From Arcuatula senhousia (Eukaryota > Mollusca > Bivalvia > Mytilida > Mytilidae), in assembly GCA_963971305.1 (NCBI GenBank), contig OZ020311.1, positions 2,480,001 to 2,544,000 on the forward strand: 64,000 nucleotides of DNA, written 5' to 3'. Each line of letters opens with the position of its first letter. The stretch's first letter is position 1. The notes beneath the pieces were generated by a model. That model was not told where the DNA came from, did no database searches, and saw nothing but the letters and a program-made list of their open reading frames with translations. Both the position numbers and the translations under genes were made by a program. Of this stretch, positions 1-64,000 are shown in pieces.

Positions 1-254
1 TATTGTGGTCTTCAATTTTCAATTGTTCTTCCCTATTGGCCAACCTTTTTTTAAAAAACAAAATGAGCATATATGTACATGTAAGAAAACTAAATATTGC
101 AAACGGGGAGAAAATGTATGATATTCTCAAAAGCAGCATTGTTAAAAGTAATGAAAAGAAGACTTTGTGTGCAGAAGGCTTTGCTCATTTTATTTAAACC
201 AACTCATACTTGAAAAAAAAACTTTAAATTATTTTGCAAACCAAAAAAGTAATA

Positions 255-656
255 CTATAGCCAGCCCACAAAAGGATACTCCCCACTTCATATTGGACTG
301 CCAAAAATATTCAAGTCCAATTATCTCCCTAAAGTGATATCTTTCTTTATGCACATCTACATGTGATGTACTTCTTTTGTGTAAAGTTTCATCAAAATCT
401 GTTGAGAGGTTTATAAGGTATTGTGCTTAAAAGGTCTCCCATCCAATACTGTATTTAAAAAGTCTAAGTCCAATTATCTCCCCTGAAAGATATCTGAGAG
501 TGAAGAAAATTCTTCATGCACATCTACATGTAATGCACTTCCTTCATGTAAAGTTTCATCAAAATCTGTTCAGCAGTTTAGAAGGAGTTGGGCTTACAAG
601 GTATGTGGACAGATGGACAGACACTGAGACAGGCTGATTCTTTTATCCCCCCAAAC
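255..656 (+). repeat. Pearl-like repeat, two core units
   Basis: Two tandem units of about 170 bp share 'AAGTCCAATTATCTCCC', 'TGCACATCTACATGT' and 'GTAAAGTTTCATCAAAATC', followed by a degraded GGACAGATGGACAGACA tail. The same family recurs at 54490-55003. It lies in the intron downstream of UNC80 exon 15. Confidence 0.7.
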
Positions 657-750
657 TTGTTTTTCTAAATTTTTGCTTTTTTAAGTCACTACAAAATTTT
701 ACTGATTCTGCTAAAATTAAAAAGATAAAACAGTTTGTCTATATTTTTAC

Positions 751-811
751 CTCTGCAGGTCGGAACATCCAAATGTAGCAGCATCATAAATAGCCAGCTT
801 TAACAGGGTGT
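751..811 (-). pseudogene. Partial duplicate of UNC80 exon 15
   Basis: On the minus strand it encodes TLLKLAIYDAATFGCSDLQ up to a donor AG|GTAAAA in the same phase as exon 15, with 16 of 20 residues the same as exon 15. The 5' part of the exon (RLAEIAH and the acceptor) is missing and replaced by unrelated sequence. It is either a decaying exon duplicate or the 3' part of an alternative exon with an unrecognised acceptor. Confidence 0.65.
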
Positions 812-879
812 TTCCAGGAGTAGCAGTATTGTGTATAAAAGTCATGAAATAAGTACCATGTGTAACACCAAGAGGACCC

Positions 880-1157
880 TTTGAGTGTGTGTGTGTGTGT
901 TGGTGTTTAACGCCCTGCAATGACGCACCTGGGCCATGTAGGGCAGTTAGTTTTAATGGTGGAGGAAATCAGAGTACACGGAGGAAACCACCGACCTGGG
1001 GCAGGTAACTGACAAACCCAATCACATACCGTTGGGGAAGTCCCTTTTTTGTTAAATACAAACGAGACTCAAACACCAGCTGAGAGGTGATCAGCTAGTG
1101 ATAAATAGTGTGGTATTTAAACCAGCGTCTAAGACCACTAGGCCACCCAGACCCTTG
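880..1157 (-). repeat. tRNA-derived SINE-like element
   Basis: Read on the minus strand, the element begins GGTCTGGGTGGCCTAGTGG, containing an A-box-like TGGCCTAGTGG. It carries a B-box-like GTTTGAGTC and ends in a GGTGTTAAACACCAACACAC-type tail with a TG/CA run. Related pieces occur at 22362-22420, 49290-49362, 57371-57430 and 59596-59660. Pol III boxes suggest tRNA ancestry; the parent tRNA is not determined. Confidence 0.5.
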
Positions 1158-1214
1158 AGGACCCTTTGAACAGAAACACCAACACATAAATTCATGTGAT
1201 AAGTCTAATCCTAC

Positions 1215-1294
1215 CTTTGCAAACCAGAACACCCAAGAGTTGCAGCATCATATGGAGCCAGCTTTAACAGGGTGTGAGCAATCTCAGCCAGTCT
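1215..1294 (-). CDS. UNC80: UNC80 exon 15 of window
   Basis: 80 nt, phase 0 to 2. The acceptor is ATGTTAACAG and the donor is AAG|GTAGGA. It encodes RLAEIAHTLLKLAPYDAATL then GCSGLQ, matching the conserved 'RLAEIAHSLLKLAPYD' block. The next exon would encode the 'YIMEMLP' region and lies beyond the left edge. Confidence 0.93.
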
Positions 1295-4200
1295 CTGTTA
1301 ACATAAAATAAAATAAATGTTCATAAGAAAATGAAGTTATTCAGATGTGGGCTATCTTAGCTAGTCTTTGTAAATGTAAAATATGATAAAAATAAATGTT
1401 CATGAGAAAATTAATTTTATCAGGGTGTGGGCAAGTCTCTAATCATACTGTATACTGTAAACCAACAAACTTTCGTGGCTACAAACTTTCACGGTTTCAT
1501 TATATAGGAAGTTTTCACGAAGACAAACATTCCCAGTTTTCGAGATTCGTTTAATGAATACAACTCCTCAATGACTTATTCATGACTACAAACTTTCACG
1601 GATGTAAAGTGCTCGCGAATCCTGCGAACGTTTGTCGCACGCAAAAGTTAATTGGTTTACAGTAGTTTTTACACAATGCTATTCAGTTCTGTTTAAATTG
1701 GCTTTTTACTTATAGCTAGAGTGCCATGTACAAGTCTAATGATAACCAATCATGTGTAAAAGGTTTAAAATTTTGCCACCACTTTGTTTTAATTTTTCTG
1801 TGAACATGGACCTAAACATTTATACATACATTATGAGACTTGAAGTCAAGTAGATCTGGAGGTCTGAATGTTGGATCTGCTATAATTCTCCTCAGCTCCT
1901 TAAGTCTGCTTTGACATGTAGCATAGAAGCCTGCGATAACATTCAGTAGGATATCTCTCGGTTTACGGAAATCATTCTTCATGTCCGTGTCGTCTAGGTC
2001 GTGGACGTAGGTCTTCTTTCTGCCTTCTTCCATGTGACGACTGAAAAAGTAAAAGTCTTTCAGCTATCTATGCAGTAAATATGCATACATAATACCAATA
2101 TCTCTTCTTCTTTAAAATGATACATGTTACAATTATTGTTTATTAGGTTTGGCACTTAAAGCAATATACTAGTGTCTAGTTTAGTTTGAATGTCTTAAAA
2201 TATTCTGAATTTTTTTTACCAGTCATAATGCTTTTTCAATAAATACAAACGGACGAAAAAATGCATTAAGCTACTTTTTGTAAGCAATTCTTTTTCATTC
2301 ATTTCTTATATATTTCATAATTTTGGTACATTTGTAATACTTGAGAAACAGACCTGAAATGAAATCAAACCATATGGGACCCCACTCTGATGCTACATAC
2401 AAAATATTACTAGGCTGAAATAGGTAGTTACTGAGAAATCTGTATTAAAAATATTTTCAACGTCAGCAGCCTGACATTCACCAATTTCATACCGTAGCTA
2501 GAAAGGTTTCGAGGGTTCGATTTTTCAAAATTTTCCTCTTTTTAATAGTGCTTAAACAAATTTTAGCTTGTTTTTACCTATATTTTTTCTATTTTTTTTC
2601 GTCCAAAGGGGGGGGGGGTCACACCCCCTATGTTCTATTTTTAGCCATGGCAGCCATGTTTTTCTACGAATCAAAAATATGAACAATAGAGTTGTAGCAT
2701 ATTAGCTATTAAACAAGTGTGCCAAGTTAAGATGCAGTTGGTCTTGTAACAGTGTCAGACAAGTTAATCTTTGAAATTCAGGGGGAAAAGTAATGAAACA
2801 AGAGGCTCCCAGGAGCCTGAATCGCTCACTTGGTCTTAATGCCATCCCTTTGAAGACTTTTGTATAGCTAAATGAGCTGAATGTTTAAGCAATAAAAAGC
2901 TTTTCCCTATCTGCCAGGGCTTTCAACAGATTTTGAAGTAGGTTGCAGGGCTCACACTACCGGGCGAAGTGGGCGAAGAAGTCGCCCTAGGGCCGCCGAC
3001 TTCGCCCTGACTCTCCATCAAAAGCAAAGTCAAGTCGCCCTACCATCTCGCGTAAGTCGCCTGAGCAATCCTCTGTATTTTTCCTATTTCCTATGTTAAA
3101 TTTGCCACTTTCACAGATTCCTTGATTACCTTAATGTTTATCTAAGGGATTAGCTTGGATAATTAACAAAGTTGGTCATAAACTTGTCAAAATTAGCCCC
3201 CAAGCTGTGCCAGTACAAGGTGTGAAAATCGGAACTTCAAAGGATTTTGCCGTCGGCAATCAATTTTCTGTTAACTACTTAATCCCATTGAAAATCCCTG
3301 TGGAAATTATTAGATATTGTGCTATTCTATCAATTTAGATTATGACTATTATAATTTTGGAAAAGACTGTTTATTTAAAGAACCACACCAAGATCAAATA
3401 AATATTTTACTAAAAATTTTATAAAACAGATTTCTATTTTTTAAATCGAATTTAAAAAACCCGACGAAAAAGAAACTTGTAATAGCGGAGATATCGGCTC
3501 AGGTGATTTTTGCAGGTATTCTTTACCTGTGCTAAATTTATCGATCGTTTGTTTCCGGAGCTCTCCGCTGTAATACGTCACATTGTGAACAGATAACTAA
3601 TAAACTTCCTGTTTACATTGTAAAAGTCGACACGTAAATAACAAAAAGCAAGAAATATAGCTGATTACAATGCCAAGAGAAAGAAAAAATGAACTGAGAT
3701 CGATATTTTTGTTAATTTGTGAATGAATGAGTAAAGTTTAAAATTATCTCCCTTTAAATAAATATTTTATTGTAAATTTGAGACATACAACCATTTTTAC
3801 CCACATTTTTCATCAAATTTATTCTTGAAATGTAAAACAAGTTTATATTATGTTTGTTTAATTTTGCATTCCAAAAAAAATGTTTATTTTTGAAACTTTT
3901 CTTTTAAAACCACACTTCGTTATTTAGATGATTCATCCATAAACCATTGAGAAAAAATTAAGGATTGTAGGGATTGAATTTTTCTACATACATCTTGGGA
4001 CATGATGTGCACAGCAGGTTTTCATGATGAATTAGTCCAGCATTATTACCATACAAAACCCAATCAATACAGGAGCATTCAGTTCACTTCTTATTAGTCC
4101 CTCATAAGTAAATAATACATTTTGTTTAAACATCTTAAATAGAAACCTGTCAGAAAACAAGACAAATATTGAATATAAACCTCGTGACTCTCTGTGCTTA

Positions 4201-7200
4201 TGCAAGAAATATCAGTTACAAATGATAAAACCACAAGTTTTCTTAAAATGAACAAGAGAATATATAGTGTATAACAAAATGCTATATATACAGGACTGAA
4301 ACCGAGTTACAGCCAGGAATTGCGGACGTTGGAGGTCCGGGAAACTCCGAGTTACCCGGAAACTGACGATTTTTTTCCGGGATTAACCTCGGAAAAATCG
4401 CGGAAGATCCGAGAAAAAACTCCGATTATTCACAAAAACCTCGGAGTTTTCCGGTCCGCGGAGTTTGGCCACCAAAATTATCGGAGGTTTTTTTTCCGTG
4501 GAAAAGAAACCGTCGACCAATAACTAAATATTAACAATCGTGTTTCCGTGACTATGTCGGCATTTTGTTGTATATTCTTGTATGGCAAATTGGGATATCC
4601 GCAAATTTGTTATTTTCCCGTTGTTTCGTTATGATTCTTTGTTAAACCTAAAGGACATTTAAGCACTTGACATATGCTGAGAAAATCATATCGATTTATT
4701 TATTTAATTATTGTCTCAGACATACGTTATGAACTGTTTCTTTCTAAAAATTCTGAAAAAAAATCGTATTTACAACAAGGTCATAGTGCATAGCATGGCA
4801 TGACAATCAACTGCATGAATACGACAGAAAACGTTCAAGGGAGCGGAAGGTCGTCAGACCAGACCGACACCTCACTGACACGGAGTTAATTTTGGACTGC
4901 ACACTGGATAAAAGCGGGAGATTAAAAGAGACATTGAAATGATTTTGAAAATAGAGGGTACTAGAATAGAACAAAAATACATACCCGACTATACTGATAA
5001 CTTGATTTAAAATTATTGTTTGCAGCTCAGTTAATGGGCAAGTGCAGTACGGCAAAACCTTAATTACCAATGACTAACGTCTTCCTATATATAATTGACA
5101 CAAAGACTTGTAAACGGTGATTGAACAAAAAATCTCTATTCTGTAAGTCTTTAGCGGGATTATGCCCGAAATCCGAATAGTGGATTATACCGACATCAAA
5201 TTGTACGACTGTCCTCTGTCGTTTAATTATTACACCTATTCAGGTTTCTCTCCGCTGCTTAATTTGACGGCTTCCTTTTTCGAATATTTTTTGTAACTTG
5301 TCTTAAAAGTTACTGTTGGCCAAGTATACTTTTCCATTGTCTTTCATTATAATATGCATGCTGTAAATGACGCGAAGGAATCAAATGTTTGTTCGCTAGA
5401 AGGACTGGGTTGACTCGAGCCTTATTTACGACGGACCTTTTTAAATTTACAACTATTGACTTGCATATACGTATGGAATAATACTATATATATAATATTG
5501 AAAAAAATAGTTAACACGAACGAACAGCACGATGAAACAAAAACAAAAAAACACAAACAAAATTAACCGAAGAAAAATCAACTCTTAACGAGAGTGATCT
5601 CGGTAAAGCAGTTCTCGCTTGCTATAGCAAATCTGTCGAGCTGCAATTCTCAATCCAGTGTTTCAAATCCGGTAGATGAAGACAAACAAAACCCTAAGAC
5701 AAACTTCGGGTTAAAGCTCAGCCCACAAGGCGGATAGTCAAAGACATACCATATACTGATAGCTAAATAGCCAAATAGGGTTGTCCTCGTTAGCGGGGTA
5801 TCTATAACAGGAAAGCTTTGCCTCTGACCTGTGAGGAGAGAGAAATAAACCACCATTAAGAAGTGCGACAAATAGGCTATATTTTCATCCCAATAAACTC
5901 TCATCTTTACCGCTGGTATATGGTGTTGCCACGCCAAATTAATTCCTAGTTTGTCCGATTTGGGGTTCGATTAGCCGCTTGGTAGTTTTTTACCGCCCCG
6001 TCTTCCATGCCTCTCGCGTCTAAACCCTGTTACGTTAACAATGTCTTTTTAACACTACTGTTTTAATTTGTTTTTTCCCACGAAAATGTAACTTAAAATG
6101 TAACATTTTTACTTAAAATATGTAACTTTAAAATGCGTAAAATCGGTGTGCTTTTCATAAATCATGTAAGAAGTACATGTATGTAAATAAAGGTACAATT
6201 TCTTTTTTTTTCAAGATCTTTATATAGTGTTCTGGTTCTCTCGTCCGCCTGTTCCACCAGGGGGTACCTACAGGTAGAAGTTTCTTTACCATGAAGGAAT
6301 TATGGTATTATCGTGAAAATTTATATACATATACACATCAGGATATGAGCAAACCAGAGATCATCATGCATTAGTACCCTTCTCACCAACATCATAGTTA
6401 TGGGGGTTATGTCTTTTGGATATGTTCATGTCTAAAATACATGTAAAATTTCTTGCTCTAATAAAGATCTGAATGCGCGCACTAAAACGCCAATTTTATA
6501 AACAGAAGCATATGAACAAATTCTCTCGCACACATCCCTTAGGCGAGCGGCGGAAAGGGTCTTGAAAAAAATTTAAATTACCCGAAAACCTCATGGGATA
6601 TTTTTAACTATATTGATAGTTTAATATTTCAGCTTTAATAATATCGATGTTTGCCATTTGGAATCTGGTCAGAACATGAAAAAATTAAAGGTCAAAGGTC
6701 ACTACCCAAAATCTAAAAGTTTGAGTCTGCAAACATTAAGGCAACTAAAATGTTACAAAATGTGGTTAAAAGTTAGAAAATAAAGACTAAATATTACTAA
6801 TATATATTAGTGAATATAAATCATTCACTTTTGGTCTCCTTGAAGAAATTTATTACGTCAATTTTTCTATTTTTAGAAAAGGGTCAAATTGTTTCGATTT
6901 TTGTGTATAAAAGTTTGAATAACGAAAAAAAGAATTCACATTTTCACTCACTTTTTTCCTCTATTTGTAAAGCATTATCTTATCTTTCGTCTGTGACAAA
7001 AATAAATAGTTCAAATGTGTTCATTGACTCAAAAACACCACATTTGTGGATTATACCAGAATATTAAGTTTTCAATAAAACGTGTACTGAGTTACCATTA
7101 ACATGTTTAAAACGGAATAGGAATAAAAAACCAACAACAAAATCTTAAATCCAACTAGTTAAGTAGAGAACAATAACTTAGCACAGAAAAAAAGAAAGAA

Positions 7201-10200
7201 AATCATCGAAAAACTAACTAAAAAACACATAAGAGTTAAGTGGCGACTAGAGGTTTTAAAAACTTTTAAGTTTTATAACTTAATAACAAACCTTTGGCGA
7301 TATTTTGGACTTAATAGAGAGATAAGAGTTTTGGCTCTCAGAACATAGTAGTTTGACGCCTCTTAAATGTTCAGAACATTGTGCAATTTGAGCTCAAAGA
7401 TTAGACATTTTTAAGCGTGAAGTTCATAAGTTCAAAAGACGACCAAATCATTGTACAATGACGGCTCCAGCAGGTGGAGTGTTCCGGGAGCCCCTTAATG
7501 TCGCTAGTGACAAAATGTTAAAAAAATATCTTATAGATTTCAGGCTAACTGTCATGAACATCTTCAACAACAATGCTTTATGTAGAGCCCTCCCCCTTTT
7601 TTTCGAAAATTTCTTGATTTGCTCCTGGATGCTTACGTGCACAGTTTATACTTTTAGTTTCAAATAGATAGTCTAGTAACATAATTTCAAATATTTTCGC
7701 CAAAATATACGGCATTAATTTATTGTTTTTCTGCAATCGAATTTTTATTCAGTTCAACATATCAAACGCACCTCAAAAGTCAAGTACACCTTTCAAAAAT
7801 TTTTAAAACTTTGCTTTTATCAAACATCGCAGGTTAAAAATAAAAGCTAAGACCAAATAATAAATTTCTTGTGTTCACACAAACCCAAAACTAGCACATA
7901 TTCTTCATAATTACACAAAAAAAATGAAAATTCTTACAATTACTAATCAATCAGATTATAGTTAAAATGTAAATACGGGACACTCCGACAGTTTTCCGAG
8001 TCATCTGCAGTCACTTTTCTCAAAATCTTACATATTCAATTAAGTATAACTTTATTATCATTCGTCAGAAGTATGCAGTTTTAACTAAAAAGTAGCCTTA
8101 CAACATTTTCTTGATCTAAGTATACAATTTGTTTTATTTTAATTACAATTAATGTTGCAAAAGTTAAAATTAACGTTTATTTATGCTACTTTTATTCGTG
8201 ATTTTTAATTCGATAAAAGTTGTAGAAAACTGTTATTGTTTTTGAAAATTTCAATTGCAAACAAAGAATTGAGCAAAATATTTCATGATGTGATTTACAA
8301 TTTTTTTTCGTGTGTGTTATTTAGGTAAAAAAAATTATTTCAAAAATCAAGCCGTTAAAGATTTTCATAGGGTACATGTACAAAACAACATTTTTTGATA
8401 TCTTCTGACCATATTCGACTTGTCAAACATATATATCCATAAAATAGAATAATAAACCTTTTATTTGAGTTCAAAAAATCTCATGAGGTTTTTGGGTAAT
8501 TTAAACTTTTTAATTAGACGACTTTTTTGATATCCGCCGCTCGCCTACCTTTTCTTTCATGCATTTTGCGACGAACTACGAATAGATTTGATGTGAACGA
8601 AGCAGGTCCCAGGACTAGCTATAGGTCGTTAAATACTAACAGGCTCGGTCACCCAAAATGTGGATTTTTTTAAGTGCCGTTATAATACACATACATGGTC
8701 TTTATTCTGCGAGTTTGTCTATCATCAGTCCTTCATTGGCTGTTACTGGTAATAAATTATATATAAAATTGTAAATGAGACTTCGAAGGCCTAAGACGTA
8801 TTCATCAAATTCTGTTATATCTGAAAATATTAAATTTTCCTGAGATATGAATGTTACTGTTGAAGAAAAGAAATTTTCCAAAATTAGTCATCAGTGAAAA
8901 ATCACAGTCAACTCCGATTTATAATCAAAGAGTTTACCCTTAAACAATTACACCATGCATGTTTCAACAGAGAATCCGAACGCATACCTCAGTATACAAA
9001 ATAATCTCTTTAGCTTGACTATCTGATTCTCATACATAGACCTGATATGCCTAGGCATCAGTTTAAATAACTACAAATGTATATAAAATCAGAAAATATG
9101 AACAGACACACACACACAAAAACCATTTCATATATACACCTGGGACATTTTCGAATTTCGTTTATCGCACCTGTATATTAAGAACCGATCTCACATTGTT
9201 TATTGTATAAATATTGATGATTGAATTCTACAATAAACAAAATAAACTTAGGACATGATTGTTAACTTATTGATACTGAACTGCCACTAAATTTTACGAT
9301 GTAGAATATAGTTTTTCACGGCGTCGAGAGAAAAAGGGAATAAAAAATATATATAGAAAATTCAGAGCGACATTTCTTAGATACAAATGAAAGAAAAACA
9401 ACACAAAAATCAACTAAAAGCATCAACATCGGGAACTTTAAAAGTCGTAACAAGAGTAACCAATGTGACCCGGAAGGATATAAAGCATTTACTTTTGTTG
9501 CTGCTCATCCTTCGCGTTGCTTACGGTAAATATGGTGTGTCAAATTTGGTAAGTAGACAAGGGACTACGATTAGACTGCTGCCTACCATACCCACATTTT
9601 GTGTTTTTTTTTTGACAACTACATACACGTACAATTTTTAAACTTCCCCAGTTTGTCAGTGTTAATGATAACAGTTGTGATATATAATATCTATGAGCCC
9701 ACATGAAGCCTTCCATAAAATTACTTTAAGTGTATTTAAGTTCACGATTTTTCAGATATAAGTTTATTTTGATTTTTATTATCACCAGAATAGGCACTAT
9801 GGACAACATAACACTGCATGTATTCGCAATAATTATGCCAAGCGTGGTGCTAAAAAAAGGGGGGTAGCTTTCATTAGAAAGAAGACATATAATTCACTTT
9901 TTTGAGGTTATATGCAACACTGATGATACCGGTATTCCACATCTCAATACCGTACATGGAAAGACGATACGCTGCATACAATGAAAGGTGCACTTGTCAC
10001 AAATGTAATGTATACCAACTTCTCATCATGCTTTTCCGTGGGTTTCACTTCTCCGTGATATTTCAATTCACAAGCAAAGTTCCTGAACAACTGTCCATGC
10101 GCTGGTAATTTTTTAGGATATGAACGATAAAAATACACCAAGAATGAGTGAAACAGAATCGGCAACATGGAAATCTGTATTTCAATAATAAAAATATTCA

Positions 10201-13200
10201 TTAACGTGTAATTTAAAACTTTTGTTAAAATTGTGTAGTACCGTCTTTCTAAAAAAAATTTTTTGAAAATTCACAACTAAATATAATCCATCCTTAAACT
10301 TTCTGGAATGTACAGTCTGAAAGGCGGATTTAGAACGGGTGCGCGCCCTCCCGTTTGAAAATTTCAGGATACGCCATAGTCTTAGAGTATTTGAGAGTAT
10401 TTTCTAAAATGATTAATAAAATTCTATTTTTGTTTGCTTATTTTTCTCTTTCAATTTGTCCTGTGATTGTTTCTATTATTCGGGCATCTAATTTATTTTT
10501 GCCACCAGTAAAATGGCAATCTCCTTTCGAGTAAAAAAAAAATGTATGTGTGATTCGAAAATCCGTATCTGATCATGCAGAGCTAATGTTTATTATTTAT
10601 ATCAAAGTAAAAACATTAAGCGCCGAGAATGTATCTGTGAATGTTTTCTTCGTATCAATTGTTATAAGATACAAAAAAAAAATAACTTCCCACGACCCTT
10701 CCTGAACATGAATTTAGTTAAAATTTAATATAACAATTCAAATTTGGATTTTCACTGAACATTTATAACATCATATTGCCTGTAAATTACAGAGTATCTG
10801 CATGTTATTATACATGGACTATGTCACACAATGATTTTTGCATTATGAATAGATGTCCTTTGTCAGGGGGGGGGTGGTATATGAATATTGTACGAGCCTC
10901 ACACCTCGGTACCTTTAAATATTTAGAGTACACACGGATCCCCTCTTGTGATGATGCTAACTGTACGAGTATGCATCACAGGATCTGGATGAAGAATCAT
11001 ATAAACTCCAAACCCAGATATGTTGCTACGCTATAGGGTCCTTCGATTTTTTTTTACATCATGCATTTGAAACGTTTACTTTAGAGTGTGTACAGACAGT
11101 GGCTCCCCGTTATTCATAATTCCCGATAAGTACTAACCTTACCACAAAAAAACATATCATTAAATAAACTGAGCTACTATTTGTTAAAACCGTTGAGAGC
11201 TTTTGTGTATTTGATTTGCAGCTAAACTTCTTCCGGCCAGCACACAATTCACACAGGTAGAAAATCAATACACCTGGCCGCCGTTTGCTTTGGGGTACAA
11301 TTAGGGATGACTCCATCAGAGCGTGATGTGTTGTTTATTGAATTGGTGATGTATCGTGTAGCAGTTTAACTTTTGTTAATTAGAATATTAGTATTTAAAC
11401 CAGATATTTTTTATTTTGAAATACTGAGGATTTTATTTCTTTTTAAATTAAAAACCCGGCCGAAAGTTAATTATTTCATCGATACTGACTTATTAATTAT
11501 TGTTTTAATGTACGTGTAAAAAAATAATATTATCAATATAAGACAAGTAATCGAACTTAGAGAAAATAAAACTAATAAGGTCGAGACAATGGGCGAACTC
11601 GATTTGCGCCAAAAGCGAATCTAACTGCGCCACAATCAAATTGCACCAGTACGCTAATTGCGCCACTTTCTAAACAAATTTAACTGAATTTGTTATTTTA
11701 ACTTTATATACTGTCTGACTAGCTCATTCTGTCATTTGTAATATATGTTATTTTGTTGTATGTCCCCATGTTACACTTGTATGTGTCGGAGTGTTTCAAT
11801 CAAATCTTGGGACGTACGTAGTAGATGGGGCATATATACAAAGTTATATACGATACAACCGTAACTTGTTGAAACCTGTACGTCGGAGGTCCAAAGCGAA
11901 TAGTCAATAGCTTTGGACACTAGCATTCCATGACACATGCCTTCTGTGGACTTTGAATCGATGCATATCTTACATTTTTATATATTGAAACCAATAAAAG
12001 GGAAATTCCTGTAAATGTAATTGTTTTTTTTAGCCAGTTCATCCCCAACCTACCAAAAAATTGTGTTATTAGGCGTGGCATACTAAAAGTCCAGATCTTG
12101 CATATAAACTATTTGTCCACACAAACTTATATAATAGGCGTTTTTGCGTTTTTGGCAACTTTGCATAGGCGGATCCTGGGGGGCCCAGGGCCCCCCTTTT
12201 GGCGGAAAAATTTGGTTGAATATATAGGAAATCATTGAAGCGTGACCAAAGCGGGCCCCCTCATAGGCCAGTCAGTGGGCCCCCTCTTTTCAGAATCTCT
12301 GGATCCGCCTCTGCTTTGGCCCATATTTTCTCTAAACGCAAGTCTGATTGAAAAATGTATGCAGGGATTTTTACAAAGCTTCCAACGATCAGATTCTAAA
12401 ATGGTAGGTGCACGTATACAATATACAACAAAGATTGCGTAAAGGTTCTTGTGAATGAATAAGTAACAAACAAGTGATAGGTACCTAGATGTGTAACGCA
12501 TAGACACACAGACGCCATATTACAATATACTCCTCCCCTTTTTTAAGCGGAGGTTTTTTAATAGCTGCATCATAGACCTGTATATTAAATAGATTTGCAA
12601 CTTGTTAATTGTCCAGTATATGTGTGAAAATATCACTGGTTGATAAATGAGAGTTGGTTTATTTTTTGAACTACTTCAATGCCTTTCTATGGAATTAATC
12701 AAAATAAATTGCATTAAACAGAGAAAAGATTAAGGAATATCTGTGTGAAAAATTTATTTTTTTTGGTTGAGAATTAAAGATTTTGTGACAATTTAAAGTG
12801 AAAACTTTACGAAAATTTTGTAAAATATTTTATTTTCATAAAAACTAGGGTAGTATAGGCTCTTTTGAAACTCCTCTAAAGTGCCAAATGTTATAGAAGT
12901 TATTTTAACACAAGTAAAATCTTAAAACATTTAAGGATGGCTGTAAAAAAGAATCATGTAAAAATCTTAAATGGTTTTTGAGATATTACAGTATAAAGTT
13001 GTACTTTTCAAATTGTTTATTTTGTATGAAATCTCGTTTATTGGCATGAGATATTGTGAGATTTCACCAATTTGCAAATCTATTTAATATACAGGTCTAT
13101 GGCTGCATGGATCCACAATCACTGGTTTATGGAAGAGAAAAAAAAACGAACAACAGGCTGGGCAGGCCAGTGCAATTTCATCTGCAACAAAAAGTTTCAA

Positions 13201-16200
13201 TGGCAGAGCAGGTTACTATAATGTACAAAAAATGTAATACGACAGCGTTATCTCAATTGAAATCAAGTGTTGCTGCATGGAGCATAAACCACCAGCAAAC
13301 TGTCACTCACTTACCCACATCGTGCACATTGACCTAATCAAATTACAATTAAATTTTGCTACGCCCAACGCGCGTTTTATGGTTATGACTTTTTTAAGGC
13401 ACTGAGCAACTGTTTTCCATCAGGATTTTCTATTCCGATATCTATTTGTCTAGTCGTCTTCACGCGTATCAGGGATTAAATAAAACTAATTTTGTTTTGG
13501 ACATCCCTGCGCGTATATACTTATTCCGCATCTCTTTAGAAATTGGGAAAAGACAACCCGCCCAACATTTCAACATTGAAAAATACATAAATGGAACTGT
13601 TGCCTTTCCAAAAGTCCGTTTACTACTTTTTGCAGAAGCAGATCAAGACTATCATGTAGGGTGCCGGTGTTGGAATCCCCCATCCTTAATTAGAATTTTC
13701 TAATTTTCGAGCAGATTTAATGCAAAACATCGGGAATCCCCTTTCCCCTTTTCGTCTTCATCACTGAGACAATTAAGGCGGCCCCCTCCCCTTTTCTAAA
13801 TCATAGACGCACATGCGTGGAATTCAGTATTTAAATCAACAGAGTACTTAATAAATTGCATGGGATAACGTTTTACACGATTATACTCTTACCCTGTCGT
13901 TATTCTGTACTTGATAAGCAGAAATAAAAAAATAGCAAATGGGACGGGTTTGCCACGTTAAAATCAGCAAATCACTCACAAAATATTGTTCTTACAAAAT
14001 TCAATGCAACACAATAGCATGCATGGAAACAATTTTAGTTTGTAGATACACATGAAGAAATACCTAGAAAAATATAACAAAAATAATTTGCTAATACGCA
14101 AAATAATGAAACAAAATACTAAAAACTTTGAGCCGGCACCAGTCGCTGAAGACAAGAATACACGCACGGGCTAGATCGGCTATACATCGTAAATGTTTAA
14201 TGCGGGAAATTTGATGACAGTAAAAATACCGTGTGTGCTTTTTAACAAAGGAGGACAATAAGAGAAATCGATAGATCGGTGCGTCTTTTTACCACAGAAC
14301 ACCACAGAATACCACAGAACACAGCAGAATACCACAGAACGCTATATAAACACTACAAAACAGTTTTAAATAAATAGAAAATAAACCAAATTCCAAACAG
14401 GTCCATGTTTTGCTTAAATCATTACCAATTTAATAAGTTATTGACAATACACAAGTACCACAGAACACCTTACCGCTACACTACCAAAACTGTGTGCATT
14501 ACTAGCATGGACTACATTAAATTTCATATATATGTCAGTTTTCGTAAGTAATCTTTCATAATACATTAAATACGTTTTTCTGATTTTTGTTTGTTACTTC
14601 TTAGTTATCAATATTGTACGTGATTGACTTGTTAGATGTTCTACGTATTGAATAAAGTAGTCGATTGTTTAAAAAAATCAAACATTTTTGTTTAGAATGT
14701 GAAAACTAAAAGATAATTTACGTAAAATTTTATGTTGTATACAAGTCTTTAACTTATTTTATGATTTATTATAGTTCTGTGGTGTTCTGTGGTATTCTGT
14801 GGTGTTCTGTGGTAAAAAGACGCACCCTTGATAGATAGCGGTCTTATGACAAACTCTTATCTATTTTCCTCCATGCATTGTTCACTTGTCAAACTAGCAT
14901 ATTATGAAGTACCAAGACTATTTTATACATTACAGATTTTGTCTAGTAACTACTGGTGCGTTTTGATCGGCAGGCGTAAAATGTACGTTTTTCATTCAAA
15001 TTATATAAAAAACTAGAGGCTCCCAGGAGCCTGAATCGCTCACCTGATCTCTTATGCCAAAGTTTGAATAAATTTCACAAACTTTCAAGTATACAAAGTT
15101 GCAAAACAATCCTTTCAATGGTTTCAGAGAAGATTTTTGGAAATCAGTTTAAATTAAAAAAAAACAGTTAAAGGGCTATAACTCCTGTGAGGACCTTTTG
15201 ATGCTGAACAAGAAAATTTGCTTCAGATTTTCTCTATCTCTTATACTTTTTGAGTTATAAGCCAAAAACAATGGTCTGACCCCCCTGTTCTATTTTTAGC
15301 AACGGCGGCCATGTTGGTTGGTCAACATGTCTATAATTCACAAACTTGGTAGAGGACATCCTAAAGATCATGTATACCAAGTATCAATGCAATCCCTTCA
15401 GTGGTTTTAGAGAAGAAGATTTTTGAAAATCAGTGTAAATTAATGGAAAAAAAACAGTTAAAGGGGAATAACTCTTAAACGGCTGATCTGACAATTTAGA
15501 CCCTGAAATCATTTTTGTAGATTTCAATGAGCTTAACAATTCTGCAATGCTATCTTTTCCTCTAGCTCTAACAATTTTCAAGATATAGCCAAAAAACTGC
15601 AAAAATGGTCAATTTTGATGATTAAAGGGCAATAACTCCTATAAGGAGTCGTTTCACAACTTCGACTCAATGGAGAGATTTGTAGAGCTTTTGATGCTGA
15701 ACAAGGGAGGTTGCTTCGGATTGTCTCTATCTCTTAAACTTTTTGAGTTATAAGCCAAAAACAATGGTCTGACCCCCCTGTTCTATTTTTAGCAACGGCG
15801 GCCATGTTGGTTGGTCGACATGTATATAATTCACCAACTTGGTAGAGGACATCCTAAAGATCATGCATACTAAGTATCAATGAAATCCCTTCAGTGGTTT
15901 CAGAGAAGAAGATCTTTGAAGAAAAGTTAACGGACGACAGCGACGGACGACGGACGACAGACGGACGGACGACGGACGCTTAACGATGACAATAGCTCAC
16001 ATGACCCTTCGGGTCAGGTGAGCTAAAAAGTGAGATACATCTTGTTATGTTACTTAGTCCTTATGCACGAGTACATGATCACACTGTTTTATTACAATAC
16101 ATGTTACGAAACCTTTGTTAATTGGACATAGTCGAAACACCTTTGTTTATTGAAAGTTGCGACTCTTATGTTTATTAGACATAGTCCCGAGGACAACATC

Positions 16201-19200
16201 AGCAGGACGTCGGTGTAAAGGCGGAAACACGTGTAGTATAGGAACACAATATACAAATGTGAAACACGAGGTACAAATCAAATGACTAATAGAACATAGA
16301 ACATATTTTATTGTTAAATTAAGGGTCCATAAGGGCAGCATGAGTAACAAATAAACAGATATAAGAGAAAAGATAATAATTGAGTTACATGTACACAGGC
16401 AAAATGCTGACTGCGTTTAACGTGCGTCTGGCGTACATTAAACGCATGTCATCTGATGCATATTAAATTGGCATTTCTAACCGCATACATCTGACGCACA
16501 TTAAATATTTATCTTGGCAATATTTTTATTTCATAATAAAACACACTAAATAAATGACTTACTAACTTCATACATTTTAGGAAACTATATGTCTGACGTA
16601 TGGTAAACGTACGTTTACCACACGTTTAAAAAACGTACGTCTGACATATGTTTTTACAATAATTTGACGTACGTTTACCGTACAGCGGTTAGAAACATAT
16701 GTTTAACGTACATTTATGCACTACGTCAGACACACGTTTTTATTAACGTACGTCAGACGTATGTCTAAATTTTGCCTGTGTAATACACATCATATACACA
16801 CATGATTCTTATCATTGAACAACTTAAAAATGTACTTAAAGATAATATTGTCTCTGTAAGAATTTTCTGTACACTTAAAAGTTTTCATAAATCGTTGATA
16901 GAACCCCCGGATAGAACCAACTTATATGACATTAGAATTTTTTAAATTCATTTACGCACATGCATGCGTATGTTTTCTAATGCCCGCAATTCAGGAATTC
17001 AATTAACATCATGGCTCCTTCTGACAAACCCATGCAGCTGATATGTTACGATACTTCAGCATAAAGGTACTTATGCTTAACAGGCTGTAAACTAGTATTT
17101 CCCTTTCCCGTCGGACATCGTATAAGATCGGCAGGCGTAAAATAAGCCATTGAACATTATAAACTGAAAGATATCATATGGAAGGCTATATAGTAGTTGC
17201 TGAGAAATCTGTTGTGAAATAAATTCCCCCGGCCACTTGCTGCCCGATATTTATTTATTACCCCGTCCAAATATGGTAATTATTCATTTATCATTTTCAA
17301 CCATCAAGTATTCATCATATTGTAATTTAAAATCAGTCGCTTGAACTGCGTACGGAAAAGTCCTAAGATTGATACCATCGTCCGATATATTTCTTTAAGA
17401 CTTAAAAAATAAACAATACTTGAAATAAAATCATAATATTTTATTAGCCTTTAAAAAAATATACAAATATATTAAGACATCTGAGACGTAATAATGTGAA
17501 TTGGAAATAATTGCAGGCGTATACAATTGTCCTTTTCAAATAGAATAAAATGAACCACGGAGTTTTTGGGGGCGATTTCGGAGTTGTAAGACTTAAAAAA
17601 TAAACAAGACTTGAAATAAAATCATCATATTTTAAGACATCTGAGACGTAAAAATGTGAATTGAGAATAATAACAGGCGTACACAATTGTCCTTTTCAAA
17701 TAGAATAAAATGAACCACGGAGTTTTTTGGGCGATTTCGGAGTTGACCTCGGAGTCCCGCCGGGTTTACCTCGGACGTTCACGTATTACTCCGAGAAAAA
17801 ACTCCGTAGAAACTCGGAGTTTTTGACCGGAAAACTCCGAGGTCCACCGGAAAATAACTCCGACGTCCGGAAATTTTGGCTGTAACTCGGTTTCAGTCCT
17901 GTACTATTATAGTATTATATCATAAATACATACACCCAGTGTATATATAAAGTTTAATTCCCACTTCTCCCTGCTATAACTTCACTTCTCCCTGTCCCTC
18001 CCCACTTCTCCCTAATACCAATCTGAAAGAGAAGTCACTTCTCCCTATTTTTCTGAAGTAGCTTGAGCCCTGAGGTTGATAATTGAAATAAAGAAGGCAA
18101 CTTGAATATGCGGGCGGCAATAGCCGCCCGCCGCGCACGCTTGCGTGCGCCCTTACGGCCTTACGGCTCTGGAGTTCTAGACCCAAAATCCTGCATTCTG
18201 GGGGTCTCCTGAGCCCATTTGCAACCTTTAAATTTAGAACAATTTTGCCACCTTTTTGTGATTTTTTTGGGGTGAATTCAATATTTCATATTATTATTGA
18301 TTTGTAATAAATTATTTCAATTTTGTCAGCTATTATCAGTATCTGATGACTTCTATCCTATAAAATTGGGAGTACATTGACTCAGACTGTTTATAGTCTG
18401 CAAGACAATATCTATCTTAATCTATAATCTCATGGCATTTTCTGACCTTCAATGACGTCAGAACAACAAATTTTTTTTTACAAATTTAAGTTTCATACTT
18501 TACATTTCTGTTTTCAGCTGATGATTCTTGGAGATGTAACTAACAGCTGTCATATAAATTCATGATGTCAACAGATCATAATGTTCATATATAATATGAT
18601 ATTGAAAATAAAATCTCTGACTGTTGATAATTGTTGATTATGATTACATATTTAATTCAATTAAGATCTATGACAGCTGTCACTGTTACTGTATTTGTTT
18701 AAAAAAAATCCACTGTTATTTCAGTTTGAAGAAAATAAATAAATTAAAATGTACATGTACTGTTAATTAATGTCAATCATATTTAAGACTATGATTGTTT
18801 CATTTAAATTCATCATAAAGTGTACATAATTTCCCGAGAATCATCAATTTTATATTCCGTGTTGATTCAAATGTATCTTGACCAGAAATGAATCATTTAT
18901 GTCTACGATAAGTCAGACTAATCATTATTTGCAATTAATGATTGCTTCTCGTGATTTCTGTCTATAAATACCTTGTTTCCTCTTCTTTCAAGTCAATTAA
19001 TATTTATTTATAAAGTCGGTACAGTTATAAAACAAATAACACAAGCTCTAATGAGCTTTTAAAACCGACACCATGACGATAAAAGGGACCAAACACCATG
19101 TCCATTTGCTTGGAACCTCGCTCCATTTTGTGACTTCGTCGCTGTCATTAAGAAGCCATTATCCCGGTGTTAATTTGTATAACTATCAAGCGCTAATATG

Positions 19201-22200
19201 ACACGGAGTTCAGTTTATTTTCAGAATATCTGTTTTTAGTTTAGGGAAAATACACGGACATGCTAGGTACGACGATAAAAGGGACTAAAGTCAAGAATTA
19301 TTGCTTGTACATTTAATTTTTCCCGATTTTTAACGTCATACTTTTTGCAAAAGTAGCCGGCGGATTTCTTTGAAGTTAACGGGTAAAACAGCCGGCTTCC
19401 CGCTTCTATTGAAAGCCCTGTCTGCAATAGTTTTCATTCCAAAGCAAAAAACACTATTTTTCACCTTTAAAGGGCCATAACCCCTTAAAGGGGTCATCTG
19501 ACAACTTCGACCCTAAAATGACTTTTGTAGAGCTAATTAAGCTGAACATTTAAGCAAGCAACATCTTTTCTCTATCTGCAAAAGTTTTCTTTCTTTAGGC
19601 CAAAAACACTATTTTTTGCCTTTAAGGGGCTGTAACCCCTATAGGGGGTCATCTGACAACTTCGACCATATGGAGACTTGTGTAGAGCTAAATGAGCTGA
19701 ACATATAAGCAAGCAACAGCTTTTCTCTATCTGCAATAGTTTTCATTCTATAGGCCAAAAACTCTATTTTTTGCCTTTAAGGGGCCATAACCCCTATAAG
19801 GGGTCATCTGACAACTTTGACCCTATGGAGACTTGTGTAGAGCTAAATGAGCTGAACATTTAAGCAAGCAACAGCTTTTCTCTATCTGCAATAGTTTTCA
19901 TTCTATAGGCCAAAAACACTATTTTTTGCCTTTAAGGGGCCGTAACCCCTATAAGGGGTCATCTGACAACTTCCACCCTATGGAGGCTTGTGTAGAGCTA
20001 AATGAGCTGAACATTTAAGCAAGCAACAGCTTTTCTCTATCTGCAATAGTTTTCATTCTATAGGCAAAAAACACTTTTTTTTGCCTTTATGGGGCCGTAA
20101 CCCCTATAAGGGGTCATCTGACAACTTCGACCCTATGAAGACTTTTGTAGAGCTAAATGAGCTGAACATTTAAGCAAGCAACAGCTTCTCTCTATCTGCA
20201 ATAGTTTTCATTCCATAGGCCAAAAACATGAAAAAATGCTATTTTTCACCTTTAAGGGGCCGTAACTCCCATAAGGGGTCATCTGACAACTTCGACTCAA
20301 TAGAGACTTTTGTAGAGCTTTTGATGCTGAAGCAGTGGCGTGGCATCAGATTTCATCTATCTCTTATACTTTTTGATTTACAAGCCAAAAACAGTAGTCT
20401 GACCCACCTGGTCTATTTTTAGCAACAGCGGCCATGTTTTTCGACGAATCAAAAATCCCCACATCAGTTCTGTGGGGGATACCCTAAAGTACCCCCAGAC
20501 CAAATTTGGTTTGAATCTGTGCAGCCGTTTCAGAGAAGAAGAAGTTTGAAGAAAAGTTAACGACGACGGCGACGGACAACGACGACGACGGACGCCAAGT
20601 GATGGCAATAGCTCACATGGCCTTTGGCCAGGTGAGCTAAAAATGGTAAATTTTGTTGTTTTAAGGACAATAACTCCTAATAAAAATGGTCCTACAGCTT
20701 TGACCTAAATACATACAATGTAGATCTTGATGTGCTTGATCATATGCAATTTATTTAAATTTTTAAAATATCTTATATAGTTTTCAAGATATATGGCTAA
20801 ATAAGTGAACATTTTTGAAAAAATCCAGAAAAAGGGCAATAACTCCTACATCAATTGTTGGATCTTCTTGAAACTTTCAGAGCAGGTAGATCTTGAGATG
20901 TTCACTTTTGTCTCCAATCATAATTTTGATATCTTAAACCATTTTTGAGTTATTAGCAAAAAACTGCAATTTACCCCTATGTTCTATTTTTAGCCATGGT
21001 GGCCATATTTTTTGACCAATCAAAAATCTGAACGATACACTTGTAGCATTTATGCTATCAAAGAACTGTGTTAAGTTTGGTTGAAGTTGGATGTATGGTG
21101 TCAGACAAGTTAATCTTCGAAATTCAGGAAAAGAGTAATGAAAAATGGTAAATTTTGACGCTTTAAGGGCCATAACTCCTAAAAGAAATGGTTCCACAGC
21201 TTTGACCTAATTACATGAAATGTAGATCTTAATGTGCTTAATCATATGCAATTTGAATTTTTAAAATATCTTGAATAGTTTTTAAGATAAAGGGCTAAAT
21301 AAGTGCAAATTTTGAAAAAATCCAGAAAAAGGGCAATAACTCCTACATCGGTTGTTGGATCTTCTTGAAAATTTCGGGGCAAGTAGATCTTGAGGTGCTG
21401 ATCACTTTAACCCTTGCCAGAATTTTGATGTCTGTCACCGTTTTTGAGTTATTTGCAAAAAACTGTATTTGACCCGCCCTGTTCTATTTTTAGTAACAGC
21501 GGCCATGTTTTTTGATGTATCAAAAATCCCAACGCAAACTTTTTGCACAATACCCTAAGGAACAACCATATCAAGTTTGGCTGCATTTGACCAAGCAGTT
21601 TCAGAGAAGAAGATGTTTGAAAAAAAGCTAACGTACGACGGAAGACGGACAACGGACGGACGACGGATGCAAAGTGATGGCAATAGCACCCTTCGGGTCA
21701 GGTGAGCTAATAAAAAGGCTGAAAGTAATCCGAATAAAGTCATTGGGTTGAAGATTATGATTAGCTCTGCAGGAGCCACTTTATAAGAACCAGGAAACAT
21801 GAACCCTACCTTGCATGAGAATCTTCCCTGTCATCATAATAACTGGTGCCACCTAGTGGTGAGTGGTTACTGGTGGCTTTAGCTGATGATTTCTCCATGT
21901 CTAACTGTCTCTGAGGAAGACTCATGTTCCTATAAAATAAAATAACACTATATTATAGTAACTGGTGCCACCCAGTGGTGAGTGGTTACTGGTGGCTTTA
22001 GCTGATGATTTCTCCATGTCTAGTTGTCTCTGAGGAAGACTCATGTTCCTATAAAATAAAATAACACTATATTATAGTAACTGGTGCCACCCAGTGGTGA
22101 GTGGTTACTGGTGGCCTTAGCTGATGATTTCTCCATGTCTAGTTGTCTCTGAGGAAGACTCATGTTCCTATATAATGAAATCATTGACGTGTTTTATCAA

Positions 22201-25200
22201 TTTTCATTAACCTGTGTAAAGAAGTGGGTCATTCTTTGAGAGTTTAAAGATTGGATTGAAACATTTGCATATTATATCTGCTAGGATTACCAGCTTTTAC
22301 ACATGTCTGTTGCAATAAGAAGGAAATGCTTACTTTTTCAGAGCACTAAAGTTGTTTGTCATGTGTGTGTGTTGGTATTTAACTCCCTTTTCAATACCTG
22401 AGCCATGCAGGACTGTAAGTTTTTGTTTGTCATGAGTTTGTGCTTCTAATTGCCATTGTGGTTTATGGTTTTGTCATGCTTTTTATGTCCCCTTATTAGA
22501 ATTCTCCTTTTTGAGAGAGTTTTAGAAAATGAACTATCTCAAGATCCTCTGCTTTTATTCATTGAAGTGCAATGAAATTTTTTAACAATTTCCAAGTTTT
22601 TTCTCTCTGACCTTTGTTTTTCTAAACTTTCTGCAAAACCATTTTACTTTGTAAAGTATTCACTACAACACAACAGAGCCCTCATGGCGATGGCTACATT
22701 ATTAATGACAGTGATCTCAGATCTGACGTACCTTGTAAAGTATTCACTACAACACAACAGAGCCCTCATGGTGATGGCTACATTACTGATGACAGTGATT
22801 TCAGATCTGACTTACCTTGTAAAGTATTCACTACAACACAACAGAGCTCTCATGGCTATGGCTACATTATTGATGACAGTGATTTCAGATCTGACGTACC
22901 TTGTAAAGTATTCACTACAGCACAACAGAGCCCTCATGGCGATGGCTACATTATTGATGACGGTGATTTCAGATCTGACGTACCTTGTAAAGTATTCACT
23001 ACAGCACAACAGAGCCCTCATGGCGATGGCTACATTATTGATGACAGTGATCTCAGATCTGACGTACCTTGTAAAGTATTCACTACAACACAACAGAGCC
23101 CTCATGGCGATGGCTACATTATTGATGACGGTGATTTCAGATCTGACGTACCTTGTAAAGTACCGTATTCACTACAACACAACAGAGCCCTCATGGTGAT
23201 GGCTACATTATTGATGACAGTGATTTCAGATCTGACGTACCTTGTAAAGTATTCACTACAACACAACAGAGCCCTCATGGTGATGGCTACATTATTGATG
23301 ACAGTGATTTCAGATCTGACGTACCTTGTAAAGTATTCACTACAACACAACAGAGCCCTCATGGCGATGGCTACATTATTAATGACAGTGATCTCAGATC
23401 TGACGTACCTTGTAAAGTATTCACTACAACACAACAGAGCCCTCATGGCGATGGCTACATTATTGATGACAGTGATTTCAGATCTGACGTACCTTGTAAA
23501 GTATTCACTACAACACAACAGAGCCCTCATGGCGATGGCTACATTACTGATGACAGTGATTTCAGATCTGACGTACCTTGTAAAGTATTCACTACAACAC
23601 AACAGAGCCCTCATGGCGATGGCTACATTATTGATGACAGTGATTTCAGATCTGACGTACCTTGTAAAGTATTCACTACAACACAACAGAGCCCTCATGG
23701 CGATGGCTACATTATTGATGACAGTGATTTCAGATCTGACATACCTTGTAAAGTATTCACTACAACACAACAGAGCCCTCATGGCGATGGCTACATTACT
23801 GATGACATTGATTTCAGATCTGACGTACCTTGTAAAGTATTCACTACAACACAACAGAGCCCTCATGGCGACGGCTACATTATTGATGACAGTGATCTCA
23901 GATCTGGCGTACCTTGTAAAGTATTCACTACAACACAACAGAGCCCTCATGGCGATGGCTACATTATTGATGACAGTGATTTCAGATCTGACGTACCTTG
24001 TAAAGTATTCACTACAACACAACAGAGCCCTCATGGCGATGGCTACATTATTGATGACAGTGATCTCAGATCTGACGTACCTTGTAAAGTATTCACTACA
24101 ACACAACAGAGCTCTCATGGCGATGGCTACATTATTGATGACAGTGATTTCAGATCTGACGTACCTTGTAAAGTATTCACTACAACACAACAGAGCCCTC
24201 ATGGCGATGGCTACATTATTGATGACAGTGATCTCAGATCTGACGTACCTTGTAAAGTATTCACTACAACACAACAGAGCCCTCATGGCGATGGCTACAT
24301 TACTGATGACAGTGATTTCAGATCTGATGTACCTTGTAAAGCATTCACTACAACACAACAGAGCCCTCATTCCTATGGCTACGTTATTGATGACAGTTAT
24401 CTCAGATCTGACGTACCTTGTAAAGTATTCACTACAACACAACAGAGCCCTCATGGCAATGGCTACGTTATTGATGACAGTGATTTCAGATCTGACGTAC
24501 CTTGTAAAGTATTCACTACAACACAACAGAGCCCTCATGGCAATGGCTACATTACTGATGACAGTGATTTCAGACCTGACATACCTTGTAAAGTATTCAC
24601 TACAACACAACAGATCCCTCATGGCAATGGCTAAATTATTGATGACAGTGATCTCAGATCTGACGTACCTTGTAAAGTATTCACTACAACACAACAGAGC
24701 CCTCATGGCAATGGCTACATTACTGATGACAGTGATTTCAGATCTGACGTACCTTGTAAAGTATTCACTACAACACAACAGAGCCCTCATGGCGATGGCT
24801 ACATTATTGATGACAGTGATTTCAGATCTGACGTACCTTGTAAAGTATTCGCTACAACACAACAGAGCCCTCATGGCCATGGCTACATTACTGATGACAG
24901 TGATTTCAGACCTGACGTACCTTGTAAAGTATTCACTACAACACAACAGAGCCCTCATGGCCATGGCTACATTACTGATGACATTGATTTCAGATCTGAC
25001 GTACCTTGTAAAGTATTCACTACAGCACAACAGAGCTCTCATGGCGATGGCTACATTATTGATGACAGTGATCTCAGATCTGACGTACCTTGTAAAGTAT
25101 TCACTACAACACAACAGAGCCCTCATGGCCATGGCTACATTACTGATGACATTGATTTCAGATCTGACGTACCTTGTAAAGTATTCACTACAACACAACA

Positions 25201-28200
25201 GAGCCCTCATGGCCATGGCTATATTATTGATGACAGTGATTTCAGATCTGACGTACCTTGTAAAGTATTCACTACAACACAACAGAGCCCTCATGGCAAT
25301 GGCTACATTACTGATGACATTGATTTCAGATCTGACGTACCTTGTAAAGTATTCACTACAACACAACAGAGCCCTCATGGCCATGGCTACATTACTGATG
25401 ACATTGATTTCAGATCTGACGTACCTTGTAAAGTATTCACTACAACACAACAGAGCCCTCATGGCAATGGCTACATTATTGATGACAGTGATTTCAGATC
25501 TGACGTACCTTGTAAAGTATTCACTACAACACAACAGAGCCCTCATGGCAATGGCTACATTATTGATGACAGTGATTTCAGATCTGAGGTACCTTGTAAA
25601 GTATTCACTACAACACAACAGAGCCCTCATGGCAATGGCTACATTATTGATGACAGTGATTTCAGATCTGAGGTACCTTGTAAAGTATTCACTACAACAC
25701 AACAGAGCCCTCATGGCGATGGCTACATTATTGATGACAGTGATCTCAGATCTGACGTACCTTGTAAAGTATTCACTACAACACAACAGAGCCCTCATGG
25801 CGATGGCTACATTATTGATGACAGTGATCTCAGATCTGACGTACCTTGTAAAGTATTCACTACAACACAACAGAGCCCTCATGGCGATGGCTACATTATT
25901 GATGACAGTGATTTCAGATCTGACGTACCTTGTAAAGTATTCACTACAACACAACAGAGCCCTCATGGCGATGGCTACATTATTGATGACAGTGATTTCA
26001 GATCTGACGTACCTTGTAAAGTATTCGCTACAACACAACAGAGCCCTCATGGCGATGGCTACATTATTGATGACAGTGATTTCAGATCTGACGTACCTTG
26101 TAAAGTATTCGCTACAACACAACAGAGCCCTCATGGCCATGGCTACATTACTGATGACAGTGATTTCAGATCTGACGTACCTTGTAAAGTATTCACTACA
26201 ACACAACAGAGCCCTCATGGCGATGGCTACATTACTGATGACAGTGATCTCAGATCTGAAGTACCTTGTAAAGTATTCACTACAACACAACAGAGCCCTC
26301 ATGGCGATGGCTACATTACTGATGACATTGATTTCAGATCTGACGTACCTTGTAAAGTATTCACTACAACACAACAGAGCCCTCATGGCGATGGCTACAT
26401 TATTGATGACAGTGATTTCAGATCTGACGTACCTTGTGAAATATTCACTACAACACAACAGAGCCCTCATGGCGATGGCTACATTACTGATGACAGTGAT
26501 TTCAGATCTGATGTACCTTGTAAAGTATTCACTACAACACAACAGAGCCCTCATGGCGATGGCTACATTATTGATGACAGTGATTTCAGACCTGACGTAC
26601 CTTGTAAAGTATTCGCTACAACACAACAGAGCCCTCATGGCGATGGCTACATTATTGATGACAGTGATTTCAGACCTGACGTACCTTGTAAAGTATTCAC
26701 TACAACACAACAGAGTCCTCATGGCGATGGCTAAATTATTGATGACAGTGATTTCAGATCTGACGTACCTTGTAAAGTATTCACTACAACACAACAGAGC
26801 CCTCATGGCGATGGCTACATTATTGATGACAGTGATTTCAGATCTGACGTACCTTGTAAAGTATTCACTACAACACAACAGAGCCCTCATGGCGATGGCT
26901 ACATTATTGATGACAGTGATTTCAGATCTGACGTACCTTGTAAAGTATTCACTACAACACAACAGAGCCCTCATGGCGATGGCTACATTACTGATGACAG
27001 TGATTTCAGATCTGACGTACCTTGTAAAGTATTCACTACAACACAACAGAGCCCTCATGGCGATGGCTACATTACTGATGACAGTGATTTCAGATCTGAC
27101 GTACCTTGTAAAGTATTCACTACAACACAACAGAGCCCTCATGGCGATGGCTACATTACTGATGACATTGATTTCAGATCTGACGTACCTTGTAAAGTAT
27201 TCACTACAACACAACAGAGCCCTCATGGCGATGGCTACATTATTGATGACAGTGATTTCAGATCTGACGTACCTTGTAAAGTATTCACTACAACACAACA
27301 GAGCCCTCATGGCGATGGCTACATTATTGATGACAGTGATCTCAGATCTGACGCACCTTGTAAAGTATTCACTACAACACAACAGAGCTCTCATGGCGAT
27401 GGCTACATTATTGATGACAGTGATCTCAGATCTGACGTACCTTGTAAAGTATTCACTACAACACAACAGAGCCCTCATGGCGATGGCTACATTATTGATG
27501 ACAGTGATCTCAGATCTGACGTACCTTGTAAAGTATTCACTACAACACAACAGAGCCCTCATGGCGATGGCTACATTACTGATGACAGTGATTTCAGATC
27601 TGATGTACCTTGTAAAGCATTCACTACAACACAACAGAGCCCTCATTCCTATGGCTACGTTATTGATGACAGTTATCTCAGATCTGACATACCTTGTAAA
27701 GTATTCACTACAACACAACAGAGCCCTCATGGCAATGGCTACGTTATTGATGACAGTGATTTCAGATCTGACGTACCTTGTAAAGTATTCACTACAACAC
27801 AACAGAGCCCTCATGGCAATGGCTACATTACTGATGACAGTGATTTCAGACCTGACGTACCTTGTAAAGTATTCACTACAACACAACAGATCCCTCATGG
27901 CAATGGCTAAATTATTGATGACAGTGATCTCAGATCTGACGTACCTTGTAAAGTATTCACTACAACACAACAGAGCCCTCATGGCAATGGCTACATTACT
28001 GATGACAGTGATTTCAGATCTGACGTACCTTGTAAAGTATTCACTACAACACAACAGAGCCCTCATGGCGATGGCTACATTATTGATGACAGTGATTTCA
28101 GATCTGACGTACCTTGTAAAGTATTCGCTACAACACAACAGAGCCCTCATGGCCATGGCTACATTACTGATGACAGTGATTTCAGACCTGACGTACCTTG

Positions 28201-31200
28201 TAAAGTATTCACTACAACACAACAGAGCCCTCATGGCCATGGCTACATTACTGATGACATTGATTTCAGATCTGACGTACCTTGTAAAGTATTCACTACA
28301 GCACAACAGAGCTCTCATGGCGATGGCTACATTATTGATGACAGTGATCTCAGATCTGACGTACCTTGTAAAGTATTCACTACAACACAACAGAGCCCTC
28401 ATGGCGATGGCTACATTATTGATGACAGTGATCTCAGATCTGACGTACCTTGTAAAGTATTCACTACAACACAACAGAGCCCTCATGGCGATGGCTACAT
28501 TATTGATGACAGTGATCTCAGATCTGACGTACCTTGTAAAGTATTCACTACAACACAACAGAGCCCTCATGGCGATGGCTACATTACTGATGACAGTGAT
28601 TTCAGATCTGATGTACCTTGTAAAGCATTCACTACAACACAACAGAGCCCTCATTCCTATGGCTACGTTATTGATGACAGTTATCTCAGATCTGACATAC
28701 CTTGTAAAGTATTCACTACAACACAACAGAGCCCTCATGGCAATGGCTACGTTATTGATGACAGTGATTTCAGATCTGACGTACCTTGTAAAGTATTCAC
28801 TACAACACAACAGAGCCCTCATGGCAATGGCTACATTACTGATGACAGTGATTTCAGACCTGACGTACCTTGTAAAGTATTCACTACAACACAACAGATC
28901 CCTCATGGCAATGGCTAAATTATTGATGACAGTGATCTCAGATCTGACGTACCTTGTAAAGTATTCACTACAACACAACAGAGCCCTCATGGCAATGGCT
29001 ACATTACTGATGACAGTGATTTCAGATCTGACGTACCTTGTAAAGTATTCACTACAACACAACAGAGCCCTCATGGCGATGGCTACATTATTGATGACAG
29101 TGATTTCAGATCTGACGTACCTTGTAAAGTATTCGCTACAACACAACAGAGCCCTCATGGCCATGGCTACATTACTGATGACAGTGATTTCAGACCTGAC
29201 GTACCTTGTAAAGTATTCACTACAACACAACAGAGCCCTCATGGCCATGGCTACATTACTGATGACATTGATTTCAGATCTGACGTACCTTGTAAAGTAT
29301 TCACTACAGCACAACAGAGCTCTCATGGCGATGGCTACATTATTGATGACAGTGATCTCAGATCTGACGTACCTTGTAAAGTATTCACTACAACACAACA
29401 GAGCCCTCATGGCCATGGCTACATTACTGATGACATTGATTTCAGATCTGACGTACCTTGTAAAGTATTCACTACAACACAACAGAGCCCTCATGGCCAT
29501 GGCTATATTATTGATGACAGTGATTTCAGATCTGACGTACCTTGTAAAGTATTCACTACAACACAACAGAGCCCTCATGGCAATGGCTACATTACTGATG
29601 ACATTGATTTCAGATCTGACGTACCTTGTAAAGTATTCACTACAACACAACAGAGCCCTCATGGCCATGGCTACATTACTGATGACATTGATTTCAGATC
29701 TGACGTACCTTGTAAAGTATTCACTACAACACAACAGAGCCCTCATGGCGATGGCTACATTACTGATGACATTGATTTCAGATCTGACGTACCTTGTAAA
29801 GTATTCACTACAACACAACAGAGCCCTCATGGCAATGGCTACATTACTGATGACATTGATTTCAGATCTGACCTACCTTGTAAAGTAGATGGCTATATTA
29901 TTGATGACAGTGATTTCAGATCTGACGTACCTTGTAAAATATTCACTACAACACAACAGAGCCCTCATGGCGATGGCTACATTATTGATGACAGTGATTT
30001 CAGATCTGACGTACCTTGTAAAGTAGATGGCTACATTATTGATGACAGTGATTTCAGATCTGACGTACCTTGTAAAGTATTCACTACAACACAACAGAGC
30101 CCTCATGGCGATGGCTACATTATTGATGACAGTGATTTCAGATCTGACGTACCTTGAAAAGTATTCACTACAACACAACAGAGCCCTCATGTTGATGGCT
30201 ACCTTACTGATGACAGTGATCTCAGATCTGACGTACCTTGTAAAGTATTCACTACAACACAACAGAGCCCTCATGGCAATGGCTACATTACTAATGACAG
30301 TGATTTCAGATCTGACATACCTTGTAAAGTATTCACTACAACACAACAGAGCCCTCATGGCAATGGCTAAATTATTGATGACAGTGATCTCAGATCTGCA
30401 TACCTTGTAAAGTATTCACTACAACACAACAGAGCTCTCATGGCGATGGCTACATTATTGATGACAGTGATCTCAGATCTGACGTACCTTGTAAAGTATT
30501 CACTACAACACAACAGAGCCCTCATGGCGATGGCTACATTATTGATGACGGTTATCTCAGATCTGACGTACCTTGTAAAGTATTCACTACAACACAACAG
30601 AGCCCTCATGGCGATGGCTACATTACTGATGACAGTGATTTCAGATCTGACGTACCTTGTAAAGTATTCACTACAACACAACAGAGCCCTCATGGCAATG
30701 GCTACATTACTGATGACAGTGATTTCAGATCTGACGTACCTTGTAAAGTGTTCACTACAACACAACAGAGCCCTCATGGCAATGGCTAAATTATTGATGA
30801 CAGTGATCTCAGATCTGACGTAACTTGTAAAGTATTCACTACAACACAACAGAGCCCTCATGGCCATGGCTACATTACTGATGACATTGATTTCAGATCT
30901 GACGTACCTTGTAAAGTATTCACTACAGCACAACAGAGCTCTCATGGCGATGGCTACATTATTGATGACAGTGATCTCAGATCTGACGTACCTTGTAAAG
31001 TATTCACTACAACACAACAGAGCCCTCATGGCCATGGCTACATTACTGATGACATTGATTTCAGATCTGACGTACCTTGTAAAGTATTCACTACAACACA
31101 ACAGAGCCCTCATGGCCATGGCTACATTATTGATGACAGTGATTTCAGATCTGACGTACCTTGTAAAGTATTCACTACAACACAACAGAGCCCTCATGGC

Positions 31201-34200
31201 AATGGCTACATTACTGATGACATTGATTTCAGATCTGACGTACCTTGTAAAGTATTCACTACAACACAACAGAGCCCTCATGGCCATGGCTACATTACTG
31301 ATGACATTGATTTCAGATCTGACGTACCTTGTAAAGTATTCACTACAACACAACAGAGCCCTCATGGCGATGGCTACATTACTGATGACATTGATTTCAG
31401 ATCTGACGTACCTTGTAAAGTATTCACTACAACACAACAGAGCCCGCATGGCAATGGCTACATTACTGATGACATTGATTTCAGATCTGACCTACCTTGT
31501 AAAGTAGATGGCTACATTATTGATGACAGTGATTTCAGATCTGACGTACCTTGTAAAATATTCACTACAACACAACAGAGCCCTCATGGCGATGGCTACA
31601 TTATTGATGACAGTGATTTCAGATCTGATCTACCTTGTAAAGTAGATTGCTACATTATTGATGACAGTGATTTCAGATCTGACGTACCTTGTAAAGTATT
31701 CACTACAACACAACAGAGCCCTCATGGCGATGGCTACGTTACTGATGAAAGTGATTTCAGATCTGACGTACCTTGTAAAGTATTCACTACAACACGTACA
31801 ACAGAGCCCTCATGGTGATTGCTACATTACTGATGACAGTGATTTCAGATCTGACGTACCTTGTAAAGTATTCCCTACAGCACAACAGAGCCCTCATGGC
31901 AATGGCTACATTATTGATGACAGTGATCTCAGATCTGACATACCTTGTAAAGTATTCACTACAACACAACAGAGCCCTCATGGCGATGGCTACATTACTG
32001 ATGACAGTGATCTCAGATCTGACGTACCTTGTAAAGTATTCACTACAACACAACAGAGCCCTCATGGCGATGGCTACATTATTGATGACAGTAATCTCAG
32101 ATCTAGCAGCTGTTGGGTTGTCTCTTTGGTTTGTATTCTTCTTCAGATGGTCAAGGTATCTTGGAATAAGGACATCTAAGATTTTCTGTAAAGGAATTGT
32201 TGTTGTAAGTTTGTTAAAAGAACTAGAATGGCAATCTCCAATGGAAGACTTAAATGGAATGTTGCCTTTATAATATAAAGAAATAGAAATAGAAATACAT
32301 GTAGATAAAGAAAGAATGTGTCCATGGGACACAGATGCCCCCGCAAATAAAAATTCGAAGTTCAACAGGTCTGAAAGTTGCTTAGGACGCATAGTTTATC
32401 ATACTTAACCATCCTACTAAGTTTCAAATCATTCCCATGTACGGTGTCTGAGAAAAGCTTGACAGAAATTTTCAAGTCGATTTTGGTATTGATCCAGCCC
32501 CAAACAGGAAGTAGATGTCCGACAGGTCTAAAATTCTCTTAGGACGTAGTTTGTAATACTGAACCATCCTACCAAGTTTCAAGTCATTCCCATTTACGGT
32601 TTCTGAGAAAAGCTTGACGGAAATTTGTACCGACGTACGGACGGACATGAGTAAAACTTAATGCCCCCCGACATGTTGTCGCAGGGGCATAAAAATAGAA
32701 GACTTACAGGCATAAAATCATTTTACACCTTAGTATTATATTACAAAGATACAAACCATATATCAAAAGGTCTTGGCATGTAGTTGCTTGGAAATCTGTA
32801 ACTGAATTTTGGCCGCTACAGAGGATATAGGATAGTGTTGAAGTGACCCTTTTGTGTTGCTTTGCAACATGTTACAGTCAAAAGGCAAACAAAACTTTTT
32901 TTTGAAAATGTTTGAAGAAATGTGTTGCCCGCCAGGTGGGAGTTGCTTTTCAAGTTTTTTTCTAAGCTTATCTATAATGTATTGGAAAACAATTCTAAAC
33001 TTTTTGTTATACCTTTTTTTGTTTGCAATGTACAAGTGTCACTTTTATTAAATAGGTTGCTCACATTGAGTATTCTTTTTATAAAAGCTCTTCAAAAGGA
33101 CTTTAAGGAGATTTATGTCTCCTCCACACACAGGAGAAAACATTATGTTCAATCTCTCCCTATGGACTAGCAGCATCCTTGCTAATGGTGTCAAAAGAGA
33201 AATTGGTAATTTTTAGTTTTTGTCCTTTACTAAATTTTTGATGCAAAAAGTCTTTAATAACTCAAATACATACCAGCATCTGAACACTTCTAAATGAGTC
33301 AGGGGCATAGGCTATCACAGTTACACACATATTGACAGCATCAATCATTTCTAGTCTGTCAGAGTCATTCTCATAACAAAAATCCTGTAAAAGAATGAAA
33401 TAAAAAAACAAAGTTTAATGATTTGGAAACATAGTTGTTTGTTGTTATTCTTAGCAATCAATATCAATCTCCTATGAAAATATCAAAAGTAGAACATTTA
33501 TTTTAATTTTCTTCATTGAGGATGTGCCAATAAACCAGGAAAACACATTATGCTCTTTTAATTCAAACTAAAGAAAACAATATGACTTTTTTTTAATATC
33601 GTAATGTGACAACAACATTTTTGTTTTGTTACAAACATGTACATGTATAATGTGTCTTGGAAGAAATATCTTTACATAGGCAGTAAGCATTGCAATTGAA
33701 TATCTGAACAAAGTTTTGGGAAACCTGAGTGTGACAGAAGGATATGCTAAAAGAACTAGAGGACATACAGGTACAAAATCTATATCTCATGCAACAGTGG
33801 ATAATTTAAGGTGAATTTCAGACAGATTTTTCTTTGGTGAACCTACCAGTGCTCTTAGTGGTTTTTCACCTTGAACTAGATCAAGGACATACAGATTGTC
33901 AGGGCATTCTTTACCTAGGGATAACAGCAGTTGAAACAAGACATCTGGTTGGATCTGAAAAACAGAGAAAATCATTGGATAATAATTCAAAGGTGGAATG
34001 TTACATAAAATTTCATTGGTAAACAATGTTTTTGAAGTTTAAATTATTTTATTATAAACAACATCAACTGAGGAAGCTTTTCAAAACCCTAAGGTTCCTC
34101 ATATATTAGACATACAGCATGGTGCCATAAATGAGTCAACTTTTTTAATGGCCGTCATATTGTTTTTTTCCAAGGGGGACGTTTTTAACGTCACTATCAT

Positions 34201-37200
34201 TGATATGATAAACGAAATTAATAAAAATAGTGTTCAAAGGGGAGCAACTCAATTTCACTAATTAAATTTTCATTTCCGTACCGAAATCGATTCTAAATTT
34301 ACGCATTGTTGATGTCAACCAAAATGGCGAAACACGGCAAAGAATTGTCAGACGACACCAAACGAAATATCATACAACTGATCGAGAGTGGACATCGAGC
34401 TAGCCACATTGCTCAGAGCTTAAAGATATCAAAATCTACAATTTCCAGGCTTTTGAAGCGTTGGCGCATCCGCGGTTCATTGGAAAACTTGCCCAGAACT
34501 GGAAGGAAAAAAACTGTCACCAAACGAGCGGAAAACACACTTGCCCGAGTTGTGAAAACTAGCCGCCGATCTTCTTTAAAAGATATAACAAGTGAATTTA
34601 ACAATCGTGTGCCTATTCCGGTATCAAGACGGACAATCCAGCGTAAATTACACGGATTTGGATATACTAGGAGGTCAGTTCGTAAGAAAATTGGAATAAG
34701 GGAAGTAAACAAAAAGAAAAGAATGGCTTATTGCAGGAGTAAACTACACTGGACTGTTGAAAATAATTGGAAAAAAGTAATATTTAGTGATGAGATGATG
34801 ATTTTATTAAAACCTGATGGTTGTATTAAAGTTTGGAGAAAATCATCTGAGATTTGGAGGTCCGAGTGTTTGGGATATGTTGCTATGAACCCCTCCACCA
34901 CATTGAAAATGATGGTCTGGGGATGTCTTACCTACTTCGGTGTTGGAACATTAGCTACTGTGGAAGGAAATATGAACTCCGAGAAGTACATTAATACACT
35001 GGACAATAATTTATGGCAAGTTGTGGCAAAACATTTTAGTGATAAACCCTATTATTTCCAGGATGATAATGCACCCTGTCATCGGTCAAGGGCTGTGGAG
35101 GAGTGGAAGCGAGAAAATGAAATACCTCAAATGATTTGGCCTGCTCAATCACCAGACTTAAGTCCAATTGAAACAAGTAAATCTGTGAGCTAATGCTCAC
35201 TAGTGATACCCCCGCTCCCCAAACTAAGCCATGCATACAAGTTTCAATACTCGGTAAACAAGAGGTAGTTGACCTAGGAACATAAAATCACTATACACCA
35301 TATGGGATTATAGGATAAAGTTGTATACAAAATATCAGAACTCTATCTCATGTAGTTGCTTGGGTAACTGTGACAGAAATTTTGCATTTATGTCTATTAT
35401 GTGTTAAAACCTAAGTATTCGGTAAAAAGGAAGTAGACAACCTAGGAGCATAAAATTGGTATACACCATACACCATATGGTACTTGAGGATAAAGCTGTA
35501 TACAAAATATCAAACCTCTATCTCATGTAGTTGCATGGGAAACTGTGACGGAAATTTTGCATTTATGTCTATTATGTGTTAAAACCTAAGTATTCAGTAA
35601 ACAGGAAGTAGACTACCTAGGAACATAAAATCGGTATACACCATATGGGACTATAAGATAAAGCTGTACACAAAATATCAGACCTCTATCTCATGTAGTT
35701 GCTTGGGAAACTGTGACGAAAATTTTGCATTTATGTCTATTATGTGTTAAAACCTAAGTATTCGGTTAACAGGAAGTAGACTACGTAGGAACATAAAATC
35801 GGTATACACCATATGGGACTATAAGATAAAGCTGTATACAAAATATCAAACCTCTATCTCATGTAGTTGCTTGGGAAACTGTGACGAAAATTTTGCATTT
35901 ATGTCTATTATGTGTTAAAACCTAAGTATTTAGTAAACAGGAAGTAGACTACCTAGGAACATAAAATCGGTATACACCATATGGGACTATATGATAAAGC
36001 TGTATACAAAATATCAGAACTCTATTTCATGTAGTTGCTTAGAAAACTGTGACGGAAGTTTTGTTACGGACGGACGGACGAACGAACGGACGGACGGACA
36101 AGGGTAAAACAGTATACCCCCCTCTTCTTCGAAGCGGGGGTATAAATATTTGGCTTTTGATCAAGAATAAAATAAAAAACAGACTTTATTTGATACATTC
36201 TAAAACTGATTTGAAATGTGAACTGATGCGAGCCTGGTTGGAAACCCCACTTATGTATGTACACAGACTGTATGAAAGCTTACCACGCCGTTGTCGACAA
36301 GTTTTGATTCAGAAGGGTGACATTACAAAGTATTAATAAAATAAAGTTAAAAATAAAAGGTCAGTTTTAATTGAAAGTTCTGTGTTCTGGTGTTCTTTTT
36401 TTGGCGGCCATTAAAAAAGTTGACTCATTTATGGCACCATGCTGTAGATTAACCTTATTCATAATTTGGGCTCTGGTTCAGCAGTTTGGGTTTTATTGTT
36501 ATATGCTATTTATATTTATTCAATGTTGGATAGAGTGCCTATAATGAGTCATAAATTGATAAAATACACACCACACATAGCAAAATTTATTGCCTAAAAT
36601 TTGTTGAATTTGTTTATTCATAAAGAAACCAAACCTTTCACGTAATAAAATTCTACCAAATAATCTAACTTTCTAACACAATAGAATATTTTCATATTTC
36701 TGGGATGACTGATTATTTTAGTCCTTCTCAACACTTTTTAGAGAGTTATCTTTTCCTGAGTATGACAAACAAAACATATTGCATCAATAAGGTCAGAATA
36801 AACTTGATTTTGTAATGTTTTCTTACAAATGTTTCATTGTAATCTTGATGGATGTGAACTAAAAAATAAGGATACATCAATAAGATGTTGATTTGGAACT
36901 ACTTATAGCTTAAAATAAGTGTAAAAGGGCATTTGGTCATTCTACCTGAACTTTTTGCTCTTTGACATATTTGCATTCAGAAAGACAGTAACGAATCCTC
37001 TTTAGACATATCATTTGCTAAAACCAATCATTTCAATAATTTTAATCTAGATTTCCTAAAATAATGTGTTAAAACTTTACTTCTTCTTCTTTTCTTCGTA
37101 TATCCTTCCTTTATAGGAACACCAGGATAAATTTTAGTTATCCTGTAGCACAGTTACTAATAATATCAATGTGGTGCAGGTATATGTACAGGCTAGGTGC

Positions 37201-40200
37201 GAGAATACGTCGAACTATAGAATTATTCACACGGGTAGCACAATATTAAGTTAATAGCACAATATTTGGACGCAAATGTACAAGTTACAACGCGAATGTC
37301 ACTCTATTAGTAGTTTAGAAGTATTAAAAGTTAAAATCTAAAATAATCTTCTCCTGCCACCCCCCGTAACTATAAGCAGACATGCAACTACATCCACTAA
37401 TGCGTATATTTCAATGTATAGGGTTAGTACATATAGGTCTATGGCTAGTTATCTATTTGTGAAGCTCGTTCAGCTTCATCAGAGTGATCCTCTTTACGTA
37501 TATTTGGTGGCAGTAGGCTGTTGTTAATCGATCAATGTCCTTTAGCTGGCCATCTGAAAATAGGTTACAGTAGAACGATGAGTCCATAAATAGTTTCATC
37601 AGGGCTGTTTTTTCATGAAACACCTTGACCCATGTCTCTTTGCCAACAATTGCAATGACTTTTTGCTTAATTTTTAGAAAGCTGTCTTTCCTTAAATTGA
37701 ACAATGACGAACATTCAAATAAAATGTGCACAAGATCCTCCTCACCCACTCCACATATCAGACATATTGGGTTATCGGAAGTATTGAATTTGAATCTAGT
37801 AGATTGTGTCATGAAAGTTCCAGTGAGCATCCTACATTTGGTGATCCCTTTTCTGATGTCTACAGTACAGGGAGGTAATGACAGCCAAGTGTTATGAGCT
37901 CTACCAATCCTCATATTTTCTTTATTAACATATTGTAACGAAGACTTCGATTCCATCTCTTTTTGGAGTTTTAATGTCCATGCCTCAGCCAGTGCCTTTT
38001 TGCATACAAATTTCCACTTCTCTTTGGGTGGCATTTCTGACATCAGAGTTTGCACACTTGGCAAATCGTACAGGGACAGTATTTGACTTATTTTAGTGAA
38101 AAAGCTCGATGGGATGTGCTCAGATAGCATCAGTTGTCTTTCAGTTAGCTTTTGAATTGTAGCATTATCGCAGGTAAGTATATTATGGAGGAAGCTTAGT
38201 TGTCTTTTATGAATTTCCGCCTCAATAGGAAGTGCCCCCAGCATTAAGTGTACCATTGCTGTAGAGGTTCTAGTAGGCATAGATTGAAATCTACGTAAGT
38301 TGGACAGGTGAAATTTCGAAAGAGTTGATATCTGAGTTTGATTCAAGGGCAGAACTTCGATGCCATATAGCAGTTTTGGTAGGACGTAAGTCTGGTAGAT
38401 CTTGTAAGATACAGTTGGGTTAAGACCATTAGTTCCATGTACGCCGGTATTGATTAGGGCATAAAGTGTCCTTCTTGCTAGACTAATACGGTCCTCAATA
38501 TTTATCTCATTTTCTTTTGATTCAGATCTGATGATACCTAGATGTACTGTTTGATTAGTTGGTGAGATTTCAGAGTCGCCAAGTTTCCATGTCAGAGAGG
38601 TGTCTTTCTTATATTTATTCAAACTGATTGCTTTTGTTTTGGTTGGGTTAATTGTAACTCGGTCTTGAATTGAGTGTCTATGTAGTACATTTAACATTGA
38701 TTGGAGCTCTTGGTGGTTATTTGATATAAGGGCAATATCGTCGGCACAAGTTGGACAACCCACATACGTTTTTCCTAGACGGAGGCCTAAGCTTGCATGT
38801 TCTAGCTCCTTTAGGAGGTTGTTATTGTATATTTTGTAAAGATGTGTTGATAGAACTCCTCCTTGTCTGACACCTTGCTTAATGTGAAATGGTTCACTGA
38901 TATGGCCAGCCCATTTAATTTTGGAAGTGAGCCCATTGTATAAATCTCGGACAATGTTCCAGATTGCTGGTTGAATCCCAGTTTCATATAATTTATCTAA
39001 CATGATGGTATGATTCACTACATCGAAGGCTTTCTGACTGTCGATTGTAATAAAGAAAAGTGTCATGTTTTGCATTGTTGTTTCTGCTCTAGCTTCTGAG
39101 ATGAGGAGGGCAGCCAGCAACATAGAGAGACCTGTTGTAAAGCCAAACTGCAATGATGATTGGTCAAAGCATTCTTCTAATTTTGGTAAGAGGACGTATT
39201 CAAAAAGTTTTGTAAAGATTGGTGTAACTGTGATTCCTCTATAGTTATCTAGTAGTTTTGGATCCTTTGATTTCTTAAGAATAGGAGTTAGAATACCGGA
39301 TTTGAGATTTGCTGGAAAGGTGCCTTCATCCAATATTTTATTAAATATTGTAGTTATGACTGGGATGAGGATTTTACCAGAGTACCTCAGATGCTCTGAG
39401 CTGATACCGAACTCGTCCTGTGACTTTCCTGTGTTCAGTCTCAGGATTGCGTTCTCAACCTCTTGTTCTGAGATCTTACTGAGAGGTTTTTTGTCCTTGT
39501 ATAATTCCCTAATCAACGTGTGCCGATTCTCACACAATTCAATATATGTGTTGTCATAGCCTTTGTCTTTTGGTATGGATAGGTCTTCAAAGTATTTGAG
39601 GAAGCATTGCCTTTGTTCATCGGGATGGTAGTAGTCATGGTTGTTTTCAGTGATGCAGTTTGTTTGAACGTTTTGTTGACCTCGGTTTCTCCTGATTAGA
39701 CGATAGAACATATCGGTTGTTGGGTTAGCCATAATTTCATCATAAAAATTTTGCTTGTCTTGTAATTTCTCCATACGGAATTGTCGTCTAAGTTGACGTT
39801 GGGCTGTGACTTTCAAAGAGTGAGAAGGGCCATTTGTAGGTTTACCCTGGTTTGTCCATTCTTTGTATGCTTGCTTGCTTTTCAATAGCAGGTTTTTGGC
39901 CTTAGGAGATGCCTTCCATTTGGGTCCTTTTAGTTGTATAGTTTTTGAGGGAATAGGAAGCTTTTTGAATTCCTGAAAAGATGTTTTGAAGTTGTTCTCC
40001 TGTAGACGCCTTATGTTCTGTCATTTGCCTCTTTTTAATTTCATTTTGTAAGATATTTTGAAAGCAGTCTATGTCCATCTTTTTCCAATCATATTTTTGT
40101 ACTGACTGCTTAATGTTTGAAGATCTTTACTATTTTTCCTTTGCTCAATTATACAAAAAATGGTAAACCAGTCCATGTCGGGTCAGCTTCAGTCCAAAAA

Positions 40201-43200
40201 ATACTAAATTATTCAGCAGTCCCTGAAATATGAAAATGGTTTATTATTTTCATTGCTTAAGGGTCTTTACCTTTCTACAATCCATCATTCCACTTTCTGA
40301 TGAAGATTCATCTAGTAATGGCACAATACTTCCAAACATCTAGAAAAAAGACCTCAAATAGTTATACATGTAACAATTACACTTTACTGCTAAACATCTT
40401 AAAATACTGAATACTGTTAACCAGGATTTTTGGAGCCATCTTTTTTTTCCAGTATTTTCTGAATTTTAGTTCGCTCATCTATAAATTTGCGATTGTAATT
40501 TTATTGTCCTTAAGACTACAATGGAAAACAAATAAATTGATGCTGTTTAATTTTCGCGCTACCAATGTCTGTGTGAAAATAACGAAAATTAAACTGTCGC
40601 AAAAATTTCCCAGTTTATAATAACAGAAAATAAATGAAGCTTTTCCTAGGAAGTTAAGGTTCTGGCAATGTATTTTTTTTTAGAATGCATAACATGCATA
40701 AAGTAGATTTAAAGGGCATATTTAGCATAAAAATAATTTTACACCATAAAGTAAGTACTACAAGATGAAGTGACAAGCAAAAAGTAAAAGAGATATTATA
40801 GCATGTATTACTAGTAGTTCATTAAAGGTGTACAGGTGTAAAGGAATTAGAAAACAACAAGGGGTTGCACTAAGTCGTGCTAAGCATACCCCCACTCGAC
40901 TTTTCAGAAAACAGGATGTAGATGACTGACTTGCCCAGAAAGGGGAGGCACAGTACAATGCATCATGCTTAAGCTTTATACTTAATTAGAAATTAATCCC
41001 TTAAGTAGAAATTAAAAAATCTGTTCATTTTTTACCCTTTAAATAGTCTAAGTTGGCTCGGAAAACAGGAAGTATATGACCGACTGACCTGAAAAGGGGA
41101 GGCACGGTACAACTCATCATGCAGAATCTGTGTACCAAATTATAAATTAATCCCTTCAGTAGAAGCTAAGAAATCTGTTATTAAAATGTTTCCATTTTTT
41201 ACCCTTAAAATAGTCTAAGTCGGCTTGAAAAACAGGAAGTATATGACCGACTGACCTGAAAAGGGGAGGCACGGTACAACTCATCATGCTGAACCTGTAT
41301 ACCAAATTATAAATCAATCCCTTCAGTAGAAGCTGAGAAAAATGTTACGAAAAAATTTCCCATTTTTGACCCTTAAAATAGTCTAAGTCGGCTCGAAAAA
41401 CAGGAAGTATATGACCGACTGACCTGAAAAGGGGAGGCACGGTACAACTCATCATGCTGAACCTGTATACCAAATTTAAAATCAATCCCTTCAGTAGAAG
41501 CTGAGAAAAGTGTTACGAAAAATTTCCCATTTTTGACCCTTAAAATAGTCTAAGTCGGCTCCAAAAACAGGAAGTATATGACCGACTGACCTGAAAAGGG
41601 AAGGCACTGTACAACTCATCATGCTGAACCTGTATACCAAATTTAAAATCAATCCCTTCAGTAGAAGCTGAGAAAACTGTTACGAAAAATTTCCCATTTT
41701 TTACCCTTAAAATAGTCTAAGTCGGCTCGGAAAACAGAAAGTAGATCATGGACTGACCTGAAAAGTTGAGGTAATGTACATTGCATCATGCTTAAGCTGT
41801 CTACCAAATTTGATATCAATCCCTTCAATAGAAGCCGAGATATTGTACCGGACGGACAGACGGACGGACGGACGGACAAGGTGATTGCAATATAGCCCCC
41901 TCTCTTACGAGTGGGGGTATAATGACAGATTCTAGGTTCCCCAACCTGGAGTAGAAAAAATCTTAGTAGGCTTATTAGTAGTTAGATAAGCAACAGACCT
42001 AAAAATGCATTCCATTTTATGGTGACCCTACTTTAAGCTGCATACCAAATTATTGATAATTGCTGAGAAATGAGTATGTTCGGAAAGGGCCAAAAAAGGC
42101 GCTAAATTTCAAATTCGAGACAGCTACGAAAAAATGCAGCTAGAATGGTCATAAGACCCTATACTTTATAAAATGTCATAAATTGTGCATGAATTGTTTA
42201 CTTTCGTGAACAACAGACACCTTTTAAGTTAGTGAACTTCTTTAAAAATCGCTGTTTTTGACATACATGTATTTAGCCTCTTTTTCGGAAAAAAATTATG
42301 AATATAATGTTGGCCGCATATTCTGACCAAAATTATTTTTTGGTTAAAATATTCACTTTTAAGTCATAAATTAATAAACAAAAATCTATGATGGTCAGAG
42401 CATGCGGCCACTCTTGATTTTGGCACAATAGTGGTGAAAAGGGGTAAAAAATCGACAAAAATGAAGATTTTCCTGATTTTTCACATATTTAGGGTGCCAT
42501 CGAAGGAAATAGCACAATTATAATTGTAAAATATATGTATTCTGTGAGCTATTTTCAAAGCATTCATTAAGGTTTCTTGAAAATCAAAAATCAGCCAAAT
42601 TACAGGGCCATTTATAGGCCTTTGTGAACATACTCCTTTGTTATGAAACAAGTGATACTGGTGGACACCATCATTTCTATGCCTATGTCCATTGCAACAG
42701 GGGACAATAACCTCATTTCTAAAGTTTCATTACCAACCTGTAGTATAAAGGGTTTCCTATGAAGTATGTAGAATGTTTTACAGATGAACTGTATGGCTGT
42801 CACCAGTACAGGGTTTGGTTGGTTATTGCTCAGAGTTTTCAGCAGTGTCGGCATAATGTAGTTAAATCTGAAAAGAAACAATTTCTTTTAATCGATTTGT
42901 TAATCTTAAAGAAAAAATTAAGTGCATTTGTTAGAACTTTTGATCAACAGATTCTAAGATATATATTTCAAACTGGAAAAGCTACAAAATAATTCATTAT
43001 GAAAAGTTTAACTGTGATACATGAATCTCTTCAAAAATACATGCACATCCACATGGCATCGTTTAACAGTATAGGTTGATGCAAATAAGAGGAAATGTTT
43101 CTTTATTTCTGAAATTTCTTGGAAATTAAAGTTTGTTTTTGCCTACAAAAACGATTTCCCCCCCTCCCTCCCCCCCCCCCCCATCCCCAAAAATTTCCAA

Positions 43201-46200
43201 GTTCAAAAGGCCCTTACTCCCAAAAAAATTTGATGATCAAATTTTCATGGTAATATGCACAACTACATATGGTGTCCTTCCTATATACCAAGTTTCATTG
43301 AATTCAGTTCAGTACTTTCAGAGGAGTTGTGCTGACAAGATGATAAATGAGGATTTTCAGCAAATTTCTAAGTTCAAAGGGCCATAACTCCCACAAAAAT
43401 TTGAGGATAAAAATTTCCTGGTAATATGCACAACTACATATGATGCCCTTCCTATATACCAAGTTTTGTTGAATTCAGTTCGGTAGTTTCAGAGGAGTTG
43501 CGCTGACAAGATGATAAATGAGGATTTTCAGCAAATTTCTAAGTTCAAAGGGCCATAACTCCCACAAAAATTTGAGGATCAAAATTTCCTGGTAACATGC
43601 ACAACTACATATGATGTTCTTCTTATATACCAAGTTTCGTTGAATTCAGTTCAGTAGTTTCAGAGGAGTTGCGCTGACAAACTTTGTGACGGACGGACGG
43701 ACATGACAAAAACAATATGTCTCCCCACAAAAGTGGGGGGAGACATAATAAATTTACCAAGTTGAACTGTGATCACATAGGGACGTTGCAATAATACCTT
43801 TCCCACTCTATTTTTGTAACAATCAAAAGTTTGACAATGACGAACTTTTAAATACCTAAGCATGTGAGAAATTTTACATCAAATCATAAAACACCTGTTG
43901 TTATTTAAGATAAAAAATTGTCCAATCACTAACTTGATTTAATCAAAAGGTAACTACTATTGCTTGAAAGCAAATTTTGTTATCAGAAGGTAGTGTAAAA
44001 TCTATTATGACATTGATTCGCTCATAGTCAGCGACCTGGCTTACATAGGGAAGGATTTACTCTATTCCAAACTCACCCATTCATGGAGAAGATGTATTTG
44101 AAATGAATACTTGTGTTGATCAGAGAGGTCAGACAGAATCGAAGCATGGCTGAATCCTCACAGTGTAAAATGATACATCCATTGATGACATTGAGGAAAA
44201 GTTGAAGGTCATTTGACCAAGCGAAAGTACTGGTCATAGAACTGAACATTGTGGTCATTAACTGAAAAGATAAACAAATACATCCTCCAGTCCTCACAAT
44301 GAAAAATGTTCTATTCAAGGATGATAATGAAAGAGTTGAAGGTCATTCGACCAAGCAAAAGTACTGGTCATAGAACTGAACATAGTTGTCATTAACTGAA
44401 AAACAAAATCAATCAATCAATACAAAATAAAAGCAACGTAGCATGGTCAAACTTTATGTTGTAGAATTATGCATCCATTGATGACATTGAGAAACAGTTG
44501 AAGGTCATTCGACCAAGCAAAAGTACTGGTCATAGAACTGAACATAGTTGTCATTAACTGAAAAACAAAATCAATCAATCAATACAAAATAAAAGCAACG
44601 TAGCATGGTCAAACTTTATGTTGTAGAGTTATGCATCCATTGATGACATTGAGAAACAGTTGAAGGTCATTCAACAATGACAAAGTACTGGTCAAAGAAC
44701 TGAACATTTAAGATTCATAAAGACCTGTTTTTCGATACAATCTCGTTCAAAAATTAAATCAAGAAGTGACTTAGATTTAATTCAAGGATTTTTCCTTTTG
44801 ATTTTTGTTTTTTATCTTTTTAAAAAATTTTCTATATTCAGAATCTTGTCAAAAAAATTTATGTGACAGTCTTACCTTGACCCATGAATATTTATGCAGT
44901 GTATCCATACCATACAATTCCTGTAAAAGTTTATATAAAGAATAGAAAGCTCATCAAAACAGATAATAAAAGTACCTTATTACTTTTTAACCACAAAAGT
45001 TCATTCTCATTATACATGTACATGTATTATTAATATCAAATGAATTTGTCACTCCTACTTTATACATATACAAATGAGAGTGAGTCATATTGCTCATAAC
45101 ATTGGAATTTTAAAAAATTAATGATGAGAATGATACTTGGTATGACCTTAAAGGATTTAAGGATGCTCGCTGTTTTGGTATTTCTGTCATTTTTTCGGAA
45201 TCCTCTGGATTTTACCATCAAAATAGGGGTAAAATTTTTGCCCACGAACCCCCTATTTTCTTGTTATTAATGCCTTTAATATGTCATAAAGAGGTTATAG
45301 ACTACTATTTATTATGTCATGGGTTTTAACAGCTAAATAGTGCTAATGCTAAACCTATGAAAAAGTCAGAGACACCTTTTCCCGCCAAAATTTTAACGTT
45401 AATTATCTTGAAACTGAGGTCACTAACCTATCAAAATATTTTGCTCATTTTATACCTTTAACTATTATCTTTTTATTTAAGGCATCAAATTTGAAACCTA
45501 TTTATGTTCAATTATAGTAGCGAACATCCTTAAATCACAACAAGACCAATCATAGGTCAGAATTGTGTCACCTTTTCAGTTTTTATCTATTTTTTTATTT
45601 GCAAATAATGGGTAAGTTTAACATGCAAAAACATTAATTCAATAATATTAATCTTCCTCTAAATATATTAAGGTGTAAGTCTTCAATATCTTACAGTTTA
45701 TACTAAATTTTATGCCACTTCATGGGTCCATGTGATGAATTTAAATAAAAATCCTGTATATTGTACTAACTTGACCCCAATTTCCACCATACAGTCCAAA
45801 TTCTGCCTCTAGAGCTTTTCTGGGGAAAGATGGCAGCTTCAGGAATTCCTCATGAAGAAATGAGACATGATTTTGTAGCTGTAAAAATCAGAAAATAAAG
45901 TAATTTTAATTGTTCCATGTTTTCTGCACTGTTTTTTTATATTTATGGTGAAAGGAATAATGGCACATGCATTTTCAAAATTCTATGAAAAGTGTCAAAA
46001 ATGTAGGCATTTGAAAAAAGCTAACAAAATTGTGTTCTTATGAGCATGCAGTTGTTATCTGGGACAACAAAATTGTGATTATAAGATGCACAGTAATAAA
46101 GAATGACAGCTTTAAAGAATATTTAAATGTAAAGCAAATAGAATGTTTTTTTTTTCGTGATTGCTCAGTTAGCAGATTGTAGAACTATTACTGTCTACAA

Positions 46201-49200
46201 TTGCATGCACTATTACTAATCCACAGGTATTTCATTTACATTTTGTTTAACCTATACAATAATTTTACCTGATGTGCTGGGGTACTTTTTAGCACTGCTG
46301 TTGTAAATAAAACTTTTCCTATCTCTACAAATTTTAAAGTAAAAGCCTAAAAAGAAAAAGAAACTCAAATTTTAATCAACAGAACATGACTGACATCAGC
46401 GATTTAAAATAACAAATAACCCTATATTGTAGTTTCGTTGGGTACTAATTTCATGGTTGACAGCTAGTCAAAACAATAAAATTTCAATTAAGCGTTTATT
46501 CTACAATGATTCCTTATTTTTTACATTTTTAAAAGTGTTAATGATAAATTGTTGACAGACAGATAAATGGACAAACAAAGTTAAACCTACAGGGCGTCTG
46601 CATCTATGCAGGGTTCTAATATACATTTTTTGTATTGCATGTACTAAGCAAACCATTAGTTCTGGAAAAGGTTAATCAGAATCATTTTAATAATCATCGA
46701 CCAACCTACAGACTGGTAAAAAACTTTACAATGTTAACAACTTGGAGCAGTCTATAATATTTACCTGTTTATCAAGTTCTTGGAAAGCTTTATCGGGATC
46801 CATGTTGACTAGGCTTAGCTGTGGGTAAAAGTTACGTCGGAAAAAGTAAAAATCTCTGACATAGGAATTCAGATTGTGTATCTGATCTGTAAATATAGAA
46901 AATAGGGCATGTAATGGGACATTAAATGATACCCCGCCACGTTATAATATTCAAAGTTCATAAAATTTGATTTCAAAGTGGCCTATCTTGAAAACTGTTT
47001 TTCAGATCATGCTGGAAATTGAACTTGACCTGTATTTTATTGTACTGAATAGCTGTACAAAATATCATTTGAATCCCATGAAGCCTTTTCAAGTTATTGG
47101 TCGGAAGCTCAAAATTTCATGAAAGGACAAGATATGATAAGTGCTAAATTTGGCCCCCTTATTTACCATTTTTTTTAAATAATTGAACTGAAGCTAAATT
47201 ATTCTAGATGAGTTCTTAGATGAACAAGGTATAGTAAAATAATGTTAATTTTATCTAAATCTTGTTTATTACGTCACAGTGACGTCATCGAGTTATGTGA
47301 AAATGGCATTTTTGTGAAAAAGTGTAAAAATCATGCAAATTTTAAGTAGTTTTTGGCAAATTTAACTATGAGCCACACATAGTACCACAAAAATATTTTT
47401 GTGGTCTGTTTCTATATTAAAAATTATTATCTACATAAATTATTGTAGTGGTACTCTGTGTGGCTCATAGTTAAATTTGCTGAAAACCACTTCAAAATTG
47501 CAGGTTTTTTACAGTTTTTCACCAAATCACGATTTTTAAGCCTCTTTGGGTACTTATTTCAACACCATAATGGATCACTTTAAACAAAATAATGCTGATA
47601 TTGTAAAGTTTAACTAATTTTAAGTATATATCACATACTTTTAGCTCATTTTAATAATTTCAAAATTGGGGGGCAAAGTTGGGCCCTTATCATATCTTGT
47701 CCTTTGGTTTTCAAAGTGGCCTATCTCGAAAACAATTTTTTGGATCATGCTGGAAATCAAACTTGACCTGTATTTTATTGTACTAAACAGCTGTGCAAAA
47801 TATCATTCAAATCCTTTGACCTGTTTTCAAGTTATTGGTCGGAAATTCAAAATTTCATGAAATTTGATATTTCAAAGTGGCCTATCTCGAAAACTAATTT
47901 TTGGATCATGCTGAAAATCGAACTTGACCTGTATTTTATTGTACTAAACAGCTGTGCAAAATATCATTTTAATCCTTTGACACGTTTTCCAGTTATTGGT
48001 CGGAAACCTTGGGGGGACGGACGGACGGACAGACACCGAAAAAAACTGAGGGTATAACATAATACCCTGCCACTTCCTGTGGCGGGGTATAAAAAACAAA
48101 AAATTTTCCTCCGTAAAAAAACAAGATCTATGCTGCAAACCAAATACGAAAAGACTGCTAAGAAGTGTTCATTTCAACTAGAAATCACATATTGCTAATT
48201 GCAGTTTGACTGTTTTTATTATGTTTTTTGTTATGGTGTGCATTTCATTTTTTTTTAATAATGGAGACGATACCTTTATTTCTGGTAAAACATCAAGGCT
48301 CAAATGTTGTTTCTTTTAAACCAAATATCAAGATTCTGTGATTAGTAGTTGCTAAGAACCAGTGTTCATTTCAACTAGAGTTCCCATATTGCTGGTTGTA
48401 GTTAGGTTGGTTTAAGAAGGGGGTCTATCTGTGACTATTTCAGGGCTGGATTTGAATTATATGCATTTTATTTACACCATGGGCCAACTGCAGAACCACA
48501 AGGAGTGCCGAATGGCCTCATTGAAGGCTGCTGGCGGTTGTCAATTGTGGTTTTTCTAAATTGCCATTTAATTGTGGGCTGTGTCTCATACACTTATTCC
48601 ACATCTCATTATTTTCTTTTTATGTTTGTTTTTCTATATGTTCTGCACTTCATTTTTGTTTTTATTTCATATTGTCTTTTGTGTCTTATCATTTTGTCTT
48701 GGTCTTTTCAAACTTAAAATTTTTAATTGTCCCTTTTGTACTCCTTTACTTCTTTTAAAAGAAATGTAAAGGGCAAATAAACGTTCGTCAATCAGCACAG
48801 AGTATAAGGAATAAGGAACTGGTTACTCTTTGGGAGCACCTGATTTCACTATCATTACAGCTTTTCACATTTTTGATTGCTATACAGTCGTTTTGGGTTT
48901 TTTTGTGTGTTTCTTGTGCTGTTCTTGTTCATGTTTACTGGTTTTGTCTTTGCTTTGACATTCCAATGCCCCATTGATACCTCTTTGCTTCTTAGAACAA
49001 TATTTAATGCTGTCTTACTAGATTTACTGTCTACAAGGAAATATGATGGATAATCTTCCTCTGGAATATTAAAGAACTCAAGACTTTCTTGGAGGATCTG
49101 TGAAAACTGAGTGTCCTGAAAAATATACATAAAACTGACCTTGAACACAAACTGCAACTCAGCAATTTATTCAAAATGAAAATATCAACATACAAATTAG

Positions 49201-49476
49201 GTACAGCCAATAATACAAAAAAAATATTCCTTAAAGAATAGCCAAACCCAACCAACCAGGCCCTTAATATAAAAAATAACCTCATGTATGGGTAACAGTT
49301 ACTGTGTGTGGTGTGGTATTCAAACCAGGGTCTTAGACCACTATACCTACCCAGCACCTTTAGTACTAGATACGTACCTCATGTATGGGCAACTGAGTTG
49401 GTATACTGGTCTGGTCAGTTCCATGAACTATTATCTTCTTAGCACTTGGAACCATGGCAGATATCAACAGGTAAGG
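1215..49476 (-). CDS. UNC80: UNC80 (NALCN channel complex subunit), central to C-terminal part, 15 exons, partial
   Basis: UNC80 is a very large, HEAT-like scaffold protein that links UNC79 to the NALCN sodium-leak channel at the neuronal plasma membrane and is needed for resting sodium conductance (family knowledge). Fifteen minus-strand exons, listed separately, all have GT/AG borders and join without a phase conflict to about 574 codons. Hallmark segments match the vertebrate and insect family in order: IVHGTDQTSIPTQLPIHE, SLEFFNIPEEDYPSYFLVD, LPSFPRKALEAEFGLY, LFLNVINGCIILHCEDSA, YILHRKPFILQMFGS, MCVTVIAYAPDSFRSVQML and RLAEIAHTLLKLAPYD. The protein continues beyond the left edge; the N-terminal part was not found to the right of 49476. 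Introns are heavily loaded with repeats. Identity is secure; the gene's total extent is not known from this window. Confidence 0.93.
1830..2040 (-). CDS. UNC80: UNC80 exon 14 of window
   Basis: 211 nt, phase 2 to 0. The acceptor is ACTTTTTCAG and the donor is AAT|GTATGT. It encodes RHMEEGRKKTYVHDLDDTD, then DFRKPRDILLNVIAGFYATC and LLDFKSHN. Family proteins have '(E)FRRPRESLLNICTEFY' and 'LLDVKSHMRLAEIAHSL' here. It joins exon 13 in phase, although an intervening exon cannot be excluded. Confidence 0.92.
6542..8545. mobile_element. 2.0-kb TIR element (GGCGAGCGGCGGA ends)
   Basis: GGCGAGCGGCGGA at the left and TCCGCCGCTCGCC at the right are perfect inverted repeats with TA at both borders (6540-6541 and 8546-8547). 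Similarity continues inward for about 150 bp (AAATTACCC-AAAACCTCATG and ATGTTTG...TGGTCAGAA on both arms). The longest ORF (6810-7067) resembles nothing I know, so it is called nonautonomous. Confidence 0.7.
8548..14269. other. Intron/TE interior without recognisable genes
   Basis: AT-rich sequence inside the level-4 element. Only ORFs below about 95 codons are present, with no family resemblance and no consistent splice pattern. It includes a short GC-rich MITE-like piece at 12167-12310 and a run of 'TTGCGCCA' motifs at 11600-11670. Confidence 0.5.
12167..12310. mobile_element. Short MITE-like repeat (AGGCGGATCC ends)
   Basis: AGGCGGATCC at the left and GGATCCGCCT at the right are inverted. 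The interior is rich in GGGCCCCC. The element is 144 bp with no coding capacity. Confidence 0.55.
14277..14829. mobile_element. MITE with CCACAGAA-repeat TIRs
   Basis: The left arm GGTGCGTCTTTTTACCACAG is inverted at 14807-14826. Both arms continue as tandem ACCACAGAAC/ACCACAGAAT units. Direct repeats GATAGAT flank it (14270-14276 and 14830-14836). It is 553 bp and AT-rich inside, with no ORF of note. Confidence 0.75.
15014..16025 (+). mobile_element. Complete pearl-like element (AGGCTCCC head)
   Basis: The head is AGAGGCTCCCAGGAGCCTGA, then GCTCACCTGATC. Two to three core units follow (AACTCCT...GACCCCCCTGTTCTATTTTT...GGCGGCCATGTTGGTTGGTC), then a GACGGACGACGGACG tail and the hairpin GACCCTTCGGGTC running into AGGTGAGCTAA. 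It is the best-preserved copy of the family in the window. Confidence 0.8.
16394..16780. mobile_element. TA-flanked MITE packed with ACGT palindromes
   Basis: The termini CACAGGCAAAAT and ATTTTGCCTGTG are perfect inverted repeats with TA on both sides. The 387-bp interior carries many copies, in both orientations, of CGTACGT and GTCTGACGTA-like motifs. It has no coding capacity. Confidence 0.8.
21810..21929 (-). CDS. UNC80: UNC80 exon 13 of window
   Basis: 120 nt, phase 2 to 2. The acceptor is TTTTATAG and the donor is AAG|GTAGGG. It encodes NMSLPQRQLDMEKSSAKATS then NHSPLGGTSYYDDREDSHA, a low-complexity hydrophilic stretch found at the same place in other UNC80 proteins. Two partial upstream copies (21959-22175) repeat its acceptor and first 90 or so bases without the donor. 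Confidence 0.82.
21958..22175 (-). repeat. Two partial tandem copies of UNC80 exon 13
   Basis: With exon 13 this makes three copies at a period of about 120 bp. Each extra copy keeps the acceptor (TTATAG|GAACATGAG) and about 90 bases of exon, but loses the last 28 bases and the donor. Reading from one copy into the next hits a stop, so productive splicing should use the copy at 21810-21929. Confidence 0.85.
22176..22649. other. Intron sequence between exon 13 copies and satellite
   Basis: AT-rich, with a partial SINE-like piece at 22362-22420 (TGTGTGTGTTGGTATTTAAC). Nothing else was recognised. Confidence 0.5.
22650..32104 (-). repeat. 84-bp satellite derived from UNC80 exon 12 (about 112 copies)
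   Basis: About 9.45 kb of head-to-tail 84-bp monomers. On the plus strand each runs GACGTACCTTGTAAAG...GAGCCCTCATGGC...TTGATGACAGTGATCTCAG. On the minus strand it reads RSEITVINNVAIAM + RALLCCSEYFTRYV, identical in layout to the end of UNC80 exon 12 plus 7 intronic bases. Nearly every monomer has the donor AAG|GTACGT or a close variant with GT kept. Because 84 is divisible by 3 and indels are rare, open frames of more than 2,200 codons exist on both strands between 23114 and 29888. Common variants (T/N, S/N, I/M) are mostly nonsynonymous, which argues that the array is not constrained as protein. Irregular points: 54-bp short monomers at 29886, 30023, 31506 and 31643, a 4-bp insertion near 31797, and a degenerate last donor at 22650. 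Confidence 0.95.
32028..32185 (-). CDS. UNC80: UNC80 exon 12 of window, founder of the 84-bp satellite
   Basis: 158 nt, phase 0 to 2, if the first donor is used. The acceptor is CCTTTACAG. It encodes KILDVLIPRYLDHLKKNTNQ then RDNPTAARSEITVINNVAI and AMRALLCCSEYFT, ending at AAG|GTACGT. This corresponds to the family segment beginning 'MVLEALVPCYLQKMKR', followed by 'REEIAATAALATSLQALLYS'. The last 78 nt of the exon plus 7 nt of intron are the first copy of the downstream 84-bp array. Splicing from this first donor to exon 13 is phase-compatible (AG|G, giving Arg). Confidence 0.9.
32105..32185 (-). other. UNC80: Unique 5' part of UNC80 exon 12 adjoining the array
   Basis: This marks the exact junction. 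Sequence AGCAGCTGTTGGGTTG (plus strand) onwards is single-copy exon, while 32104 and below is monomer 1. The array therefore started inside the exon and grew towards and past its donor. Confidence 0.85.
32314..32693 (+). mobile_element. Pearl-like element (GATGCCCCCGC type)
   Basis: Begins GTGTCCATGGGACACAGATG, has two core units of about 120-160 bp (CATCCTAC-AAGTTTCAA-TCATTCCCAT), a CGGACGGACATGAG tail and ends TGTCGCAGGGGCATAA, inverted to the start. A minus-strand relative is at 61135-61650. Confidence 0.65.
33274..33384 (-). CDS. UNC80: UNC80 exon 11 of window
   Basis: 111 nt, phase 0 to 0. The acceptor is CTTTTACAG and the donor is CTG|GTATGT. It encodes DFCYENDSDRLEMIDAVNMC then VTVIAYAPDSFRSVQML, one of the best-conserved UNC80 blocks. 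Confidence 0.94.
33847..33954 (-). CDS. UNC80: UNC80 exon 10 of window
   Basis: 108 nt, phase 0 to 0. The acceptor is CTGTTTTTCAG and the donor is CTG|GTAGGT. It encodes IQPDVLFQLLLSLGKECPDN then LYVLDLVQGEKPLRAL. The LDLV-x-EKPL-x-L motif is conserved. Confidence 0.92.
34309..36336 (+). pseudogene. Tc1-family transposase, split by an insertion
   Basis: DDE transposase that would cut and rejoin the TIRs. The N-terminal bipartite helix-turn-helix region covers SDDTKRNIIQLIESGHRASH and SKSTISRLLKRWR. The catalytic domain has FSDE (first Asp), FQDDNAPCH (second Asp) and SPDLSPIE (Glu), with spacing typical of DD34E. The frame ends artificially at 35193, because foreign sequence enters directly after the catalytic Glu codon (35174). 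The missing C-terminus (IWLLIKNKIKNRL to QKGDITKY and a stop) is intact at 36145-36336. No other frameshift is visible, so the copy was probably young when it was hit. ATG 34309 or 34324 may be the start; 34324 has the better context (AAAATGG). Confidence 0.92.
35174..36145 (+). mobile_element. Pearl-like element inserted in the Tc1 transposase
   Basis: Head ACAAGTAAATCTGTGAGC, then GATACCCCCGCTCC. Almost five core units of about 170 bp follow (AAACAGGAAGTAGACTACCT...TCATGTAGTTGC...GTTAAAACCTAAGTATTC), then a GGACGGACGAACGAACGGAC tail and GAAGCGGGGGTATA, inverted to the head. The interrupted transposase codons give its exact borders. Confidence 0.85.
37075..40170 (-). mobile_element. 5'-truncated non-LTR retrotransposon (LINE)
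   Basis: The element contains the reverse transcriptase ORF, a 3' untranslated stretch and an A-rich GAAGAAAAGAAGAAGAAG tail near 37080. Coding similarity extends upstream of the ORF to about 40170 but in another frame, so the 5' end is frameshifted and the endonuclease part is absent. It lies in the UNC80 intron between exons 9 and 10, in the same orientation as the gene. Confidence 0.8.
37453..39885 (-). CDS. LINE reverse transcriptase (ORF2 remnant, 810 aa)
   Basis: Reverse transcriptase of a non-LTR element, used in target-primed reverse transcription. The domain spans roughly residues 180-430. Motif A is FFITIDSQKAFDVVNH with the catalytic Asp near 282; the GVRQGGVLSTHLYKIYNN block is near 338-355; the motif C box is CADD (380-383), with Cys in place of the usual Tyr or Phe. 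A thumb-like region follows, and a C-terminal zinc-binding motif CLIC-x8-H-x4-C lies near 708-725. The ATG at 39885 is only the first Met after a frameshift; homologous coding sequence continues upstream. No AP-endonuclease domain is present. The clade (Jockey/CR1-like or other) is not determined. Confidence 0.9.
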   Translation of the reverse strand: MKSKQAYKEWTNQGKPTNGPSHSLKVTAQRQLRRQFRMEKLQDKQNFYDEIMANPTTDMFYRLIRRNRGQQNVQTNCITENNHDYYHPDEQRQCFLKYFEDLSIPKDKGYDNTYIELCENRHTLIRELYKDKKPLSKISEQEVENAILRLNTGKSQDEFGISSEHLRYSGKILIPVITTIFNKILDEGTFPANLKSGILTPILKKSKDPKLLDNYRGITVTPIFTKLFEYVLLPKLEECFDQSSLQFGFTTGLSMLLAALLISEARAETTMQNMTLFFITIDSQKAFDVVNHTIMLDKLYETGIQPAIWNIVRDLYNGLTSKIKWAGHISEPFHIKQGVRQGGVLSTHLYKIYNNNLLKELEHASLGLRLGKTYVGCPTCADDIALISNNHQELQSMLNVLHRHSIQDRVTINPTKTKAISLNKYKKDTSLTWKLGDSEISPTNQTVHLGIIRSESKENEINIEDRISLARRTLYALINTGVHGTNGLNPTVSYKIYQTYVLPKLLYGIEVLPLNQTQISTLSKFHLSNLRRFQSMPTRTSTAMVHLMLGALPIEAEIHKRQLSFLHNILTCDNATIQKLTERQLMLSEHIPSSFFTKISQILSLYDLPSVQTLMSEMPPKEKWKFVCKKALAEAWTLKLQKEMESKSSLQYVNKENMRIGRAHNTWLSLPPCTVDIRKGITKCRMLTGTFMTQSTRFKFNTSDNPICLICGVGEEDLVHILFECSSLFNLRKDSFLKIKQKVIAIVGKETWVKVFHEKTALMKLFMDSSFYCNLFSDGQLKDIDRLTTAYCHQIYVKRITLMKLNELHK
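40271..40339 (-). CDS. UNC80: UNC80 exon 9 of window
   Basis: 69 nt, phase 0 to 0. The acceptor is TTTTTCTAG and the donor is AAG|GTAAAG. It encodes MFGSIVPLLDESSSESGMMD then CRK, the 'FGSVxPLL' segment that follows 'HRKPFILQ'. Confidence 0.9.
40860..41922 (+). mobile_element. Pearl-like element, about five to six core units
   Basis: Head ACAAGGGGTTGCACTAAGTC then GCATACCCCCACTCG. Core units of about 168 bp repeat GGAAGTATATGACCGACTGA and GGCACGGTACAACTCATCAT. The tail is GGACGGACAGACGGACGGAC, ending CTTACGAGTGGGGGTATA, inverted to the head. Located in the UNC80 intron between exons 8 and 9. Confidence 0.82.
41923..42737. other. Intron sequence
   Basis: AT-rich intron between the pearl-like element and UNC80 exon 8. 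No ORF, repeat structure or RNA gene was recognised. Confidence 0.5.
42738..42867 (-). CDS. UNC80: UNC80 exon 8 of window
   Basis: 130 nt, phase 2 to 0. The acceptor is TTTTCAG and the donor is CAG|GTTGGT. It encodes FNYIMPTLLKTLSNNQPNPV then AIQFICKTFYILHRKPFILQ. The YILHRKPF block is nearly invariant in UNC80. Confidence 0.94.
43150..43748 (+). mobile_element. Pearl-like element (GTCTCCCC type)
   Basis: Starts near a C-rich run, then three and a half units of about 175 bp (GGGCCATAACTCCCACAAAA, GGTAATATGCACAACTACAT, CAGTTTCAGAGGAGTTG). The tail GACGGACGGACGGACATGAC and hairpin GTCTCCCCACAAAAGTGGGG follow. Located in the intron between UNC80 exons 7 and 8. Confidence 0.78.
44077..44261 (-). 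CDS. UNC80: UNC80 exon 7 of window
   Basis: 185 nt, phase 0 to 2. The acceptor is CTTTTCAG and the donor is TGG|GTGAGT. It includes SNDLQLFLNVINGCIILHCE and SAMLRFCLTSLINTSIHFKY. Partial tandem copies of its acceptor and first 90 or so bases lie just upstream in the transcript (44325-44705). Confidence 0.93.
44325..44705 (-). repeat. Partial tandem copies of UNC80 exon 7
   Basis: Two to three imperfect units of about 168 bp. Each repeats the exon 7 acceptor (TTTTTCAG|TTAATGACA) and up to about 90 bases of exon, plus a unit-specific ATCAATCAATCAATACAA stretch. The copies lack the rest of the exon and its donor, so they look like dead exon fragments with live-looking 3' splice sites. Confidence 0.8.
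44876..44920 (-). CDS. UNC80: UNC80 exon 6 of window (45-nt microexon)
   Basis: 45 nt, phase 0 to 0. The acceptor is TTTTACAG and the donor is AAG|GTAAGA. It encodes ELYGMDTLHKYSWVK, matching the conserved 'ELxGLDxLxKxxW' segment that follows the previous exon in the family. Confidence 0.9.
45161..45529. mobile_element. TTAA-flanked MITE (GGATGCTCGCT ends)
   Basis: GGATGCTCGCT and AGCGAACATCC (one mismatch) are inverted and sit directly inside TTAA tetranucleotides at 45157-45160 and 45530-45533, the pattern of piggyBac-type insertion. It is 369 bp and has no coding capacity. Confidence 0.7.
45771..45878 (-). CDS. UNC80: UNC80 exon 5 of window
   Basis: 108 nt, phase 0 to 0. The acceptor is TTTTACAG and the donor is CAA|GTTAGT. 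It encodes LQNHVSFLHEEFLKLPSFPR then KALEAEFGLYGGNWGQ. Confidence 0.92.
46269..46346 (-). CDS. UNC80: UNC80 exon 4 of window
   Basis: 78 nt, phase 0 to 0. The acceptor is CTTTTTAG and the donor is CAG|GTAAAA. It encodes AFTLKFVEIGKVLFTTAVLK then STPAHQ. Confidence 0.92.
46765..46886 (-). CDS. UNC80: UNC80 exon 3 of window
   Basis: 122 nt, phase 1 to 0. The acceptor is ATTTACAG and the donor is CAG|GTAAAT. It encodes QIHNLNSYVRDFYFFRRNFY then PQLSLVNMDPDKAFQELDKQ. The YVRD-FRR-PQL-LV-M pattern is diagnostic for UNC80. Confidence 0.93.
46928..48090 (+). mobile_element. Pearl-like element interrupted by a foldback element
   Basis: Head-side ATACCCCGCCAC and tail-side GTGGCGGGGTAT are inverted. 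Units begin ATTTCAAAGTGGCCTATCT and contain GGATCATGCTGGAAAT and TTGACCTGTATTTTATTGTA. The tail is GGACGGACGGACGGACAGAC. The unit is broken at 47121, where a palindromic element enters. Confidence 0.75.
47122..47705. mobile_element. 584-bp foldback element
   Basis: The outer arms AAAGGACAAGATATGATAAG and CTTATCATATCTTGTCCTTT are exact complements. Similarity continues imperfectly for most of the length, including GCAAATTTAACTATGAGCCA near 47354, which is inverted near 47460-47490. It could fold into one long hairpin. Intact neighbouring core units show it to be an insertion. Confidence 0.75.
49019..49115 (-). CDS. UNC80: UNC80 exon 2 of window
   Basis: 97 nt, phase 0 to 1. The acceptor is ATTTTTCAG and the donor is CTA|GTAAGA. 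It encodes DTQFSQILQESLEFFNIPEE then DYPSYFLVDSKS, a highly conserved UNC80 block. Confidence 0.92.
49378..49476 (-). CDS. UNC80: UNC80 exon 1 of window
   Basis: 99 nt, phase 0 to 0. The acceptor is TTTTCAG and the donor is GAG|GTACGTA. It encodes PYLLISAMVPSAKKIIVHG followed by the conserved PTQLPIHE that ends just before the 'DTQF' exon. This is the furthest upstream UNC80 exon I can support. In other animals the preceding residues end in a lysine-rich KKEQC segment, which I did not find to the right. Confidence 0.9.
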
Positions 49477-49817
49477 CTGAAAACAAAATATATCAATTGT
49501 GTTTATAAAATGTACTACACAATAATGAACATGGCTAATTGTAGTTTTAGAAGGTAGGTTAACTGGTCTAAAATATTGTGTCTCAAATTCTGATGAGTAT
49601 AAATAGGCTTTTAGAATTTTTATCTTGACAATCAAGAATATGTCCAAAAGACATAATACTAACACTGATAGGGCATAAAAGTAGGTCAATGTCCATCACA
49701 CAACATAGAATGTCTCATGACTTCTTCAGAAAAGCGTTAAGAAAGTTTAGAATTCTAACATTTTTAAAATAAACAAAACAAAAATTTGGTCCATAGATTT
49801 GTAAAAATATTGTAACA

Positions 49818-50852
49818 AGAGGCTCCCAGGAGCCTGAATCGCTCACCTGGTCTTAATGTCAACCCTTTGAAGACTTTTGTATAGCTAAATGAGCTGAATG
49901 TTTAAGCAATAAAAAGCTTTTCTCTATCTGCATTAGTTTTCATTCCAAAGCAAAAAAACACTATTTTTCACCTTTAAAGGGCCATAACCCCTTAGAGGGG
50001 TCATCTGACAACTTCGACCCTAAAAAGACTTTTGTAGAGCTAATTAAGCTAAACATTTAAGCAAGCAACATCTTTTCTCTATCTGCAAAAGTTTTCTTTC
50101 TTTAGGCCAAAAACACTAAGGGGCCGTAACCACTATAAGGGGTCATCTGACAACTTTGACCCTATGGAAACTTTTGTAGAGCTAAATGAGCTGAACATTT
50201 AAGCAAGCAACAGCTTTTCTCTATCTGCAATAGTTTTCATTCCATAGGCCAAAAACACTATTTTTTGCCTTTAAGGGGCCATAACCCCTATAAGGGGTCA
50301 TCTGACAACTTTGACCCTATGGAGACTTTTGTAGAGCTAAATGAGCTGAACATTTGAGCAAGCAACAGCTTTTCTCTATCTGCAATAGTTTTCATTCTAT
50401 AGGCCAAAAACACTATTTTTTGCCTTTAAGAATAACCCTATAAGGGGTCATCTAACAACTTCGACCCTAAAAAGACTTTTGTAGAGCTAATTAAGCTAAA
50501 CATTTAAGCAAGCAACATCTTTTCTCTATCTGCAAAAGTTTTCTTTCTTTAGGCCAAAAACACTAAGGGGCCGTAACCACTATAAGGGGTCATCTGACAA
50601 CTTTGACCCTATGGAAACTTTTGTAGAGCTAAATGAGCTGAACATTTAAGCAAGCAACAGCTTTTCTCTATCTGCAATAGTTTTCATTCCATAGGCCAAA
50701 AACACTATTTTTTGCCTTTAAGGGGCCGTAACCCCTATAAGGGGTCATCTAACAACTTCGACCCTATGGAGGCTTGTGTAGAGCTAAACGAGCTGAACAT
50801 TTAAGCAAGCAACAGCTTTTCTCTATCTGCAATAGTTTTCATTCTATAGGCC
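49818..50852 (+). mobile_element. Pearl-like element, AGGCTCCC head, tail missing
   Basis: Head ACAAGAGGCTCCCAGGAGCC, then about six core units (GGGGCCATAACCCC, GGTCATCTGACAACTTCGAC, AAGCAAGCAACAGC). A block of about 450 bp is repeated (50020 and 50467). It is cut at 50852 by the next element's head. It provides the uninterrupted reference for the nested stack at 2799. Confidence 0.8.
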
Positions 50853-53214
50853 AACAAGAGGCTCCCAGGAGCCTGAATCGCTCACCTGACATATGTGCCT
50901 GAAGTAAAGGTTATAAGGCAAAATCTATTTAACGTTGAAAGGGTCATAAGATTAATAAGGGGGTCATCTGACAATATGGTGGATCTAAAGGTGCTGATCA
51001 CTTTTGTTCTCAATCCAAATCTAAAAATCTGTCACCCTTTTTGAGTTATTTGCAAAAAAATGCAGTTTAACCTAATGCTCTATTTTTAGCCACAGCGGCC
51101 ATGTTTTACAACCAATCAAAAATCCCAACAACAGTTCTATACACCTAATAATAATAAACAATAATACCAAGTTTGGTTCCATTTGGACTTAAAGTGTCAG
51201 AGGAGTTAACATTTTCAATATAAGGAAATGCAGTTAAAATGCTCAATTGTGACGTTCCAAAGGCAATAACTCCTCAAAGGAAAGGTCCTACTACGTTGAC
51301 CCTGTTACAAATTTTGTAGATCTTGATGCGCTTAACAATATGCAATTTAAATACATGATCATATAGTTTTTAAGATATTGAGCTAAACAGGTGCAAAATT
51401 TGCAAAAAATCCACAAAAAGGGCAATAACTCCTACATGGGTTGTTGGATTTTCTTCAAAATTTCAGAGCTGGTAGATCTTGAAGTGCTGATCACTTTTGT
51501 TCCCAATCAAAATTTTGAAATCTGTTACCGTTTTAGAGTTAATTGCAAAAAACTGCCATTTACCCCTATGTTCTATTTTTAGCCACAGCGGCCATGTTTT
51601 ACGACCAATCAAAAATCCCCACATCAGTTCTATACACCTAATGCTAATAAACAACTATACCAAGTTTGGTTCCATTTGGACTTAAAGTGTCTGAGGAGTT
51701 AACGTTTTCAATGTAATGAGGAAATGCTGTTACAATGCTAAATTTTGACATTCTATGGGCAATAACTCCTAAAAGGAAAGGTCCTACAACGTTGACCCTA
51801 TTACATACTTTGTAGATCTTGATGAGCTTAACAATATGCAATTTTAATTTCTCAAATATCTAGTATACAGTACACCAAGAGACATACCGTGACTGATCAC
51901 CGTGATAGTGGTTGTGGTTAAAGATTTTTCAAAAATTCTTTTTGGAAATTGTTCTGTATAATCATTCCTTCAAAATGTAAAAAGAATTTTTAAAAAATCT
52001 TTAACAACAAAAAAGATATTTGTTATGTCTCTAAGAGTGGTATACCACTATCACGGTGATCAGTCACGGTATGTCTCTTGGTGTACTGTAGTTTTCAAGA
52101 TATTGAGCTAAACAGGTGCAAAATTTGCAAAAAATCCACAACAAGAGGCTCCCAGGAGCCTGAATCGCTCACCTGATATATGTGCCTGAAGTAAAGGTTA
52201 TAAGGCAAAATCTATTTAACGTTGAAAGGGTCATAAGATTAATAAGGGGGTCATCTGACAATATGGTGGATCTAAAGGTGCTGATCACTTTTGTTCTCAA
52301 TCAAAATCTAAAAATCTGTCACCCTTTTTGAGTTATTTGCAAAATAAGGCAGTTTAACCTCATGTTCTATTTTTAGCCACAGCGGCCATGTTTTACAACC
52401 AATCAAAAATCCCCACAACAGTTCTATACACCTAATAATAATAAACAATAATACCAAGTTTGGTTCCGATTGGACTTAAGTGTCAGAGGAGTTAACATTT
52501 TCAGTATAATGAGGAAATGCAGTTAAAATGCTCAATTTTGACGTTCCAAGGGCAATAACTCCTCAAAGGAAAGGTCCTACAACATTGACCCTGTTACATA
52601 TTTTGTAGATCTTGATGCGCTTAACAATATGCAATTTAAATTTCTCAAATATCTTGTATAGTTTTCAAGATATTGAGCTAAACAGGTGCAAAATTTGCAA
52701 AAAATCCACAAAAAGGGCAATAACTCCTACATGGGTTGTTGGATTTTCTTCAAAATTTCAGAGCTGGTAGATCTTGAGGTGCTGATCACTTTTGTCCCCA
52801 ATCAAAATTTTGAAATCTGTCACCGTTTTTGAGTTATTTGCAAAAAACTGCCATTTACCCCTACATTCTATTTTTAGCCACAGCGGCCATGTTTTACGAC
52901 CAATCGAAAATCCCCACATCAGATCTATACACCTAATGCTAATAAACAACTATACCAAGTTTGGTTCCATTTGGACTTAAAGTGTCAGAGGAGTTAACGT
53001 TTTCAATGTAATGAGGAAATGCTGTTAAAATGCTAAATTTTGACGTTCTAAGGGCAATAACTCCTAAAAGGAAAGGTCCTACAACGTTGACCCTGTTACA
53101 TATTTTGTAGATCTTGATGTGCTTAACAATATGCAATTTAAATTTCTAAAATATCTAGTATAGTTTTCAAGATATTGAGCTAAACAGGTGCACAATTTGC
53201 AAAAAATCCACAAA
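50853..53214 (+). mobile_element. Two nested pearl-like elements of a second core type
   Basis: One head is at 50853 (ACAAGAGGCTCCC) and a second at 52141. The second interrupts the first after AAAATCCAC. Core units contain AGGGCAATAACTCCT, CCACAGCGGCCATGTTTTA and ACCAAGTTTGGTTCCA. Neither copy has the GACGGACG tail. The first copy carries a MITE at 51868. Confidence 0.75.
51868..52088. mobile_element. 221-bp MITE with 44-bp perfect TIRs and TA duplication
   Basis: The termini start CAGTACACCAAGAGACATAC and are exactly inverted for 44 bp at 52045-52088. A second inverted block (TTAAAGATTTTT / AAAAATCTTTAA) lies inside. TA flanks both ends. The related core unit at 53150-53170 reads ATCTAGTATAGTTTTCAAG without the element, which gives the empty site. 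Confidence 0.93.
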
Positions 53215-53344
53215 AAACAACATATTATCTAAATCTGGAGTTTATTAAAAACTTTGGAAAATGATACTTTTGGATTTTCATAGGTCACAATGCTGTTGTC
53301 ATAGAAATTTGTACAAACACAACAAATAACAATACCTGGTATAC

Positions 53345-53790
53345 ACATTTACAATCTGTGTGACCCATCTCTAGATGAGGCACACCTTAATGACTAGTCC
53401 ATGAAGGAGACACACCAACGTGACTTATATATATTTTCTTTTATTCATAAAAGACTCGTTTTGCTACACCCATGTGACTCATCCATGGATATCATGAGGC
53501 ACATCAATGTGAACCACTTATGGATGGACAACACAGACGAGACCCCATCCATGGATGAGGCACACCCATGTGACCAATCTATGGATGAGGCACACTTGTG
53601 TGACCCATCCATGGATGGACCACACCTGAGTAACCCATCCATCGATGAGGTACACTTGTGTGACCCATCCATGGATGGCCCACACCCATGTGACCCATCC
53701 ATGGATGAGGCACACTTGTGTGACCCATCTATGGATGTACCACACCCATGTGACCTATCCATGAATAATGCTTACCAATGTATAAATTTA
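53345..53790. repeat. 30-bp minisatellite
   Basis: About a dozen imperfect units of the form GTGTGACCCATCCATGGATG + AGGCACACTT. Because 30 is divisible by 3, open frames run through it on both strands (for example CDPSMDEAHLCDPSMDGPH on the plus strand). There is no splice context or start to support a gene. Confidence 0.85.
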
Positions 53791-54489
53791 TTCCATTTCG
53801 GTACACAGATTTCAAATTATGCTTTTTCTATACATGTATTGAATTGTTGATTTAATTTGGTTGTGAGTTTGTGCTTGTTCCAATTCAATGTAAACCAGAT
53901 GCTTAGACTTTGAGTGATGTTGTGTAAGTAGTCTATATATATATATTTTTTTAATGTGTAAACATCCACATACCAAATTCAATATCATGCAAGAATGTTT
54001 TAGTGAAGGCATTTTTCACATTTTCTATCATGTTGCATGCAATATTTATATAAATAAAGTATTTTCATGATCATAATTGTTTTTTATTGATATCTAATCA
54101 CAAAAATATATGTCCAGAGAGAAAAAAGTGATTGACGTTCTACAGAAGTCACTTTCTTTATGGGGGTATTCACTGTACAATGCTGCAGTAGTTTCTCAGG
54201 ACAACCTTGTATTGATCATATGTATATCTGGATTTATAGTCACACACTCATTAATCGGCTCTGTCTTTACACAAAGTTCTCTGTGTGTACAATCTTTTAA
54301 AACTTGATTTTTTTTTCACATCACAAATATTACACAGCAACAATATTGCCTTTATAAGAAGGTTGGTCTCTATCATTTTCTAAATTCCGTATTTGGGTAT
54401 GGTAGATTCTGTCTGACTGAGTCTGTGTCATTGTTCACTTGTAAAATCCTGTAGAAAGATTGAAATGTTTTAATATATATAGTTCCAAA
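53791..54489. other. Intergenic or intronic sequence
   Basis: AT-rich. Short ORFs only and no recognised repeat. Confidence 0.5.
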
Positions 54490-55003
54490 TATCATTTAAC
54501 AAAATATATCAAGGTATTTAGTGCAGATAAAGAAACAAAGTCAAATTATTTCTCCTGAATGATATCCAACAGCAATAAAATTCCTCATGCACATCTCCAT
54601 ATGATGTACTTAGGATGTTGCGATTACCAGGTTTCCCATTCAATACTATATTTCAAAAGTCTAGGTCCAATTATCTCCCTCGAATGAAACATGGCTGCGG
54701 TGAAAAAAATTCTTCGTCCACATCTCCATATGATGTACAATGTACTAACTTCATGTAAAGTTTCATCAAAATCCACCAAGTGGCTTACGACTCGAGGTCT
54801 CCCATTCAAAACTATATTTTAAAAGTCTAAGTCAAATTAGCTCCCCTGAATTTAATCTGACAGCAATGAAAATACTTCATCTCCATATCATGTACAAAAT
54901 CCATTAAGAGGTTTAGAAGCATTTGCGCTTACAAGGAAGATGGACAGACAGACGGACAGACAAGGTGATTCCTATATACCCCCCAAACTTAGCGGGGGTA
55001 TAA
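54490..55003 (+). mobile_element. Pearl-like element
   Basis: Three units share GTCCAATTATCTCCC, CACATCTCCATATGATGTAC and GTAAAGTTTCATCAAAATCC. The tail is GATGGACAGACAGACGGACA, ending AACTTAGCGGGGGTATA. Same family as 255-656. Confidence 0.75.
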
Positions 55004-55791
55004 AAATATAAATCTGCTGATTGTAGTCTAAAGTTTTTGTTTATTTTTGGAAAAATTCAAGCTTATTATTCTATGGTCTTCTATTGAAACCCCAATGATG
55101 TCTTAATGGTGAAAATATTTAAATGAAAATACCTCATTAGCATTTGCACATTTTTTACATGTTTTATACATCCCAAATAAACAAGCATAATGAAGTTTAC
55201 ACATTATCACACACTTGTCAAGTCACAAAATTTAAATAAACTGAGGCTATTTATGCGGAAAAAAAATGTCTATTAAACATACCCGTAGTAGTGCATAACG
55301 TACATACTATCCATTTTCTTATTTTCTACGTTGCTTCATGAATAAACGTCAACAATCATTGTTTACTTGGGAAGAGCTGAACTGACGTTGGGATCGGTAA
55401 AATCCGCCAAGTTGTAGGAACGTTTTTGACGCCGTTTTCATCAAACAACCTATTGACGCAGTAAACTCAATTCAACTACGAAATACTGAGGAAATATATG
55501 ATTAGTTGTACATTTTCGTTAATGGAATGATGAAAGTTTTTGTTAAATTCATATAAAAGTATATAAAAGTCGCTGGTTTTGTCTCTGTGAACTTTGATTT
55601 GTTGCCCGTAATTTAAAAAAAAAAATCTCCAGACTTTTTAACCACCCGTAATCCCGATTATTAAGTGAAATCTTACGGTTTTATTACTTTGAAGTGTAAT
55701 TTTAAAGCCATATTAATTACGCATTAATTCCCCCAAACTACAATTTGTACGGCTATCGAAAAAAAAAATAATACTCCGAGTTCCCGCATAG

Positions 55792-56196
55792 TCACGCCCG
55801 CCAATCGCCTGTTCCAAATATGCATTTTGTATCACTTTTTTGGACATAATTCCATTATCATAGAATGTAAGTACATTATAAGAACTCCTTTTCAGACATT
55901 TAATATGGACAGGCCGCTAGTTTGTAATGAAAAAATCGGTAGGTCCTCGAGGGGAAAAGTTCTAGCGCTCTTAAAACCATTCATTTGGAAGTGCCGCTTA
56001 GTAGGCGTACAGATATATCATTTTGTGACAGAATAGAATTCTTTGATTTCCTAAAAACAATAAAATATAAAAAATATAGATTTTCTTACCTGACTGGGGA
56101 AGAAAAAAAGGTACCGCCATGACATATCCGGAAATGCCGCTAACGCAAATCTTTGCATACTATTCGGATATGCGTTAGCGCGATTGGCGGGCGTGA
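55792..56196. mobile_element. MITE-like element with 17-bp TIRs (TCACGCCCGCCAATCGC)
   Basis: The 17-bp terminus is exactly inverted at the other end, with TAG on both sides (55789-55791 and 56197-56199). Near the right end a second hairpin pairs CGCTAACGCA with TGCGTTAGCG. The termini include a CCAAT motif, so these could also act as promoter elements between the two genes. Confidence 0.6.
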
Positions 56197-56997
56197 TAGT
56201 ATCAGGATCGGGCAAAACCATTTTTTGGTCAACAGATGCTGAGAAAATCAAGACGTAAACTTAATTATCTTTAGTGATTTATTATTAATTATGACTTTTG
56301 ATGATACATGCTGTTTGTAGGATTCACCGGCAAAATGACTTAATTCAAGTATGCGAATTTTAAAAGGTTTATTTTGTCGTTCTTTCATTCAAATAGTTAA
56401 TTCGCAAATTCGTTAATTCGATTCTCAACTATGCGTCTTTAACTATTTTCCCTGTGAATCCTAAAACAATCAAAACGGTATGAAAAATCCCATACAAGTT
56501 TAACGTAATCTAACGTCATAATAATAATGTTACAAGTACATCGTGTATTGGGTTAAAAATACAATTTATGACAAGTGTGTTAATAAAATGACATTTTCAG
56601 AGAAATAAACTGTTAAGTTTTGTTCAAAATGTGTTAAAAAAAACTACAATGTACTTTTAAGAACACGGTTTTGGAGTTGCGCGATAGAGGAAGGACGAGG
56701 GTATCCGCAAGAAACCAACCACCTACTATAAATAAATATAATTTAAAAACATTTTTCATCAATGTTATTCAAAAATTATTGTTTTGTTTTATTGTATGTA
56801 TTTTTCATGATTCCTAGTGAAACCCGAACATAAATTGACAAAAGTCGAACAACCAGACGGCACGATACAAATAATGAAAACCATTTAACGTAGCACAAAT
56901 AATCCCCTTTTTTCGCGGAAAAGCTTTTTGTGACGTCTTCGGGCTCTTTGTAAACGTAACGTCAACAATCAACTAGTTGCGGTTCGAAATTTCCAAA

Positions 56998-57154
56998 ATG
57001 GGAGAGCCAAAAAATTCAGGACCCGGTTGGGATTTTATTAATGAAGACGGGAGATTGTTTTTTTCGTATACAGGGACGCAAAGCATATGAAGAACATGGA
57101 AATGAAATGGAGATTGAACAGATTGGCTACGGCAGATCAGCGAACGAACTTTGG
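56998..57154 (+). CDS. ParB-like gene exon 1, apparent +1 frameshift
   Basis: ATG at 56998 has a strong context (AAAATGG) and opens MGEPKNSGPGWDFINEDGRL. At a run of seven T (57058-57064) the frame must shift by one base to continue as FFRIQGRKAYEEHGNEMEIE and end SANELW at TGG|GTGAGA. Deleting one T gives 52 codons and the phase 0 that exon 2 needs. The alternative is the start ATG 57041 (MKTGDCFFRIQGRK), which needs no frameshift but has a weak context. Confidence 0.55.
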
Positions 57155-60100
57155 GTGAGAAAACTAAAACGTAACAATTTGCAAACGAATGATATTACAT
57201 GTATGGCAATATTAAAAAACTTTAGATATTGATAATGTATATAAATCAAATTTTAATATAAACAAATAGCTCAGTATTAAAATTACGAAATGTCTATTCG
57301 TGATTCTTAATAAAATATAAGAATAAAATGTTCAATCATTTTGACAGATGGCGTTTTATAGAAACGAGCGTGTGTGAGTGAGTTGGGAGTTTAACGCCCT
57401 TTATTGACGCACCTGGGCCATGTGGAAACATTGACATGTTGTTACTTTTTGAAATATGCGATACAGGATCATTAATCTATAATATAGTTTAATCATTGAA
57501 TTTATAAGTTGTACTGAAATAATTCCCACCAAAAAAAATGCTTTAACAATTTACAGAAATGTTCTAAATATTTGTTTACGCAAATTTTATAAAACATATA
57601 TCAAACTTCAACACGCCCATTTAAAATTTTATTGGTTTATGATGTAGCCACGCCTTTTGATAGGCGTGATTTGCATACTGATTTCATTCCAATTGAATGG
57701 GAAAAATCTCATTGCCGGAGCATTACTTTTAATCAAATTTTGTCAATACTTTTATGTTAGACTGAAGTTACGCACGATACTGCGTCAACGTCTAAATCCT
57801 TCATCCTCACTGAAAAAAAAAAACCTACTAGAATCTTAAGTTTTTAAAACAATAAATATATGAATCCTGCATAATGTCATGAGAGCATAATCTTTCAATA
57901 TATTTTATACGGGACTCTACCTTTGCCTACAAACGAAGTAAATGCCTTAAAACTCAGAACATTAATCAAAAACGCATTTTCGGCGTAACTAAACTGAAGT
58001 TTACGGAATTTACGAAAATATCTTGCGGTCTTGTTACATGTCCGAACTTAATGAAATGTGGTCAAAAACAGTAAAGTCGCTTTTCGCGAAAAATGGAATT
58101 CATAGGTTATGGGCAGATTTTAATGTGAATTGGCAAACATTTTGCATAAAACAATCGTTGTGACGTGTCGTCGGATATTGCTACTTTGTCGAAAAATATT
58201 GCTTTTCTTTTCATTATTGCCTTATTGAGTACTCGTTTGAACGCCAAATTCAGAATATACAACTTTTACACAAATTCTGAAAGCTCTAAAAAGGGTTACA
58301 TACTGATATGAATAATAACATCAAAAGAAGGATGATTTAGAAATAAATTGTAAAGATTCTTGAAAACAACGTTAAATTTCATGCTGTCCCATGTAACAAT
58401 TTTGGTTTTCGGAAAATGTTTTGGCACCATAAAAACTGCAAAAAGTTGGCGTAGACTTTTGAAACCTAGTAGATATGATCTGTAGATTCCCTTTGTTACA
58501 TTGTCAAAATGGTATCTTTTTCAAAGCCCTGAATTAGAAAATCTGAGTACGAATGCAAATTTGGTTTGTTTGTCCAGTACGACAAAACTGAAAAATATTC
58601 CGGAATATTTTACAATTTTCAAATTAATAATAGTTACTTTGTAATAAGCTTAAACTATTTTATTACAAATTCAGTTTCATTCATTTTGTATACTCCTTTT
58701 TCCAAATTTGTCAAAAAAGCTTGTCACGCATGCAGATTTGTCCCCCAGTAGAAAATCGCTTCAAAGATGAAACAAACTGAAAACGGACAACGTTTTATGA
58801 AAATCAATTACAATCGATAATCAGATAATATAGCCTACAAGAAAAAAGAAACAGAAATCGAATGGTGCGTCGGTTGTGTTATTTGCTCTTATATCTCCAA
58901 TAATATACAAATCTGAAAATGTTTCGCAGAAATGTCCCGTCCTTTAGTTTACAGCGTTGTTGCGTAAAAAAAGTTGAAAATTTTAACGTTTCAACAGTAC
59001 AAAAAATCATGAAATATCGTAAAATAAGGTTTGTTTCATACTTCTGATACAATTAGCGTACCATGTCAATAACTGAAAATCTACGCTCTTACAGTTTGTC
59101 CAATCAACTTTGGAATTTAATTTCATGTAAACTTATTACCGTAGAGACATACATAGTTTCCCTTCAAGACCGTAGACAATTAAATGCACCTACACATAAA
59201 AGGCGCAAAATTGTACGATCATTCAGATAAACGCGTCGAAATTAAAGCCGACGTTACCGTAAAGGACGCAAATTTATTTAGCTTACGTAATGTCTTTCGT
59301 AACGAGGTTGTGTTTCTAAGTTAAACTTCCAGTGCATGACTAATGAACGCCTTGGACAAAATTTTTGAAAAGTGATACACCTATTTTTTATGCTGTATTG
59401 AATAGTTAACGGCAATGTCGACAGAGACTTTGTTTAATTTCCATTTCAAATATGATTTGCAAAAATGAAATATTCTGAAAACTTATTCGAATTACAAATA
59501 TTTTACCTGAATGTAATAAAATACACACATCAAATTTTATGTACCCTAAATGTATACGAGAAACATATAGTTTTAATGTATTAAGATTTGAAAGTAGTGA
59601 GTGAGTGAGTTGGTGTTTTACGCCCGTGCAACGCTATATAGGTTATTTACAGGCGATGAACATGAAAAGGGTGATAAAATGAACATGAAATGATGATGAT
59701 AAATGAAATATGGGGGTGGGGTGGGAAACAAAGGACCGGTAAATTTTGAAGAACCACAGGAAAAGGGGAGAGGTGGGTGAGGGACAGAAAATTTAGCCTA
59801 TGTGGTGCACGACCTGAAAACACAGAATGTGTGTTAAAACAACAATATATGCTATTATCTCCACCATCTTGATTATAGAACCACAAAATTTTGTTTTGTA
59901 GATAAAAAGTAAAGGAGCTAAGGTTGGGAAGAATGTGTTCCTTTCATCATTCAAACCCTTGTCTGAGGAATGCAAAGGTTTGAAATGTTCATCGGTCAAT
60001 GAGCTTGTTTCTTCCCTGAAACATAAGTTTGAATGGCTAATAGTACACAACAGGAAAAGAAAGACCCCATGTAACACGCCGAAAGAAAAAGAAAAGAAAC

Positions 60101-63100
60101 AAAAAATAACAATTGGAGATGAGGAAGTCTCAGCAAGTTATGAAGAAAGAGAGTTGCCAGACATTCTATTCCTGGACAAATTTATAGGTATTGGTTTATT
60201 AGCATCCCCAATAGTGTTCGTTACTATTAAACCATATATGGGATTACTTTATGGACCACTTCTTTCATTTATTATTGGAACCCCACTATCAGACTCGTTT
60301 TAAATTAGCTATAGGCATCTGATATTTGGTATACAGACAGTTCAGGTTATGGTCTACACACAACAGTAACCATGCCGTTTGACCCTGACCCCAATTTCAT
60401 GCTCCAGTGACTCTGTGAACTTAGGTTTTTTTCAGGTCGAAAACTTCTTTGTAAGACTTTTGTGGAAAATGAATTACTTGCTACTTAGTTGCTAGGCATC
60501 TGATATTTGGTATACAGACAGATCAGGTTATGATCTATGCCATGTGACCTTGACCCCATTTTCTCGCTCCAGTTACTTTGTGAACTTGGCTTGTTTTTTA
60601 GGCCATAAACGTCTTTGTAAGACTTTTGTGGAAAATGAATTTCTTGAAAAGTATAATAGCTAGGCATCTGGTATTTAGTATACAGACAGTTGAGGTAATG
60701 GTCTATGCAACTGCTACCATGACGTTGACCTTGACCCCATTTTCATTCTTCAGTGACTTTGTGAACTTGGGTCTTTTTTTTCAGGCTGTAAACTTCTTTG
60801 GAAGACTTTTGTGGAAAACGAATTTCATAAAAAGGATAATAGCAAGGCATCCGATATCTGGTATACAGACAGTTCAGGTTATGGTCTACACAACTGTTAC
60901 CATGCCATGTGACCTTGACCCCATTTTCTCGCTCCAGTAACTTTGTGAACTTGGGTTGTTTTTTAGGCCATACACGTCTTTGCAAGACTCTTGTGGAAAA
61001 TGAATTACTAGGCATCCGATATTTGGGATATCAATGAATTAAATAAGGGTTCATGTGTCCTTCACCGTGTCATCTGATCTTGACCTCATCTTTGTTGACA
61101 CTAAATGACTGTTAATGTTGGTTTTTTTTTACGGCCCGCGACAAAGTTCCGTCAATTTTTTTTCAGGAACTGTTCATGAGATTGAATTGGAACTTGGTAG
61201 GATGGTTCAGTATGACAAACAATACGTCCTAAATGAATTTGACACCTGTCAGACATCCACTTCCTGTTTGGGACTTAGTCCAATGTGAAAATAGGTGAAC
61301 ATGACTATGAAAATTTCCGTCAAGCTTTTCGCAGGAACCATACATGAGAATGATTTGAAACTTGGTAGGATTGTTTAGTATGACATGCTATACGTCCTAA
61401 GCCATTTTGAGACCCGTCGGACATCTACTTTCTGTTTAGGACTTAGTCCAATGTGAAAATAGGTGAACATGACTTTGAAAATTTCCATCAAGATTTTCTC
61501 AGGTACCATACATGAGAATGATTTGAAATTTGGTAGTTTGGTTAAGTACGACAAACTGTGTGTCCTAAGCGACTTTTAGGTCTGTCAGATATCTTCTTCC
61601 TGTTTGGGGCCTAGCAGGGGCGTCCGTGTCCCATGGACACATTCCTTCTTTACTTTTTTTGTGTTCAGTCTTTTATGTTGAGTCTGTTTCTCAGTGACTA
61701 TGATATCTAGAGTCATTTTGGTTGGTCCACAGGAAAATGTCGAGAATTAATGAATGAATAGTCGAATAACTAGGTATTCTGATGATGCTAGCAGACATAC
61801 TTTAGTGTTAACTCTTGTTTAAAAAAAATCCTGGAGCTCATTAAGGGGATACGTTACGTTAAAAACGACGTTATCGATAAAATTTACCTGTGAAACAGAA
61901 AAACGTCCATTTTCGATTTGAAACGCAACGTCAATTTTAGTTAAACCGCGTTGAACTTTCACGCTATTGTTTATCTTTGATGTAAAATCTTGAAAAAAGA
62001 AGGTCCATGACCTATGACAAAATATATACGGTTGTTTAGAGAAAGATTTGGACTTTCTTGTGTCAGTTTTTGGTTGAAATGTAATGAGAAAATTTTGTTT
62101 TTATCAATGGAGAATAACAAAGTTTTGAAAATATTGGATCTTTTCCCATTACTTATAAATTTCCCGCCAAAAACGATAATTTCAAAGTAAAAAAACTTGA
62201 AAAATTGACCCATGACCCCCTATTTCAAATGAATATTTCAATGTGTCGTGGTATTACCTTTCATTACGCAAATTTGTTTTGAAAAGTAAGATGGTCCACC
62301 AAAGTAACGTATCCCCTTAAATTCTGTCATAGCTATGATATATACTGTTACATTGCTACTTGCATGGTACTTATTGTTTGTAAATGTTTTAGGAAAATTT
62401 GATGTCAATGTACTGACTCTTAATGAGCCACCAAAGGAGTATATGACCAGAGATATTAACCAGGACTGGGTCACAACATTGAAAAACCGAATTAAAGAAC
62501 AGCCAACACGAGTTCCAACAATTTTCCCAGTAATGGTTTCACATCACCAGGTACTATCAATAGCAAATTGCTTGAGCCTTCTGTTCTATGACTATCTGAC
62601 TTTCATGAATATTTTATCCACAGGATTGACATTTACCTTAAAATTACCTAAAAATTTATATGTATCCCCCACATTGTTTCTGCAGGCAAAACCAAACTTT
62701 AACTCTTATTATAATACAAATGTATTAAAGTGAATATAAGCTAATGCTTTTTTTTTTAAATTTAGGTAAAAGAAAGACACCAGTTTGTAGACAGCAGAAT
62801 ATCTTGTTATAACTTATGGACACTGGGAGGGAACCACATTCGTTGTGCCCTCCAACAGTTAGCAAAAGAAACACAGTTGCATGAATTAAGGTATGTAAAT
62901 GAAAATTTTCCTTCACAAGAAATTGTTCTACGGTTCTGTTCATAATATTAACATTTGCAATGTCTTTAAAAGGTAATTTACTTTCTGATCATGAATATTC
63001 AAAAAAATTAGAGGCACATTCATTGACAATTCATCATATAGAATAAATATGTATTTGAAATAAAATTAGTTTTTGAACTGTTATTATATATTTTACAGGA

Positions 63101-64000
63101 TTGTTCATATTCATCTATATTATGGATTGAGTGGAGACGAGATGGTGAGACTGGGTAATGTACACAATGGTGCTCAGTCTGTACTGAAACCAACATTTCA
63201 GGTAATACCCTACAGTCAATTTTAGACAAAGTGGTTGATGGTTAATTTTTGCTACATTTTTCTTAGCAGCTTCTCATTAATATTGTCAAAATGCTTAAAG
63301 TCAAAGATCATTAACTTAAATGTAATTTATAATTTACATAAATCAATAGGCATGTTACTATAGCTATAGAACCTTAAAATCATAATAAAATGAGTCGAAC
63401 TCCTCAAATTCATTTTCTACTTTTTATGTTTTCTAATTTAAGGACTATGTAACACAGACTAGAAAACACTATGTGGAGCAAGGTGATACCAAGTTATCAG
63501 AAGTAGTAGTTCAAATGGTTAAAGATATAGAAGTTAAGGTAAGAACACTCGGTTTATAATATTTTTGGAATGTTTTATCATTTAAATATTGTATAGATAT
63601 GCCTTTTATGCAATAACACTATATTTCATTTGAAATGCCTTTAACAAGTCATGACCATCTTCTCCTTGGTTAGTCGTTCAAAGGTTCTCTATGCATTTGG
63701 TATTATAAAAATATAAACATATGTACATCATAACCACAGGGGCTTGAATTCTGGTCAATTATATCGACTATAAAAAAAATAGACCCCCTACTCTATATTA
63801 GAGTATTATAAAGTAGGGGGTCGATTTTTTTTAAGTCGATATAATTAAATGACCAGAATTCAAGCCCCTGTGATCATAACAACGTCTTTGATGTTGAATT
63901 GTTTATTTCAATTTCAGAATGTAACTAAAGACAGCAGTTTGGTTGGAGCTGTAGTTAGTGTTTCAAAGTACTCTCAAACAAACTTTGAATTAGTCAATAA
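56998..64000 (+). CDS. Uncharacterised animal gene with a ParB/Srx-like domain, exons 1-7, partial
   Basis: I recognise the fold but not the gene. Seven exons join in phase (0, 1, 0, 2, 0, 0) to about 380 codons and continue past the window. Exons 3-5 show the order of a ParB N-terminal domain: an entry segment KFDVNVLTLNEPPKEYM, a helix WVTTLKNRIKEQP before a PTIFPVMV strand, then the box LWTLGGNHIRCALQQLAKE (compare GxRRxxA in ParB, GNHR in relatives), and a strand-helix RIVHIHLYYGL-SGDEMVRLGNVHNG resembling the 'EN/hN' box. In bacteria this domain binds or hydrolyses CTP or nucleic acid; in sulfiredoxin it binds ATP. Its activity here is unknown. Exon 2 has a basic, lysine-rich stretch that could be nuclear-targeting. 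No signal peptide was seen. Possible domestication from a mobile element is only inference. Confidence 0.75.
57155..59901. other. Intron 1 of the ParB-like gene
   Basis: AT-rich. Contains SINE-like heads at 57371-57430 and 59596-59660 (GTGAGTGAGTTGG, TTTAACGCCC) and a short hairpin CACGCC-GGCGTG at 57652-57668. No further exon could be supported. Confidence 0.55.
59902..60187 (+). CDS. ParB-like gene exon 2
   Basis: 286 nt, phase 0 to 1. The acceptor is TTTTGTTTTGTAG and the donor is ATAG|GTATTG. It encodes IKSKGAKVGKNVFLSSFKPL, a lysine/arginine-rich segment (HNRKRKTPCNTPKEKEKKQK) and ELPDILFLDKFI. Joined to exon 3 it reads LDKFIGKFDVNVL, which makes the junction convincing. The ORF can also run on to a stop at 60303, so intron retention would give a short isoform. 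Confidence 0.72.
60308..61015 (+). repeat. Four tandem units of a pearl-like core
   Basis: Units of about 177 bp share GGCATCTGATATTTGGTATA, CAGACAGTTCAGGTTATGG, GTGACCTTGACCCCATTTTC and AAGACTTTTGTGGAAAATGA. No tail is visible. Located in intron 2 of the ParB-like gene. Confidence 0.75.
61135..61650 (-). mobile_element. Pearl-like element, reverse orientation
   Basis: Three units of about 165 bp, ending AGCAGGGGCG and GTCCCATGGACACATTC. This is the reverse complement of the element type at 32314-32693. Confidence 0.72.
61845..62316. mobile_element. TTAA-flanked MITE (GGGGATACGTTAC ends)
   Basis: GGGGATACGTTAC and GTAACGTATCCCC are perfect inverted repeats placed directly inside TTAA (61841-61844 and 62317-62320), a piggyBac-type signature. 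It is 472 bp with no transposase. It sits just upstream of exon 3 of the ParB-like gene. Confidence 0.85.
62393..62550 (+). CDS. ParB-like gene exon 3
   Basis: 158 nt, phase 1 to 0. The acceptor is AATGTTTTAG and the donor is CAG|GTACTA. It encodes the first strand and helix of the ParB-like domain (KFDVNVLTLNEPPKEYM through PTIFPVMVSHHQ). Confidence 0.85.
62766..62890 (+). CDS. ParB-like gene exon 4
   Basis: 125 nt, phase 0 to 2. The acceptor is TTTAAATTTAG and the donor is AAG|GTATGT. It carries the diagnostic LWTLGGNHIRCALQQLAKE box. Confidence 0.87.
63099..63201 (+). CDS. ParB-like gene exon 5
   Basis: 103 nt, phase 2 to 0. The acceptor is TATTTTACAG and the donor is CAG|GTAATA. It encodes IVHIHLYYGLSGDEMVRLGN then VHNGAQSVLKPTFQ. 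Confidence 0.87.
63443..63538 (+). CDS. ParB-like gene exon 6
   Basis: 96 nt, phase 0 to 0. The acceptor is TCTAATTTAAG and the donor is AAG|GTAAGA. It encodes DYVTQTRKHYVEQGDTKLSE then VVVQMVKDIEVK, probably helical. Confidence 0.83.
63735..63872. mobile_element. 138-bp near-perfect palindrome (foldback MITE)
   Basis: CACAGGGGCTTGAATTCTGG is exactly inverted at 63853-63872. The arms continue through ATATCGACT and GACCCCCTAC to a loop of about 20 bp. It lies in intron 6 of the ParB-like gene and would form a long hairpin in the pre-mRNA. Confidence 0.88.
63918..64000 (+). CDS. ParB-like gene exon 7 (runs off the window)
   Basis: The acceptor is TTCAATTTCAG. It encodes NVTKDSSLVGAVVSVSKYSQ then TNFELVN and is still open at the window edge. 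Confidence 0.78.

Follow-up and report, generated by a model that had tools for sequence, protein, structure and literature searches.

Minisatellites and satellites can arise from host sequence. Human UBC, in which nine coding monomers make up the gene product, and VCX3A are both tandem arrays with dual-specific splice sites (PMC10809524). What guides the spliceosome when 5' splice sites are equal is a standing question, approached with pairs of sites in minigenes in PMC9225289. There, the upstream donor was used exclusively when a minigene contained two strong, identical donors flanked by 365-nt introns, and it was favoured in 60% of human events with near-equal donors; a downstream preference of ~60% is given for all human events before matching for donor strength, together with a preference for the downstream donor in short introns and skipping of larger exons when both donors are weak. 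A search of the open-licence PMC literature yielded no description of an array that was founded by an exon and carries a donor in each unit.

The window analysed here, a stretch of 64,000 nucleotides from Arcuatula senhousia, carries on its minus strand part of a UNC80 gene in which the end of one coding exon runs directly into a long array of 84-bp units (Table 1). Judging from the sequence, the spliceosome probably picks the first donor of this exon-end array, or one of the earliest few, and the remaining ladder of donors is discarded as intron. The identity of the gene is supported by a match to the UNC80_C family (PF20262, E 1.2e-152) spanning several exons, as well as by the solved UNC80 chains 7w7g_B/7sx3_E/7wji_A, which match several exons with E about 1e-83. 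In the alignment to human UNC80 the founding exon corresponds to residues about 2368-2420, and its join to the next exon is crossed gap-free. No match was returned when the 52-residue exon was searched against a protein database, or when phmmer was run with a 40-residue piece. The Pfam and PDB alignments thus uphold UNC80 as the gene of the founder, which the preliminary description had called exon 12, a number that is a count internal to the window.

Table 1. Features of the UNC80 locus in the window, in the order of the minus strand
Feature	Position	Strand	Remarks
PYLL... exon	49378..49476	-	UNC80 exon
FNYI... exon	42738..42866	-	protein identical in A, B, C, D
MFGS... exon	40271..40339	-	identical in A, B, C; D differs by two residues
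IQPD... exon	33847..33954	-	protein identical in A, B, C, D
DFCY... exon, upstream	33274..33384	-	protein identical in A, B, C, D
Array-founding UNC80 exon, 158 nt to first donor, KILDVLIPRYLDHLKKNTNQRDNPTAARSEITVINNVAIAMRALLCCSEYFTR	32028..32185	-	acceptor CCTTTACAG|AAAATC; UNC80_C profile 546-599; PDB UNC80 alignment
Donor 1, AAG|GTACGT; predicted to serve as the 5' splice site	32022..32030	-	U1 pairing energy -6.4
84-bp unit array, nearly all units ending AAG|GT	22648..32027	-	112 intervals scored, 113 once the unsplit one is divided
88-bp unit following donor 3, 4-bp insertion	31772..31859	-	frame lost here; first stop 31789
Terminal boundary AAA|GTAAAA, weak in A	22642..22650	-	AAG|GTAAAT in B and C, AAG|GTAAAG in D
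119-bp repeat in 2.9 tandem copies, covering acceptor and 5' part of the next exon	21836..22181	-	exon-like starts 22167, 22048, 21929
UNC80 exon next after the array ('exon 13'); codes for NMSLPQRQLDMEKSSAKATSNHSPLGGTSYYDDREDSHA plus split codons	21810..21929	-	UNC80 alignment
HMEE... exon, array-downstream	1830..2036	-	protein identical in A, B, C
RLAE... exon, array-downstream	1214..1294	-	protein identical in A, B, C

Tandem Repeats Finder reports for 22645-32104 a period of 84, 112.0 copies and 91% matches (score 15032), and the listing of boundaries places the array against the founding exon (32185-32028) without a gap, from the first donor GT at 32027 to the last boundary at 22647; the about 112 units beginning at the exon itself, as initially proposed, are borne out by both. 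GT is present at 113 of the 114 boundaries in the window (113 located positions plus AAG|GTATGC, left unsplit within an interval of 167 nt). Among the located positions, AAG|GTACGT accounts for 92, AAG|GTATGT for six, the terminal AAA|GTAAAA for one and a boundary without GT for one, and the last of these (AAG|TTACGT, in the unit near 30826) agrees with the preliminary description, which had placed a donor in almost every unit and a rare loss of GT at this unit. Runs of 11 and 10 identical units recur at lags of 12 and 51 units, so that the array, with its many head-to-tail and near-identical units and block copying, has the properties of a minisatellite or satellite. The PYLL... exon has a donor of its own, GAG|GTACGT, with the same hexamer as the array.

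Every unit contains an exon end and an intron start. The array probably originated in a single tandem duplication that took in the final 81 nt of the exon together with the GTA opening the intron (3 nt), in place of the 78 nt of exon and 7 nt of intron first suggested. The resulting junction would have brought exon letters (Ala codons) to positions +4 to +6 and thereby restored a good donor; the terminal flank GTAAAT in copies B and C and one unit reading GTACGCC support a founding junction of this kind, and the terminal boundary is likely the ancestral donor position.

The genome contains four tandem UNC80 C-terminal halves (A, which is the window copy, B, C and D) on one contig, with the N-terminal domain detected once, at 2.896 Mb, an arrangement not expected of a subunit of the NALCN channel. 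Exon and array occur together at all four places matched by UNC80_C profile 546-599, with 114 boundaries in A, 43 in B, 47 in C and 20 in D, and the 119-bp repeat at the next exon is present in the window copy and single in B, C and D. No unlinked copy of the satellite was found: among the matches listed, which comprised four scored of five candidates and did not include the array of the window itself, all arrays lie at the same exon of UNC80 halves on the same contig, and the proposed link to UNC80 withstands this check. Long tandem arrays may be mis-sized in assemblies; as an explanation for the array itself, an assembly artefact is extremely improbable in view of its presence at four separate loci, the diversity of the 210 units of 84 bp at these loci (109 different sequences) and the homologous flanks at uninterrupted array ends in all copies. 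Independent founding of each array is unlikely as well, because the unit junction GTACGTCAG is shared by the four arrays and missing from the exon-resident copies. The four array consensuses are identical, although the intron next to them shows 25-28% divergence of A from the other copies, which calls for exchange between arrays or for constraint, not separate neutral drift.

Over nine exons previously recognised as conserved, which lie on both sides of the array, halves A, B and C differ pairwise by 43-50 silent and 0 replacement changes (each pair compared over ~222 silent and ~783 replacement sites), amounting to ~20% silent divergence with identical protein; copy D is identical in protein in six of the seven exons seen. 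We infer that the copies are expressed. Such protein identity, combined with the early stops in the arrays, points to a full-length product and hence to a donor ahead of the stops. The first donor is AAG|GTACGT in all four copies, and its U1 pairing energy falls within the range of the eight other donors of the gene (-3.5 to -10.1) and is not stronger than that of the array consensus. Exon definition would couple the acceptor of the exon with the nearest donor, giving a 158-nt exon and a 10.1-kb intron, and the array would be tolerated because the first donor equals the later ones in quality and is nearer. Counted against use of the first donor are the downstream and skipping cases in PMC9225289, the scored units of copy B with neither stop nor frame-shift, the excess of silent and shortage of replacement variant types and the identical array consensuses.

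The unit consensus is 28 codons without a stop, as had been noted; the individual units depart from it, with an in-frame stop in four of the 112 scored window intervals and a length not divisible by 3 in three (one each of 88, 83 and 89 bp, next to four in-frame units of 54 bp). In the window the 4-bp insertion behind donor 3 brings a stop at 31789 into frame, so that an open join to the next exon can be made from just three of the 114 boundaries, and the expectation that any donor would give an in-frame protein fails at the other 111. Open joins number 2/47 in C and 5/20 in D, with the first in-frame stop following donor 2 and donor 5, respectively (donor 3 in A). Copy B is open throughout its upstream part (1117 residues from the exon start, 37/37 GT donors productive), and its 41 scored units show no stop and no frame-shift, with P = 0.004 on the assumption of independent units, which these are not; they are also less diverged than the others. 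A variable repeat protein from the whole window array is rejected on frame, boundaries 1-3 of 114 being open. Units that are open and in frame, as a coding variable-number repeat would have, are thus confined to the upstream part of copy B, and as a source of variable repeat proteins, suggested at the outset, most of the window array drops out; copy B may still be one.

It is quite unlikely that donor choice yields UNC80 isoforms differing in how many 28-residue inserts follow human residue about 2420. The 84-nt unit with its open consensus, copy B and an insertion point just before a poorly conserved stretch in the alignment speak for it, as does the excess of silent variant types within the arrays (24 vs. 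18.9 expected, P = 0.04), accompanied by a deficit of replacement types (43 vs. 49.2 expected, P = 0.018), but the frame is closed at most boundaries of A, C and D and a 15.2-kb insertion splits the array of copy B. An AlphaFold model of the copy B exon with eight units, made without an alignment, is almost all-beta and of low confidence (mean pLDDT 65); the UNC80 fold is helical, with which an all-beta repeat is at odds, and the model was treated as uninformative and not used.

Use of the AAG|GT boundaries as both donor and acceptor, so that units included by a late donor would be removed later in 84-nt multiples to give the same mRNA, is unlikely; the sequence as such would allow new 84-nt introns in the array. 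The sequence AGGT stands at 112 of the 114 window boundaries, dual-specific AGGT sites bound the monomers of human UBC, and human tandem repeats show an 8.4-fold enrichment of introns spliced at sites of this kind (PMC10809524). In a position matrix built from ten acceptors of the gene, the unit AG scores 5.0 vs. 4.7 for the acceptor of the founding exon; however, eight of the ten real acceptors score 9.3-16.1 in this ten-site matrix, the unit is low in pyrimidines (8/16) with a further AG just upstream, and the first donor alone suffices.

U1 snRNP protects long transcripts from early cleavage and polyadenylation (telescripting), and with more than 100 U1-pairing sites within one intron the array might be kept for such shielding. 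In its favour, boundaries are fewest in D (20), the half closest to the one N-terminal domain detected, and most numerous in the farthest (A, 114). We consider this role very unlikely: C (47) and B (43) break the order among only four points, and the donor GT is conserved no better than other unit positions (2 variant types vs. 1.73 expected), on which ground donor conservation was also rejected as a mark of selected donors. A reading that joins these elements is quite improbable: one UNC80 head would serve four C-terminal halves of near-identical protein, and a self-renewing donor ladder in each would set splicing and transcript reach, late choices being reversed by 84-nt steps at AAG|GT, ladder-held U1 taking the polymerase beyond nearer halves and whole units entering the copy B protein.

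With discarding of the ladder behind the first donor as the probable outcome, the locus would constitute a natural test of donor choice: a single chromosome carries four paralogous halves in which the same exon is followed by 20, 43, 47 or 114 near-identical boundaries, and the stop codons, lying at differing depths, are informative about the donors that can be chiefly used. A coding exon end that would have seeded a satellite in a strongly conserved gene marks an extreme case of intron growth by tandem duplication. As in the potato intron case, a short duplication spanning a splice boundary provides ready splice sites; there one duplication gave one new intron, whereas here ~112 units lie inside a pre-existing intron. 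As in the minigenes described in PMC9225289, identical donors compete for one exon between long flanking introns, here with up to 113 natural GT boundaries in four paralogous halves instead of two sites. Host-born minisatellites share the head-to-tail units, block duplication and homogenised monomers, but here the monomer consists of a coding exon end plus donor, and in every copy found it is anchored at the founding exon. The array has, by sequence, the features of a dual-specific array of the UBC type (PMC10809524), namely head-to-tail repeats, an AGGT boundary and a unit length that is a multiple of 3, so that splicing at any boundary can keep the frame in both; unlike UBC, it places 20-114 boundaries behind one exon end, most of them unreadable in frame in three of the four copies.

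The nine window exon peptides, concatenated in gene order, matched solved UNC80 chains (E about 1e-83) as well as Pfam UNC80_C (E 1.2e-152), and the alignment places the counterpart of the array exon at about residues 2368-2420 of the 3258 residues of human UNC80. The array exon joins the next exon ungapped in this alignment (FTR|NMSLPQ vs. human LTR|PMTAPQ), which is the product expected from donor 1, the first 5' splice site, at the array exon's own end. From that end, 84-bp units run head-to-tail down to a final boundary at window position 22647, with a total of 114 boundaries (113 located and one unsplit inside a 167-nt interval). AAG|GTACGT is found at 92 of the 113 located boundaries, a single boundary lacks GT (AAG|TTACGT), and the terminal one reads AAA|GTAAAA. 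Two blocks of the array alternate 84- and 54-bp units, forming higher-order repeats of 138 and 222 bp; the 54-bp units likewise end in a donor.

Positions of the array exon, the UNC80 halves and associated features
Feature	Position	Strand	Details
UNC80 array exon	window 32185-32028	minus	acceptor CCTTTACAG before it; 3' end ACAAG|GTACGT
Alternating 84-/54-bp blocks	window 31205-31871 and 29582-30247		
119-bp repeat	window 21836-22181		2.9 copies
162-bp repeat	window 44330-44707		2.3 copies
Intact exon copy behind 162-bp repeat	window about 44076-44270		
Extra RLAE exon copies	window 750-824 and about 1340-1370		decayed
UNC80 N-terminal family match	C9:2895448-2896841		
Half D	C9 2.872-2.751 Mb	minus	UNC80_C matches; 20 boundaries
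Half C	C9 2.707-2.668 Mb	minus	UNC80_C matches; 47 boundaries
Half B	C9 2.648-2.592 Mb	minus	UNC80_C matches; 38 + 5 boundaries, 42 with GT
Insertion in B array	C9:2603933-2619133		15.2 kb
Half A	C9 2.561-2.474 Mb	minus	UNC80_C matches; 114 boundaries, 113 with GT

A search of the 1.036-Gb genome with 501 bases of the array yielded at least 30 matches, all on C9 at 2.60-2.84 Mb, a lower bound with four of five candidates scored and the array of the window itself (C9:2480001-2544000) missing among the matches listed. The UNC80_C family gave at least 46 matches (43 of 282 candidates scored), all on the minus strand of C9 at 2.47-2.87 Mb, and those listed group into four tandem C-terminal halves, A (the window copy), B, C and D; among these listed matches, the array is present at all four places matching the array exon (profile 546-599). 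The UNC80 N-terminal family was found at one place only, upstream of D (5/5 candidates scored). The layout over C9:2473752-2896841 comprises one detected N-terminal domain and four C-terminal halves. In both A and B, <2 kb separates the duplicated exon-like block found farthest upstream from the final UNC80_C match in the half that comes next, leaving little room there for a head (the N-terminal part of UNC80). The insertion interrupting the array of B is bounded by GCCCCRGTTTCATAAAAC inverted ends and a CTG target duplication, contains transposase-like reading frames, and looks like a PIF/Harbinger-type element.

Pairs among A, B and C differ over nine exons (1,005 nt) by 43-50 silent and 0 replacement changes (pS 0.20-0.225, pN 0), these exons being a favourable choice, namely those already recognised as conserved, with three of the nine downstream of the array. 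Of the seven exons compared in D (one outside the nine), six show no difference in protein and the seventh carries two changed residues. Several of the central reading frames compared differ by a few per cent (only matches of at least 95% being covered). We read this exon conservation as strong purifying selection and, from the silent-only divergence, infer that these halves give rise to a full-length product.

Translated from the exon into the array, A reads 132 residues before its stop, D 169 and C 81; the reading frame of B has no stop in the stretch analysed (1,117 residues). An open join to the next exon is provided by 3/114 boundaries in A, 2/47 in C and 5/20 in D, and by all 37 GT boundaries in the upstream portion of the B array. 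Should A, C and D make a full-length product, their main mRNA would use one of the first few donors. The array exon (158 nt) and its downstream intron (10.1 kb) represent an exon-definition setting, and PMC9225289 reports exclusive use of the upstream donor in minigenes with two identical strong donors, an upstream preference in 60% of human events with near-equal donors, and a downstream preference in about 60% of all human events together. Based on this setting and the published upstream preference with identical donors, donor 1 is the predicted choice of the spliceosome.

The array consensus is identical in all four halves, and units diverge by 3.1-4.4% within and 3.7-4.9% between arrays. 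Just downstream of the array, the intron of A has diverged from the other three by 25-28%, that of D from B or C by 6.0-6.5%, and that of B from C by 0.5%. Such a near-identical flank in B and C, set against their silent divergence of about 20% in the nine exons, suggests a recent exchange between these halves near the array. Of 109 distinct 84-bp units, twelve are shared by two or more arrays: the consensus itself, six units one change away from it, four that are two changes away and one that is three away. Sharing between arrays also holds for 18 of 71 variant types, and array A contains stretches of 11, 10 and 6 identical units that recur at lags of 12, 51 and 39 units; we read all of this as ongoing exchange, both inside single arrays and from one array to another. 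Alternatively, the unit may be under constraint, in line with silent variant types slightly above expectation (24 vs. 18.9, P = 0.04) and replacement types below it (43 vs. 49.2, P = 0.018); the GT positions of the units show no extra conservation (2 variant types vs. 1.73 expected). U1 binding, a possible function of the array, finds no backing in the conservation of units.

With respect to origin, the last unit continues into AAG|GTAAATTG in B and C and into AAG|GTAAAGTG in D, and the boundary inside the array reads AAG|GTA-CGTC-AGATCTGA. Exon-resident copies have GCTGCT, GCCGCT, GCTGCC or GCAGCT ahead of AGATCTGA, and one array unit has GTACGCC. The simplest origin would be a tandem duplication in which GTA became fused to the exon letters CG(C/T)C, by which positions +4 to +6 of the array donors would be former Ala codon letters.

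Other exon edges are also multiplied. For the exon that follows the array, the acceptor together with the 5' portion is repeated with a period of 119 bp, which is no multiple of 3, and the last start alone reads through to that exon's donor. In another UNC80 exon, the acceptor and the 5' portion form a 162-bp tandem repeat with an intact copy of the exon behind it, a second exon edge starting to multiply; at this site B, C and D showed nothing beyond single, decayed extra pieces. Decayed extra copies flank the RLAE exon (named by its first residues), the one at 750-824 being also present in B and C (72-76% protein identity, matched stretch stop-free).

Our literature search (open-licence papers) returned no array with as many as 114 boundaries that had one exon end as its founder and was retained at that exon in four halves of a gene. 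Known kinds are tandem duplication across splice boundaries (PMC4974935) and tandem arrays of dual-use splice sites (PMC10809524). The AAG|GT boundary could also be usable as an acceptor: scored on a matrix built from ten acceptors of this gene, the boundary reaches 5.0, near the 4.7 of the acceptor that precedes the array exon but below most of the other acceptors. If it works so, units retained by a late donor could later be excised. In human UBC, according to PMC10809524, AGGT sites between monomers act as donor and acceptor, whereas in the UNC80 array, with AAG|GT at its boundaries, the acceptor role is putative.
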